Shown here piece by piece: positions 1 to 50,754 of a DNA stretch of 50,754 bases. Source of the DNA: Haloferax sp. Q22. Lineage in GTDB: Archaea > Halobacteriota > Halobacteria > Halobacteriales > Haloferacaceae. The stretch covers positions 1-50,754 of the forward strand of contig NZ_LOEP01000015.1 in NCBI RefSeq assembly GCF_001482285.1, read 5' to 3'. Under the pieces are notes generated by a model that was given only the letters and a program-made list of their open reading frames with translations, did not search any database and was not told the origin of the DNA. The stretch's first letter is position 1. The number at the start of each line of letters is the position of its first letter. Position numbers and translations under genes: made by a program.

Positions 1-57
1 GAGTGCCTGGAGGCGTTCGTCTCGATGGACTATTCGCTGAAGTCGGAGGATGGATAA
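1..57 (+). CDS. 3' end of small zinc-motif protein (duplicate of 50488-50721)
   Basis: The last 18 codons and the TAA stop of the gene that begins at 50488 appear here because the window wraps around a circle. Only the copy at 50488-50721 is complete. This one should not be counted as a separate gene. Confidence 0.85.
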   Translation, partial: ECLEAFVSMDYSLKSEDG

Positions 58-90
58 TGAATTCGGACGACGACGTTCGTCAAAAAACCG
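1..90. repeat. left copy of 90-bp terminal overlap
   Basis: These bases are identical to 50665-50754. An exact end-to-end overlap of this size is what an assembler leaves on a circular molecule. It falls inside a gene (3' end of the small zinc-motif gene), not in a terminal inverted repeat, so a linear replicon is unlikely. Confidence 0.9.
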
Positions 91-158
91 GTTCAACGCA
101 CGGAATAGTACAGCAGACCAGTATTTTAGTGAATGAGTCGGTGTCGACGAAGAAGTAA
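57..158 (+). CDS. 33-aa candidate microprotein coupled to upstream gene
   Basis: A short reading frame whose ATG (57-59) shares its first base with the TAA stop of the preceding zinc-motif gene (55-57). It encodes a hydrophilic 33-residue peptide starting MNSDDDVRQK and ending in KK. The preceding three genes show the same stop-start overlap, which is the main reason to take it seriously. No domain is recognisable. On the circle it is the last member of the cluster 49920-158. It may be a real small gene or simply a chance frame behind the last real gene. Confidence 0.35.
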   Translation: MNSDDDVRQKTGSTHGIVQQTSILVNESVSTKK

Positions 159-288
159 GAGCACTCGACGATAGAGGTCGGATCAGCTGGCGGGCGGTGA
201 GAATAGGCGCGGTTCAGGACCAACATCACGAACCTCGAGCAACATAGCGAGATGAGACTGCAACAATAACGACCTCGCCTGCCGGACA

Positions 289-317
289 ACACCCCCACCC
301 CGGATTTCAAATGAAAT
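289..317 (-). repeat. ORB-like element 1 (inverted orientation)
   Basis: Read on the minus strand it is ATTTCATTTGAAATCCGGGG followed by TGGGGGTGT, nearly identical to the plus-strand element at 766-794. It has the hallmark of haloarchaeal origin recognition boxes: a near-palindromic core followed by a G-rich tail. It is the only copy on the left of the AT-rich segment. Confidence 0.8.
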
Positions 318-442
318 CAGTTCCAGAGGAAGGGGTGGGTTAGTTCGGAGGGGAACTCGGTTGACTGCCAGAGAAGGACAATTGTGCGGTAGCGAGTTTG
401 TATTGCACGATATTCAGGTTCTAGGTTTCGTGTGGAAACCAG

Positions 443-478
443 CTTACTTATCACGTTATTATATATTTTACTATAACG
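443..478. other. AT-rich candidate DNA-unwinding element
   Basis: A run containing TTATTATATATTTTACTATA in an otherwise GC-rich replicon, followed by a short GTA tandem repeat (about 486-498). It lies between the oppositely oriented ORB-like boxes, where a duplex unwinding element is expected. Confidence 0.6.
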
Positions 479-765
479 GTAAAGTAGTAGTAGTAGTGAA
501 GCTGTGAAAGACGCAGCTTCGAGAGTTAGAACAGCTATCGGTCACAGCTCGATGAATCCTAGAAGCGCGTTTATATACTCTCTACTAGAACAGCTACTCT
601 GTTCCTCCTCGACGACTTACTTACAATACTTCTCGAATGCTTACGAGAGCAGCACCATATTTCGAATGACTTCCCATTTACAGAGCCTCTATCCCGTTAT
701 TATCCGACTTTCGCGGCACCGCTCTCTCTAACGCACTGGCTATACGGGGCTTCTACTCTTTGGGG

Positions 766-794
766 AATTCATTTGAAATCCGGGGTGGGGGTGT
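766..794 (+). repeat. ORB-like element 2
   Basis: Core ATTCATTTGAAATC followed by CGGGGTGGGGGTGT, the full-length form of the repeat. It is the mirror partner of element 1 and probably the strongest Orc1 site. Confidence 0.8.
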
Positions 795-828
795 ACGTAC
801 TACTCTAACCGAACCAGACGATACCAAG

Positions 829-855
829 ATTTCATCTGAAATTCGGTGTGGGGGT
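829..855 (+). repeat. ORB-like element 3
   Basis: Core ATTTCATCTGAAATTC followed by GGTGTGGGGGT. It keeps both the palindromic core and the G tail with small changes and lies in the same direction as element 2, 63 bp downstream. Confidence 0.75.
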
Positions 856-890
856 CGGGTAGTTTCTCCAGTTGATCTGTCCACACGAGA

Positions 891-912
891 AAATCATCTG
901 AAATGCGGTGTT
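891..912 (+). repeat. ORB-like element 4 (short G tail)
   Basis: Core AAATCATCTGAAATGC followed by GGTGTT. The core is kept but the long G run is lost, suggesting a weaker site. A GTG-type start that would lengthen Orc1 by 48 codons falls at its edge (908), which argues against that start. Confidence 0.65.
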
Positions 913-1030
913 ACGCAAACGTGTTCTCAGTGCTGATCGCCGAACTTGGTTCGAGAACGAACGAGAGGAACGAGGCCGGTATTCGGCCAAATCCGAGCGA
1001 ACAATGGGACCGAGGGAAAGAACTAAGTCG

Positions 1031-1051
1031 AATTCATTTGAAATTCGGTGT
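1031..1051 (+). repeat. ORB-like element 5 abutting the orc1 start codon
   Basis: AATTCATTTGAAATTCGGTG ends one or two bases before the chosen orc1 ATG at 1052. Orc1 bound here would cover the promoter-proximal and start region of its own gene, so autorepression is a reasonable inference. Confidence 0.65.
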
Positions 1052-2431
1052 ATGGCTTCAAGCGAGGAGCAGACGAATACACTCGGCGATTATGCTGCCG
1101 AACACGGGGCTGTTGCCTACTCTCGCTCCAAGTCTCGCGATGATCCGCTTTCTGTCCTCGACGAGGAAGATCCGATTTTTGCCAATGAAGATCTGCTCCG
1201 TATCGACCACATCCCGGACCACGACAAAATCGTTGGTCGAAACGACCAGATCGAAACCGTTGCTCGGCGACTCAAACCGACGATCGACGGTGGCTCCGGA
1301 AAAGGCACACTTCTCTTGGGCAAGTCCGGCTCCGGCAAGACACTCGTCACTCGGTATGTCAGTCGTGAAGTCGAAGAACGAGGCGCGAGCAATGACGTTC
1401 GCATTGGACGTGCAATCATCGACTGTGCGCAACGCCGTTCGGAGGTCCAGACGATCATTCATCTCTCGAAGAGCTTGAACGACTCCGACAAAACGGGTGT
1501 GGAGATTCCACAGTCGGGCATCGCGACGGGGGCCTACTACGACCGTTTGTGGACGGTTATCGACGAACTCTACGACGCCGTTATTGTCGTTCTTGACGAA
1601 ATCGACCGTCTTGCACCCCCTGACGACGCCCAAAATGTCCCTCCAGAGGAGGCGGATGATAGCAAACTCCTGATGCAGTTGTCCCGGGCCGGTGAGGAGA
1701 ACGATGTTGAGGCCAGCATTACAGTCGTCGGCATCAGTAACGACCTCAAATACGGCGATCGGCTGGACACTCGCGTTGAGAGCTCGTTTGCTCCGGACGA
1801 GATCGTGTTCCCAGCGTACGATGCAAACCAGCTCGGCGACATTCTGGATCGACGTCGCGACGCCTATCATGACGGTGTCCTCTCGGACGACGTCATCCCG
1901 CTATGTTCGGCGTTTTCTGCACAGGAACACGGTGATGCACGACGTGCGATCGACCTCTTTCGACTCGCCGGCGAGATCGCTCGCGACGACGATGCCGACC
2001 ACGTCCGTGAAGAACACGTTCGTGCTGCCAACGATGATGCCGAAGTGACACGGATTCAGGATCTTATCCGCGGGTGTCCGACGCAGGCGAAGGTTGCAAT
2101 TGCCGCGCTCGCTGCGATGGACGAATACACGAACCAGTCTCATTTCAAAGCAACCGAAATGTATCAAGTCTATCGCGAATTCGCCGAAGCGATCGATACG
2201 AATGTCCTTGGGCAGAAGCGAATCACCGACCAGCTTCGGGAGTATGAGACGCTGAAAATCATCGATATGACCCGAACGAGTGACGGATATCGAGAGGGAA
2301 CGTACCTTCAGCTCTCACTGTTGGACGAGGCGAGTCTCTTGCTTCAATCGATCGGCCTCGATGATCGGTGCTCAAAGATTCCTATTGATTCCCGAATGCG
2401 TCAACGGCTCATCGATATTGTCGGCCGCTAG
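1052..2431 (+). CDS. orc1: Orc1/Cdc6 replication initiator
   Basis: Archaeal origin-binding AAA+ ATPase that recognises the boxes just upstream and is expected to open the origin and load the MCM helicase. With the start at 1052 the protein is 459 aa. Walker A GKSGSGKT lies at about residues 90-97 and Walker B VIVVLDEID at about 177-185. A sensor-1-like VVGISND, a sensor-2-like GDARRAID and a C-terminal winged-helix region follow. The frame is open back to 908, but the extra 48 residues would be encoded inside ORB elements 4 and 5 and look non-protein-like, so the ATG at 1052 is preferred. It is the likely replication protein of this plasmid. Confidence 0.93.
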   Translation: MASSEEQTNTLGDYAAEHGAVAYSRSKSRDDPLSVLDEEDPIFANEDLLRIDHIPDHDKIVGRNDQIETVARRLKPTIDGGSGKGTLLLGKSGSGKTLVTRYVSREVEERGASNDVRIGRAIIDCAQRRSEVQTIIHLSKSLNDSDKTGVEIPQSGIATGAYYDRLWTVIDELYDAVIVVLDEIDRLAPPDDAQNVPPEEADDSKLLMQLSRAGEENDVEASITVVGISNDLKYGDRLDTRVESSFAPDEIVFPAYDANQLGDILDRRRDAYHDGVLSDDVIPLCSAFSAQEHGDARRAIDLFRLAGEIARDDDADHVREEHVRAANDDAEVTRIQDLIRGCPTQAKVAIAALAAMDEYTNQSHFKATEMYQVYREFAEAIDTNVLGQKRITDQLREYETLKIIDMTRTSDGYREGTYLQLSLLDEASLLLQSIGLDDRCSKIPIDSRMRQRLIDIVGR

Positions 2432-2528
2432 ATCGGGAAGGCTGGTGTCCCTCTCGATTGTTCCGTTCGATCACTGGCGCTACCTTCCGGACTATCTTGA
2501 GTCGCTAGCCGTTCCGTTCAGAGCCTGC

Positions 2529-2570
2529 TTAACCAACATAACCGCCTATTTCTTCCCAGCTGTTGGTTAA
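2529..2570. repeat. TTAACCAACA inverted repeat, copy 1
   Basis: Arms TTAACCAACA (2529-2538) and TGTTGGTTAA (2561-2570) match perfectly over 10 bp around a 22-bp centre. It lies between the convergent 3' ends of orc1 and bax1. Six copies exist on the plasmid with the same arms, nearly constant spacing and unrelated centres. Confidence 0.9.
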
Positions 2571-2672
2571 CAACATACCACATTTCCAGTGAACACCCCT
2601 CGTTACGAGTGAGTTCGCAACCAAAGACAGCGACACGGTGCAGGGCATCGGTCGCCCAGTCACTGAACCGGC

Positions 2673-4031
2673 CTACTTGGAACCAGACGGTGTCTCGGAC
2701 GGGACAGTAACTGTCTCGGCCAGGTCGACGACGTCATAGACGTGAATCCCGGTTTTGAACCAGAGAACGCGGTCGGCTGTCCGTCCGAACTCTTCACTCG
2801 CACAATCCAGGCGCTCCGACACAGCTAACACGAAATTGTCGGCCTCTACCTGTCGAATCTTCGTGAGCTTCGACTCCAGATACTCGGGCGTCCAGAACCC
2901 GACGATCTCGAGGATCGCCCGCCGACCGTCAGGATGCTCAATCGCAAAGTCAGGGATCATCACTTCGGCACCTAGGTCGAAGATGTCATCCTCACGGACG
3001 AGCTCCCATTCCGTATTCGAGCGCTCCCATTTCTGCGCAAGCGTTCGTTCGACGTCGCTATCGAACTGATCCCCGGTACTGTAGTGCGAATCGAGATTCT
3101 CAGTGTGGTCGAGTGTGAACACTCGCGTCTCGCCGGTCGTTTCGTCGGCGAGAACCTCGGCGGCCATCTCCCAGCGGTTACAGAGCGGCAATGCCGGTAG
3201 GAAGTTCGCCATGCGAATTCCGTACTTCTGTGATTTCGAGAACAGCGACGCCGGCCCATCCAGCACGGCTTCGTAGCCAGCGGCCTGATCCGTGCTCGCG
3301 ACGCGCTCGCCCTCGGCGTCGATTGGATAAATCCGGTGCATCAACCCGAACAACTTCACGTAGCTGAAGACGGTCCCGAAGTGATCCCAGACGCGAATCC
3401 GCATCTCTGTGGCGTCGTACAGCACTGCCTGAGCAAGCGCCAGATTATACCGGGTCAACAGCCAGTCCACGGTAAGGTCGGTGTGTTCGTAGTCCGCGTC
3501 GCTACTGCCGGTCAACGCGGTCGTCGACGTCGACGAGACGCCATCAGTCGTGTACTGGTCGGCCGTTCGCGTTCCAATCCGAACGAGCCGCTTGTTGTCC
3601 TCCAGATCGGCGTACATTCCGCGATAGCACTCCTCGAGGGAGATCCCCAACTCGTCGGCCACCGCGCTGTACACCTCTAGTTTCTGTGTATCCTCACCGA
3701 GCGTGGGCTGGCGGACGATCGGATACCGCGTATTGGCTTTCTCGAACAGTCGTTGGCGGATCTCGTGGGGATCAACTGAGGCGACGACCTCGAACTCGCA
3801 CTCGTCTTTCAGGAGCTTTGCGAGTCCCTGGACGATTTTGTAGTCGGTATCCGCGACAGTCAACTCGTCAATTGCGTCTTCGAGGTCGCCTTTCGGCTCA
3901 TTGAGGTGGGTCTCGAACAGCTGGATGAGTTCTCGCGCCGTCTCACGATAGCGGCCATCAGTCGGATCGATGAACAACGGTCTGATTTCCTGGTCGGTCG
4001 TGCGTGACCGTGCGAGATTCGTGGTCAGCAC
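2673..4031 (-). CDS. bax1: Bax1-type nuclease, partner of XPB (DUF790)
   Basis: Archaeal Bax1 binds the XPB helicase and acts as a structure-specific nuclease, thought to work in nucleotide-excision-type repair. The 452-residue length suits the family. A PDF(A)IEHPDG...LEIVGFWTPEYL segment (about residues 360-384, D361 and E375) resembles its metal-dependent nuclease core. The start is a GTG that shares its first base with the TAG stop of xpb (TAGTG), implying translational coupling. An identical gene order is typical of archaeal xpb-bax1 pairs. Function is inferred from family features and from the neighbour. Confidence 0.88.
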   Translation of the reverse strand: MLTTNLARSRTTDQEIRPLFIDPTDGRYRETARELIQLFETHLNEPKGDLEDAIDELTVADTDYKIVQGLAKLLKDECEFEVVASVDPHEIRQRLFEKANTRYPIVRQPTLGEDTQKLEVYSAVADELGISLEECYRGMYADLEDNKRLVRIGTRTADQYTTDGVSSTSTTALTGSSDADYEHTDLTVDWLLTRYNLALAQAVLYDATEMRIRVWDHFGTVFSYVKLFGLMHRIYPIDAEGERVASTDQAAGYEAVLDGPASLFSKSQKYGIRMANFLPALPLCNRWEMAAEVLADETTGETRVFTLDHTENLDSHYSTGDQFDSDVERTLAQKWERSNTEWELVREDDIFDLGAEVMIPDFAIEHPDGRRAILEIVGFWTPEYLESKLTKIRQVEADNFVLAVSERLDCASEEFGRTADRVLWFKTGIHVYDVVDLAETVTVPSETPSGSK

Positions 4032-5431
4032 TATGTGCTCACCCCTTCCCGGCGGCGCTGGGAGACGTACGTCTCCATCGTGTCATCCGTGATAATCTCG
4101 TAGAGGCGTGCCGGTTGGCGGCCGTCCGTGGGCCGCAGGATGCGGCCGAGTCGCTGCGCGTACTGGCGTTTCGAGGCGCTCCCCGAGAGAATGATCCCCA
4201 CGTTTGCCGCCGGGACATCGATCCCCTCGTCGAGGACTTGTGAGGTCACCAGCATCGAGTAGTCGCCACTCCGAAACTGTTCGAGAATCTCGGTCCGTTC
4301 GTCGGTCTTCGTCTGATGGGTGATGCAGGGAACGATGAATTCCTGGGAGATGTCGTAGGCGAAGTCGTTGTTCGCGGTGAAGATGATCGAACGGTCGTCG
4401 TGATGGCGTTTGATGAGATTGTCGAGCGTGTCGAGCTTCTTCTCGGCGGTGCGGGCGATCCGCTCGGCGCGTTGCTTGGCGATGAGCGCCCGTCGGCCCT
4501 GTGGATCGTAGGACGTGCGCTTGAGAAACTCCGCATAGCCGTCCTCTTTCCAGAGGTCGAACTCGTGGCTGTCGACGTAGTCGCGATAGAGCTGGTACTC
4601 CTCGTCGTATGTCTCGCGCTCGTCGGCTGTGAGATCAACCGACATATGGATCGTTTCGTACTCGCTGAGGTACTCGCCGGTGAGCTCGTCGACGTCCTCG
4701 CGGTAGACGACCGGGCCGATGAGGTCCTCGAGGAGTTCGTGCTTGCCGTCGGGGCGTTCGTAGGTGGCGGTCAGCCCGAGGCGGTACGGCGCAATCGTCA
4801 TCTCGGGAATCTGCCGGTAGGTCGGGGCTGGCAGGTGGTGTTCCTCGTCGACGACGAGTAGGCCGAACTGGTCGCCGTACTCGTTGATGTAGCGGTAGGC
4901 GCTGTCGTAGGTCGTAACCGTGATCGCGGTGACCTCGTGGCTGCCGCCGCCGAGGACACCAACTGGCTCCGTGAGCTGGTCGCCGAAGGCGTTGGTGAGC
5001 GTAGCGTGCCACTGGTTCATCAGATCGATCGTCGGCGTGACGATGAGCGCACTGACGCCGGCGTCAGCAATCGCCTGCAGCCCGAGGAACGTCTTCCCGC
5101 TGCCCGTCGGGAGGACGACGCTGCCCCGTCGCCCGTGGTCGATCCAGGCGTCGAGGGCGGCCTGCTGGTAGTCACGCGGTTCGATGTGGAGCGCCGGCGT
5201 GAGATCGAGGTCAGGGTAGGCCCGAGCGGTGTCTTCGAGCGCTTGCCCGAAGCCGTCTCGAAGCGTTGCCTGCTCATTGCCGTCCGACCATATACCAGCC
5301 CATTCGAGGAGCGCCTGATACCGGTAGGCTTGGGACCGGTACTCGTCGACGCGGTCATCCCACTCTGCGTACGGAACCGACTCAGGAGCGTCGCGAAGCA
5401 GAAGGGTGCCGTCGTCGAACTTGAGCTCCAT
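4031..5431 (-). CDS. xpb: XPB/Rad25-type DNA helicase
   Basis: Superfamily 2 helicase of the XPB/Rad25 family, 466 aa. Visible are a Q-like RDYQQ at about 86-90, Walker A LPTGSGKT at 107-114, DEEH at about 195-198 (motif II), a TATYERPDG motif III region, and a C-terminal helicase domain ending in GRILRPTDGRQPARLYEI (motif VI). XPB unwinds DNA around lesions and hands it to the Bax1 nuclease encoded directly downstream. The two genes form a coupled operon read leftward from about 5431. Carriage on a plasmid beside the replication initiator suggests a repair role that aids maintenance, but this is not proven. Confidence 0.92.
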   Translation of the reverse strand: MELKFDDGTLLLRDAPESVPYAEWDDRVDEYRSQAYRYQALLEWAGIWSDGNEQATLRDGFGQALEDTARAYPDLDLTPALHIEPRDYQQAALDAWIDHGRRGSVVLPTGSGKTFLGLQAIADAGVSALIVTPTIDLMNQWHATLTNAFGDQLTEPVGVLGGGSHEVTAITVTTYDSAYRYINEYGDQFGLLVVDEEHHLPAPTYRQIPEMTIAPYRLGLTATYERPDGKHELLEDLIGPVVYREDVDELTGEYLSEYETIHMSVDLTADERETYDEEYQLYRDYVDSHEFDLWKEDGYAEFLKRTSYDPQGRRALIAKQRAERIARTAEKKLDTLDNLIKRHHDDRSIIFTANNDFAYDISQEFIVPCITHQTKTDERTEILEQFRSGDYSMLVTSQVLDEGIDVPAANVGIILSGSASKRQYAQRLGRILRPTDGRQPARLYEIITDDTMETYVSQRRREGVST

Positions 5432-5587
5432 CGTAGCTGTGCTATCCTTGTCGAGTGAGAGGGGAATACCTTACTGGATATTTCTCAGCGCCACACTGCT
5501 CGCGGCGTCGGTCCGATGACATCTCACCCGCCGCTTCTTGCACTCGTATTTGTCACTGTTTGGGGCGCTCATTCGGACATCGGCCAC

Positions 5588-5884
5588 TCAACGACGAGTC
5601 GTCTCAGTAGCCGTAACCAGCTCATCGATGAATGTAGCGAACAGCGAGTCAGGCTCACGATCAGGGCCGGTCGGCGGCTCCTTCCAGAATTCGACGTCGA
5701 ATGCATGCGCTGTCGTTGCCGATCCCTCTGTGGCGATCACCATGAGAATCGCCTGCTGATAGATCACGATCGTTCGCTGCTCGTCCACGTCGAGATATTC
5801 GATCCCAGCTGTCGCAAGCGCCGTGCGGAGATCCGCCGGGTCGGCCAATCTATAGTGCTCTACCGGCGTATCGTCGCCCGTCAT
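5588..5884 (-). CDS. conserved-looking hypothetical protein, 98 aa
   Basis: No family is recognised. The 98-residue product (starting MTGDDTPVEHYRLADPAD) is acidic, with hydrophobic strand-like stretches (RTIVIYQQAILMVIA) and an aromatic FDVEFWKEPP segment, consistent with a small folded alpha/beta protein. The frame extends upstream to 6070, but that would overlap the start of the plus-strand gene at 6058 and add a low-complexity head, so the ATG at 5884 is chosen. It is divergent from the HEAT-like gene. A plus-strand frame across the same DNA (5516-6118) has a less protein-like composition and was rejected. Confidence 0.55.
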   Translation of the reverse strand: MTGDDTPVEHYRLADPADLRTALATAGIEYLDVDEQRTIVIYQQAILMVIATEGSATTAHAFDVEFWKEPPTGPDREPDSLFATFIDELVTATETTRR

Positions 5885-6057
5885 AACGGTCACTACTGGC
5901 CGTCGGTACAAGTATGCCCGTTCCTCGTGTTCGCTTGCAGTTCTAGAGTGCGGATCGTTCTCGATAGCGATCGCGACTACAATCTCTCCACCCTCCGCGA
6001 TCTTCTTGTTCTCCTCGTCCCCCGAGGAGTTACACGAGTGGCGATGGAACAACAACC

Positions 6058-6654
6058 ATGGACCAGACACCCGAAGCGTTCCGCACTGCGCTGTCGTCGG
6101 GTGACACCGAGCGCGTGAATCAGGCTATTGATGAGGTCGAGGACATGGACCTCGAGGAGCGAGCCGCGCTGTTCAACGACTGCTTCGAGCTGTGTCGTGG
6201 GCTGTACGAGAGCGATGACGGCTATCAACGGCAGTCCGTGATTCGCTTTGCGGCCGCGCTGTACCCACGACTTGGGATTCGGACGGTTGGAGCCGATATC
6301 ACCGACGAAGCGTTGCCGGGCGAGTGGACGCTCGACGACATCGCGACGCATCGTAACTGGCTTCGAGACTTCTATTTGGAGGCACTCGTCGACGACGACG
6401 GGCGCGTCCGACGAGCCGCCGCCAAGGCGCTCAAGGATCTGGCGCTGTCAGCCGAGATGATCGAGGCCGACGATGAACTTCAGACGATGGTCGAGGAGTT
6501 AGAGGCGCTTGCAGCGAAGCACGACGACGCCACACAGAAACATATCGAAGCGGCCTACGAGAACGTCGCTTTTCACGCAGAAAAGCCCGGGTCGTTGCTT
6601 CCTGACGGACTTCAAGAGGCACTTGCACAGGATCTGTCTCGCGGTGATCGGTGA
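6058..6654 (+). CDS. helical-repeat (HEAT-like) hypothetical protein
   Basis: 198-residue acidic, almost entirely helical protein. Segments such as WLRDFYLEALVDDDGRVRRAAAKALKDLAL (about residues 108-138) resemble a HEAT repeat, where paired helices are followed by an RRAAAKAL-type second helix. No catalytic motif or membrane segment is visible. It faces the end of the XPB-Bax1 block and stops about 100 bp before inverted-repeat copy 2. Proteins of this kind usually act as protein-binding scaffolds; its partner cannot be told from the sequence. Confidence 0.65.
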   Translation: MDQTPEAFRTALSSGDTERVNQAIDEVEDMDLEERAALFNDCFELCRGLYESDDGYQRQSVIRFAAALYPRLGIRTVGADITDEALPGEWTLDDIATHRNWLRDFYLEALVDDDGRVRRAAAKALKDLALSAEMIEADDELQTMVEELEALAAKHDDATQKHIEAAYENVAFHAEKPGSLLPDGLQEALAQDLSRGDR

Positions 6655-6752
6655 TTTACTCCTGGATTATGCTCTGTGGACTCGGCCTGCGCTCTCTATC
6701 GACGCTTCGGAATCGGTGGCGTGTTTGACGCAGTAGCCAATCCGCCGATGTA

Positions 6753-6793
6753 TTAACCAACACTGGCTGCCATTCGCTGCTGTTGTTGGTTAA
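6753..6793. repeat. TTAACCAACA inverted repeat, copy 2
   Basis: Arms at 6753-6762 and 6784-6793 match perfectly around a 21-bp centre. It sits between two convergent genes, and the right arm contains the stop codon of the CPBP protease gene (6790-6792). Confidence 0.9.
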
Positions 6794-7638
6794 GGCTCCG
6801 CGCAATCGGTTTCTTGCTCCGATTCGGTGATGGGATACGCGTACCCATGGAATCCAACCGTCGTCGCGACTCGCACACGCGTCGTCTCACCCGGTTCGAC
6901 GTCGGCGACGTGGAGTGTCTCGTCGGCCGGCGTAGACGCCCGATACAGGCCATCACGGTCCGGTTGCGGACATTGGTCGTCGACTGTCACGGTGTATTCT
7001 TCGCCTGGTGAGAACGAATGCTGCCAGCGCCGCCACCACTCCTCGCCGATGTCCACCGCTGTCGCCAGCAGATTGTTGCCTGCATGTACCAGGATCGCCA
7101 ACCACCAGAGCCCCACCAGCCACAGATACAGGCTCAGCAACCCGCTGACGAACACCGGCAGGGTTCCCCGGCGGTAGCGGCGTGGATTCCGGGTATGGAG
7201 GAACGCCCACAGGACGGACCCAGCGACCAACAGCGGAAGTTGAGCGACACCCAAGGTTACCGCCAGCAGATATGGGCCGCCGCGAAACGTGAGTTCCTCA
7301 ACCACCGGCGCGATCACGACGGCGCGGACGCCTCGTCGTGTTGTTCGACGCCACCACTTGCGTTCCCAGTCGAGTCGGTCCTTGAGATCCGCAATCGTGT
7401 ACGTCTCTGTCTCTCTCAAGTCGCCTTGGTGATCGCTGTCGAGCGACGCGAACCAGCCGAACGGATGCGTGCCTGTGAGTTTGACAGTCCAGTATTTGCA
7501 CCGGTGGATGGCGCGTTCGAGAACAAGGCTGGCGATAGTGAGTACGGCCCACGCTACAACGAGCCGTGCTGGGTAGACGACCTGTGTTCCCGTTATGGTC
7601 GGAGCCGAAATGCTCGGTCCGAATCCCATATCCAACAT
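6790..7638 (-). CDS. CPBP-family intramembrane metalloprotease
   Basis: Membrane protease of the CAAX-protease/bacteriocin-processing (CPBP, Abi) family. The diagnostic motifs are present: EELTFRG (EExxxR), WAFLHTRN (FxxxH) and ILVHAGNN (HxxxN), embedded in several hydrophobic segments. With the start at 7638 it is 282 aa; the ATG at 7629 is equally possible and the longer frame to 7701 is not needed. A TATA-like TATTTAT on the minus strand (about 7656-7662) lies 20-30 nt upstream of these starts, as for a leaderless gene. The C-terminal 80 residues form a hydrophilic beta-rich tail beyond the usual family core. The substrate is unknown. Confidence 0.85.
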   Translation of the reverse strand: MLDMGFGPSISAPTITGTQVVYPARLVVAWAVLTIASLVLERAIHRCKYWTVKLTGTHPFGWFASLDSDHQGDLRETETYTIADLKDRLDWERKWWRRTTRRGVRAVVIAPVVEELTFRGGPYLLAVTLGVAQLPLLVAGSVLWAFLHTRNPRRYRRGTLPVFVSGLLSLYLWLVGLWWLAILVHAGNNLLATAVDIGEEWWRRWQHSFSPGEEYTVTVDDQCPQPDRDGLYRASTPADETLHVADVEPGETTRVRVATTVGFHGYAYPITESEQETDCAEP

Positions 7639-7677
7639 AGTGCTACCGGATCTGATAAATACAGTGACTGAACCCCT

Positions 7678-7874
7678 CGAAAGCCCTCGGTCGCTCGGCA
7701 TCCCGCGACCACGGGAAGTCGGTCCTGCTCACTTCGTTGCGCGGGCTGCGACTTCCCTGCCTTCGTTCGCTGCGCTCACGAAGACCACGCTGCGCGCCTC
7801 GCTCCTTCGTCGCTCGGTGCTTGCGGGGTCGGGGGACGACCGAGCCGGCCTCGCCCTTTCTGAGCCCCCCAGGA
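7678..7874. repeat. GC-rich dispersed repeat, family A, copy 1
   Basis: It shares its two ends with 9838-9950. The left end is CGAAAGCCCTCGGTCGCTCG and the right end contains GCGGGGTCGGGGGACGACCG followed by CGCCCTTTCTGAG. The ends are partly complementary (GAAAGCCC against CCCTTTC), so it can fold. No gene is seen in 7639-8004 beyond this and repeat B. Confidence 0.65.
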
Positions 7875-7922
7875 TAGCGGTTGGTTCCTCGAGTTTCGGA
7901 ACCGGATAGACGGGTGTTTCTC

Positions 7923-7975
7923 GACGGCTCGCCCCGCTCGCCGCGTGCCGCCCTCCGCGTCGCTCGCGGCCGACC
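7923..7975. repeat. GC-rich dispersed repeat, family B, copy 1
   Basis: GACGGCTCGCCCCGCTCGCC and the bases after it match 12827-12880 at nearly every position. It lies just beyond the 3' end of the PQQ-type propeller gene. Such GC-rich interspersed repeats are common in haloarchaeal genomes; their role is unknown. Confidence 0.6.
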
Positions 7976-8004
7976 AGTGTCGGTGATGCTACCCAACGGT
8001 CGAA

Positions 8005-9348
8005 TTACGGTTCACAAACCGCCAGTAGCTGGCTATCGTCATTGTGGCCGGGGTTTGTCTGGATGTACGCCGTCTCCCCGACAACGACCGGCGGGCCAAT
8101 ACGCGCCCCGAGTTCCAGTTGCCAGCGGCGTGTTCCATCCGCCCGTGCGACGGCTGCAAGCTCCGTTCCTTGGCTGAGATACACCGTATCCCCCGCGACA
8201 GTCGGCGACAAGACAGCCCCGACATCGGACTCGTAGGTCCAGGTGCGACTGCCGTCACTCACGTCGAGTGCGTGCAACCGGCCAGTGTCGGCATCGGGGT
8301 CCCACTCGCCAACGTAGAGCGCCCCATCCGCGTATGCCGGCGGACTGAGCGTCTTCTTTGGGAGCGTCCAGTCCCACGTAACCTCACCCGAGGCGGCGTC
8401 AAGGGCGAACAGCCGCTCCGATCCCGACCACGGTGAATCGTCCATCCCTGCCGACACGTGCGGCTTCAGCGCCGCGACGAAGACGAGGTCGGCGCCAACG
8501 ACGACGTGCGCCTTGAGATACCACCCGTCGCCGACGTTCAACTCGGCGGTCCAGTCCCGATCGCCGGTCCGGCGGTTCACCGCATACACTTTTCGTGTCG
8601 CCCGATAGCTGTCGTTCATATCGAACGTGAACACCCGATCGGCGGTGACCGCCGGCTTTGCCCAGTCGGTACGCCAGGTCGGTCCATTCTCTGTCTCGAC
8701 GACGTGTGGGCCGAGCGTCGCCGTCCAGTTGAGGTCTCCTGTCGTCACATCGCACACGATAATCCCTCGATTTGACCCAATATAGACGGAGTCACCGTGG
8801 ACAGTCGGACTGATCGGCGGATGCTCGCCGCTGGAGGCCGTAATCCCTTCCTCCTGTACCCACACCTGGTCGCCGCTGGCGGTGTCCAACGCGTGCAGAC
8901 GGACGACGTTCCCTTCTGCACGCGTAATGACGAGCAATCGGTCGTCGTGGAGGGCTGGCGCCCACCGCGTCGGCGGCAACTCCGAGGTGGACCACTGCTG
9001 TGTCCCGTCCTCAGATGCGAGTGCAAACGCGGTGCCGTCTGTCCACCCCTCGGTGCAGTAGAGCGCGTCGTCGACGACGGGTGGATAGACGGGCCGGTCA
9101 CCGAGGCTCTGCCACGCGATCGTCGCGTCGTCTCGTGGACCACGGGCGTCCGGTATGTGGCGCGTGTGCTGGCTATCGTAGCCGATCTGTGGCCAGGTGC
9201 CTGCCGGAATCGTATCGTTCGTGGCGGTCTCTCCTTCGGTCGTGTTACTGGATCCACGACGTGGGGCGGACAGACAGCCGGCGAGTGCTAGGACACCGCC
9301 ACCAGTTACCATTTGTTGGAGGAGTTGTCGACGCGTCAGCGGGGCCAT
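8005..9348 (-). CDS. PQQ-type beta-propeller lipoprotein, Tat-exported
   Basis: 447-residue exported protein. The N-terminus has a twin-arginine motif (TRRQLL, R6-R7), a hydrophobic stretch and a lipobox LAGC with Cys25, so it is predicted to be carried folded across the membrane and lipid-anchored. The mature part contains repeated blades of the PQQ-enzyme type (LFALDAASGEVTW, LHALDTASGDQVW, VYAVNRRTGDRDW, LHALDVSDGSRTW), giving a beta-propeller. No clear catalytic PQQ-dehydrogenase residues are seen, so a binding or scaffold role outside the cell is as likely as an enzyme. It is read leftward as a single gene. Confidence 0.85.
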   Translation of the reverse strand: MAPLTRRQLLQQMVTGGGVLALAGCLSAPRRGSSNTTEGETATNDTIPAGTWPQIGYDSQHTRHIPDARGPRDDATIAWQSLGDRPVYPPVVDDALYCTEGWTDGTAFALASEDGTQQWSTSELPPTRWAPALHDDRLLVITRAEGNVVRLHALDTASGDQVWVQEEGITASSGEHPPISPTVHGDSVYIGSNRGIIVCDVTTGDLNWTATLGPHVVETENGPTWRTDWAKPAVTADRVFTFDMNDSYRATRKVYAVNRRTGDRDWTAELNVGDGWYLKAHVVVGADLVFVAALKPHVSAGMDDSPWSGSERLFALDAASGEVTWDWTLPKKTLSPPAYADGALYVGEWDPDADTGRLHALDVSDGSRTWTYESDVGAVLSPTVAGDTVYLSQGTELAAVARADGTRRWQLELGARIGPPVVVGETAYIQTNPGHNDDSQLLAVCEP

Positions 9349-9553
9349 ATGCCTAGCGTCGGTATCACGTCAGCAACCTTGCCCGCTGGAGTCGTCAATG
9401 AGGGACTCGCAGTCGCGATGTCTCCGAGTGCCTTCTCATAGTCCACGTGTCCGCGGCTCGTCTCGGTGGGGGTCCTTCGCAGGGTTCCGACATCGCCAGT
9501 CACCTAGCCCCATTTTTACGGGTCGCTACCCTACTGCTCGGCCAAGGTCCAGT

Positions 9554-9802
9554 ATGTCCCACTCCGGTTCACACAGCCCAGATAGCTCGGCGACGCTTCT
9601 CGTGGAGATTGTCGAGACGCTAGAGGCGTGCGGGCTGCCCTGGGATTCGTATCAGCTCCACGACGTCGTCGACGTAGAGGCACTCGAACAGGTACTGGCT
9701 CATTCTGACGGGGATATCGAGGTCCACGTGACGATCGAGGGGATTCGTCTTGCCGTGACCCCATCAGACGTCACCGTGCTTCTCGATGATTCCACCGAGT
9801 AA
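9554..9802 (+). CDS. HalOD1 output-domain protein
   Basis: 82-residue protein matching the pattern of the haloarchaeal output domain HalOD1: LLVEIVETLEACGLPWDSYQLHDVVDVEALEQVL followed by a beta hairpin IEVHVTIEGIRLAVTPSDVTVLL. The domain usually ends two-component or sensor proteins and is proposed to be a signalling output; free-standing copies are frequent. The frame opens upstream at 9197, but the ATG at 9554 gives exactly one domain and avoids overlap with the propeller gene. The histidine kinase next downstream makes a shared signalling role plausible. Confidence 0.82.
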   Translation: MSHSGSHSPDSSATLLVEIVETLEACGLPWDSYQLHDVVDVEALEQVLAHSDGDIEVHVTIEGIRLAVTPSDVTVLLDDSTE

Positions 9803-9837
9803 TTGTGAATACCAGTCCGTGCTGGAGAGTGGAGTGA

Positions 9838-9950
9838 CGAAAGCCCACGGCCGCTCGGCATCCCGCGACCCACTCTGCGCTCCTCGTGCCTGTGGTGCTG
9901 GCGGGGTCGGGGGACGACCGAGACGGCCGCGCCCTTTCTGAGTCCACCAG
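9838..9950. repeat. GC-rich dispersed repeat, family A, copy 2
   Basis: The shorter copy of the element at 7678-7874, with the same left end (CGAAAGCCCACGGCCGCTCG) and right end (GGGGGACGACCGAGACGGCC then CGCCCTTTCTGAG) and a reduced interior. Nothing else is seen between 9803 and 10060. Confidence 0.65.
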
Positions 9951-10096
9951 GGCAGTAGCTGATTCGTCGAGCGACGCGTCAGCTAGATACCTGTTACGTC
10001 ACGGGCCGTCTCGCTCGTTGCAGCTATCTGACGAGAGTTCGGGAGAGTCGAGAGTTTCAAACCAAAATTTATCCGATGTGGGCTACAGGAAGCGGT

Positions 10097-11143
10097 ATGA
10101 GCACTGAATCGCTGGGGAAGCGTCGTGATTTTCGGTCGCTATTTGATGAACTCGACGGCGTGGCACTCTGGACCACGTCCGAGCCCGGGGAATTCGAGTA
10201 CATCAGTGCTGGCTTCGAAGAAATCTGGGGGATTCCACCCGAGGAAATCAAAGACGACATCAATAATCTAATCGAGACGATCCATCCCGACGACCGAGAG
10301 CGTGTTCGCGCAAACATCGAGGAATCAACCCGCGAACTCCGTGATACGGAGTATGAGGGACGCATCGTTCGCCCGGATGGTTCGGTCCGATGGACGCTCA
10401 ACCGGCAAGTCATCCTCCGGGATGAAGCCGGGGATGTCTCGGAGATCGTCGGCATTTCCACCGATATTACGGAGCAAAAACGCCGCGAGCAAGAGTTGGA
10501 ACTGTTGAATCAGATCGTTTGGCACGATATCCGCAACGATATGGCGGTCGTGCTCGGCTGGGCGGAAATGCTCGACGACCACGTCGACGACGAGGGTCGC
10601 GACTACCTGCAGAAGATCCTTGCCAGCGGGGAACACGTCGTTGAACTGACCGAGGTCGCACGTGAGTACGTGGAAACGGTCGTCTCGGATGAAGCGGTCA
10701 CCGTCGAACCCGTGCCACTGCGTTCGGTCCTGGAAACCGAACTGTCGCTTCGCGAGGAGTCCTTCCCGGAGGCAGAATTCGTCTTGAAGGACTCTCCACC
10801 CGACGTGGAGGTCGCTGCCAACAGTATGCTCAGTTCGGTCTTCCGGAACCTCCTCAACAACGCTGTCCAACACAACGACGCGGAGACCCCTCGGATCGAG
10901 GTTTCGTGTACGGTCCGCGACGACGAGGTCGAGGTTCGCATCGCCGACAACGGGCCGGGAATCCCGGACGATCACAAAGATACCGTGTTCGGCAAAGGAG
11001 AGCGGGGGCTCGGAAGTCCCGGGACGGGAATCGGGCTCCATCTCGTTGACACGCTCGTCACCGAATACGGGGGCGAGATCCGGGTGGAAGACAACGAGCC
11101 GACAGGCGCTGTCTTCGTTGTCCGGCTCCCACTCGCAGCGTAA
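10097..11143 (+). CDS. PAS-domain sensor histidine kinase (soluble)
   Basis: 348-residue kinase. Residues about 12-125 form a PAS domain (LDELDGVALWTTS...GIPPEE...GSVRWTLNRQVILRDEAG...IVGISTDITE). The dimerisation/phosphoacceptor segment follows with VWHDIRND (His143), then an HATPase domain with an N-box FRNLLNNAVQHND, a G1 box DNGPGI and a G2 box GTGIGL. There is no membrane segment or receiver domain, so it probably senses a cytoplasmic signal through PAS. The start at 10097 (seven codons inside the longest frame) is supported by an AAAATTTAT box about 28 nt upstream. No response regulator lies nearby; the HalOD1 gene upstream is a possible partner. Confidence 0.9.
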   Translation: MSTESLGKRRDFRSLFDELDGVALWTTSEPGEFEYISAGFEEIWGIPPEEIKDDINNLIETIHPDDRERVRANIEESTRELRDTEYEGRIVRPDGSVRWTLNRQVILRDEAGDVSEIVGISTDITEQKRREQELELLNQIVWHDIRNDMAVVLGWAEMLDDHVDDEGRDYLQKILASGEHVVELTEVAREYVETVVSDEAVTVEPVPLRSVLETELSLREESFPEAEFVLKDSPPDVEVAANSMLSSVFRNLLNNAVQHNDAETPRIEVSCTVRDDEVEVRIADNGPGIPDDHKDTVFGKGERGLGSPGTGIGLHLVDTLVTEYGGEIRVEDNEPTGAVFVVRLPLAA

Positions 11144-11356
11144 CTCTACCTCCCTGACACAATCGGTCCGGCGGATTGTTCGTGGAGACGACTGAACAAG
11201 CGGCTGCGACAGCTCGTGTCAGTGCCGGCGGCGGCGCGGGATGATCGGGATTTGCTGCCGCTATCCGTTGTATCGGCTGTAGCGCTCACGGACACACAGG
11301 ATATCGGCTCTATTGAAATTCTCAACGCCCACCATATTCTGCAGGAGGTCGGGTAG
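11144..11356 (+). other. in-frame open stretch after the kinase stop (possible gene remnant)
   Basis: After the kinase TAA the same frame stays open for 70 codons to a TAG at 11354-11356. Parts look coding, such as PLSVVSAVALTD and IEILNAHHILQEVG, but no start codon or family is evident. It could be a decayed gene tail or a chance open frame in GC-rich DNA. Confidence 0.2.
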
Positions 11357-11369
11357 CAGATCTGCCGCT

Positions 11370-11651
11370 CTATCCTTGTTCGGCTGGCTGATCGTCTTCA
11401 CTGGGAGTCCGCATCCACGCGATGCCGATTCCGACGAACATTATCACGGCAGCAATTGGTTCAATCCACGGGAGAAGCGATGACTCACCGGAAAGGAAAT
11501 TGTCATAAAACACGCCGATAGTCGCACCTCCGAGGAAGACAACCCAGCCAGCTGTCCGACCCATAGTCCAGTCCTCCGTTCGTGCTTGATAGAGTACGAG
11601 AAGCCACGCAAGCGCAAATAGTCCACTAACCAGAAGCGGTACCCAGTCCAT
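11370..11651 (-). CDS. small membrane protein, three predicted TM segments
   Basis: 93 residues starting MDWVPLLVSGLFALAWLLVL. Three hydrophobic segments are visible (about residues 4-20, 31-50 and 60-80), followed by a short acidic tail (TPSEDDQPAEQG). The frame extends to 11702, but the added N-terminus is charged and aromatic and the ATG at 11651 directly begins the first membrane span. No family is recognised. It is flanked by the kinase on one side and a lipoprotein gene on the other, with no evident operon. Confidence 0.65.
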   Translation of the reverse strand: MDWVPLLVSGLFALAWLLVLYQARTEDWTMGRTAGWVVFLGGATIGVFYDNFLSGESSLLPWIEPIAAVIMFVGIGIAWMRTPSEDDQPAEQG

Positions 11652-11740
11652 AGCCGCCGATACCGAGCGCAAAAAGAAAAAATCCGGGTGGAAAATTCGC
11701 ACACCCTCCTCACGGATGTTTCAGCTGATGAATTGCCTAG

Positions 11741-11755
11741 CTAATAGGATTTCAA
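11741..11755. repeat. 15-bp shared motif, copy 1
   Basis: CTAATAGGATTTCAA is identical to 16414-16428. Similarity continues weakly to the left (TTTCAG then TGA, TTG) for about 20 bp in both places. It may be the end of a vanished mobile element. Confidence 0.4.
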
Positions 11756-11899
11756 CAGAGCTAGTATATTCTCACGGGTCCGTCCCGCGCGTCCCTTGCC
11801 ACCTTTCGCATCGCATACTTACCGGTTCTATACGCGATTGGAATGCCATTCGCAGACTCGCATAGCCTGCTTGTAATTAGCCGTCAGTTCGGTATCTGT

Positions 11900-12658
11900 T
11901 CACGCGCAGGCATTTCGAATGCCCTCAGTGATTCTGACGACAGACACGTCAGATGGAGTGAGCCGGTAGACCACGTTCGTCTTCAGGCCGTCAACCGCTC
12001 CGCTGGATCCATCACAGCTGTATTCGTAGGAGTACGGCATTTTGACGCGAACGTACGAGCCGGCGTCACTCTGGTTAATCACGGTCGTTTCGATGGTCCC
12101 GTACACACCTGCAGAGCCGGTCGTGTTCGAGATGTTGGCGAGGCGAGCTTCAATCCGTTGTTGCTCCGCGCTAACTGCTCGGTCGACGGCTGACGGCTGA
12201 GTCTCTTGGGGGTTTTCACAAACCATATCGACCCCGTCAATGACCTCAATCAAGTCCGTTGCATTCGGAGAAACCTGATACCGGGCAATCGTGGTGAGTC
12301 CATCTACGGCGCCGCTCTTATTTCCACAGTAGTACTCATACGAGTACGACATTTTGACCCGGACTTCGATGCCTGAACTACTCTGATTGACAACGGTGGC
12401 GTTGGGTTCTCCGTAGATCCCAACGCTACTCCCAGAGATCGTGCTCGCGTTCCCAAGCATCTCCGTGACCCGGTTGGTTTCGGCGGTCAGTGCTCGCTGT
12501 TTCGCATCAGCTGGGGAAAACTGAGTGGGCTGGTCTGGTGTCGCTGACGCCGATGGTGTGGAGGAGGGTTCTGGTGGGGAACTACCGCCGAAGCCCGCAC
12601 AGCCGGCGAAAGCGACGATGAGAACCAGCAGTAGCGGGAGACCAATTCGTGACTCCAT
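11900..12658 (-). CDS. lipoprotein with internally duplicated domain
   Basis: 252-residue secreted lipoprotein: signal segment MESRIGLPLLLVLIVAFAGC with the lipobox cysteine at about residue 20, then a Ser/Pro-rich linker. The mature part holds two homologous copies of about 85 residues, each running from a helix (TNRVTEMLGNAST / QQRIEARLANISN) through VGIYG or AGVYG, TVVNQS or TVINQS, VRVKM(S/P)YSYEY, SGAVDGL and a closing beta strand. Each copy carries a conserved cysteine pair (YYCGN...MVCEN and YSCDG...NACA), possibly disulfides. No known function. The start at 12658 is chosen because it begins the signal peptide. Confidence 0.75.
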   Translation of the reverse strand: MESRIGLPLLLVLIVAFAGCAGFGGSSPPEPSSTPSASATPDQPTQFSPADAKQRALTAETNRVTEMLGNASTISGSSVGIYGEPNATVVNQSSSGIEVRVKMSYSYEYYCGNKSGAVDGLTTIARYQVSPNATDLIEVIDGVDMVCENPQETQPSAVDRAVSAEQQRIEARLANISNTTGSAGVYGTIETTVINQSDAGSYVRVKMPYSYEYSCDGSSGAVDGLKTNVVYRLTPSDVSVVRITEGIRNACA

Positions 12659-12826
12659 AGAACAACCTCGCAGCAGCGCTGGCATATGCTTTCTGAAGCC
12701 TCAAATGGATGGTTTGAGAGGAGCCGAAGGGAACTCCCCGGCACGCGACCCGAAATGTCAGGACTCAAGGTGAGTGCCAACTTCGGCAAGCAAGCACGCG
12801 GAGACAATCCAATTCCTGTGGATCAA

Positions 12827-12880
12827 GACGGCCCGCCCCGCTCGCCGCGTTCCGCCCTCCGCGTCGCTCGCGACCGACCA
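12827..12880. repeat. GC-rich dispersed repeat, family B, copy 2
   Basis: GACGGCCCGCCCCGCTCGCC and what follows nearly repeat 7923-7975, with only a few differences over about 53 bp. Confidence 0.6.
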
Positions 12881-13156
12881 TTCCGGGCATGCGGCGAGCA
12901 AGCTCGCCGTTCCGGGCTAAAGTGTATGTGCCCTCGGCGCCAGCGGGTATCCCCGTCGGTTGCGCCCCTCGCGGGCTTTCGCGTTCCAGCGCTTGGTGCC
13001 GCCTGCGCTGTCGCGCGCCACACCGCGGCGCGCGTTCGCGGCGACAGTCGCGCTGGACACGGACCCGCTGTCCGGGCCGGACACGAACGGGCATACTCCG
13101 CTGGCTGCTCGCTCCGGGCGGGTCGGCGCGCGGTGCTGGATGGTCGGCCGCCTCGG

Positions 13157-13211
13157 GCGCGCTCTCGCTCGCGCCCACAGGGCGCTCGCGAAGGCGCGAG
13201 CGAGAGCGCGC
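13157..13211. repeat. 19-bp perfect GC hairpin with 17-nt loop
   Basis: The arm 13157-13175 (GCGCGCTCTCGCTCGCGCC) is exactly complementary to 13193-13211, with 17 bases between. It lies about 90 bp upstream of the tfb start. It could fold in RNA or as a cruciform; no T run follows it. Confidence 0.8.
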
Positions 13212-13288
13212 AGACGAGTCTGTCGGGTTGTCGTCGAGGAAATCCGCGATGTAAGGGCATCGCGGTGTCGGGCGCGTGAGCGCCTTCA

Positions 13289-13302
13289 GGTGTTGTAACA
13301 CC
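13289..13302. promoter_or_regulatory. palindrome abutting the tfb start codon
   Basis: GGTGTTGTAACACC is a perfect 14-bp palindromic arrangement (6-bp arms, 2-bp centre) ending two bases before the ATG at 13304. In a leaderless gene this position covers the transcription start, so a bound protein could block initiation. The binder is unknown. Confidence 0.5.
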
Positions 13303-13303
13303 A

Positions 13304-14386
13304 ATGTCGAGTACCAACGCGAGCGAAAAGACGGTTTCGGACGAACAGTCTTCAACTACCACGCTGGACGGTCTCGAAGAGACAGTCGAGCGAGAGCCAG
13401 CGGCCCGGTCGGCGTGCCCGGATTGTGAGGGTCGAATCGTAACCAAAGATGAGGAGTCGTTCTGTGCGGACTGTGGCCTGGTCGTCGCGGCCGAGTGGGT
13501 TGATCGGAGCCCGACGCTGGCCGATCTGGGGAAAGTCGGAAACGCTGAGCAGAGCATCGAGACGGTGGACCCGCTGCGGACTGACAAGGGCCTGCACACG
13601 AAGATAACGAAGAGTACTGACGGACACGGCAATCCGCTCAGTAACGAACAGTGGCAGAAGTTCCAGCGCCTCCGGAAGTGGCACAAGCGCTACCAGTTCG
13701 GCGAGGGTCGCAAGCGGACGAAGCGGCTCAACGAGGGGCTGCGCGACATCGAGATGATCGGCGGCAACCTGGGCCTGCCGGGACACGTCGTCAAGACGGC
13801 GGCACAGTACCTGCGACGCGCCTCAGAAGCGCGGTTGGCCGGCGGGCGGATGGCCTGGGAGGCACTCGCGGGCGGTGCCGTCCTCCTTGCAGCGCGCGAG
13901 TCGCGGATCGAGCGCGAAGCGATCGACGTCGACGTGGCGACCTACACGAAGGCACCCCACGAGCGGGTGTGTGCCGCGGCGCGGAAGATTCGGTGTGAAC
14001 TCGGGGTCGACACTGTCCCCGTTACCCGACCGAACGCGGTGATGACGGTCGTGGACGCGCTCGATGACGACGCCATTCCGGCGAGTGCAGCCGTGCGGAC
14101 GTGGCGGCTGGCACACTACCTCATGAAGCTGGGCGATCACGAGCCGGTCGGGCCGGGGACGTCGCGGCTCACCATCGCGGCAGCAGCGGTCTACGGTGCC
14201 GATCGGTTGACGCCCAAGAAGCATCTCACTCAGGGGCAGGTCGCGGAGGCAACCAGCACGGTCGTGCCGACATCGACGAGCCGGATCAGTCGGTACAACT
14301 GCGAGCTCGTCGACGCCTACGAGGCCCGACACGAAACGAAAGACCCGGGTGTCATCCTCGACCAGGAGCCGGACACCCTGCACTGA
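13304..14386 (+). CDS. tfb: transcription initiation factor TFB paralogue
   Basis: 360-residue TFIIB-family factor that recruits RNA polymerase to TBP-bound promoters. The N-terminal zinc ribbon has CPDC (C38, C41) and CADC (C54, C57). A B-reader/linker-like segment follows (WVDRSPTLADLGK...). Two cyclin-like repeats come next, the first around KTAAQYLRRASEARLAGGRMAWEALAGGAVLLAARE and the second around ISRYNCELVDAY, preceded by GTSRLTIAAAAVYGADRL. It diverges from chromosomal housekeeping TFBs, as plasmid-borne haloarchaeal paralogues usually do. A divergent TBP on the same plasmid (41135-41683) could be its partner. The palindrome at its start suggests tight control. Confidence 0.9.
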   Translation: MSSTNASEKTVSDEQSSTTTLDGLEETVEREPAARSACPDCEGRIVTKDEESFCADCGLVVAAEWVDRSPTLADLGKVGNAEQSIETVDPLRTDKGLHTKITKSTDGHGNPLSNEQWQKFQRLRKWHKRYQFGEGRKRTKRLNEGLRDIEMIGGNLGLPGHVVKTAAQYLRRASEARLAGGRMAWEALAGGAVLLAARESRIEREAIDVDVATYTKAPHERVCAAARKIRCELGVDTVPVTRPNAVMTVVDALDDDAIPASAAVRTWRLAHYLMKLGDHEPVGPGTSRLTIAAAAVYGADRLTPKKHLTQGQVAEATSTVVPTSTSRISRYNCELVDAYEARHETKDPGVILDQEPDTLH

Positions 14387-14430
14387 GCGGGGCACTCCCC
14401 CGTTTTTATTGGCGACCACCGCCCGTGGAC

Positions 14431-14489
14431 GCCCCGCCTCCCCACCCACCGCTCCCGGCCTCCCTCCGGTCGGCCGGCAGCCACAACCT
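14431..14489. repeat. 59-bp dispersed repeat, family C, copy 1
   Basis: It begins GCCCCGCCTCCCCACCCACC and ends CCGGCAGCCACAACCT, and differs from 16914-16972 by one base. Its interior (CGGCCTCCCTCCGGTCGGCCGG) can fold on itself. It lies just after the tfb stop. Confidence 0.8.
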
Positions 14490-14574
14490 TGTTTTCACCA
14501 CTGTCACTCGTCGGTTGAGGGATAGCGGGTGAGCGCTGGTTTGTCGTTCCCAAGGGGGACGGAGCGAGTCACTG

Positions 14575-15201
14575 ATGTCACCAACCCCATCGTTTACGCT
14601 CGACGTTGAGACAGCAACCGCTTTTCGCGACTGGTTGTTCGAGACAGGTGTAGAGAACCACAACGACCCACAGATCGCGAATCCCCTCGCTGAACTCGCC
14701 GCTGCAATCGATGGCGAACTCCACGACAGCACGGAGTACGTCGCAATCAGCGCGTCGACGACAGCTTTCCCACCGACTGACCATTCTGCTGGTGTCGACG
14801 ATTCCGGGTCAACAACACACGAGGCGTCAGCGGACCCGACACGACCAACTGACGCTATCCCTGTCGACGACACTGACAGCGACCCTGCCCGACTCTACGA
14901 CAGTCTCCCTGACGACGTGTGGCACGGTTCACTCGACCAACCCGATCCAGGCCAAGCGGACCCGGAACCAGGACACAGCCAAGAGCCATCGTCGACAGCA
15001 GCGCCTCACACGCAAGGAAAAGATGGCCGAATACCGGTTCGATATCGGACCTCGTACGAGTGTTCGGTGTGTGGCAGCATCCGAGAGTTAGAGACCTCGC
15101 TGAAGGTCTGTGCGTTCGTCGACGATTGCGCTGGCTGTGGAGCCGTCGACGTCCGGTTCAGCGCGGTCGGCATCCCCGAGCCAGTCCAGGACTCGTCGTA
15201 A
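14575..15201 (+). CDS. hypothetical protein with C-terminal four-cysteine zinc motif
   Basis: 208 residues in three parts. An N-terminal helical domain (about 1-60, SFTLDVETATAFRDWLF) is followed by a long acidic, Thr/Asp/Pro-rich linker (about 60-150). A C-terminal probable zinc ribbon comes last, with Cys pairs YECSVCGS and DDCAGCG separated by about 20 residues. No family name can be given. The zinc ribbon suggests nucleic-acid or protein binding. The position 190 bp after tfb in the same direction allows, but does not prove, a role in transcription. Confidence 0.65.
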   Translation: MSPTPSFTLDVETATAFRDWLFETGVENHNDPQIANPLAELAAAIDGELHDSTEYVAISASTTAFPPTDHSAGVDDSGSTTHEASADPTRPTDAIPVDDTDSDPARLYDSLPDDVWHGSLDQPDPGQADPEPGHSQEPSSTAAPHTQGKDGRIPVRYRTSYECSVCGSIRELETSLKVCAFVDDCAGCGAVDVRFSAVGIPEPVQDSS

Positions 15202-15355
15202 TTCCGGCTGCATCGTTTCAAGCACCCGACCTTACCCGGTCGATTCTCAACCCAGGTGCCGCGCTTCCATTTCTCTACTCGTGTCGCTATCCACAAACTC
15301 TTACTTTGTAAGTTCGTAGAAAGTCTTATGGAGTCCAAATACATACGTAGCCTGT

Positions 15356-16174
15356 ATGAGTAAGGAAGAGCCAGAAATGGCGACGCTCAACGAGCGTGAT
15401 TACGAGGTTCTTCGGACGATGCGGGAGGGCAGGGTGAACCCCCTCCTAGTTCGCGAACGAACCGCATTAGACAAAGGGGACGTGAACACAGTTCTCGTCC
15501 GCCTCGGTCGAAGCGGGTACATCGAGCAGATCACACGTGGACTCTACGAAATCACCGACAAGGGTCGGGCGGAGCTCCGAGCGGTACGACAAAAACGGGA
15601 GTCCTGGATCTTCCATGATGAGGTGACCGAATCGGACCTCGAGAGCTTCCCCGAACAAGCCGGCAAACTCGACCAGGAGAATGAGTACTACGCGTGGCTT
15701 TTGCTGGGCGTGACGGACGATGGCCGGGCGTACTATTTCGACAAGGTTGAGGAGGAGATCGTGGAGGTAGTCTCGGACGATGACGAGCTGGTAGAAGTGG
15801 AGTCACTCGCGCTTGAGGAGGTTACTCATGGCGAATCGTTCGCCGATCGGATGATGAACTACATGCTCGTCCAGAAGGATCAGCGCGAGTGGGATCGTTG
15901 GTCCCGATACTCGCTTGCCCTTTCGTTCGCTCACGAGATGGGCGGGGTGGCTCGAAACTTCCTGACGAACGAGGAACGAATCGGGTACTCATTCAGAGTC
16001 GTTTTCGACCTTGACTTCTTCGCCGTCATGGCCTTCTTGGGACTCGGCTCAGCAACGACCGACGAGTTCAGTCGCGCCGCACTGGACAAGATGGAGAATA
16101 GCCAAGAACTCCGGGAGTGGATTGATGACTTCGGACTCCCTCGGGAAGCCGAAGAGAAGGAATCAATTAGATAA
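15356..16174 (+). CDS. winged-helix protein, haloviral-repressor-like
   Basis: 272 residues. The first 75 form a winged helix of the kind seen in PhiH1-repressor-like haloarchaeal regulators (LNERDYEVLRTMREGRVNPLLVRERTALDKGDVNTVLVRLGRSGYIEQI...GLYEITDKGRAEL). The rest is acidic and helical with no recognised domain, and ends in a charged tail. The start at 15356 (MSKEEPEM) is used; the ATG at 15377 would also keep the whole helix-turn-helix. A weak TATA-like stretch (about 15325-15342) precedes it. It probably binds DNA as a repressor; its target is unknown. Confidence 0.7.
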   Translation: MSKEEPEMATLNERDYEVLRTMREGRVNPLLVRERTALDKGDVNTVLVRLGRSGYIEQITRGLYEITDKGRAELRAVRQKRESWIFHDEVTESDLESFPEQAGKLDQENEYYAWLLLGVTDDGRAYYFDKVEEEIVEVVSDDDELVEVESLALEEVTHGESFADRMMNYMLVQKDQREWDRWSRYSLALSFAHEMGGVARNFLTNEERIGYSFRVVFDLDFFAVMAFLGLGSATTDEFSRAALDKMENSQELREWIDDFGLPREAEEKESIR

Positions 16175-16491
16175 ATATATTTATAATTTGACTATATGAG
16201 CTCCCGTGCTGTCGTGTTTCGAGTTGATAATACACCGGAGAGACTGATGTTTCGGTCTCGAGTTTCAACCCGTGCTGACACCGTCGCGCCCGTTTGCGGG
16301 ACTTGCGCCTTGTATCTTGCACGGTAGCGAGAACACCATCTGAAACTGGTAGGAAGCTCAGCGGTCAGTTCGCATACCTACCTAATGGCTTTTTCAGTGA
16401 CGAGGTTGTCGAACTAATAGGATTTCAAGGGCCTGTGTTAGTGGATTTTAATTGACTGTGACACGAAGCACTAGGCACCTGAGAACCGACG
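16175..16491. other. intergenic region without a gene
   Basis: It begins with an AT-rich run after the stop of the repressor-like gene (about 16172-16195), as expected for an archaeal T-rich or A-rich termination region. It also contains the second copy of the 15-bp motif. No coding frame or RNA gene is seen. Confidence 0.5.
16414..16428. repeat. 15-bp shared motif, copy 2
   Basis: Identical to 11741-11755 (CTAATAGGATTTCAA), with weaker matching sequence on its left side. Confidence 0.4.
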
Positions 16492-16734
16492 ATGTGGTCA
16501 AACGAACCCCGGTCGCTGCCTGATTGGATCGAGGATGCCTACCAGATCCTCGTATCGGGGACGCCGGATCAGCAGACGGAGCTCTCGCACGACCAGGCCC
16601 AGAGCCTCCTGCTCGCCGCTGAGGAATTCCCAGCTGAACCGGCTGACGCGGAGTACGCTATCGAACGGCTGCTTGACTCCGGCTGGCTCTACGCGGTCGA
16701 TGGCGAGCTGCGGATCACTGATCCAGAGCGTTAA
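16492..16734 (+). CDS. small hypothetical protein, 80 aa
   Basis: 80-residue acidic protein (MWSNEPRSLPDWIEDAYQIL...ERLLDSGWLYAVDGELRITD). The arrangement of three helices followed by a short hairpin (AIERLLDSGWLYAVDGELRIT) resembles a minimal winged helix, but without a recognisable family. Its TAA stop (16732-16734) is part of the left arm of inverted-repeat copy 3, so gene and repeat are physically joined. Composition and codon use look coding. Confidence 0.6.
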   Translation: MWSNEPRSLPDWIEDAYQILVSGTPDQQTELSHDQAQSLLLAAEEFPAEPADAEYAIERLLDSGWLYAVDGELRITDPER

Positions 16735-16772
16735 CCAACATCCTACCTATTATCCCCGCTCCTGTTGGTTAA
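16731..16772. repeat. TTAACCAACA inverted repeat, copy 3
   Basis: Arms at 16731-16740 and 16763-16772, perfect over 10 bp, with a 22-bp centre. The left arm supplies the stop codon of the 80-aa gene. Confidence 0.9.
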
Positions 16773-16913
16773 GAGTGCTGAGGAAGGGCATCCGACCAGC
16801 TGACACAGTAGCAGGGGAGACGTCGACGCGATGGTACGACGTGATCGGTATCCAGACGGGTGGAGCTCCCCCGACTGTCGATTAGATCTCATTCTTCGAA
16901 GCTGCCCGAGACC

Positions 16914-16972
16914 GCCCCGCCTCCCCACCCTCCGCTCCCGGCCTCCCTCCGGTCGGCCGGCAGCCACAACCT
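16914..16972. repeat. 59-bp dispersed repeat, family C, copy 2
   Basis: Matches 14431-14489 at 58 of 59 positions. The rest of 16773-17051 shows no gene. Confidence 0.8.
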
Positions 16973-17051
16973 CGGGGACGATATCTGAATGACTGTTGTA
17001 CGCCCTGTTCAGGAGATTGAGATTTTGAGTCCAGTACCCCTCTACTTCGGA

Positions 17052-18776
17052 TTACTCCGTCCCACGCTTCAGTGCTCGCTCAAGTTCGGTTTGCACAGTC
17101 TCAAAGCGGGCGATCAGGCCGCGCAGCCAGCCGTCGGGGACGACGACGATCGCCTCGCCGTCGTTGAGCCGTTCGAGGTCGCTTTCGACGATCGGATGGG
17201 TTTCGTCCTGGAGTTCCTGGCGGCCAACCGAGCGGCCGTCGCGGTCGTGGACGGGGACGGACCGGCGCTGTTCCTCGCGGCCGATCTGTGACTGGGCGTA
17301 CTCGACGCTCGCCGAATCGCCAACGCGCATGATGACTGATTGGACAAGACCACTCAACAGCGCGTTCGCCCGGTCTTTTCCATAGGTGTCGTGGAGTTGT
17401 GCGACCGACTGCACACCGAGCAAGAGTTGGGTGTTTCGGCCCCGGCCCGCGTTGATCAGGTCGCCAATCTTCCGGAGGCCGGGAAGGCGCGCGAACTCGT
17501 CGAGGACGAAGTACGTGTCTTGATCGTCTGCGAGTGCAAACCGTGCCGCCCAGTCGATGAAGAACCGAAACGCGGGTTGGACTGCGTCGCCCTCCGTAAT
17601 CGGGAAATCCAACAGCAACGTCCGTCCCTGGGGATCCTGCATATACTCTCGGATCGAGAACTCACCTGCCTCGGCGAAGTCGCCGCGGAACAGGTCAGCG
17701 ATGACTTGCTGGAAGTTCGCGTAGACGCCAGCCGCCTGTCGTTCCGAATCCGGATCGATTGCCGATGCCGCCGCGGTGAGATCCGAATGGTCTGTGAGCC
17801 GCTCGTGCATCTCTTGCTTATCCGTCGACTGGACGAACGCGACGAGGTCGGCGTTCGTCGGTGTCGTATCGCTTGCCTGGGCTTCTCGATGAAGATACGT
17901 CACGACGGCAACGAACAGCTGGCGGCCAGCTTGGCTGAAGAACTCCGCGCCATCTGTCTGGGGGAAGAGTGCGCGGCCGATTTCGTCGATATCGGCTTCC
18001 CGTTCGATTTCGGCGAAGAGATTCCAGTATTCGGTTGCGTCCGTCGACGAGAGGTAGATCATGTCCTCGTGCTCGTGGTCGTGTTCGAAGCTCTCCTGAT
18101 ATTCGCCTTTGTAGTCGAAGACGACGAACGGATCGTCAGTTCCAGCCTGCATCTGGTGGGTGAGGAGCTTGATCGTCTCCGTCTTCCCGGCGCCCGTTTC
18201 CCCGAGGACGAGAATCGACCGGTCCTTGCGGAGCGGAACAAATCGCGAGAGACTCATACGATCACTCGCTGCAGAGAGGCTTCGAAACGGGAGGACATAG
18301 TTCCCGTCATCGATAATTCGACGGAATTCACGCTCCGTATCCCAGGTCCGCAGTCGCTGGCCTGCATACACTGCGCTCCCGAGTGCGACGACGAAGCCAC
18401 CCACACGGAGCGGCGTGAACTGCTCGATGAGCGGCAGCGACATGGCGGTCAGATAGCCGGCCTGATGCAGGAAGACTTCAGCGATCTGTGCGAGCAGCAG
18501 GACGTGAAACGCCCAGAACAGCTGGAGGTGCGCTGGAAACAGTAGGACAGTGCCGACTGCGGCCACCAGATAGAACAGAGGGACGAGCCAGAGTGCGCGA
18601 CTCCGATGTAACCCATCGAATTTGAAGTCGTGGAAATTCGCGCGCTCGAGGATGGCATACACCCAGGGCAACAGCAGTGCAGCCGTCATCACGGCCGCGA
18701 TCTGGAAGAAGATCTCAACCTCGTCTTCTTGCCGGTAGTCCTTGCTCTGGGACTCGGAATCAGTATGTCTGCTCAC
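17052..18776 (-). CDS. VirD4/TraG-type coupling ATPase (T4CP)
   Basis: 574-residue membrane-anchored ATPase that in conjugation links the relaxase-DNA complex to the transfer channel. The N-terminal ~140 residues carry several hydrophobic segments (about 24-44, 62-80, 84-104 and 122-140). Walker A GETGAGKT is at about 192-199, followed by VVFDYKGEY. YFVLDEFARLPGL (Walker B) with NAGRGRNTQLLLGVQSVAQL are family signatures. The start ATG overlaps the stop of the relaxase gene by 4 bp (18773-18776), so the two are probably co-translated. No VirB4 or other channel genes lie in the window, so transfer may rely on a host or helper apparatus. Confidence 0.9.
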   Translation of the reverse strand: MSRHTDSESQSKDYRQEDEVEIFFQIAAVMTAALLLPWVYAILERANFHDFKFDGLHRSRALWLVPLFYLVAAVGTVLLFPAHLQLFWAFHVLLLAQIAEVFLHQAGYLTAMSLPLIEQFTPLRVGGFVVALGSAVYAGQRLRTWDTEREFRRIIDDGNYVLPFRSLSAASDRMSLSRFVPLRKDRSILVLGETGAGKTETIKLLTHQMQAGTDDPFVVFDYKGEYQESFEHDHEHEDMIYLSSTDATEYWNLFAEIEREADIDEIGRALFPQTDGAEFFSQAGRQLFVAVVTYLHREAQASDTTPTNADLVAFVQSTDKQEMHERLTDHSDLTAAASAIDPDSERQAAGVYANFQQVIADLFRGDFAEAGEFSIREYMQDPQGRTLLLDFPITEGDAVQPAFRFFIDWAARFALADDQDTYFVLDEFARLPGLRKIGDLINAGRGRNTQLLLGVQSVAQLHDTYGKDRANALLSGLVQSVIMRVGDSASVEYAQSQIGREEQRRSVPVHDRDGRSVGRQELQDETHPIVESDLERLNDGEAIVVVPDGWLRGLIARFETVQTELERALKRGTE

Positions 18777-19339
18777 GATTCAGGCCCCTGTGCTTGTGCC
18801 TGATCGGGTTCTGGGTCGGGATCTTGGTCGTGGTCCATGTCCCGATCAGATTCAGCTTCCAGTTCGTGTGTGGCGTCGTGCTGCAACGTCTGTTCGAACT
18901 GGTGGGAGAGATCCCTGGTGAGTTCGCGATGCTGGTCGTGGAACTGCTCTTGGGCGCGCTCGCGGAGCTGTTCGCAGTCCTCTTTGTCCATCCAGAGGTC
19001 GCGTTTCGTCCCCGTCAGTGCAACTTGGGCGTGTGGATGATCAGTATCGCGATGGATTGCATAACAGTACGTCGCTGTATTGCGGTCCTTGCAAAACTCG
19101 CTCATCACCTGCCGAGTGTACAGACTGAATTGGTCGTCGGAGAGGTCGGTGCCGTTTTCGGGTGAGATGATGACCTCTCGCTCGAACTCGTATTCCTCGG
19201 ACTTCTCGATGAACGCCTCGATCTCCTCGTCGGACATCTCCTCGCCAGCGCGGTTCTCAAGCCCCTTCTCCTTATCCAGATACTCGACGAGGTTCCGCGC
19301 ACCGTGCTCGCGATAGTTGGTGTCCGTGAAGACCTTCAT
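18773..19339 (-). CDS. compact HUH-type relaxase (mobilization endonuclease)
   Basis: 188-residue protein with the relaxase metal-binding motif HRDTDHPH (H96-x-D98-x2-H101-x-H103), equivalent to the HxDxxHxH motif III of MOB relaxases. A Tyr-containing N-terminus (TNYREHGARNLVEYLDKE; Y9 or Y20) could supply the DNA-attacking tyrosine. The tail is a charged, Asp/Gln-rich disordered region. It is far shorter than most bacterial relaxases and lacks a helicase or primase domain. It lies between an RHH accessory gene and a T4CP gene, each overlapping by 4 bp, which strongly supports the call. Which tyrosine is catalytic, and the nick site, are unknown. Confidence 0.8.
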   Translation of the reverse strand: MKVFTDTNYREHGARNLVEYLDKEKGLENRAGEEMSDEEIEAFIEKSEEYEFEREVIISPENGTDLSDDQFSLYTRQVMSEFCKDRNTATYCYAIHRDTDHPHAQVALTGTKRDLWMDKEDCEQLRERAQEQFHDQHRELTRDLSHQFEQTLQHDATHELEAESDRDMDHDQDPDPEPDQAQAQGPES

Positions 19340-19938
19340 CCGCGATCACTCCGAAGCTTATCGAAGAGATCGCTGCCATCGTCCTCATCGCTTTCAGCAT
19401 CGCCGGAGCCGTCTGTCGTCTCGTCGACGTCGTCCGGCGTGTCGTCGGTGGCCGCGTCAGGCGAGTCGGGCTCTTCATCGTTGGTGGGATGCTGCGTTGT
19501 GGACGACTCGGTCGTGGTTTCAGCACTCGCCTTCGTGGCCGACGTGTCCTCACCCACTTCTTGGATACTCGTCTCGAGATCTTGGCGCATCCGGCGAGCC
19601 CCAGTATCGAGTGCCTCTTGCCGGACGTGATCTGACCGATCCTGTTTCATCAGCTCGAAGTTGGCGATTGTGTAGGCGCCGAACTTCGCATTCATATCGC
19701 GGATTTCCTTGGCGGTCTCGACCATTTGCTCGGTGCCGACTGAGATGAGTTCTTGAATGCGTTCTTCAGCGCGCGCTTCTGAGGCAATCGCGTCTTGGGC
19801 GTCCTGCTGGAGCTGGCGGTCGATCATGTCGTTGATGACCCCGGACATGGAGGTGTCTTCCTCAGCGGCGCGCTGTTTGAGTTCGGCCTTGCGTTCGTCA
19901 GTGACGTACACCGTGATCTGCGTGTCGCGCCCACCCAT
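19336..19938 (-). CDS. RHH relaxosome accessory protein (MobC-like)
   Basis: 200 residues. The N-terminus (MGGRDTQITVYVTDERKAELKQRAAEEDTSMSGVINDMIDRQL) is a ribbon-helix-helix DNA-binding domain. It is followed by a long helical, probably coiled-coil middle (about 45-130) and an acidic disordered tail. Proteins of this form bind the transfer origin beside the relaxase and also repress the mob promoter. The frame extends to a GTG at 20055, but the extra 39 residues do not look like the domain, so the ATG at 19938 is used. Three CACATTGG repeats upstream are candidate binding sites. Confidence 0.78.
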   Translation of the reverse strand: MGGRDTQITVYVTDERKAELKQRAAEEDTSMSGVINDMIDRQLQQDAQDAIASEARAEERIQELISVGTEQMVETAKEIRDMNAKFGAYTIANFELMKQDRSDHVRQEALDTGARRMRQDLETSIQEVGEDTSATKASAETTTESSTTQHPTNDEEPDSPDAATDDTPDDVDETTDGSGDAESDEDDGSDLFDKLRSDRG

Positions 19939-20052
19939 TTCAGACGCTCCGAGCGAGACTCGCCGTGGTTGGTGTGAGCGATGCGATGGGGAAATCGGCA
20001 GTCGGTGGATGCGGAAGGCCGGTGTGTGGCGGTAGAGGGCAAGCCAAAGCTG

Positions 20053-20125
20053 CACATTGGTCTGTGAAAAATCGCTGGACGGCAGTTTGTGGAGACCACA
20101 TTGGCTGTATCTACTCCCACATTGG
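20053..20125. repeat. three CACATTGG direct repeats upstream of the mob operon
   Basis: CACATTGG occurs at 20053-20060, 20097-20104 and 20118-20125, spaced 44 and 21 bp, close to whole helical turns. They lie in the otherwise gene-free 19939-20366 between the mob operon and vapBC, where an origin of transfer and the operator for the RHH protein would be expected. Both roles are inferred. Confidence 0.45.
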
Positions 20126-20217
20126 ATTCCACCTTAATTATTATGCCCACAGTCGAGCTGCGAATAACACGGATACTGTAGCTCGAGTGCTCCGAATACA
20201 ATCTGAATGTGAATCGA

Positions 20218-20258
20218 TTAACCAACAAACAGCCGATACAATCGGACTCGTTGGTTAA
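20218..20258. repeat. TTAACCAACA inverted repeat, copy 4
   Basis: Arms at 20218-20226 and 20250-20258 match over 9 bp (the innermost pair is mismatched), with total length 41 bp as in the other copies. It is the only copy between divergent genes (mob operon and vapBC). Confidence 0.85.
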
Positions 20259-20366
20259 GGCGGTGCTCCGAGTGGTGTCGACTGTAATGACCAGCTTGAT
20301 TCGCTAACTACCGAACCCAACGCTAGTCTTTTGTATGACTGTACCAAAGTAATGATAGAGGATAGT

Positions 20367-20675
20367 ATGAGTAAGACAGAGTCTGAAAAAGTGGTGTCTG
20401 TATCGTCGCGCGGGCAAGCCACCATCCCGAAGGAGTTCCGCGAGGAGTTGGGTATCGACACGCCCGGCCGTGTGAAGTTCATTCGGACCGAAGAGGGTGA
20501 CATCGTTGTTCGCCCCATCCACTCGGTTACAGACCTGCGTGGGGTTCTGGAAGGGAAAACCGACGAGCAGGGGCGCTCGGCAACCGAGCGCCTACGGAAG
20601 GAACGTGCAGCGGACAAAGCCAGTGAAGAGGAGTTGCGGCAGCGCTACGCCGGTGACGACGAGGCTGACGCATGA
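20367..20675 (+). CDS. vapB: AbrB/SpoVT-type antitoxin (VapB)
   Basis: 102 residues. The N-terminal swapped-hairpin AbrB domain is clear: VVSVSSRGQATIPKEFREELGIDTPGRVKFIRTEEGDIVVRPI. The C-terminal half is helical and charged, the part that wraps the toxin. It should bind its own promoter and neutralise the PIN toxin encoded next. Starts at 20331 and 20352 are possible; 20367 (MSKTESEK) leads directly into the domain. Its stop overlaps the vapC start by 4 bp (20672-20675). Confidence 0.85.
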   Translation: MSKTESEKVVSVSSRGQATIPKEFREELGIDTPGRVKFIRTEEGDIVVRPIHSVTDLRGVLEGKTDEQGRSATERLRKERAADKASEEELRQRYAGDDEADA

Positions 20676-21100
20676 CGGACGGGGCTGAGATTCCCGAAAC
20701 GATCGTCTTCGACGCCGAACCACTCATCGCCTATTTCTGCAACGAACCGGGGAGCGACACCGTCGAAACGTACGTTGACGCCGTTGAAGGCGCAGCAGAC
20801 GGCTACATCTCGGCGATCAATCTCGCTGAGGTCCACTACATCGTCCGGGCGATTGACGGCGAGGAGCGCGCTGATGCTGTCGTCGACGTCCTCGAGGAAA
20901 GCGGCATCCGTCGGGTCGACACCGAACAGACCTGGGCGTCAGCAGCCGACTTCAAATTCCGCTACTCGCCAGCACTCGGTGATGCCTTTGCACTCGGGAC
21001 TGCAGCGCACGTCGACGGGATGCTCCTGGTCGGTGCGGACGACGACTACGACGACGTCACCGACGTCCCAATCACTCGGTTCCGGACCGAACCGGCATAG
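20672..21100 (+). CDS. vapC: PIN-domain ribonuclease toxin (VapC)
   Basis: 142-residue PIN-fold endoribonuclease. The metal-binding acidic residues are visible in order: IVFDAEPLIAYF (first Asp), NLAEVHYI (Glu), SPALGDAFALGTA (Asp) and GADDDYDDV near the end. VapC toxins cleave specific RNAs when free of antitoxin; as a pair they stabilise plasmids and act in stress response. Translation is coupled to vapB by the ATGA overlap. It ends 27 bp from the convergent phosphoesterase gene. Confidence 0.88.
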   Translation: MTDGAEIPETIVFDAEPLIAYFCNEPGSDTVETYVDAVEGAADGYISAINLAEVHYIVRAIDGEERADAVVDVLEESGIRRVDTEQTWASAADFKFRYSPALGDAFALGTAAHVDGMLLVGADDDYDDVTDVPITRFRTEPA

Positions 21101-21127
21101 ATCCTGGATCTCGTCCCATAGTGGCCG

Positions 21128-22057
21128 CTACGAGTGCTCCTCTGTCCGCTCTTCGAGAAATTCTCGCAGTTTCGATTTGAAAGACGGTGGAGTAGCCCCG
21201 AACGTTGACGCTGCAGATTCGACCACTTCATCAGTCTCGGCTTCCTCTTGTATCGTTCCCAGTCCGTAGAGCACTGTGCGGACGACCTCACTGTAGAACT
21301 CCTCTTCGTCGTAGCAGAATTGACAGTCGTTTCGCCAGTAGTCGGGGACGAACTGCACACGACCGGTGTGTATATGACCAGAGAAGTATGCCTTCCCCGC
21401 GAAGTGTTCCAGCAGTTCGGGGTGCCAGTAGTGATTCACGAGGATTGTCTCGTCTTCGACTAGCTCGGGATTTTGCGTGAATGTCTCTCCAGCAACGGTG
21501 ATACTGTCATCTTCGGGGATGAACGTCCCCGGGAGGTCGTAGTCCTGGAATGGCTGTTCCGGACCGATTGCTCCGTCTCGATTCCCCCAGATGTAGAGAA
21601 ATTCTCCGCGCTCGTGGAGCGTCTCGAAACACGGGGAGACCGCATCGAGCTGTTCTCGACCTTCGTCGACGCCATCGAACCACGCATTCGTGATATCGCC
21701 GACGTGAATTACGAAGTCGAATTCTTCGCCTTCAGTTCCGTCGACGACCCGTTCCAGAGAGTCAACGTCCCCGTGGTTGTCTCCCATACAGAGAAGTGTC
21801 GCTGCGTCCGCGAGCGTGAGTTTCCCGTCTTTCCGAGCCCCGGTGAACAGGACGTCACGCTCCTGTGCCCGGCTCGCCCCGGAAACCGACGGGAGCACCC
21901 CGAGTGCGGCCGTCGCTCCGACCGCGACGCCGCCGCGCAGGAACCCTCTGCGAGAGTGTCCCGACTCCCCGCCTGCGCCCGATGATTTGCCGCCTGCCTG
22001 TTCGTCGGTTTCCTGATCTCCAACCCATTCCCAGTCTGTGGTGTCTGGCGCGTCCAT
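21128..22057 (-). CDS. Tat-exported metallophosphoesterase
   Basis: 309 residues. After a hydrophilic head there is a twin-arginine signal (RRGFLRGGVAVGATAALGVL, about 36-55). The calcineurin-like phosphoesterase motifs follow: MGDNHGD (about 91-97), HVGDITN, GNRDG (in place of the usual GNHD/E), LVNHYWH and GHIHTG. The enzyme should hydrolyse phosphomono- or diesters outside the membrane using two metal ions; the substrate cannot be told. The Arg in GNRD replaces a residue that is often His, so activity may be altered. It is convergent with vapC. Confidence 0.85.
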   Translation of the reverse strand: MDAPDTTDWEWVGDQETDEQAGGKSSGAGGESGHSRRGFLRGGVAVGATAALGVLPSVSGASRAQERDVLFTGARKDGKLTLADAATLLCMGDNHGDVDSLERVVDGTEGEEFDFVIHVGDITNAWFDGVDEGREQLDAVSPCFETLHERGEFLYIWGNRDGAIGPEQPFQDYDLPGTFIPEDDSITVAGETFTQNPELVEDETILVNHYWHPELLEHFAGKAYFSGHIHTGRVQFVPDYWRNDCQFCYDEEEFYSEVVRTVLYGLGTIQEEAETDEVVESAASTFGATPPSFKSKLREFLEERTEEHS

Positions 22058-22211
22058 TGTTGACAGTGACCCCGTTCGTTGATTCGCAGGGTTTGCTGTC
22101 AGCTACAATTTCATAATTGCATCCCCGGCTATTTGTGGTAATTTATCCATCACGCCCAGGGAGGTCGGCGCTGACACAGGTCTTTATCTCGGAACGTGAG
22201 GTTGAACGGGT

Positions 22212-23657
22212 ATGACGGAACTCGATGGGCGGTCGGCTCGTACCCTCGCTGCAGCGGTCCGAGAAGGCACGCTGTCCTCCCTGGACCTCGTCGAGGCGGC
22301 GCTGCAGCGCATCGAAGCGACCGACGAGCTAAACGCGTTCATCACGGTCATCGCGGACTCGGCCCGCGACCGCGCTCGGGCGGCCGACCGGGCAGCCGAT
22401 CGCGGCGAGAATCTCGGTCCCCTCCACGGCGTTCCCGTTGCCATCAAGGACCTCCGGACGCGGAAGGCAGGCGTGCGGCATACGATGGGCCTCACATCGC
22501 TGGCGGACAACGTGGCCGACGCGGACTCCGTCATGGTGGAGCGATTGGAAGCCGCTGGCGCGGTGATCGTCGGCACCACCAGTACACCAGCCCTCGGCCA
22601 CACCATCAAGACGGAGAACCGCCTCGTTGGCGCAACACCGACGCCGTTCGACCACGACCGCTCCGCCGGGGGTTCCTCCGGCGGTTCCGCGGCGGCGCTC
22701 GCGGCGGGGGCAGTCCCGCTCGCGACCGGGTCGGAAATCGGCGGGTCGCTCCGGGTGCCAGCGTCCTGCTGTAGTGTTATCGGCCTGAAACCGACGTTCG
22801 GACTCGTTCCCGAGCGCGTCCCTGCGGACGGGTTCAGTCCTCACTCGCCGTTTTTCGTCGGCGGTCCGATGGCCCGGACGGCCGAGGATATCGCCCTGCT
22901 CCTCGACGTTCTCGCGGGGCCGGACAGTCGCGACCCGTTCAGCGTCCCCCGCGGTGAGACAGCGTACGTGGAATCGACTACTCGACCAACAGCCGACCTC
23001 TCGGTGGGATACTCGCCGACCCTGGGTCTCCAACCCGTCGCACCGACAGTACGTGAGACGGTCGCGGCCGCCGTCGATGACCTCGCGGCCGCTGGGGCGA
23101 CGGTCGATACCGTGGATGTCTCGCTCCCGCCCTACGCAGACCTGTCGATGGCGTACGTCGAACAGGTCGGGGTCTTCTTCAGCGCGTTCGCCCGGCAACT
23201 CGCTGACCGATACGATATCGACTTCGAGACGGCGGACATCGAAGAGACTGTCCGTTCGACCATCGCACTTGGGGAGGATACTGAAGCGGTCAGCGAACGG
23301 CTTCGAAACGTCCCCCGTACCGCCGCATACGACGGGATTCAAGACTCACTCGCCGGGTACGATGCGCTCGTGACGCCCACGCTCACCGTCCCACCGTACA
23401 GCAAGTATCTCGCCGACGGCTATCCAACGGAGATAGATGGGCAGTCGGTCCGGGGCGTTCCGACCGACGCGATGCTGACCTGGGTGTGCAACCTGACAGG
23501 CCATCCAGCGGCGTCAGTCCCCGCCGGATTCACCGACGACGGTCTCCCCGTCGGCCTACAGGTCATCGGCAACCGGTTTGGCGAGGAAGCGATACTGAGT
23601 GTCACGGCGGCGCTCGAACGAGTCCGCCCATGGTCGAGCCAGTATCCTACCTACTGA
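22212..23657 (+). CDS. amidase-signature family hydrolase
   Basis: 481-residue amidase of the GatA-like signature family. The catalytic triad is recognisable: Lys79 in VAIKDLR, the cis-Ser in SAGGSSGGSAAALAAG (about 151-166) and the nucleophile Ser179 in GSEIGGSLRVPAS. The length fits a stand-alone amidase; there are no gatB or gatC neighbours, so transamidation is unlikely. The substrate is unknown (a carboxamide or nitrile-derived amide is possible). It is a single gene, read toward the hxlR gene, and starts about 150 bp from the divergent phosphoesterase start. Confidence 0.88.
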   Translation: MTELDGRSARTLAAAVREGTLSSLDLVEAALQRIEATDELNAFITVIADSARDRARAADRAADRGENLGPLHGVPVAIKDLRTRKAGVRHTMGLTSLADNVADADSVMVERLEAAGAVIVGTTSTPALGHTIKTENRLVGATPTPFDHDRSAGGSSGGSAAALAAGAVPLATGSEIGGSLRVPASCCSVIGLKPTFGLVPERVPADGFSPHSPFFVGGPMARTAEDIALLLDVLAGPDSRDPFSVPRGETAYVESTTRPTADLSVGYSPTLGLQPVAPTVRETVAAAVDDLAAAGATVDTVDVSLPPYADLSMAYVEQVGVFFSAFARQLADRYDIDFETADIEETVRSTIALGEDTEAVSERLRNVPRTAAYDGIQDSLAGYDALVTPTLTVPPYSKYLADGYPTEIDGQSVRGVPTDAMLTWVCNLTGHPAASVPAGFTDDGLPVGLQVIGNRFGEEAILSVTAALERVRPWSSQYPTY

Positions 23658-23734
23658 ATGTACGTTCTCGAGGCTCCGTCGAACCCATATTGTCACGGAA
23701 GAGGGTGCGACCGATTGGTCTCACCGTCCGTCGG

Positions 23735-24073
23735 TCATCGGTTTTCACCAGTGAGCCACTTCTCCCCCCAGTCGTGGATTTCGTCGAACGCCGAGAGAAG
23801 TTCGTCACCCTTCGGAGTCAGAGAGTAATATACGGCAACCGGACTCCCCGCTTCGACTCGGCGCTCGACGTATTCTTTCTCCACCAGGTCATCGAGCACG
23901 CGGGACAACGTCTGTGAGTTCGCATCTGTCGCTCGCTTGAGTTCGTTAAAGCGGAGTTCTCCCTCCCGGAGGACGTGGATAACGGTCATCCGCCAACGGG
24001 ACCCTATCTCTTCGAGGGTTTTGATTACCGGACAGCCTTCGTATTTCGCTTCGAGCGTAGCATCCGATGACAT
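23735..24073 (-). CDS. HxlR-family transcriptional regulator
   Basis: 112-residue winged-helix protein with the HxlR signature: CPVIKTLEEIGSRWRMTVIHVLREGELRFNELKR (Cys near the N-terminus), then SQTLSRVLDDLVEKEYVERRV and YYSLTPKGDELL. HxlR proteins are often redox- or electrophile-responsive through the N-terminal cysteine. It is divergent from the oxidoreductase gene at 24212, with an inverted repeat between them, so it probably controls itself and that gene. Confidence 0.9.
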   Translation of the reverse strand: MSSDATLEAKYEGCPVIKTLEEIGSRWRMTVIHVLREGELRFNELKRATDANSQTLSRVLDDLVEKEYVERRVEAGSPVAVYYSLTPKGDELLSAFDEIHDWGEKWLTGENR

Positions 24074-24080
24074 CAGTGTG

Positions 24081-24136
24081 ACTTGGTCAACCCGACGTTC
24101 GCGGGACTATTTAACAGTCACGTCCCATGACCAAGT
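24081..24136. promoter_or_regulatory. inverted-repeat operator between hxlR and oxidoreductase
   Basis: ACTTGGTCA (24081-24089) and TGACCAAGT (24128-24136) are exact inverses, 38 bp apart. They flank an AT-rich TATTTAAC (about 24107-24114) that can serve as the hxlR TATA box. This suits a divergently transcribed regulator-target pair. Binding is inferred. Confidence 0.55.
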
Positions 24137-24211
24137 ATGGAAATGTGACCGGGCTTGCGGGACTCCGTCACCGGCATCGTGTGACAGCTAGCAGCGAACT
24201 CGACACCCACA

Positions 24212-24850
24212 ATGAACGTACTACTACTCGGTGCGAGCGGACGAATCGGACAGCGAACTGCCACTGAACTCCTCGACCGTGGCCACACCGTGACGGGCGT
24301 CTCCCGGAGCGGGACAGTCGATGGAATCGACGACAACGAGTTCGTCGCCGTCGTCGGAGATGCGACCGACCCCGATCACGTGGCGATGCTCGCCGCGGGT
24401 CACGACGCCGTGGTGTCGACACTCGGCCCGAGTGACGATGAGTCGGCCGGACGCCTCACGGAGATGGTGGAAGCCGTGATCGAGGGATTGCGCCGCGCGG
24501 ACGTCGACCGGCTCGTCTGGACCGGTGGCGCCGGTGGGCTGATGGTCGGCCCGGAGACGATGCTCGTCGAAACGGACGACTTCCCTGAGGAGTGGGACGC
24601 GATTGCGCGGGCCGCCATCGACGCATACGACCGCCTCAGTGAGGCGAGCGGCCTGGCGTGGTCGTACGTCGCGCCAGCGGCGCTGATCGAACCGGGTGAG
24701 CGAACCGGCGAGTACCGGACTGCCGAACGCGAACTCGTGACCGACGAGGAGGGAGACAGCTACATCTCGATGGAGGACTTCGCCGTGGCCCTCGTAGACG
24801 AACTCGAAGAGGAAAACGCGGTTCACACCTACCTCGGAACCGGGTACTGA
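24212..24850 (+). CDS. NAD(P)-binding atypical SDR oxidoreductase
   Basis: 212 residues with a Rossmann fold of the NmrA/YwnB-like type. The dinucleotide-binding GASGRIG is at residues 8-14 (LLLGASGRIGQRTATELLDRGHTVTGVSRS). VGDATDPDHVAMLAAGHDAVVSTLG follows, then RLVWTGGAGGL and a final VHTYLGTGY. Members are NAD(P)H-dependent reductases or redox sensors without the classical YxxxK triad. The neighbouring HxlR gene suggests induction by oxidative or electrophile stress. Confidence 0.82.
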   Translation: MNVLLLGASGRIGQRTATELLDRGHTVTGVSRSGTVDGIDDNEFVAVVGDATDPDHVAMLAAGHDAVVSTLGPSDDESAGRLTEMVEAVIEGLRRADVDRLVWTGGAGGLMVGPETMLVETDDFPEEWDAIARAAIDAYDRLSEASGLAWSYVAPAALIEPGERTGEYRTAERELVTDEEGDSYISMEDFAVALVDELEEENAVHTYLGTGY

Positions 24851-24937
24851 CCGCAGCCTCCCCGTGTTCCGTCGAGACCGCCCTGCTCGCTCAGATCGGC
24901 GGGTGTGAGGTCGAGTCCCTCTCGACCATCGGCGTCG

Positions 24938-27280
24938 TCAAGCCGAAAGATCGACCCCCCTGAGCCGGCGGGCGTTAATGGCGACGATGATCGTCGACAG
25001 CGACATGAACACCGCGCCAATCGCTGGCGACAGGAGGATGCCGATGGGGGCGAGAATCCCGGCCGCGAGCGGCAGGGCGATCACGTTGTAGCCGGTCGCC
25101 CAGACGAGATTCTCCTGCATCTTCCGATAGCTCGCCTTCGAGAGTCGGACGAGGCGGACGACGTCGAGCGGGTTGTTGTCGACGAGGATGATGTCGCCCG
25201 ACTCGATGGCGACGTCGGTCCCCGAGCCGATGGCGATACCGACGTCCGCTCGGGTCAGGGCGGGGGCGTCGTTGACGCCGTCGCCGACCATCGCGACGAG
25301 CTTCCCTTCCGACTGGAGCGATTCGACCGTGGTGTCTTTCTCCTCGGGCAGCACCTCCGCAAAGTACTGGTCGATGCCGAGTTCCTCGGCAACCGCCTTC
25401 GCGACGTCCTCGGAGTCGCCCGTCAGCATCGCCACCTCGATGTCCATCCCGTGGAGTGCCTCGATGGCTCGTCGGCTCTCCTCGCGGATCACGTCCGCGA
25501 GCGCGAACGCCGCCACGACCTCGGACTCCGCACGAGTGAGGTAGATGACGGTCTGGGCGTTCGCGCCCGCCTCGTCGGCGAAGGAGACGATCTCGTCGGC
25601 GGGCTCGATACCGAGTCTCTCTATCAGGTTCGGCCCGCCGAGATGGACCGTGTCGCCGTCGACTGTGGCCCGGACGCCCAGGCCGCGGAGGTTCTCGAAG
25701 TTCGAGACGCTGTCTCGCTGGACACCGTGTTCCTCGGCGGCGGTCCGGATGGCACGCGCGATCATGTGCTCTGAGTCGGCTTCGACGCCCGCGGCGACCT
25801 CGAACGCGCGTTCTTCGCCCCAGTTGCCCGCCGTCTCGACGCCGACGACGCCCTGTTCACCCTTGGTGAGCGTCCCGGTCTTGTCGAACATCACCGTATC
25901 GAGGTTCCGGGCTTCCTCCATGGCGATACGGTCGCGGATGAGCATCCCGTTCCGGGCAGCCGTAGACGTGTTGATAGCGACGACGAGCGGGACCGCGAGA
26001 CCGAGCGCGTGCGGGCAGGCGATGACGAGGACCGTGACGATCCGTTCGAGAACGCCGATGTTGAATCCCGCCGCGACGACCCACGCGACGGCCGTGAGTG
26101 CGGCGACGCTCAGTGCGATGTAGAACAGCCACCCAGCCGCACGGTCGGCGAGCAACTGCGTGCGGGACTTCGACTGCTGGGCCTCGTCGACAAGGCGCAT
26201 GATGCCCGCGAGGGTCGTCTCGTCTCCGGTCTTGGTCACCCGAACGCGGAGGCTGCCGTCCTGGTTGACCGTCCCGGCGACCACTTCGGACCCGGGGTCC
26301 TTGTCGACCGGCCGGGACTCACCCGTAATCATCGACTCGTCGACCGAGGACTCGCCCTCGGCAACCTCGCCGTCGGCGGGAACCGAGGCCCCGGGCCGGA
26401 CGAGTACGACGTCGTCCTCCGCGAGTTCGGAGACGGGGACTTCTTCGGTATCCCCACTTTCGGTGACGCGCTCGGCGGTGTCGGGCATCAGCTTCGCGAG
26501 TTCGTCGAGCGCGCCGGAAGCCTGGCGGACCGAGCGCATCTCCATCCAGTGGCCGAGCAGCATGATATCGATCAGCGTGACCAGTTCCCAGAAGAACGGC
26601 GTCGTCCCTTCGAGGAACAGGCTGGCGATGGAGTAGACGAACGCGACGGTGATCGCCAGCGAGATGAGCATCATCATCCCCGGCTCGCGGTTCTCCAGTT
26701 CGGTGCACGCCATCGAGAGGAACGGCACGCCGCCGTACGCGAAGACGATCACCGAGAGGACAGGCGTAATCCAGACGCTTCCGGGGAACGTCGGTGCCGT
26801 GTAGCCGAAGACGTCCTGAATGAATTCGCTGAAGAAGATGACTGGAATCGAGAGGACGAGCGACACCCAGAACCGCCGCCGGAACATCTGCTCGTGGCCC
26901 GAGTGGTCGGTGTGGGCCTTGTGGTCCCCGCCCCCGCCTTCGTGACCGTGCCCGCCGTGGTCGTCTGCGTCAGGGTCGTCTCTGTCGGGGTCGTTTGCGT
27001 CGGGGTGGTGTGCAGCCCCGCCCGTGTGGTCGTGTTCGGTTTCGGCGTGGTTGTGTCCGGACCCGGCCTCGCGCTCGTGGTGTGCGTGTGCGTCCGATCG
27101 TTCAGACCTCGGGGCGGTCCCGCCGGCCTGGTCGGTGGCCGTATCTTCGGATGGCCGAGTTGGCGCTCGCCGTCCACCGTCTGCTTCTAACTGGCAGACA
27201 CGGCAGCAGTAGACCGCCGCCTCCGAACGGGAGTCCGGGGGCGATCCATCGGGATGGTCGTGGTTTGGATGGTTGCTCAT
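24938..27280 (-). CDS. copB: copper-translocating P-type ATPase, CopB-like
   Basis: 780-residue P1B-type ATPase for metal export across the membrane. The N-terminus is rich in His, Asp and Glu (for example [19 protein letters not shown]) instead of carrying an HMA domain, and the membrane motif is CPH (about residue 422), both typical of CopB (P1B-3) pumps. DKTGT with the phosphorylated Asp (about 466), LTGDSEDV and GDGVNDAP complete the catalytic core. The longer frame starts at 27352; the ATG at 27280 ([12 protein letters not shown]) is preferred because it opens the His-rich region. It is read leftward after copZ. Confidence 0.9.
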
Positions 27281-27396
27281 TGGATGAATGTTGGTACCGT
27301 CCCCCATTATTCTGTCCGGCGCTCCGATTCGGCGCTTCGGGGTACCGGCCACAGAAGCGGACGGCGGGGTACTCGTTTGCGAGCGGCTGGGCGCTC

Positions 27397-27594
27397 TCAG
27401 GCGTGGGCGGTGTAGCCCGCGTCCTCGACGGCCTGGACGAGGGCTGCGGCGTCGGTATCCCCGGCAACGCTCGCCTGCTCGGCCTTCCGATCGGCGGTCG
27501 CGTCGGTCACACCTGCGACGTCCCGAAGCGCTTCTTCGACCGTCTGTTCACAGTGACCGCAGCTCATGCCCTCGACGGAGATGGTTGTCGTCAT
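27397..27594 (-). CDS. copZ: copper chaperone (HMA domain)
   Basis: 65-residue single heavy-metal-associated domain with MSCGHC metal site (about residues 10-15) and the usual beta-alpha-beta layout ending EDAGYTAHA. It delivers Cu(I) to the pumps encoded on both sides. A minus-strand CATAAAAG box (about 27617-27624) lies 27 nt upstream of the ATG, giving a leaderless promoter. It precedes copB by 116 bp in the same direction. Confidence 0.92.
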
Positions 27595-27644
27595 TCAGGA
27601 GTAACTACGCGCCCCTCTTTTATGCGAATTATCACTAAGAGTGT

Positions 27645-27870
27645 TTGGTAATGAGAGCGCTCGACTTTCGAATCAAAGAGCGTTTCGTCGTGGTGCTTTC
27701 GGTATCGGAGAGGCGTTGTGGCAGTGCGTACGACATCGACGAGGCTGGCCTCGAAATCCGACAGCTACGGACGGCAAACGCCCGGCGACTCGCATCGACG
27801 GGGCCTGTACCAGTTCTGCTGCCCATCGTGTGAGGCCCGCTTCGCGGGGAAATCCGACCAGGTGCATTAG
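27645..27870 (+). pseudogene. possible remnant of a TRASH/YHS copper-sensing protein
   Basis: A plus-strand frame ending at 27868-27870 encodes [17 protein letters not shown], which looks like the C-terminal half of a TRASH/YHS metal-binding domain as found in haloarchaeal copper regulators. No start codon or partner cysteine exists in that frame. A second frame (27645-27833) begins with an ATG and holds RRCGSAYDIDE. A frameshifted or truncated gene would explain both; chance cannot be excluded. Confidence 0.35.
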
Positions 27871-27989
27871 GTCGCAGAGTAAAGCAAGCTGCTCACCCCA
27901 CATGGCCTTGGGTTCGAAACTATCGGACGACAGCCGCTGAATACCTGAAAGGGCAAATCGGTTTAATGAGGGGTCCGTATATCTACCTA

Positions 27990-30635
<2,646 letters not shown>

Positions 30636-30748
30636 CACCCGCGCGCCTGATTTCCAGTATTGCTCGCCAACCGGGGACGCCTTTCTCGTCGAGACTGGAG
30701 GTGAACGTGTCGAGTGTGTCCGACATCGCCGCATGGCGGAGTGAGGGC

Positions 30749-31318
30749 TTACTCGAGGCGGGCCTGTAGCTGGGCAACGTAGGGGCTGTTTCCCCAGCTC
30801 CGGTGTGCACTAATCGTTGCCAACAGTGTCCGGGCGTCCTCGTGGGTCATGTGGTCGTTCCGGGCGTAGTCACAGATGAGCCGTGGTGTCGGGACGATCC
30901 TGGCGCCCTGTAACACCGCGTGAATCAACGCGAAATTCGTGCCACCGAACTCGTCGGTGAGGAAGCCGTCGACGTGGAAGGCGTTCGCGAGCACGATTCC
31001 GTCGGTTTCGCCGTCGTCGAGGCCGAACGTCGGTCGTGAGTCCGGGGTGTCGGCTTGTTCGTAGGGATCATCGACGGTGTAATAGTCGCGAGCCGCGAGG
31101 ACATTCGTCGCTGCGGCGCCGTGGATGTCCTGGTACTGGGCCATCTCACGGAGCTCTGCAACCACCTCTGGAGGGACGGAGACGTCACACGAGGTGAGGA
31201 GGTACTGCAGCGGATCCGGGGCGGTCTCGGTGTCGGAGTCCGCATCGGCGCGTGGGGCGGCGAGACTGACCAGCGCACTCGTGTCGGCGACGGCCGTTCG
31301 CAGCCGCGGCCTGCTCAT
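30749..31318 (-). CDS. PIN-domain protein, probable toxin
   Basis: 189 residues. PIN-fold landmarks are VADTSALVSLA (Asp12), PPEVVAELREM (Glu), LDDGETDGIVLAN (acidic triple) and FLTDEFGG (last Asp). It is longer than typical VapC because of an insert after the first helix (about 20-40) and an extended C-terminus. Its start overlaps the stop of an RHH gene by 4 bp, the arrangement of an RHH-antitoxin/PIN-toxin operon. RNA cleavage is inferred from the fold only. Confidence 0.75.
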   Translation of the reverse strand: MSRPRLRTAVADTSALVSLAAPRADADSDTETAPDPLQYLLTSCDVSVPPEVVAELREMAQYQDIHGAAATNVLAARDYYTVDDPYEQADTPDSRPTFGLDDGETDGIVLANAFHVDGFLTDEFGGTNFALIHAVLQGARIVPTPRLICDYARNDHMTHEDARTLLATISAHRSWGNSPYVAQLQARLE

Positions 31319-31683
31319 CGCTCGTCGCCGTCACTGGTCTCGGCCGTCGTCGCGTCGTCGCCGTAGATGTCGACGTCAGCAGGCGCTGGGAGATCGAGCG
31401 GTTCGTCTTCAAGATCAGCTTTGAGGAGACGGAGCCGCTGGGCGGTTTCGGCGCCGACTAGCTGTTTGACCGTCCCGAAGTCGAGCTGGTCGTCGTAGTA
31501 CTTCGTCGCCACCAGTTCCTGGAACGTCTCGCTGTCGGCCGTCTGGTCGATGTACTCACGGATCGCCTCGACGAGGACGGCCGTCCGGTCTTTGTCGAAG
31601 AGGTCCGCAATCGCGTCGAGGCGCTCGACGAGGTACTCCGGGGACTGGAAGTGGACCCGTCGGGGTTCGTCACTCGCGCTCAT
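31315..31683 (-). CDS. RHH antitoxin-like regulator
   Basis: 122 residues. The first 50 form a ribbon-helix-helix domain (RRVHFQSPEYLVERLDAIADLFDKDRTAVLVEAIREYI); the rest is acidic and likely wraps the PIN protein. The frame extends to 31743, but the ATG at 31683 removes an unrelated Cys-rich head and places the start directly below a cluster of TGCACA half-sites. Autoregulation is expected. Confidence 0.78.
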   Translation of the reverse strand: MSASDEPRRVHFQSPEYLVERLDAIADLFDKDRTAVLVEAIREYIDQTADSETFQELVATKYYDDQLDFGTVKQLVGAETAQRLRLLKADLEDEPLDLPAPADVDIYGDDATTAETSDGDER

Positions 31684-31687
31684 TCTA

Positions 31688-31744
31688 TGTGCAAGTTCTG
31701 CACACGGCCAGAAAACGGTTTCGGTGATGCACATGGCTTGCACA
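31688..31744. promoter_or_regulatory. TGTGCA/TGCACA operator cluster of the RHH-PIN pair
   Basis: TGTGCA and TGCACA form an inverted repeat at 31688-31704 (5-bp centre). Two more TGCACA elements lie at 31728-31733 and 31739-31744. Spaced half-sites just upstream of an RHH gene are the usual operators of such regulators. Confidence 0.55.
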
Positions 31745-31935
31745 CAAACGCGATGGCCTGTTGCAACGGGCTGAGCGGCGGCTATTGCGGCGTTGTCTTA
31801 CGACCGAGATGCTCGACTTTGCGTCATGGTCAACGGAACTCTCCCGCTTCAACTCCTTTGATTTAGCGGCCTACCTCGCTGCCGTATGGCGATTCAACAC
31901 AGCCCACTCAGGTGTATAGAAGACCATGTTCACCG

Positions 31936-32142
31936 TCAAGGAGATATCTCATAACAGTCTCTCACTGCTATTCTTGCTAGTCCTTCTCTCCTTAGTGCGA
32001 AGCCCTTCCCTGGTTCTTCTGCAAGATACATACAGTAAATGGGGGCTCGGTAGACGCCAGCCGACTCCAGTACATCTTCACGGTGCCCCGCCTCGAGCTG
32101 GTGCAAAGCCTGGTGGATGAGCCGGCCAATTCCCCATTTCAC
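31936..32142 (-). CDS. possible small protein, 68 aa
   Basis: From a GTG at 32142 the frame encodes KWGIGRLIHQALHQLEAGHR, continuing EDVLESAGVYRAPIYCMYLAEEP. This has a balanced, helix-forming composition unlike the shadow frames around it. It begins directly after the stop of the degenerate zinc-protein copy, in the same frame. No family is recognised. It may be a fragment of a once longer gene. Confidence 0.35.
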   Translation of the reverse strand: MKWGIGRLIHQALHQLEAGHREDVLESAGVYRAPIYCMYLAEEPGKGFALRREGLARIAVRDCYEISP

Positions 32143-32151
32143 CGATTTTCG

Positions 32152-32330
32152 CTACGCGTGATCAGTGAACCACTTAATGTGAACCCAAGAAGATGTGCCA
32201 CTTCTACCCACTGATCGTCGGACTCGGCTTGGAACGCTTGGAGGAAATGGACGTCACAGAAGTCACAGAACGGTTGGAAAGCAAGGATTCGGAATAATCG
32301 CAGAGGGCGGATACCAGCGTTGTTCACTCA
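32152..32330 (-). pseudogene. degenerate duplicate of the zinc protein 3' end
   Basis: The minus strand reads KWFTDHA and a TAG stop at 32152-32154, matching the EWFTDHA end of the gene at 32423, and similarity continues about 15 bp past both stops. Upstream, in a different frame, FCDFCD resembles the ECDLCG zinc motif of the intact gene. A frameshifted, decayed paralogue is the simplest reading. Confidence 0.45.
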
Positions 32331-32422
32331 TCACAACCCCATCTTCCCGGCTTGAACCCTCACCCTCACGTCCCGGAAACCGGTTCCCTCGTCGTCCTAT
32401 CTCGCGTTTTCGCCCATTCTCG

Positions 32423-32842
32423 CTACGCGTGGTCAGTAAACCACTCGGGCGCGCCCGTGTACTCTGCCCAGCAGTGCTTGTGGCACGGCTCTCCACGAGG
32501 GTTCGGAATCGCTCGTTCGAGATCGACCTGCTCGCCGCACAGGTCACACTCGGCGCTGTGGCCGTGCATCCGGGCGTCGTTTGAGAGGTCCTTCACCTCA
32601 ATGTAGAGTTCGTGGAGCGAGCGCGGCGTCAGCCGAACGAGGACTTTCTCGCGGTCGTCTTCATCTCGCTGCTCCGGCGTGTACGTCAGCACCCAGTCTT
32701 GCCCTTCCTCGCCGTCGCCGCCCGGTCCGAGCGAGATCGTCTGCGCGAGTTCGTCCGGAACGTAGTGCCACTCATTACCTCTAAACCGGGGATAGTGCCC
32801 GTTTGGTCGCGGGTTCTCGGGGTCGACGTCGTCTTCGGTCAT
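32423..32842 (-). CDS. hypothetical protein with C-terminal zinc motif
   Basis: 139 residues. The N-terminal 90 are hydrophilic with beta-type stretches (DWVLTYTPEQ, KVLVRLTPRSLHELYIEVKDL). The C-terminus has a CDLC...CHKHC four-ligand cluster (about residues 98-126), consistent with a zinc finger. It starts within the stop of the tyrosine recombinase gene (ATGA overlap 32839-32842), so it is probably co-expressed with it and could be a DNA-binding helper. No family name can be assigned. Confidence 0.7.
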   Translation of the reverse strand: MTEDDVDPENPRPNGHYPRFRGNEWHYVPDELAQTISLGPGGDGEEGQDWVLTYTPEQRDEDDREKVLVRLTPRSLHELYIEVKDLSNDARMHGHSAECDLCGEQVDLERAIPNPRGEPCHKHCWAEYTGAPEWFTDHA

Positions 32843-33444
32843 GCGAGCCCGGCCTCCTCGAAGGCGTCGTTGACGACGTCGGCCGTCGGGGCATTGAGAT
32901 ATGGTTCAATAGCCTGGAAGCTATCCCAACCGCCGACGGCCATCACGACGCGAGGATTCATCTGGCGGTCGACGAGGAGGCGTTGCGCGAAGCGGCGGCG
33001 GAGATCGTGAGAACTCACGTACTGGTAGTCATCGTCGCCGGTTTCGGCGGCCGCACGCTCGGCCGTGCGCTTCACGACGTCGCGGATACCGCGCTCGGTG
33101 AGATCAATCAATAAATCGTCTGGCGCTATATCTTCGGCAGTCTGGTAGCGGTGAACGTCCCCCTCGACGTCCGCGGGGAGGTAGGCATCACGGGGCTTGC
33201 CGCCGTTCCCGGTCGTGTCCTTTCCCTCTGGTACCCGGAGTCGGTAGTGATCGCCGTCCGGCGTGCGTTTCACGTGCTCCGGGCGGATTTGCGGGATTTC
33301 GAAGGCTCGGAGGCCGACGTAGCCACCGAGCTGAATGATGAGATCGTCGCGATGGTTCGCAGCGGCCCGCCGCAGCTCCTCGAGTTCGGCGTCGGTCATC
33401 CAGACCTTGTATTCGTCCTGCTTTGCGGTCGCTTCCAGTCGCAT
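32839..33444 (-). CDS. tyrosine recombinase, catalytic-domain-only
   Basis: 201-residue phage-integrase-type recombinase. The catalytic set is visible: Arg in GLRAFEI, Lys in PEGKDTTGN, SHDLRRRF (H-x-x-R) and the nucleophile Tyr in WDSFQAIEPYLNAP. It lacks the large N-terminal core-binding domain of XerC/D, a short form known among haloarchaeal plasmid and virus integrases. It could integrate the plasmid, resolve dimers, or act on the dispersed inverted repeats; none of these is shown. A coupled zinc protein follows. Confidence 0.85.
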   Translation of the reverse strand: MRLEATAKQDEYKVWMTDAELEELRRAAANHRDDLIIQLGGYVGLRAFEIPQIRPEHVKRTPDGDHYRLRVPEGKDTTGNGGKPRDAYLPADVEGDVHRYQTAEDIAPDDLLIDLTERGIRDVVKRTAERAAAETGDDDYQYVSSHDLRRRFAQRLLVDRQMNPRVVMAVGGWDSFQAIEPYLNAPTADVVNDAFEEAGLA

Positions 33445-33642
33445 AGGAGCTTCTATAACAAGCTTACACTAAATATCTGTCGAGCATCAGAAACGGTGGT
33501 GTGTCATCCCCCGATTAGGCCGCTTGAGCGGAGAAGAGCAGTGTTCCAGTGACGACTTCTATGATAAACCGGAACTCCGAACCCTGACGGCTTCTGGGGG
33601 TGGTCCGATCCGTCCCACTGCTCGATGTTTGATTCCCGGACT

Positions 33643-33666
33643 AGTCTAAGTAAAGACTATATAATA
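33643..33666 (+). promoter_or_regulatory. promoter of the defence-like operon
   Basis: TATATAAT at 33659-33666 lies about 27-34 nt before the ATG at 33693, a good leaderless TATA position. Directly upstream, AGTCT (33643-33647) and AGACT (33654-33658) form a small inverted repeat that could be an operator for the AbrB-like first gene product. The rest of 33445-33642 has no gene. Confidence 0.55.
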
Positions 33667-33692
33667 TCAGTGAATCTGCCCTGTTATCGCGA

Positions 33693-33884
33693 ATGACTCG
33701 TAAGTCGATCGCCCGTAACTCCGGCAACTCGGGGCGGGTGAACATTTCCGGCTCCGAACTCGAAACGCTCGGAGCGGAGATCGGCGATGACGTCGAAGTC
33801 GACGTCGCCGACGCAAACGAAGTCGCACACGCCCTCATCGACAGCAAAGACGCTGACCGTTTCCTCATCGTTACTCCTCGCTAA
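33693..33884 (+). CDS. AbrB-like small DNA-binding protein
   Basis: 63 residues, just one swapped-hairpin unit: RKSIARNSGNSGRVNISGSELETLGAEIGDDVEVDVADANEV then a short C-terminus. It resembles AbrB/MazE-type DNA-binding domains. It ends 6 bp before the large restriction-methyltransferase gene and follows a strong TATA box, so it is the first gene of the operon and probably its regulator. No toxin of matching type is adjacent, unlike vapBC elsewhere on the plasmid. Confidence 0.72.
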   Translation: MTRKSIARNSGNSGRVNISGSELETLGAEIGDDVEVDVADANEVAHALIDSKDADRFLIVTPR

Positions 33885-33890
33885 TCAGCT

Positions 33891-36800
33891 ATGCAAACGG
33901 CACTCACCTACCGCACGAATCGCGACCTGTTCTCCAACTACTACCTTGACGAGCACCTCCCCGAGACGGAAGCGTGGGATGAACTCAGCGAGGCCGACCT
34001 TCGCGACGCCAAGGCGGACATCATGGACCTCTGGGAGCGCGAGAAGGACACGGCCTCGAAGCGCAACGAATCCCAGCTCGAGGAGAAGTTCATCCGACCG
34101 ATGTTCCGGAAGCTGGGCATCCCCTTCGAGGTCGAGGAGAGCACCAGTCGGACCCAGCGACGCCCTGACTACGGGTTCTTCGAATCCGAGGATGCCGCCC
34201 GTGGTGCGTTCGAGCGCCGCGAGGAAGGAGGCGATTTCTACAAGGACGCCGTCGCCGTCGCGGACGCCAAGCGCTGGGGTCGGCCACTCGACACCCGAGG
34301 GAGTGGGGAACACGAGCGGGACTTCGAGAACCCGAGCTACCAGATTCACGTCTACCTGCAGGAGACGCCGGCGCGGTGGGCCGTGCTCACCGACGGGAAG
34401 AAGTGGCGGCTCTATTACGGTCCGACGAGCCACCGCCTCGACTCCTACTACGAGATCGACCTGCCGACCGTTCTCGAAAAGGGCGATCTTGAGGACTTCA
34501 AATACTTCTACCTCTTCTTCAGGCACGGCGCATTCCTCGAGGACTCCAGCGGCGAGTGCTTCCTCGACGAGGTCTACGACGAGTCCAACGTCTTCGCCCA
34601 GGAGTTGGGAGCGGACCTCCAAGACAACATCTACGAGGCGATCAAGGTGCTCTCGGAGGGGTTCATGCAATACCCCGACAACGACCTCTCCGAGGACGAT
34701 CTCGACCTCATTCACGACAGTTCGCTCATCTACCTCTACCGGCTCATCTTCGTGCTCTATGCCGAGAGTGAGGGCCGTGACCTGCTCGATACGAACAACG
34801 AGATCTACGAGGGGTCCTACAGTCTGAATACGCTCAAGCAGGACGTCGCTGAAGAACTCGACAGCCCGAATCCGAAGTATCGGGACTGGCAAGACAACCT
34901 CTGGGACCGACTGGACGAGCTGTTCAAGCTCATCGATCAGGGCAGCAAGTCGCGGGGTATCCCGGAGGAGGACCTCTATATTCCGGCGTACAACGGTGGG
35001 CTGTTCAGAACTGACCCGGACGAGGACGACAGCGGCGAAGCCCGGTTCCTCGCGAACCACCAGGTCGGGGACGCCTACCTCGCTGAGGTCATCGAACTGC
35101 TCACCCGGAGTCAGAACGGCAACGGCGGTGGGAAGATCTTCGTCGACTACTCGTCGCTGGACGTCCGCCACCTCGGAAGCATCTACGAAGGGCTTCTCGA
35201 GTACCAGCTCGACGTCGCCGACGAACCGCTCGCACTGGAAGATGGTGAGTACGTCCCCGCCGGCGAGGATGACGAGGTGATTGTCGAGGAGGGAGAAGTC
35301 CACCTTTCGACTGGCTCTGGTGAGCGGAAAGCGACGGGGTCGTACTACACGCCGGAGTACGTTGTGGAGTACATTGTGGAGGAGACGCTCGAACCCCTCG
35401 TCACGGACATCCGGAACGACCTCATGGCACAGAGTGCCCGGGGAGAGCGTGGATTTGCAGCGGAATTCGCAGATCGAATATTCGATTTGAAAATTCTCGA
35501 TCCGGCAATGGGGAGTGGTCACTTCCTCACTAGTGCAATCGACTACTTGGCTCGCGAGATCATAGACGCCCAAGAAAAGCAGGCCGCACAGCAGGGGATT
35601 GAGACCGTCGACGAAGATCACGACATCAACTGGGCCCGTCGGCAGGTCGCTCAGCGCTGTATCTACGGCGTCGACCTGAACCCATTGGCCGTCGAGCTCG
35701 CGAAGGTGTCGCTCTGGCTCCGGACCCTCGCAGCCGAACAACCGCTCGCCTTCTTGGATCACCACCTGAAGACAGGAAATTCGCTTGTTGGGAGTGATAT
35801 TGAGGAGATTGAGGAATTAGAATCGGAAGGTGGGGGCGATGGTCAAAATGCATCGCTGGCCGATTTCGGTGTTGCCCGGAAAGGTACAATTGAGCAACTG
35901 ATGCGAATATATGAGGACTTCATCGCAATTGAGAACCAGGATCTTGCTGATGTCAAGGAGATGGAATCAAAATATGACGAGTTCGAACGGAACAAACTAC
36001 GGCAGCGTCTTGAGGCTATGGCCAATGTTCGAACTGCACGTGACTTTGGCTTAGATAATCTTCCTGATGACGTATTTGAGGATATGGCTGCTGCATTGGA
36101 AGACGATAGAAAATGGGGGGAGATTGCAGAAACCGACTGGTTCAAAGCAGCCCAAAAATGGGCCGGTGACTCTCAGTATTTCCACTGGAAATTAGAATTC
36201 CCTGAGGTGTTCTATACTATCGGCGGCGATCAGAAAAGTCAGGGTGGCTTTGACGCGATAATAGGAAATCCTCCATATATTATATTCAAGATGCTTTCTG
36301 ATGACATTCGTGATTATTATAGAGATAACTTTGACACTTTCAAAATGAAGGGCGATGTCTACGTTCTATTTATGGAACTTGCATCCGATCTTCTACGTGA
36401 TAACGGCTTTACTGGGTATATTGTTCAAAATAAGTTCACAAAGGCAAAGTATGGTTCAAATCTCAGAGATAAATTGTCCTCTCGAGAGACTGTAAGAGAG
36501 ATCATTGATTTCCACGATTCTCCGGTGTTTGAAATTACTGCGTATCCAATGATTGTCCTCCGTCAGAAAGCAGATCCACCTGCTGATCACAAATTCACAT
36601 GGCGAGATATTCGAGAGTCTGAGCAAAAGTCTATTGAGCGCTCTCTCAAGTCTGACGAAACTGGCTGGGAAATCACCCAATCCGATCTTGGAACGGATGT
36701 CTGGCACCCATTCGTTTCTGATGATGTTGTAGCTGCAGACACTGTTCCTGTTGAGGAATTTGCTGACCAAATTGGTCAGGGGGCGATTCCTGGAAATACA

Positions 36801-38162
36801 GAAGTGTATATTGTTGATGAGGAAACTGTAGAGGAGTATGATCTTGAACAGGAATATGTAAAGCGAGTTCTCAGAGGGGGGGACGTGAAGCAATTCGTTA
36901 TGGAATCACCCGAGAATCTCTCACAGCTTATCTATCCATATGATGTCATAAATGGCGAGCCGGAACTGGCGGATCCTGAACAGATACCGAATATTATCTC
37001 CTATCTTGAGAATTTCAAATCAGATCTTGTTGAGAGGAAAAACTATGGCGAAAGGTTAGTTGATCAGGGGTATGAATGGTATGAACTGCGATATGAAGCC
37101 CCGGGAATGCTTAATGAAAAGATCGCATTCCCAGATATCTCCCCAGAAAATAGATTTGCCTTCGATCAAAATGGGGAATTTGCGTGTTTAGACACAGTCT
37201 ATTATGCTGTTAGAGGTAATTCTCTCCCGTCATATGATAGCCGCTACCTTACGGCGGTACTCAACAGTAATCTATTGGATTATCTCTTTGATCGGATGTC
37301 GCCGAAAGTTCGGGGAGGATATAGGCGATATAAGACTCAGTACGTCGAGAGCCTTCCAATACCCGCGATTGACTTCACCGACCGGCATCAAGATACTACA
37401 GATTCTACTGACCAAATCGAGACTGTCTGTAAAGAAGTCTATGAAGGAGATCTAGGAGCAGAAGATGCGCTAAAACAGATCTCCTCGGATAGAGAAAACA
37501 AATTCGTACTCCATGATACTCTGTGTCATCTTGCAGATTTAATCTCCAATCTTAAGAAAGAGAGGCGGAACTATAATCTCAATCTTCTTGACTATCTGGG
37601 GTCTTATGATGACGGAGAGAAGCTTCGGGAATTCTCTGGATATCAACCGGCTAGTGGGGTTTCTGAAACGATTCTTTCGGAAACAACTGAAACAAGAGAT
37701 AATCTCAGAATTGGAGGTGTCAAGATATCCCGGTCAAACCTCAAAGTGACAATAGAGGCTTCTGCACGATACAAACCTGAGGATCCAGAAGATTATGAGA
37801 CAGATCGTTGGGGCTATACTGAGACTGACCATTATCCGGTTATGGAATTTGTTGGAATTGATGAATTACAGTCTGATTTGTTGGTTGAATTTGTAGATTA
37901 TGCAACGAATGAGGGTGATGGTTTTGCTGGGTTCCGAGAGACAGCCACCAAAAGGAACTCTCTGGTTGATAGACTGGGTGAGATAATCATGCCCTCTCTA
38001 CAAGATGTTGAATCTGATCTTGAAATATATCTTGACCAGAAAGAAAGTGTAAGAGAATTAGACGCGAGGCATGACCGCCTTTTCAAATTCCTAAACCGGA
38101 TCGTCTATGAGCTATACGAGCTTGAAGAGGAGAAAATCGAAATGGTGGAAAGCACCCGATAG
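33891..38162 (+). CDS. nuclease-adenine methyltransferase fusion (type IIG / DrmMI-like)
   Basis: 1423-residue restriction-modification protein. An N-terminal PD-(D/E)xK-like domain reads IRPMFRKLGIPFEVEE, RRPDYGF (D93) and AVADAKRW (D125, K127), resembling HsdR-type nucleases. The Eco57I-class N6-adenine methyltransferase follows: TGSYYTPEYVVEYIVEE (about 480), DPAMGSGHF (537-545) and NPPY (793-796), then a recognition region (about 900-1400). Its SNF2-helicase neighbour, 6 bp downstream, makes the DrmMI-DrmD pair of class 1 DISARM the closest known arrangement, but drmA, drmB and drmC are absent. From about 35770 to the stop the DNA is much richer in A+T than the first half of the gene. Confidence 0.87.
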   Translation: MQTALTYRTNRDLFSNYYLDEHLPETEAWDELSEADLRDAKADIMDLWEREKDTASKRNESQLEEKFIRPMFRKLGIPFEVEESTSRTQRRPDYGFFESEDAARGAFERREEGGDFYKDAVAVADAKRWGRPLDTRGSGEHERDFENPSYQIHVYLQETPARWAVLTDGKKWRLYYGPTSHRLDSYYEIDLPTVLEKGDLEDFKYFYLFFRHGAFLEDSSGECFLDEVYDESNVFAQELGADLQDNIYEAIKVLSEGFMQYPDNDLSEDDLDLIHDSSLIYLYRLIFVLYAESEGRDLLDTNNEIYEGSYSLNTLKQDVAEELDSPNPKYRDWQDNLWDRLDELFKLIDQGSKSRGIPEEDLYIPAYNGGLFRTDPDEDDSGEARFLANHQVGDAYLAEVIELLTRSQNGNGGGKIFVDYSSLDVRHLGSIYEGLLEYQLDVADEPLALEDGEYVPAGEDDEVIVEEGEVHLSTGSGERKATGSYYTPEYVVEYIVEETLEPLVTDIRNDLMAQSARGERGFAAEFADRIFDLKILDPAMGSGHFLTSAIDYLAREIIDAQEKQAAQQGIETVDEDHDINWARRQVAQRCIYGVDLNPLAVELAKVSLWLRTLAAEQPLAFLDHHLKTGNSLVGSDIEEIEELESEGGGDGQNASLADFGVARKGTIEQLMRIYEDFIAIENQDLADVKEMESKYDEFERNKLRQRLEAMANVRTARDFGLDNLPDDVFEDMAAALEDDRKWGEIAETDWFKAAQKWAGDSQYFHWKLEFPEVFYTIGGDQKSQGGFDAIIGNPPYIIFKMLSDDIRDYYRDNFDTFKMKGDVYVLFMELASDLLRDNGFTGYIVQNKFTKAKYGSNLRDKLSSRETVREIIDFHDSPVFEITAYPMIVLRQKADPPADHKFTWRDIRESEQKSIERSLKSDETGWEITQSDLGTDVWHPFVSDDVVAADTVPVEEFADQIGQGAIPGNTEVYIVDEETVEEYDLEQEYVKRVLRGGDVKQFVMESPENLSQLIYPYDVINGEPELADPEQIPNIISYLENFKSDLVERKNYGERLVDQGYEWYELRYEAPGMLNEKIAFPDISPENRFAFDQNGEFACLDTVYYAVRGNSLPSYDSRYLTAVLNSNLLDYLFDRMSPKVRGGYRRYKTQYVESLPIPAIDFTDRHQDTTDSTDQIETVCKEVYEGDLGAEDALKQISSDRENKFVLHDTLCHLADLISNLKKERRNYNLNLLDYLGSYDDGEKLREFSGYQPASGVSETILSETTETRDNLRIGGVKISRSNLKVTIEASARYKPEDPEDYETDRWGYTETDHYPVMEFVGIDELQSDLLVEFVDYATNEGDGFAGFRETATKRNSLVDRLGEIIMPSLQDVESDLEIYLDQKESVRELDARHDRLFKFLNRIVYELYELEEEKIEMVESTR

Positions 38163-38168
38163 CAGTCG

Positions 38169-41135
38169 ATGAGTGGTTACAAAGTCGGCGACCACATCAA
38201 GTTCGCCGGCGGGCGTGGAGAAATCACTAAAATCGAGGAACGGCCCAACGGCGGGCACCTCCTCCACGTCTACACCTCGGAGGGCCAGCTCCGCAAACTC
38301 CCCAGCGGCCTCCCTCACATCGAGAAACTCGATTCGCTTGTCGACCGGCTCGCAGCCGGCCAATCCGACGCCCCGCTCCATTACGATCTTCGGGAGCGGG
38401 CGATCCGACTCGATCTCGCCTACAAGTACGACCGATTCCTCTCGCTGACCAGCAACCGCATCGAGATCGAACCCTATCAAGTCCAAGCCGCCTACGAGAT
38501 CCTCAACTCCTACGACCACCGCTACCTCATCGGCGACGAAGTTGGCCTCGGGAAGACCATCGAAGCTGGCATCGTCATCGAGGAGCTCATCGCACGCGAC
38601 CGGGCCGACCGGGTGCTCATCGTTGCGCCGGCGCCGCTGACCGTCCAGTGGCAGGAGGAAATGCGCGAGAAGTTCGACCGCAACTTCGTCATCTACGACC
38701 GCGAAACCGTCCGGACCCACCGGAAATCCCACCCCAACCAGAACGTCTGGAAACAGGAAGACCTCATCATCACCTCCATCGATTTCGCGAAGCAGACGAC
38801 GGACGACCCCGAGTCGGACCGCGTTTCCGTCCTCGATGCCCTCCAGAATCTCGACGAGGAGTGGGACGTCGCGGTCTTCGACGAGGCTCACCACCTTACG
38901 GCCAGACGGTCGAGTGACGACTCCATCGAACGAACACAGCGATACCAGGTCGGCGAGGCGGTCGCCGACAACTCCGATTCGCTCCTGCTGCTCACCGGGA
39001 CCCCACACAAGGGGAAATCAGACCAGTTCTACTTCCTCGTGAGTCTGCTCGATCCGTACCGCTTCAGCCACGAATCACAGATCAGCCCTGACGCGCTTGA
39101 GGACCTGATGATCCGGCGGCTGAAGGATGATATGTACGAGACCGACGGGACCCGAATGTTCCCCGAGAAGAACATCGAGGCACTCCCAGTCGAGATGACT
39201 CGCGAGGAGCGGAAGCTGTACGACGATGTCACCGAGTACATCCGCGAGTACTACAACCTCGCCCAGCAGGAGGAGAACCAGGCGGCGGGGTTCACGATGG
39301 TCATCTACCAGAAGCGGCTGGTCTCGAGTATCTACGCGATCCGGAAGTCCCTTGAAAACCGGATGCGGGCGATTCAGAACGACGCCGTCGCAGAAGACCT
39401 CCCTGACGAGGTTCAGGACCTCATTCCGCGGTATAGTACCGAACCCGAGACGCTCACCGACGCAGAACGCGCTCGGGTCGAGGAGGCGCTTGAGACGGTC
39501 ACGATTACGCTCAATCAGTCGCAAGTCCAGCAGGAACTGGACCGCGTCAAACAGCTCTGGCAGCAAGCTAAGAACATCGAGACCGACTCGAAAGCCCGAC
39601 TGCTTCGCCAGTTCGTCGATCGCATTCTCTCCGATGACCCCGACGAGAAGATCCTGATCTTCACCGAGTACACGGACACGCTGGAGTACCTGCGTGACGA
39701 GGTGTTCCCCGAGCACGATATCGCGCAGGTGTACGGCGATCTCGACCAGGATCGTCGACGAGAGGAGATGGAGAAGTTCGAACAGGAGGCGAACCTGATG
39801 CTCGCGACCGACGCCGCCCAGGAGGGGCTCAACCTCCAGTTCGCTCACATCATGGTGAACTACGACCTGCCGTGGAATCCCATCCGCATCGACCAGCGAA
39901 TGGGGCGACTCCACCGCTACGGCCAAGAACATACCGTCGAGATCCGCAACCTCTTCTTCGCCAACACCCGCGAGAGCGAGATTTTGAATCTCCTCATCGA
40001 GAAGACCAACCAGATCGAGTCTGACCTCGGGATGCGCTCGGACGTGCTCGGTCGCGTGTTGGAAGACGTCGACCTCGATAAAACCATCATGGCGGCCATT
40101 GCCGAGGGCCAGCCGACCGAGGAGGTCGTTGCCGACGTTGAGGCGACGATCGAAGAGCGCAAGGAAGCGATCCAGACCGTCGAAGACGACTTCCTCATCC
40201 GAGACAGGTTCGACCTCTCGGGCGAAGACGACGAGATTCTGGACGTCATCGAGCGGAGCCAACACGGCGAGGTGTCCGAGAACGATATCGAGACGCTCGT
40301 TCGGGTGTTCTTCGACGAGTTCGGTGGTTTGATCACGGGCGTCCGCCCCGGTCCCGCACGGACGGACGGCGACGTGTTCCAACTCGACGTCCCCGATGTA
40401 CTGAATGGCAGTCATGTCCACCGCCGCTACGAACGGGCAACGTTCACCAAAGAGATCGCCATTGTGGAGGACGACATCGAGTTTATCTCGCTCGATCATC
40501 CACTCGTCCAATCACTCATTGAGTTTTGCCTGGACTCGGAGCGAGTCCAAGGCCAGGTAGCAACGAAAGTGGCTGCGAGCGCTGATCGTGCGCCGGGCAT
40601 CCTCTTCAATTACCGACTCGGCTACGTCTCAGGGGCCGGAGACGTAGTGACCGAAAAGTTCGTTCCACTCTATGCCACGCTAGACGAGTCAATTATGACG
40701 GAGGTTCCGGAGTTCGTGGAGACGATGCCACCGGAAGATGCAGCGTCCCATCCGGATTGTGAACAGCTCGCTGCAGTGGTTGACGACCTCCATCAGGCGG
40801 CCGAGATGGAGGCCTGGACGCAGGTAGAATCATTTGCTCAGGAAGCTCGCTGCGAGCGTGAACGCGAAATCGAGATCAAGCGTGAACACGCCGAGCGTTA
40901 CTTCGCCGAGCAAATCGAGGAATGGGAGGAGCGCCTCGAAACGTACCAGCAGCGTGCAGAGCAGGGGCGGGACATGTCCGCCCCGATTGGGAATGCAAAA
41001 CAGAAACTCGAGAGTCTCCGTCGTGAGCGCGAAGCGGAGCTTGCGCAACTCGACGAGGAGCAACACGTCACGCCGGAAGAGCCCGACCTGGTGACCGCAG
41101 CGTTTGTCGTTCCATCGCCGCAGGTGGGCAACTGA
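38169..41135 (+). CDS. SNF2-family helicase (DrmD-like)
   Basis: 988-residue SNF2/Rad54-type ATPase. An N-terminal KOW-like beta segment (KVGDHIKFAGGRGEITKIEE) precedes the motor: GDEVGLGKT (122-130), DEAH (238-241), a motif III-type LLLTGTPHKGKSDQF, and the second lobe with AAQEGLNLQFA and DQRMGRLHRYGQ. The C-terminal third is helical, with a coiled-coil-like EEWEERLETYQQRAEQ. It should translocate on duplex DNA and work with the upstream methyltransferase-nuclease. Its TGA stop shares a base with the ATG of the tbp gene. Confidence 0.9.
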   Translation: MSGYKVGDHIKFAGGRGEITKIEERPNGGHLLHVYTSEGQLRKLPSGLPHIEKLDSLVDRLAAGQSDAPLHYDLRERAIRLDLAYKYDRFLSLTSNRIEIEPYQVQAAYEILNSYDHRYLIGDEVGLGKTIEAGIVIEELIARDRADRVLIVAPAPLTVQWQEEMREKFDRNFVIYDRETVRTHRKSHPNQNVWKQEDLIITSIDFAKQTTDDPESDRVSVLDALQNLDEEWDVAVFDEAHHLTARRSSDDSIERTQRYQVGEAVADNSDSLLLLTGTPHKGKSDQFYFLVSLLDPYRFSHESQISPDALEDLMIRRLKDDMYETDGTRMFPEKNIEALPVEMTREERKLYDDVTEYIREYYNLAQQEENQAAGFTMVIYQKRLVSSIYAIRKSLENRMRAIQNDAVAEDLPDEVQDLIPRYSTEPETLTDAERARVEEALETVTITLNQSQVQQELDRVKQLWQQAKNIETDSKARLLRQFVDRILSDDPDEKILIFTEYTDTLEYLRDEVFPEHDIAQVYGDLDQDRRREEMEKFEQEANLMLATDAAQEGLNLQFAHIMVNYDLPWNPIRIDQRMGRLHRYGQEHTVEIRNLFFANTRESEILNLLIEKTNQIESDLGMRSDVLGRVLEDVDLDKTIMAAIAEGQPTEEVVADVEATIEERKEAIQTVEDDFLIRDRFDLSGEDDEILDVIERSQHGEVSENDIETLVRVFFDEFGGLITGVRPGPARTDGDVFQLDVPDVLNGSHVHRRYERATFTKEIAIVEDDIEFISLDHPLVQSLIEFCLDSERVQGQVATKVAASADRAPGILFNYRLGYVSGAGDVVTEKFVPLYATLDESIMTEVPEFVETMPPEDAASHPDCEQLAAVVDDLHQAAEMEAWTQVESFAQEARCEREREIEIKREHAERYFAEQIEEWEERLETYQQRAEQGRDMSAPIGNAKQKLESLRREREAELAQLDEEQHVTPEEPDLVTAAFVVPSPQVGN

Positions 41136-41683
41136 TGGTAGAAGTCGTCAACGTCGTCGCGTCGGGAGCCCTCGATGTGGAACTCGATCTTGAGGCAGTC
41201 GCCCGAGACCTTGACGACGTCGTCGACTACGATCCCGAGAAATACCCTGGTGCCTACGTTCGATTCGGTGGCGACGAGCCGCTGGTCACGCTCTACCGCA
41301 CCGGGAAGTACATCATCACCGGAGCGTCATCCGAAGCCGAGGCTGGACAGCTCCGAGAGAAGTTCCTGACCCTCCTGCATCGCCACGGGATTGTCTCGGC
41401 TGCCGAGGATGCCTGGTTCACCGTCCAGAACTACGTGTGTATGGCAGATATGGAGCGGTCGGTTAATCTGTCAGCCCTTGCGATCGGCTTAGGGCTTGAG
41501 GTGACGGAGTACGAGCCTGAGCAGTTCCCCGGCTTGGTGTACCGACCTCACGACCACGCGTGCGTACTACTGGTATTTGCTACCGGGAAGGTGGTGATCA
41601 CTGGCGCGCAAGAGACTGAGTCAGCTGAAGCAGCTTTCGCAGCGTTCCGTGACTCAATCGAAACACTGCTTGCAGACGAGTGA
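41135..41683 (+). CDS. tbp: TATA-binding protein paralogue coupled to defence genes
   Basis: 182-residue TBP with the usual two direct repeats. The first is divergent (NVVASGALDVELDLEAVARDL...YDPEKYPGAYVRFGG...TGKYIITGA). The second is close to canonical (VQNYVCMADMERSVNLSALAIGLGLEV...YEPEQFPGLVYR...TGKVVITGA). In repeat one the FPGLVYR motif has become YPGAYVR, which may alter promoter choice. The ATG overlaps the helicase stop (TGATG), so it is translated from the defence operon. It probably supplies a promoter-selective basal factor, perhaps with the plasmid TFB. Inverted-repeat copy 5 begins 20 bp after its stop. Confidence 0.92.
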   Translation: MVEVVNVVASGALDVELDLEAVARDLDDVVDYDPEKYPGAYVRFGGDEPLVTLYRTGKYIITGASSEAEAGQLREKFLTLLHRHGIVSAAEDAWFTVQNYVCMADMERSVNLSALAIGLGLEVTEYEPEQFPGLVYRPHDHACVLLVFATGKVVITGAQETESAEAAFAAFRDSIETLLADE

Positions 41684-41703
41684 TCCGCTGAATCGCGGCC
41701 CTG

Positions 41704-41744
41704 TTAACCAACAGAATCTGTGTATCGCGATTATTGTTGGTTAA
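41704..41744. repeat. TTAACCAACA inverted repeat, copy 5
   Basis: Arms at 41704-41713 and 41735-41744, perfect and extendable by one base pair on the outside, with a 21-bp centre. It lies between tbp and the unknown gene at 41834, both read rightward. Confidence 0.9.
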
Positions 41745-41833
41745 CTGCCGCCAGTTAGCCGAAGCGTTGCAGGAGGTCAATTTCGAGAAGGGCTGAGCCG
41801 AGAGGTTTTCCCGCGATACGACCAAGGACTACC

Positions 41834-42817
41834 ATGCCCTTTACCGCGAGCTGGCGGACGCTCCTCGACGAGTGTGAGGAGCTCGCCGCGGATGCGACGC
41901 TCATCACGCCTCTCTCGGAGACGCGATTCCGCATCACCGACACCCAGGAGCACCGCATCAATATCGAGTTCGTCGATTCGGGTGACCCGCAACCACTGCA
42001 ACGCGAGCAGTTCGAAACGCTGGCCGAACGAATCACTGACGCTGGCGGCACCTTCGAACTCCAGCGACTCCCACCGGACGCCGAACCGTACGCGGCAGTA
42101 CTCAGCCTGCATCCCCGCTACGAGATCGACGACCGCGAGGGTACGCTCACAGAAACCGACGAGCCGACGACATCCCAACTAATCAAAGGAGCCACTACCC
42201 AGTCCGCCGACGACCAGGATGACGCCGCAGACCGCACCGAGCCAGATCTCGATGTCTACGCTGATATGCTGTTGCTGATCGACGCCCTCGAACGCCACGA
42301 TCCAACCGCACTCGAGGACTGTGAGACGCCCGTGCTCATCAATCTCTATACGTTGCTGTCGGACGTCCAGCGCAACGCTGGCGACCTTCGCCAGGACGTG
42401 CGTGAGGTACTCCTTGGGCGGCTCCACCATGACCAGCCGGTCCACGGTCAGTACGGCTCCGTCCAGCGGACGAGTCGGCGCAATCGCTCGCTGAAAGACG
42501 ACGACGAAGTCATCGGTGTGCTCGAAGATGCGGGCATCCCTCGCGAGCGGATCATGGCCGTCGACCGCGAGAAGGTCGACGACGCCTTGGACGTGACCGA
42601 CCTCTCCGAATCGGCTGTCTACGAGATCGAAGCAAGTGAGTACGTCCGGAAGGCCGACGTCGACGAGGAGCACAAGGAAACGCGGCTCCAAGGGCTGAAA
42701 GATCAGCTTGCGCTGAGCGACGATCCCGATGCCGAGAAGCTTCGTCAGGAAGTCGACGAGCTTGAGCAGCGTATCGAGGAGCTGACCGAGTTCAAACCTG
42801 GCACCGATATCAGGTGA
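41834..42817 (+). CDS. hypothetical protein with C-terminal coiled coil
   Basis: 327 residues, acidic. The N-terminal ~100 residues form an alpha/beta unit (MPFTASWRTLLDECEELA...FRITDTQEHRINIEFVD...). A Gln/Asp-rich linker (about 115-135) is followed by a helical middle (VYADMLLLIDALERHDPTAL...). The C-terminus contains helix-turn-helix-like VIGVLEDAGIPRERI and a coiled coil LRQEVDELEQRIEELTEF. No family is recognised. It is the only gene enclosed between inverted-repeat copies 5 and 6, giving it the look of a single-gene unit, and it precedes parA. Confidence 0.7.
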   Translation: MPFTASWRTLLDECEELAADATLITPLSETRFRITDTQEHRINIEFVDSGDPQPLQREQFETLAERITDAGGTFELQRLPPDAEPYAAVLSLHPRYEIDDREGTLTETDEPTTSQLIKGATTQSADDQDDAADRTEPDLDVYADMLLLIDALERHDPTALEDCETPVLINLYTLLSDVQRNAGDLRQDVREVLLGRLHHDQPVHGQYGSVQRTSRRNRSLKDDDEVIGVLEDAGIPRERIMAVDREKVDDALDVTDLSESAVYEIEASEYVRKADVDEEHKETRLQGLKDQLALSDDPDAEKLRQEVDELEQRIEELTEFKPGTDIR

Positions 42818-42845
42818 CCACACGAACTGATTTTTCTGATCCGGA

Positions 42846-42885
42846 TTAACCAACAAACCGGACGGAGCGGGAAGATGTTGGTTAA
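42846..42885. repeat. TTAACCAACA inverted repeat, copy 6
   Basis: Arms at 42846-42855 and 42876-42885, extendable to 12 bp on each side (GATTAACCAACA against TGTTGGTTAATC), with a 20-bp centre. It is the most symmetrical copy and lies 29 bp after the previous stop, upstream of the par operon. Confidence 0.92.
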
Positions 42886-42940
42886 TCGCCTTGCTCAGAA
42901 GACGTGCAGAGTCAAAGCGCGTAGATGAGATACAATGTAG

Positions 42941-43003
42941 TCAATGAGATCATTGACGTCGTTGAGAGAGTATAGTTTATATGACCTCATTGAATTCATT
43001 GAG
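42941..43003 (+). promoter_or_regulatory. par operon promoter and TCATTGA operator repeats
   Basis: TCAATGAGATCATTGA (42941-42956) is an inverted repeat with a 2-bp centre. TCATTGA occurs twice more in direct order at 42987-43002. Between them GTTTATAT (about 42975-42982) is a TATA box 27 nt before the parA ATG. Repeats in front of parA are commonly the operator and/or centromere-like site for the partner DNA-binding protein. Confidence 0.65.
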
Positions 43004-43005
43004 AT

Positions 43006-43776
43006 ATGTCTACATCGACGAAACACGTCGCAGTGTCGAACCAGAAGGGTGGAGTCGGCAAAACCATGGTTGCCATCAATCTCGCTGGTGCACTTAACCA
43101 GCGAGGCCATACCGTCCTCTTCGTCGACGTCGACCCACAAGGAAACGCCACTGAAGGCCTTGGCCTCTCCGAGGTCTATGAAGAGCCTGAACCGAACCTC
43201 CGATCAGTACTCGTCTCACAAGACACAGCGTTATCCGAGATCATCGAGACACATCCCGAGATGGATCTCGTTCCTTCAAATATCGATCTGTTCAAAGGCG
43301 AAGCCGAACTCGTCACCGAGATGCAAGGACGCAAACGGCTCCAGCGGGCCGTCGCCGATGTCGGCGGGGGCTACGACTTCGTCATTTATGACTGTCCCCC
43401 CTCACTCCTCGTCTTGACTGACAGCGCGCTCCTTGCTGCACAGAACGTTCTCATTCCCGCCCTTGCAGAATCTACGTCAACCCGCGCGCTCGATATTCTC
43501 TTTGATCAAATCGACACGCTCGAGGCCGAGTATGAGACATCAATCACCGAGCAGGCGATCGTTGCGAACCGTGTCGAACCCGATGGCGAAGCCGAAGAGA
43601 TGATGACGTGGTTTCAGGAAACCTTTGAGCCGGGGCTACCCATCTTCGAGATACGGAAGCGTGTCGTCCTCAAGCGGGCGTGGAGTAATGGAGTCTCAGT
43701 GTTCGAACATACCGAAGACTGTGATATGGAAGGCGAGTTCGACCAGCTCGCTGCCCATCTGGAGGACGCCCTATGA
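43006..43776 (+). CDS. parA: ParA-family partition ATPase
   Basis: 256-residue Walker-type ATPase for plasmid segregation. The deviant Walker A NQKGGVGKT is at residues about 10-18, followed by LFVDVDPQGNATEGLG and VIYDCPPSLLVLTDSAL (switch and Walker B regions). There is no N-terminal helix-turn-helix, so it belongs with the small ParA proteins, and DNA recognition must come from the gene downstream. The stop overlaps the next start by 4 bp (43773-43776). Confidence 0.92.
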   Translation: MSTSTKHVAVSNQKGGVGKTMVAINLAGALNQRGHTVLFVDVDPQGNATEGLGLSEVYEEPEPNLRSVLVSQDTALSEIIETHPEMDLVPSNIDLFKGEAELVTEMQGRKRLQRAVADVGGGYDFVIYDCPPSLLVLTDSALLAAQNVLIPALAESTSTRALDILFDQIDTLEAEYETSITEQAIVANRVEPDGEAEEMMTWFQETFEPGLPIFEIRKRVVLKRAWSNGVSVFEHTEDCDMEGEFDQLAAHLEDAL

Positions 43777-44261
43777 CTGACGATAAGAAGACGGATCGGC
43801 AAAACCGTATGAGTGAACGCTTCGGTAGCAGAGCCGAGCAGAGTGAGTCCGTAGAGGATGAAGAGACAGAGACTGAGGAGGTACTCAACAACGACAACGA
43901 AGTCAATGACGTGAATGAGATCAATGAGACAGTTGAATCAGACAAATCTACAACGTCCTCAACGACATCAAAAACATCATCTACCTCAACGACATCATCA
44001 GAGTCAATGGATTCATCGACATCATCTGATTCAAAGACAGTTCGTGAGACGAAGGCACGGACATTCTACCTTGGAACGGATCGTTTGAAGCGGTTAGACC
44101 GGCTCTACAAAGAGATGTCGTTAGAGTACGAAATCGAGTTTGAAGAAGATCTCCCGAAAAATGATGCGTTCTACGGTGCAGTAATCGACGCCGTCTGTAA
44201 CCGGACGACAATAGAAGAGGAGCTCGGACTGACAGACGACACAGAAGAAGAATCGACGTAG
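43773..44261 (+). CDS. partition partner protein (RHH-like, ParB-equivalent)
   Basis: 162 residues. The first ~90 are disordered, rich in Glu, Asn, Ser and Thr, encoded by low-complexity DNA (repeated ACATCAxxA-type codons). The C-terminal ~65 (RTFYLGTDRLKRLDRLYKEMSLEYEIEF...AFYGAVIDAVCNRT) look like a ribbon-helix-helix DNA-binding and dimerisation domain. Position and coupling to parA make it the centromere-binding protein. TCAATGA-type motifs like those in the promoter recur inside its own coding sequence (43903-43927). Confidence 0.75.
   Translation: MTDDKKTDRQNRMSERFGSRAEQSESVEDEETETEEVLNNDNEVNDVNEINETVESDKSTTSSTTSKTSSTSTTSSESMDSSTSSDSKTVRETKARTFYLGTDRLKRLDRLYKEMSLEYEIEFEEDLPKNDAFYGAVIDAVCNRTTIEEELGLTDDTEEEST
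43903..43927. repeat. TCAATGA-type motifs inside the partition partner gene
   Basis: TCAATGA (43903-43909) and TGAATGAGATCAATGA (43912-43927) resemble the promoter element TCAATGAGATCATTGA at 42941-42956. They may be extra binding sites for the partner protein, or follow from the Asn/Glu-rich coding sequence. Confidence 0.4.
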
Positions 44262-44360
44262 CTTGCACAGTACCTCGCGGATACGTGTGGATGGTCGGAG
44301 TTCGAGTTGCGTATCCGGCTCAAGCATTTTGAAGGGTGGGAGGATCTTGATCAGGAATAG
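44262..44360 (+). other. in-frame continuation after the partition gene stop
   Basis: Directly after the TAG (44259-44261) the same frame reads LAQYLADTCGWSEFELRIRL, then KHFEGWEDLDQE before a second TAG at 44358-44360. The composition is protein-like. It may be an ancestral C-terminal extension cut off by a point mutation, or a remnant of another gene. The following 44361-44551 has no gene. Confidence 0.3.
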
Positions 44361-44551
44361 CGTGCGTTGCAGTACAGCGATTTTCCGGCGTCGCCATCCC
44401 GTGAGAATCGAATCAAGCCTTATCCGTCGCATCCGCGAACTCCCACTTGTATGTCACCGAGAAAACAAGTCTGTCATCATCGTTCACGCCGCTCGGCTGT
44501 GACCGGCGCGACGACCCACGAGCACCGTCTCGGTACCGGGGGTGAGCGCCC

Positions 44552-45718
44552 GTGGTGATAGTCGAGTCGCTCGTCGGCAACGGGCTGTTCGTCCTGTTCC
44601 TCGCGGTGCTCGTCGGGATGGGACTCGGCAAAATCAGCGTCCGCGGCGTCAAGTTCGGCGTCGCGGGCCCGCTCTTTGCGGGGCTGGTGCTCGGCCACTT
44701 CGGCTTCACCGTCCCCGACGCGTACAGCGGGCTCACGCTGGCGCTTTTCGTCGCCGCCGTCGGCCTCATCGCGGCCCACGAAATCGAGGGGACCGTCAAG
44801 GCGTACGGCCTCAACTTCGTCGCCGTCGCGGTGCTGATGCCGACCGTCGCGCTGGCGCTCACCTACGTCTGGACGCAGTTCGTCTTCCCCAACGCGTCGA
44901 CGCCGCTCATCATGGGTTCGTTCTCGGGCGCGCTGACGAGCAGTCCGGGGCTGGGGTCGGCCATCGAGGCCCTCCCCGCGGCCGCCCGGCAGGACTACCA
45001 GATCGGCCACTCCGTCGGCTACGTCGTCGGCGTGCTCGTCATCGTCGTCTTCCAGCAGTTGTACCCCGTCATCGCCCGGTTGGACCTCGATGAGGAAAAA
45101 CGCCGCTTCGACGAGGCTATCGGCGGCACCGACGACGACGAATCGGGCTCGTCGGTCACCGAGGTGACGTTCAGCGTGATGGGCTACGCGCTCGTCATCG
45201 TCGCCGGCGCGGTCATCGGGTCGATTCCGATTCCGATGGGACCGTTCGGCACGCCCTCGCTCGGCACGACCGGCGGCGTCCTCGTCGCGGCGCTCGTCTT
45301 CGGCTACTTCGGCCGGGTCGGCCCCGTCCCGACGCGCATGGACACCGGCATCCTCTCCGAGATTCGGGCGTTCACGCTCGCGATGTTCCTCGCGGTCGTC
45401 GGCATCGGTGCCGGCGGCGGCTTCCTCGCGACCATCGCCGAGTACGGCCTCCAAATCGTGGCGGCCTCGGCGCTGACGAGCTTTATCGCCATCCTCGCCG
45501 GGCTCGCGCTCACGCGATACGTCTGGGGCATGGACTGGATTAGCGCCGCCGGCGGCATCACCGGCGGTCACACCGACACGAAGGGACTCGCGGCCGCCGT
45601 CGACGCCACCGGGGCCGACGAAGTCGCGGCGGGCTACGGCAACACCTACCCCTTCGCGCTCCTGTTCATGGTCGTCTACGCGAAGCTCCTCGTCCTCGTC
45701 ATCCCGCTCGCCGCGTAG
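44552..45718 (+). CDS. AspT/YidE-YbjL-like membrane transporter
   Basis: 388-residue polytopic membrane protein with about ten hydrophobic segments and two copies of the YidE/YbjL duplication domain. The first runs from GLFVLFLAVLVGMGLG to a GSFSGALTSSPGLG motif. The second runs from FSVMGYALVIVAG to the parallel GGITGGHTDTKGLA motif and ends AGYGNTYPFALLFMVVYAKLL. Relatives include the aspartate:alanine exchanger, but the central TrkA-C/RCK domains of that family are missing here, replaced by a short acidic loop (about 175-200). The substrate is unknown. The start is a GTG; no upstream ATG fits. Confidence 0.8.
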   Translation: MVIVESLVGNGLFVLFLAVLVGMGLGKISVRGVKFGVAGPLFAGLVLGHFGFTVPDAYSGLTLALFVAAVGLIAAHEIEGTVKAYGLNFVAVAVLMPTVALALTYVWTQFVFPNASTPLIMGSFSGALTSSPGLGSAIEALPAAARQDYQIGHSVGYVVGVLVIVVFQQLYPVIARLDLDEEKRRFDEAIGGTDDDESGSSVTEVTFSVMGYALVIVAGAVIGSIPIPMGPFGTPSLGTTGGVLVAALVFGYFGRVGPVPTRMDTGILSEIRAFTLAMFLAVVGIGAGGGFLATIAEYGLQIVAASALTSFIAILAGLALTRYVWGMDWISAAGGITGGHTDTKGLAAAVDATGADEVAAGYGNTYPFALLFMVVYAKLLVLVIPLAA

Positions 45719-45901
45719 CGCTGAGGATGTCGCTGTACGGGGCGACCCGGCCGCAAACCCACCGCAGTCGGGCGCTCTCTCTCTCGCGTCGCGTCCGCAC
45801 TCGACCCCCGGTCTGGGTCGCCGACGACCCGGCGGGGGCTGGCTCCCGCACGGTGACAATCGAACCGCCGATTGATGCGCTCACGGCGCGTCTTCTCGCG
45901 C

Positions 45902-46507
45902 ATGAGCGTGCACGCGAACACCGGTCCCGACCGCACCCGACGACGCGAGCCCTTCCCGGCGTACGGGCCCGTGGACGCGGCGCTCGGGTTCGCCGTCTTC
46001 TTCCTGTTCGTCGAGCGCGCCACGCCGACCATCGTCGAAATCGCGACGAGCGTCTTCCCCGAGCTCTCGGCCTCGACGGTCGGCTTCGGGCTCGCGGCGA
46101 TGCTGTGGTTCGTCTTCGCGCTGACGACGCTCGACCAACTCCGCCGGCAACTCGCGGCGCTCGGGGTCGTAACGGGCGACAGCGGCCGAACCGACGGCGC
46201 GTGGTCGGGTCGGGCTGTCCCGTCCGTCCCGTGGCTCCTCGTCTCCGCTGTCGTCGCCGTCGTCGGCGGGTTCATCGCCTCGGTCACGTTCGACCGCGCC
46301 GTCGACGCGGGCATCGCACTTATCCGACTCGTCGCGGGCCTCGGCGTCGGCGCGTTTCCGGCCGGCACATCTCCGGTTGGCGCGTTCCCGCTCGTCGAGT
46401 TCCTCGCGATGGTCGTCTTCTTCGTCGCGTTCGGCGCGGCATCGCGCTCGCTCGACAGGCTCGTCGTCGGGAGCGTCAGGGTCGCGTTCCGAGTGGTCCT
46501 CCCGTAG
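45902..46507 (+). CDS. haloarchaeal membrane protein of unknown function
   Basis: 201 residues with four hydrophobic segments, for example VDAALGFAVFFLFVERA, GFGLAAMLWFVFALTTL, PWLLVSAVVAVVGGFIASV and FLAMVVFFVAFGAA. The Arg-rich frame extends upstream to 45872, but the ATG at 45902 is closer to the first membrane segment. It is not assigned to a family. It lies between the transporter and the broken lipoprotein gene, all read rightward. Confidence 0.6.
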   Translation: MSVHANTGPDRTRRREPFPAYGPVDAALGFAVFFLFVERATPTIVEIATSVFPELSASTVGFGLAAMLWFVFALTTLDQLRRQLAALGVVTGDSGRTDGAWSGRAVPSVPWLLVSAVVAVVGGFIASVTFDRAVDAGIALIRLVAGLGVGAFPAGTSPVGAFPLVEFLAMVVFFVAFGAASRSLDRLVVGSVRVAFRVVLP

Positions 46508-46786
46508 GACGCGTCAGGAGACGAGATTTTCTTTCCCGCGAGACGTATCGAACCACAAGACTGTTATCCTAGTTTTCTGATTGACAGAGACGAGAGTCCC
46601 CATGAAGCGTCGCACGTTCCTCCGACTGACCGGCCTCGGGGCCGCCGGCGGACTCGCCGGCTGTCTCGGTTCGAACTCCCCTCCCCCGCGGAAATCGAGC
46701 GTCGTCTCCGACTTCGAGGCGTCCGACGGCTCGCTCGTCGTCGACCTCGCCGACCAGACGTGGGTGATGTCACGCTACGAAGCCAC

Positions 46787-47712
46787 GGCTCTGTAGTTTC
46801 GACACACTGCGGTTGATTTCACGGATATCTCACGCTCCGGCGGAGGTTGTAGACGGTGGCTTTCAGCAGCATTTCACGGAACTCAAGCCACCAGCTTCGC
46901 GCACGCACGGCTGCGCCGAGCGTGCGCTTGATTGACGAGAAGACAGTTTCTGACATGGAACGCTGGTGGTATCGATCACCGTCCATGCGGGCGTTATGGG
47001 CGTGATCGAGCGGGTTCATAATCCTGTGCTTGATCAGCGGTCTGATGCCGTTGTCGCGGAGTTCGTCGCGGAAGGCTTTGGCGTCATAGCCTCGGTCGGC
47101 GGCGAGGCTCCGCAGGTCGCCGGCGTTGCGCCGGGCGACCTGCGGGCCGATCTTCGCATCGTGTTTCTTCGAGGTCGTCGAATGGATGTCGGTGATGTAC
47201 AGCGTTTCGACATCCACGAGAGCAGTGACTTTCAGCGCCCGGACGCGGTAGTGTGTACGATTAGCGTAGTGCCGGCTGGGCTGGTCGCGGTCGAAGCCTG
47301 TCGAATCGATAGCAGCGTGGCCAGTGCGTTTCTCGGCTGACGCGCCGAGAAACGCACGCCACGTCTTCGTCGGAATCCGCGCAAACCACGTGCGGAGAAC
47401 GGTGTAGTGAGGCAATCGCGTGAGACCGATCTCGTCGAGGACGCCGGGCATCTCACTGAGCAAATCCACCGCGACGCGGTAGGATTTGCCCAGCTCGATG
47501 CGGAGTGCATGCAGCGTGAGCATCGCCCACTCGGCGAACCCGCCACCCCCTTCGGGGTCGGCGGGTTCGTCTGGATTAGCGACAACAGATTTAGCCTTAG
47601 CCACCGTAACACGCGTGAGGAGACGGAATTCCGATACCACAACACTCCGTCTCTTCGCTTTCTACGGCAATAACGCAGTCGCGGCGTCTCCGTCTAGCGA
47701 AACTACAGAGCC
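46787..47712. mobile_element. intact IS5-like (ISH1-type) insertion sequence, 926 bp
   Basis: Bounded by perfect 15-bp terminal inverted repeats, GGCTCTGTAGTTTCG at 46787-46801 and its complement at 47698-47712. Flanked by an 8-bp target duplication GAAGCCAC (46779-46786 and 47713-47720). It contains one transposase on the minus strand. The clean duplication shows insertion by transposition and little later change. Confidence 0.93.
46819..47640 (-). CDS. IS5-family transposase (ISH1-like)
   Basis: 273-residue DDE transposase. DDE landmarks are AAIDSTGFDRD, SLAADRGYDAKAFRDEL (second Asp) and MSETVFSSIKRTLG (Glu with the following basic residues). The N-terminal helical part binds the element ends. 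It starts with GTG and fills nearly the whole element. The size and the 8-bp duplication suit the haloarchaeal ISH1 group. The gene appears complete, so the element may still move. Confidence 0.9.
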   Translation of the reverse strand: MVSEFRLLTRVTVAKAKSVVANPDEPADPEGGGGFAEWAMLTLHALRIELGKSYRVAVDLLSEMPGVLDEIGLTRLPHYTVLRTWFARIPTKTWRAFLGASAEKRTGHAAIDSTGFDRDQPSRHYANRTHYRVRALKVTALVDVETLYITDIHSTTSKKHDAKIGPQVARRNAGDLRSLAADRGYDAKAFRDELRDNGIRPLIKHRIMNPLDHAHNARMDGDRYHQRSMSETVFSSIKRTLGAAVRARSWWLEFREMLLKATVYNLRRSVRYP

Positions 47713-48162
47713 GAAGCCACAGACCAGTCGTCGCTGTCGGGATTCGACCCCCAGTCACTGGCCGCGCTCAGCCCCGTCGGGGTCGCGAGCGCGAAAGGCA
47801 AGAGCGGCGGCGGTGGCGGCCGCGGTGCGACCGGCCGCGGCACGGGCGGCTACGCCTCCGCCCCGCGGACGGTCCACGGCCACGCGTGGTACCACGGCGG
47901 CGACTACGCCGACGACTGGTACGAGAACAACGCCGGGAAAGTGAGCCGATTCCCCGTCGGCGTCGCCGCGCTCGGCGTCGCCTACCTCGGGTCGACCGCG
48001 GCGATGAAGTACGTTGAACTTCGAACCGGGCCGAGCGCCGATTCGGCCCGAACCGGCGACGATCTCGGCGCGGTCCGGGGTCAGTCACCGCGCTCGACGA
48101 GCGAGAAGCTCCGCAACTGCCAACCGAACGAGAAAAAGCGAGGGCGTCAGACGGTGATGTCT

Positions 48163-49911
48163 CTCACGAGTTGCGAGCTCGGAGAGGAAACTCAGGCGCT
48201 ACCCGTAGTCAACGCGGAGGATCTTCTTGATGAACGTGGTGAGCTCCACCGCGCCCCGGTCCTTCGGTCGGTGGTCCGGGAAGTCGTCACGGAGGAACTT
48301 CCGGGTGAGCATCCAACCGTTGTACAGGAGTGTGCTGAGCCAGAAGAGGAAGACGCGGACGCCGTGGTCACGCGACCCGGTACGCGCCATCAGCTTCGTC
48401 TTCTTCTCAGCGTAGGCGTTCTCAACGCGCCAGCGCTGTTTCTGCCGGCGGATGATGCGCTTCGGACTGTCCTCGTAGTTGAAGGTGCCGTACGGTCGGC
48501 GGGCCTTCCAGAGGATGTCCGGAACGTCCTCAACGTCCAGAACGTCCGGTTCGTCCCCGTCCGTGAAGGCATCGAGGCTCTGCTGGCTGTTGCTGATGAC
48601 GGCGTCGAAGTCGGACTTGTTGGCGTTGTTCCAGTCGGGCTCCGCGACGACGCGGACCTTCTCGGTCAGGTTGTGCTCGGACGACGTGACGGGGTAGTCC
48701 TCGTAGTCGTCGAATCGCCCGCTCATAGCCGCGAGCGCGCCTTTGAGTTCGTCGCCCCGACGCTTCAGCCGGACGGACGGCGTGATGTCGCGCTCTCGGC
48801 ACAGCTTCAGGATGCGCGCCGACTCGAAGCCCGAGTCCAGGCGGAGCGTGTCGATGGAGACGTACTCGTCGGCCTGTTCGAGCAGGCGCTGAACGAGGTC
48901 GTGCGGGCCGATGTCCTGCGTATACGGTTCGACCGCGACCGCGACGTCCTTGTCGTGCTCCTGGTCGTGTGCGACCAGCGTGGCGAAGTGGAAGCCGTAG
49001 GTCGTTCCGTTCTTCGGCTCACCCTGTCGGTGACCCTCAGCGGGGTCGTCGGTCTGCGGCCAGTATGGGATGACCGTGACGTCGATGTAGGCGTCCAGGT
49101 CGCCCTGGAGCATCCCCGCGCCGGTCGCGGCCTCCAGGACGCGGCCGTTGACGCGCTGGAACTCCTCGTGCCACCCCTCAGCGTCGCGCTGTTTGACGGC
49201 GTTGAAGGCCGTCTTGATGGCGAAGTCGTGGTCGTTGTCGCTGATAACGTTCGCGGGACAGTCGGCTTCCTGAGCGGCTTCGAGGAACGGTGTGAGGATG
49301 CCCCCGGCCTCGTAACTGACGTTGCTGGCACGGTCGAAGTCGGTCTCTTCGAGCATGATCGCCCGGACGTGACGGATCTTCTCGTCCTTCGCGGCCTCGG
49401 GGATCTCCGGCAACGGCTCGGAGTCGTCCTCGGCGTCCACCTCGACGAGGTGCGGCTCGGTAAGGCTGTTCGGGAACCCGGCTTCGATTCGCTCGCGGAC
49501 GTAGTCGGCGTAACTCTCGAAGAACGTCTCCATGTCCTCGAACTGCTCGCGCATCGAGTAGGAGAACGAGGAGTGATCGAGGTTGTCTTCGAGGCCGAGC
49601 GACTCCCGAATCGTCGGGTAGCGGTCGAAGTGACGCTCCAACTCGAAGAACGAGCGTCCGGTCAGAATCCGGTAGATGTGGGCCTGAGCGACGGACTGCG
49701 GGTGTTCACGCCCACCACCATCGAGCCCGTCCTCACGGTCCGTCGTGAGGGGGCCGGGCTCGTCTGCGACAGCCTGCGCGATGGCCTGCTCGCCAAGAGC
49801 GGGTTCGGCCTCCGCGCGGGTGCCGCCGGTCATACACGTAAAAGTCCGAGAACGATTGATAAATCTTCCCCGTCCCATGTCCCGAATTCCACGGCTTCAG
49901 CAACTGGTGAG
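48163..49911. mobile_element. second insertion sequence, ends approximate
   Basis: A long transposase gene occupies this stretch. CTCACGAGTTGC (48163-48174) and GCAACTGGTGAG (49900-49911) are inverted with one mismatch and may be the terminal repeats. No target duplication is visible outside them, so the ends are provisional or one end is rearranged. It removes the 3' part of the lipoprotein gene. Confidence 0.6.
48199..49833 (-). CDS. DDE-type transposase (haloarchaeal IS, IS4-like clan)
   Basis: 544 residues from the ATG at 49833. N-terminal helical region (HIYRILTGRSFFELERHFDRY). The catalytic core has IDVTVIPYWPQTDD (first Asp), LRLDSGFESARILKLCRERD (second Asp) and a RWRVENAYAEKKTKL segment with the Glu. 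The C-terminus is hydrophobic and basic (VFLFWLSTLLYNGWML). It is longer than the ISH1-type transposase next door and unrelated to it. The exact IS family was not determined. The opposite strand carries a 660-codon open frame that is only its shadow. Confidence 0.85.
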   Translation of the reverse strand: MTGGTRAEAEPALGEQAIAQAVADEPGPLTTDREDGLDGGGREHPQSVAQAHIYRILTGRSFFELERHFDRYPTIRESLGLEDNLDHSSFSYSMREQFEDMETFFESYADYVRERIEAGFPNSLTEPHLVEVDAEDDSEPLPEIPEAAKDEKIRHVRAIMLEETDFDRASNVSYEAGGILTPFLEAAQEADCPANVISDNDHDFAIKTAFNAVKQRDAEGWHEEFQRVNGRVLEAATGAGMLQGDLDAYIDVTVIPYWPQTDDPAEGHRQGEPKNGTTYGFHFATLVAHDQEHDKDVAVAVEPYTQDIGPHDLVQRLLEQADEYVSIDTLRLDSGFESARILKLCRERDITPSVRLKRRGDELKGALAAMSGRFDDYEDYPVTSSEHNLTEKVRVVAEPDWNNANKSDFDAVISNSQQSLDAFTDGDEPDVLDVEDVPDILWKARRPYGTFNYEDSPKRIIRRQKQRWRVENAYAEKKTKLMARTGSRDHGVRVFLFWLSTLLYNGWMLTRKFLRDDFPDHRPKDRGAVELTTFIKKILRVDYG

Positions 49912-49919
49912 GTGGTAGC

Positions 49920-50174
49920 GTGACACAAAAATCCGAGCGATACGGCGACTGGAAGAGTCAGATTAGGTCAGAATTAGAGGCATTCGAAGGTGAAGGCCCG
50001 CCGTCCATCGAGGAGCTGTGGTCCGTCGCACAGCACGAATCCGAGTCGGCGGCCTCGTGGATTCACGACATGCCGTGTACCGAGCAGGAAATCCAAACGG
50101 CGAAGGGAGACGTACTGAAGGCGCTCGTTGCGCTCGAAATGGCAGAGGATCGGCTTAATGAGGTGTCTGACTGA
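49920..50174 (+). CDS. small hypothetical protein, 84 aa
   Basis: 84 residues from a GTG, acidic and helical (YGDWKSQIRSELEAFEGEGPPSIEELWSVAQHE...). No domain is recognised. It starts nine bases after the probable end of the second IS. Its TGA stop shares a base with the ATG of the next gene (TGATG), beginning a chain of four overlapping small genes typical of virus- or plasmid-derived operons. Confidence 0.6.
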   Translation: MTQKSERYGDWKSQIRSELEAFEGEGPPSIEELWSVAQHESESAASWIHDMPCTEQEIQTAKGDVLKALVALEMAEDRLNEVSD

Positions 50175-50491
50175 TGATTAAAAACCACAATGGAATAGCG
50201 GAACTGTCTGTCCACAGGGACGGCACCAAAACCGCTGTCGTGTATCGGACTGTGAACGACGAAGTGATCGTTGCAAGGGGAAGCGGGATGAGCGAAGCGC
50301 TTGCGATGATGGCTAATGAGGTGGGTGGCTTCCCCCTTCGATTTGACTACCCTGACGAGCTGAACTTGGAGCCGGCAGTAGCGGAGAAAGGCACCACATC
50401 AATCGAGCGTTTCGAAGAACCCGCCAGTCCCGAACTGGATTTCGATGCGCCAGCAACCCCACCTCACATAGATGGAGGTGGGTCGGCGTGA
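50174..50491 (+). CDS. small hypothetical protein, 105 aa
   Basis: 105 residues: a beta-rich first half (GIAELSVHRDGTKTAVVYRTVNDEVIVARG), a short helix (SEALAMMANEVGG) and a Pro/Asp-rich tail. The family is unknown. Start and stop both overlap the neighbours (50174 and 50488-50491), so translation is coupled across the cluster. Confidence 0.6.
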   Translation: MIKNHNGIAELSVHRDGTKTAVVYRTVNDEVIVARGSGMSEALAMMANEVGGFPLRFDYPDELNLEPAVAEKGTTSIERFEEPASPELDFDAPATPPHIDGGGSA

Positions 50492-50721
50492 AAGAGTGCT
50501 TCAAGTGCGGTGCCGAAATGCGCCCGCACAACTCCGCCTACCAGCCGTGGGATGAAGAGATAATGGTCCTGTGGAAGCCGGCGTCGGACGATGGCGACCA
50601 CGTCGAAGTGACCGACTCTGGTGGGAAGCATCCGAACACCACCAGTCGGAGGTTCTGTTCCGTGGAGTGCCTGGAGGCGTTCGTCTCGATGGACTATTCG
50701 CTGAAGTCGGAGGATGGATAA
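50488..50721 (+). CDS. small zinc-motif protein, 77 aa
   Basis: 77 residues from a GTG. CFKCG near the N-terminus and FCSVECLEAF near the C-terminus make a four-cysteine site, similar in pattern to TRASH/YHS or small treble-clef zinc proteins. It could bind metal or nucleic acid. Its end overlaps the 90-bp repeat, and its stop shares a base with the ATG of the 33-aa frame that continues at 57 on the circle. Confidence 0.65.
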   Translation: MKECFKCGAEMRPHNSAYQPWDEEIMVLWKPASDDGDHVEVTDSGGKHPNTTSRRFCSVECLEAFVSMDYSLKSEDG

Positions 50722-50754
50722 TGAATTCGGACGACGACGTTCGTCAAAAAACCG
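50665..50754. repeat. right copy of 90-bp terminal overlap
   Basis: Exact repeat of bases 1-90. Joining the two gives a circle of 50,664 bp in which the zinc-motif gene and the 33-aa frame are continuous. Confidence 0.9.

Follow-up and report, generated by a model that had tools for sequence, protein, structure and literature searches.

Our analyses revealed an operon of three genes on the minus strand of a 50,754-nt stretch of DNA from Haloferax sp. Q22 (the window), which is the entire contig NZ_LOEP01000015.1 (C7 in our numbering). Bases 50665 to 50754 repeat bases 1 to 90, so that 90 identical bases stand at both ends, and this terminal overlap indicates that the window is a closed circular plasmid of 50,664 bp. 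The genes, all three of which a first-pass annotation had called at these positions and on this strand, overlap head to tail from 19938 to 17052 in the order ribbon-helix-helix (RHH) protein, relaxase and coupling protein (Table 1). Both overlaps had been described as ATGA; this holds for the RHH/relaxase junction, whereas the relaxase/coupling-protein junction reads GTGA because the coupling-protein gene starts with GTG. The predicted VirD4-like ATPase was borne out by its match to the TrwB family, and the 188-residue protein that had drawn attention for the string HRDTDHPH carries this motif at residues 96 to 103 and passes the Relaxase family cut-off.

Table 1. Coordinates of the plasmid, the operon and the upstream features in the window
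Feature	Coordinates	Strand	Basis
Closed circular plasmid, 50,664 bp	1..50754		90-bp terminal overlap; window is the whole contig C7
RHH accessory protein, weakly NikA-like, 200 aa, ATG at 19938	19336..19938	-	NikA-like 0.0017 and RHH_1 0.0078, both under curated cut-offs; adjoins relaxase in 59/59 loci
MOBP-type relaxase, 188 aa	18773..19339	-	PF03432 25.7 bits (cut-off 24.6); invariant residues
Coupling protein of VirD4/TrwB type (574 aa), initiated at GTG, with Walker A motif GETGAGKT	17052..18776	-	PF10412 1.7e-48; TraD_Ftype 1.2e-35
Candidate core of oriT, with the predicted nic at 20040/20039 (CAGCTTTGGCTTG^CCCTC)	20021..20064	-	44 invariant columns in 5 plasmids; matrix rank 1
Three CCAATGTG repeats, possible RHH binding sites	20053-20060, 20097-20104, 20118-20125	-	Plasmid's only three copies; 0.72 expected on 50 kb

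The Relaxase family (PF03432, MobA/VirD2) was matched by 21 of the 22 family members that we aligned (best match, 2.2e-10). Across the alignment, Tyr20 (motif I), Ser59-Pro60 (motif II) and His96 (motif III) are invariant and Asp98 is nearly so, a pattern consistent with the three motifs of MOBP relaxases. Specifically, motif III of the window relaxase reads His96-x-Asp98-x-x-His101-Pro-His103-x-Gln105, such that its histidine set comprises His96, which is invariant, and His103, with Gln105 in the third position. Most relatives have a histidine at position 105, where L002 and the window clade have a glutamine; position 103 is an aspartate in another clade. The window relaxase resembles the MOBP relaxases RP4 TraI and Agrobacterium VirD2 (PMC3772185) in its one catalytic tyrosine, its motif II serine and its H-x-D-x-x-H-P-H motif III, and is unlike them in its length of only 188 residues, in the replacement of the last motif III histidine by glutamine and in its own diverged nic core. 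AlphaFold predictions of the full-length and trimmed relaxase, made from only three near-identical sequences, gave unusable models of the HUH fold, with pLDDT values of 57 and 45.

The relaxase family is present in 33 of 391 haloarchaeal genomes. We counted 59 haloarchaeal loci with the gene set; not all of them are independent, and they encode 52 different relaxases. At every one of these loci the relaxase has an RHH homologue next to it on the same strand; a TrwB-type gene directly follows the relaxase in 57 (none was seen at L071 and L106), and VirB4 lies within ~10 kb in 32. Comparison with the modules at L016, L069 and L070 gave dN/dS ratios of ~0.08 to 0.2 for the relaxase and ~0.07 to 0.12 for the coupling protein; dN is far under dS, indicating that purifying selection maintains both genes. 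Judged by the Pfam matches, the same gene set in 59 loci and the low dN relative to dS, the operon is no chance arrangement. The matches and the recurrence likewise support the first-pass proposal of a mobilization operon with a small relaxase and its own coupling protein. Two variants were observed among the relatives. At L100:9851-11920 a single 690-residue frame spans relaxase and coupling protein, through either a genuine fusion or a sequencing error that shifted the frame. A Halobacterium noricense plasmid carries a second coupling-protein gene alone, with no relaxase (L026:19615-21342), whose product is closer to the window's coupling protein than is the copy in that plasmid's own module (1125 versus 351 bits).

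Homologues beside VirB4 genes, which had been proposed as a check on the mobilization reading, were indeed found on the Haloarcula marismortui plasmid pNG500, which a 2011 survey named as the only conjugative plasmid of archaea (PMC3158045), and on other Haloarcula plasmids; all share the arrangement pilin-...-VirB4-RHH-RHH-relaxase-coupling protein. On pNG500, three unknown genes separate pilin from VirB4, which is followed by two NikA-like RHH genes, the relaxase and TrwB, in this order. Like the window, pNG500 has homologous RHH, relaxase and TrwB-type genes in the same order and a related nic motif, with relaxases that are 31% identical. It differs in that its operon also includes pilin and VirB4 and in that its oriT-like motif follows the coupling gene; the window lacks a channel, has its oriT candidate ahead of the RHH gene and carries Gln105. 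Since VirB4 lies near the module in 32 loci, as it does on pNG500, the module is tied to conjugation. The relaxase tree, in which channel-linked and stand-alone labels were assigned by hand and are doubtful for L092 and L110, places the window together with six further stand-alone modules and apart from the pNG500-type ones. A protein search of plasmid records returned 25 matches, 21 of them haloarchaeal, and MOB-suite types 20 of the 25 plasmids as non-mobilizable. No relative was found in viral contigs scanned with the relaxase, its relatives and the coupling protein.

The region from 19939 to 20366, to which the first-pass annotation had pointed as a place to look for nicking, contains a candidate oriT (20064 to 20021). 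In five window-type plasmids that are 3 to 9% divergent over the module, this 44-bp block is invariant while the surrounding non-coding stretch upstream of the RHH gene varies; a run as long as 44 invariant columns arose in 19 of 20,000 column shuffles. A search of the 391 genomes for its 24-bp core returned the window and two other genomes, both module-bearing, and no more. Bacterial MOBP plasmids are nicked at (C/T)ATCCTG(C/T) (PMC3772185), and we took as the criterion for a MOBP oriT the sequence (C/T)ATC(C/T)TG^(C/T) with an upstream inverted repeat. The haloarchaeal family motif, with the consensus CTTTATCTTG^YCC (also given as TTTATCTTG^YCC), has a core that closely resembles the bacterial one. 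In many divergent stand-alone modules it lies upstream of the RHH gene; operons of the pNG500 type have it past the coupling gene, at a distance of a few hundred bases (pNG500 copy, ACTCTTTATCTTGTCC). A matrix built without the window clade ranked the window site first of 101,388 plasmid positions, and in leave-out tests the candidate site came first in 17 of 18 clades, although these ranks are not fully independent because the sites had first been picked by a CTTG pattern. With a second matrix the window site again ranked first, its score being reached by one of 175,134 control positions and by 70 of 4,000 resampled intergenic stretches.

The matrix found no site in the stand-alone loci L072, L090, L102, L103, L106 and L108, and the motif is thus not universal. 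The window's own nic core, TTTGGCTTGCC (TTTGGCTTG^CC), departs from the family core TTTATCTTGCC. A stable hairpin was sought at the window's nic site and not found, the site having only a weak 4-bp inverted repeat with a stability no greater than that of shuffles; several relatives have inverted repeats of 5 to 7 bp at the family motif. Because of the diverged core, the weak hairpin and the loci without a site, we regard the likely oriT as a good prediction short of proof. The CCAATGTG repeats, which also occur in the upstream region of L014, L016, L069 and L070, are possible RHH binding sites. Two simpler markers were discarded. The exact bacterial nic pattern YATCYTGY gave 255 matches with no enrichment upstream of the relaxase and is too short to be specific, so the longer family matrix was used; CTTGCC alone was non-specific, with 20 copies in the window.

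Other parts of the plasmid carry recognisable gene blocks. Two heavy-metal (copper-type) P-type ATPases flank a small metal-binding chaperone at 24938 to 30635, a block that, judged from its sequence, is likely the plasmid's selectable cargo. At 33891 to 41135 a 1423-residue Eco57I-type methyltransferase adjoins a 988-residue SNF2/helicase protein, in what looks like a defence or restriction-modification pair. At 2673 to 5431 an overlapping pair encodes an XPB-like helicase and a DUF790 protein; many further plasmids of haloarchaea carry the two together, at ~84% identity. Immediately beside the oriT candidate, and divergent from the operon, lies a toxin-antitoxin pair (20331 to 21100) with an antitoxin of AbrB type and a PIN/VapC toxin, which is present on CP050019.1 too.

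The first-pass annotation had noted no channel genes, and this proved true of the entire plasmid: VirB4, VirB6 and pilin had no match anywhere on the closed circle, nor were they present on the complete 54-kb related plasmid of Haloarcula sp. JP-L23. The plasmid encodes its own Orc1/Cdc6 replication protein and ParA. It is a complete replicon with a relaxase and a coupling protein and with neither VirB4 nor VirB6, the combination by which we recognise a mobilizable plasmid. The missing channel, the diverged nic core and Gln105 would also be expected of a decayed remnant of a pNG500-like conjugative plasmid, which has lost its channel genes and now mobilizes nothing. We regard such decay as improbable, because all three genes are intact and evolve with dN far under dS, because five plasmids in several genera have kept the gene set and the invariant 44-bp block, and because the window clusters with the six stand-alone modules, away from the pNG500-type ones.

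Three VirB4 loci lie on other contigs of the same genome. On contig C24 (L036:4572-17825) an operon encodes a TrbL_3/VirB6 protein (1.5e-133), VirB4 and a large VirD4-like protein, and no relaxase was recognised in it. VirB4 of this type is present in 247 of the 391 haloarchaeal genomes, far more commonly than the relaxase family, and is so common that an association of stand-alone modules with VirB4-bearing genomes proves little. It was present in all three of the genomes with window-type plasmids that we examined (G000, G256 and G280), and the VirB4 loci elsewhere in the Q22 genome may be the plasmid's helpers. Haloarchaea can fuse, and the absence of a channel from the plasmid, together with a genome that has a stand-alone module with a fused relaxase and gave no VirB4 match at E 1e-30 (G101), would suit transfer by cell contact or fusion with no VirB4/VirB6 channel; we consider this very unlikely, as VirB4 accompanies the window-type plasmids in all three genomes and bacterial coupling proteins need a channel. 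Rolling-circle initiators and relaxases share superfamily chemistry, and one of the 22 family members weakly matches a replication-protein model, but a role for the HUH protein in starting rolling-circle replication, or as another plasmid-maintenance nickase, with the upstream block as a replication origin, was considered and rejected as scarcely credible, given that a TrwB-type coupling protein follows the relaxase in 57 of 59 loci with VirB4 beside it in 32, that the best-matching family is Relaxase, that Orc1/Cdc6 and ParA are encoded on the plasmid itself, and that the motif sits after the coupling gene in relatives.

The operon is most probably a MOB module on a mobilizable haloarchaeal plasmid that encodes both relaxosome and coupling protein itself and would use a VirB4/VirB6 channel already resident in the cell. 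From sequence comparison, we infer nicking, RHH binding, the choice of channel and transfer as follows. The RHH protein would bind DNA upstream of its own gene, marking the origin; Tyr20 of the relaxase would cut one strand at the predicted nic and stay on the 5′ end, with the catalytic metal held by His96, His103 and probably Gln105; and the co-encoded coupling protein would feed the relaxase-DNA complex into a mating channel from another element, for which the three other VirB4 loci of this genome are candidates. The glutamine at the last metal ligand, the diverged nic core and the weak 4-bp repeat count against mobilization.

A similar division of labor is known from CloDF13, a mobilizable MOBC plasmid that has its own coupling protein, MobB, and borrows a resident T4SS (PMC7431656). 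Like the window, CloDF13 combines a relaxase and its own coupling protein with no channel; it is MOBC, whereas the window is MOBP-type and archaeal. We know of no archaeal helper. The Sulfolobus plasmids and pT33-3 are archaeal elements with VirB4/VirD4 and no recognised relaxase (PMC12857230). They share with the window archaeal hosts and VirB4/VirD4-type ATPases, but the window has a relaxase, an RHH protein and a candidate oriT, and no VirB4.

Unknown archaeal relaxases were already suspected in the 2011 survey (PMC3158045), and a study of the haloarchaeal plasmidome listed 18 MOBP profile matches (PMC8563766); several of the proteins described here are already named "relaxase" in public annotation. 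A 2023 paper nevertheless stated that neither the genomes nor the conjugative plasmids of archaea have apparent relaxase homologues (PMC9905601), a 2024 paper attributed the difficulty of detecting archaeal mobilizable elements to the lack of known archaeal relaxases (PMC11389934), and a review from 2025 noted that no relaxase had been found on Sulfolobus and Thermococcus plasmids (PMC12857230). Our literature search, which covered few subscription journals, found no paper on an archaeal oriT. We tentatively propose, as a possibility somewhat short of an even chance, that haloarchaea have a widespread and largely unrecognised relaxase-oriT conjugation with MOBP chemistry, including a clade with glutamine for the last metal-ligand histidine and a diverged nic, and that its plasmids, with their own coupling protein, are mobilized by the relaxase-less VirB4/VirB6 elements that are widespread among such hosts. 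Most carriers are called non-mobilizable by plasmid typing software. An accessory protein, a coupling protein and a predicted nic site accompany the 52 distinct relaxases, whose hosts are culturable; relaxase-dependent conjugation in archaea becomes directly testable, and haloarchaeal genetics could gain a transfer vector.

Follow-up and report, generated by a model that had tools for sequence, protein, structure and literature searches.

The window analyzed here is a whole contig of Haloferax sp. Q22 (NZ_LOEP01000015.1; 50,754 nucleotides) with a 90-bp overlap between its two ends, from which we take it to be a circular plasmid of about 50.66 kb. This plasmid carries six copies of an inverted-repeat site, TTAACCAACA-N(20-22)-TGTTGGTTAA, all of them sharing the arm TTAACCAACA with the exception of one arm of copy 4, in which the final A is replaced by G. 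The arm 9-mer is found 12 times in the window, against 0.05 occurrences expected from shuffles. The sites, the genes next to them, and an integrase-type ORF are the following:

2529-2570: site 1, between the convergent genes for Orc1/Cdc6 (908-2431, + strand) and a DUF790 protein (2673-4031, - strand)
6753-6793: site 2, whose right arm overlaps the stop codon of the minus-strand ORF 6790-7701
16731-16772: site 3, whose left arm overlaps the stop codon of ORF 16492-16734
20218-20258: site 4, with one arm reading TTAACCAACG (ending in ACG, not ACA), upstream of a NikA-like gene (19336-20055, - strand) that precedes a MobA-like relaxase gene
32839-33444: Phage_integrase ORF, 201 aa
41135-41683, + strand: TATA-binding protein (TBP), 182 aa (PF00352, 2e-45), left neighbor of the 327-aa gene
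41704-41744: site 5, 20 bp past the TBP stop codon and 89 bp ahead of the 327-aa ORF
41834-42817, + strand: 327-aa protein, from a family common on haloarchaeal plasmids
42846-42885: site 6, 28 bp past the stop codon of the 327-aa ORF, different from the 3' site of most relatives
43006-43776, + strand: ParA-like ATPase (PF13614, 6e-45), right neighbor of the 327-aa gene

A preliminary description of this DNA had presented the 327-aa gene as the only one between copies 5 and 6, with TBP upstream and ParA downstream, and had drawn attention to copy 3, which overlaps a stop codon. All of this was confirmed, including the position of both copies and the 89 bp separating the left one from the ATG, but the gap on the right is 28 bp and not 29 bp. 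Immediately upstream of the TBP gene, the stretch 33891-41135 encodes an Eco57I-type methyltransferase and an SNF2-like helicase, with DrmMI and BrxHII as top PADLOC matches of the pair, followed by HmaA and DrmD, and it is likely to be a defense island adjoining the repeat-bracketed gene. The minus strand holds a mobilization module at 17052-20055, formed by a TraD-like coupling protein, a 188-aa MobA/VirD2-like relaxase, and a NikA-like/RHH protein; despite this module, the plasmid records carrying the 327-aa family were all typed as non-mobilizable (69/69).

The geometry of the site is nearly invariant. Measured between 9-mers, the spacing in 250 distinct sites is 23 (110 sites), 24 (99), 22 (20), or 25 (14), with other values in the remaining 7, and arm pairs less than 100 bp apart in other layouts amount to one head-to-tail and two divergent cases. 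Five shuffled arms used as a control gave 0 or 1 matches apiece. Among 340 near-sites in the loci analyzed, a set biased by the retrieval of most loci with the exact pattern, 284 are perfect and the changes fall mainly on the innermost and outermost base of the arm; compensated changes are seen only at these two bases, with none at core arm positions 2-9. Beyond the arms, the sole conservation is a weak GTC ahead of the left arm. The spacers are variable and their positions lie near background composition, so the conserved interior between terminal repeats that would identify a MITE or small mobile repeat is missing.

Each of the six window copies folds as DNA better than 200 out of 200 shuffles (z between -3.7 and -6.7), and site 4 adjoins the mobilization genes, both of which favor the sites being signals that form hairpins in RNA or single-stranded DNA, such as a terminator, a single-strand promoter, or a transfer or replication signal. 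Nevertheless, we regard this explanation as highly improbable, since a core arm free of compensated changes means that it is the sequence, and not the pairing, that is conserved, which speaks for recognition of the duplex. The fixed spacing and the absence of orientation bias, described below, count against hairpins as well.

The exact 10+10 site is present in 239 of 392 Halobacteriales genomes, and the reversed pattern in none of the 392. The genome of the window has 14 sites (9+9 arms) on three of its 56 contigs, namely the window itself, contig C13 (five sites), and contig C24. Genome contigs gave at least 119 site stretches, nearly all from Halobacteria among the 80 matches listed, and viral contigs gave 50. 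Exact sites outside Halobacteria appeared, among those matches, in two MAG records (L125 and L163) labelled Omnitrophica and Tritonobacter. Site density, taken from site spacing on seven contig pieces, is roughly one per 6-15 kb. Closed genomes have chromosomal sites too: contig C1 of genome G151 has six in about 81 kb, ending beside a gene of fam0, a plasmid protein family discussed below, and this region is read as an integrated plasmid. If the overall reading given below is right, the site would also provide a simple sequence mark for plasmid-derived DNA integrated into chromosomes. No published description of the site was found in the openly available literature searched, which included passages of PMC3119063, and none of the listed literature matches to the arm 9-mers or 10-mers was haloarchaeal by title.

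With respect to the surrounding genes, called with a home-made caller on 185 contigs, the sites are mostly intergenic and show no orientation bias. Out of 242 distinct sites, 136 lie in tandem gaps, 43 in divergent gaps, 42 in convergent gaps, and 21 inside called ORFs, against a null in which intergenic gaps of at least 41 bp split 62/19/19% into tandem, convergent, and divergent. Thus, the site is neither a plain promoter element nor a plain 3'-end element. The stop codon of a neighbor falls inside the facing arm in 21 of 274 sites.

The 327-aa protein, without a match in Pfam, NCBIfam, PADLOC, or PDB, belongs to a family present in 69 plasmid records and in 163 of 293 genomes. The preliminary description proposed looking for this gene elsewhere bounded by the same repeats, and in the 30 loci read the outcome depends on relatedness: all eight loci with at least 86% amino acid identity, the window included, adjoin a site, but none of the 22 with 77% or less has one inside the flank read. 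These close relatives occupy at least three neighborhoods, between TBP and ParA in the window, with a Cu-ATPase and TFB in H. noricense, and beside XPB-DUF790 in contig C13 of the window's own genome. The left site lies at -130 from the gene in the window and in L247, L248, L251, and L255, and is degenerate in L246 and L254; the 3' site lies at +1025 in most relatives and at +1012 in the window and in L248, a locus with the complete window arrangement (94.9% over 6,079 bp). The right-hand copy of the window is 28 bp from the stop codon instead of the usual 41 bp or so, and its spacer differs too. When the window is compared with the H. noricense locus (L247), homology on the left begins precisely at the outer edge of the repeat (-130/-131), beyond which there is TBP in the former and the Cu-ATPase gene region in the latter, and on the right it ends at 974-982, which is the stop codon, 30 bp before the site. 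From these two edges, the left site is part of the module of the 327-aa gene and the right one apparently not. In C13, an 89% identical paralogue stands tail to tail with XPB-DUF790 with one site between them; the XPB-DUF790 of the window faces Orc1 across one site, and the equivalent junction of C13 has the 327-aa gene in place of Orc1, the DUF790-side flank being homologous up to the arm.

This behavior brings up the possibility that the sites are module recombination sites, where an enzyme would join DNA at the arms, so that site-bounded modules are inserted, lost, or exchanged, the 327-aa gene being one such cassette. The reading of the locus as a gene cassette is partly borne out, as relatives sit beside other neighbors with sites and a one-gene insert exists elsewhere, but the break in homology on the right falls at the stop codon rather than at the site. 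Many other genes are flanked by the repeats, and the clearest example of the layout proposed in the preliminary description is a one-gene insertion that can be set against an empty allele with a single site: L120 has the order f65, site, f66, site, f5, compared with f65, site, f5 in L124 and L198, and f66 has other partners in L160 and in contig C6 of G161. Moreover, 9 of 235 distinct junction sites keep a fixed distance to both neighbors, each of which is found elsewhere with a site there and a different partner; junctions anchored on at least one side number 99 of 235. A site is kept beside a gene with a changed neighbor in 33% of cases per family side, for which a rough base rate is given by 252 site junctions in 1,636 gaps. 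Recombination at the sites would be a possible explanation for the single sites common to exchanged modules.

Other observations weaken this explanation. Averaged per family side and with fam0 excluded, synteny is broken in two-site gaps little more often than in site-free gaps (0.75 vs 0.63 at 70-80% identity, 0.55 vs 0.52 at 80-90%, and 0.40 vs 0.36 above 90%); the larger raw excess at two-site gaps came mostly from fam0 and a few families and was discarded. Near sites, BLAST ends cluster on the outer edge as well as on the inner edge of the near arm, but this pile-up was rejected as proof of crossover at the arms because conserved arms attract alignment ends. A seemingly clean before-and-after deletion at the fam10-fam2 locus was likewise dismissed, as the second site of C24 comes with a fam10-like left flank of its own, which its spacer tracks. 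The spacers are unrelated and offer no shared overlap, unlike Xer sites, one comparison puts the homology break about 16 bp outside the site, and no site-linked recombinase turned up, although the search was not systematic. We regard recombination at the arms as a less likely alternative.

Comparison with known recombination sites points in the same direction. The core sites of integron attC are RYYYAAC and GTTRRRY, and attC arms contain AAC/GTT. The haloarchaeal sites resemble attC in having conserved arms around a variable middle, but their arms miss the core consensus, AACCAAC and GTTGGTT each being off at one position; this agrees with the preliminary description, which had called them loosely similar but not matching. 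Its likeness to cassettes with a recombination site at the 3' end does not hold, since a site may be found before or after a gene, in no preferred orientation. In Acinetobacter plasmids, the pdif/dif sites, short and with inverted arms, border modules shuffled between plasmids; the spacers that recombined had been identical in previous cases, and one tolerated mismatch is reported (PMC13141974). However, pdif has distinct XerC and XerD arms 6 bp apart, while the haloarchaeal site has two identical arms, separated by 20-22 bp in the window, and its spacers are unrelated.

The standout of the neighbor analysis is fam0, a family of plasmid proteins of about 107 aa without a match in Pfam or NCBIfam and without a convincing one in PDB. 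The 185 contigs contain 35 members, 34 of which have a site just upstream. To guard against circularity, loci were picked by protein (E<1e-35), and 18 of 19 distinct loci have a site whose end lies 4-17 bp upstream of the ATG (L302 is the exception; L299 and L279 are counted as one). Seven of eight weaker relatives have no upstream site; the eighth, L310, shows in the same place a degenerate site, TTAACCAACC...AATTGGTTAA, possibly a co-evolved variant. Over the 392 genomes, site and fam0 occur together in 186, the site only in 53, fam0 only in 5, and neither in 148, an odds ratio of 104, compared with two control families from the same pool of plasmids, DUF6610, itself often beside a site (10.7; 392 genomes), and the 327-aa family (2.9; 293 genomes). 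This association is partly circular, since the presence of fam0 nearly guarantees one site by construction; less so is the dose effect, with fam0 in all 51 genomes with at least ten sites, in 53 of 55 with six to nine, and in 5 of 153 with none. In the placements listed, which cover part of the 15 genomes queried, the closed genome G095 has four site-bearing contigs, each with one fam0 gene adjoining a site (two of them also read at the sequence level), and contig C4 of G348 has three sites and no fam0. Counting against fam0 as the binder, strong members are missing from 53 of the 239 site-bearing genomes, and a single relative was found in the viral collection against 50 site stretches. Likewise, neither the window (six sites) nor C13 (five) encodes fam0, the copies of this genome being located on C24 and, diverged, on C53. 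Orc1/Cdc6 types are frequent near fam0.

An AlphaFold model of modest confidence (pLDDT 76, pTM 0.44) predicts for fam0 a helical hairpin (helices 14-22 and 25-54), an acidic linker, and a three-stranded sheet (strands 73-79, 82-91, and 94-103). Some integrases have arm domains that contact DNA with three-stranded sheets of such size. The best Foldseek hit had an E value of 0.57, with no fold match backing DNA binding. The partner of ParA (43773-44261) was also considered as the site binder and rejected, having a relative on just one other site contig.

The position of the fam0 site, at about -55 to -14, together with sites placed 0-20 bp upstream of the T-rich element and GC-rich palindrome that precede f5, f66, and f21, would suit sites that act in transcription only, as operators or as upstream elements of plasmid promoters, and take no part in segregation or recombination. 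Still, we find it unlikely that this is all the sites do: the 42 convergent-gap sites, whose proportion matches that of such gaps in the null, fit poorly with promoter control, which also counts against the reading that follows, and some sites keep a nearly fixed distance after a stop codon, as in fam10 (8-13 bp in 10 of 11 loci, 4 bp in the other one).

The observed sites, with their geometry, their distribution, the module edges, and the association with fam0, are best read, with a probability of roughly 0.55, as a plasmid-wide class of binding sites acting as fam0 operators and/or distributed centromeres. We infer that fam0 binds them and thereby takes part in repression or autoregulation, in segregation, or in silencing. 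The site would be read as double-stranded DNA, its two 10-bp inverted arms lying about three helical turns apart, and a fam0 dimer with two flexibly tethered sheets could contact both arms while tolerating a change of ±1 in spacing. Because the site covers the core promoter of fam0, the protein putatively represses its own gene, and it would also bind the sites spread over the plasmids of the cell. Such an action in trans between plasmids is suggested by the window plasmid, which keeps intact sites without encoding fam0. Modules retain their edge site on changing neighbors, and the 327-aa gene is accordingly one of many found beside such sites. A more elaborate variant, a system of module exchange among haloarchaeal plasmids, seems doubtful to us. 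In it, the scattered 41-bp sites of different plasmids would be paired by a small DNA-binding protein under its own regulation, and not by an Xer or IntI enzyme reading a shared overlap; single genes would then be inserted or lost precisely from site to site even though the spacers are unrelated, and the sites would double as operators or centromeres.

For the reading as operators and/or centromeres, the nearest kinds of system are already known. The O_B sites of RK2 are scattered over the plasmid, and the haloarchaeal sites are similarly scattered through the intergenic DNA of one replicon. The phage-plasmid N15 has several inverted-repeat centromere sites far apart on one replicon, as here, but its protein family differs and the haloarchaeal role in segregation is putative. 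In the KorB/O_B system of the IncP plasmid RK2, one protein controls several genes through operator sites, also at a distance (PMC11790492). KorB is, however, a CTP-dependent sliding clamp, whereas fam0 has no such Pfam domain, its lack of Pfam and NCBIfam matches placing it outside the ParB/KorB family, and its site is two-armed with three turns between the arms. If our reading is right, a large share of haloarchaea have plasmids with a common and undescribed site-protein system, whose site is near-invariant and whose candidate protein is amenable to testing in a standard host. This would then have implications for the maintenance or control of archaeal plasmids that lack an obvious ParB, and for the reasons why their gene content is so mosaic.

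Three minor features adjoin these elements. Short repeats of the TCAATGA/TCATTGA type, unrelated to the inverted-repeat sites, lie immediately 5' of parA (42933-42990) and are perhaps its own operator or centromere. Next to site 1, at 2580-2620 on the minus strand, there is the sequence ACGAGGGGTGTTCACTGGAAA, presumably ORB-like, which is kept beside DUF790 in C13, L249, and L252. Finally, at about 6580-6720 of locus L286 (contig C53), the site upstream of the diverged fam0 gene seems to be interrupted by a small insertion whose inverted ends read GGTCTTTTCAGG.
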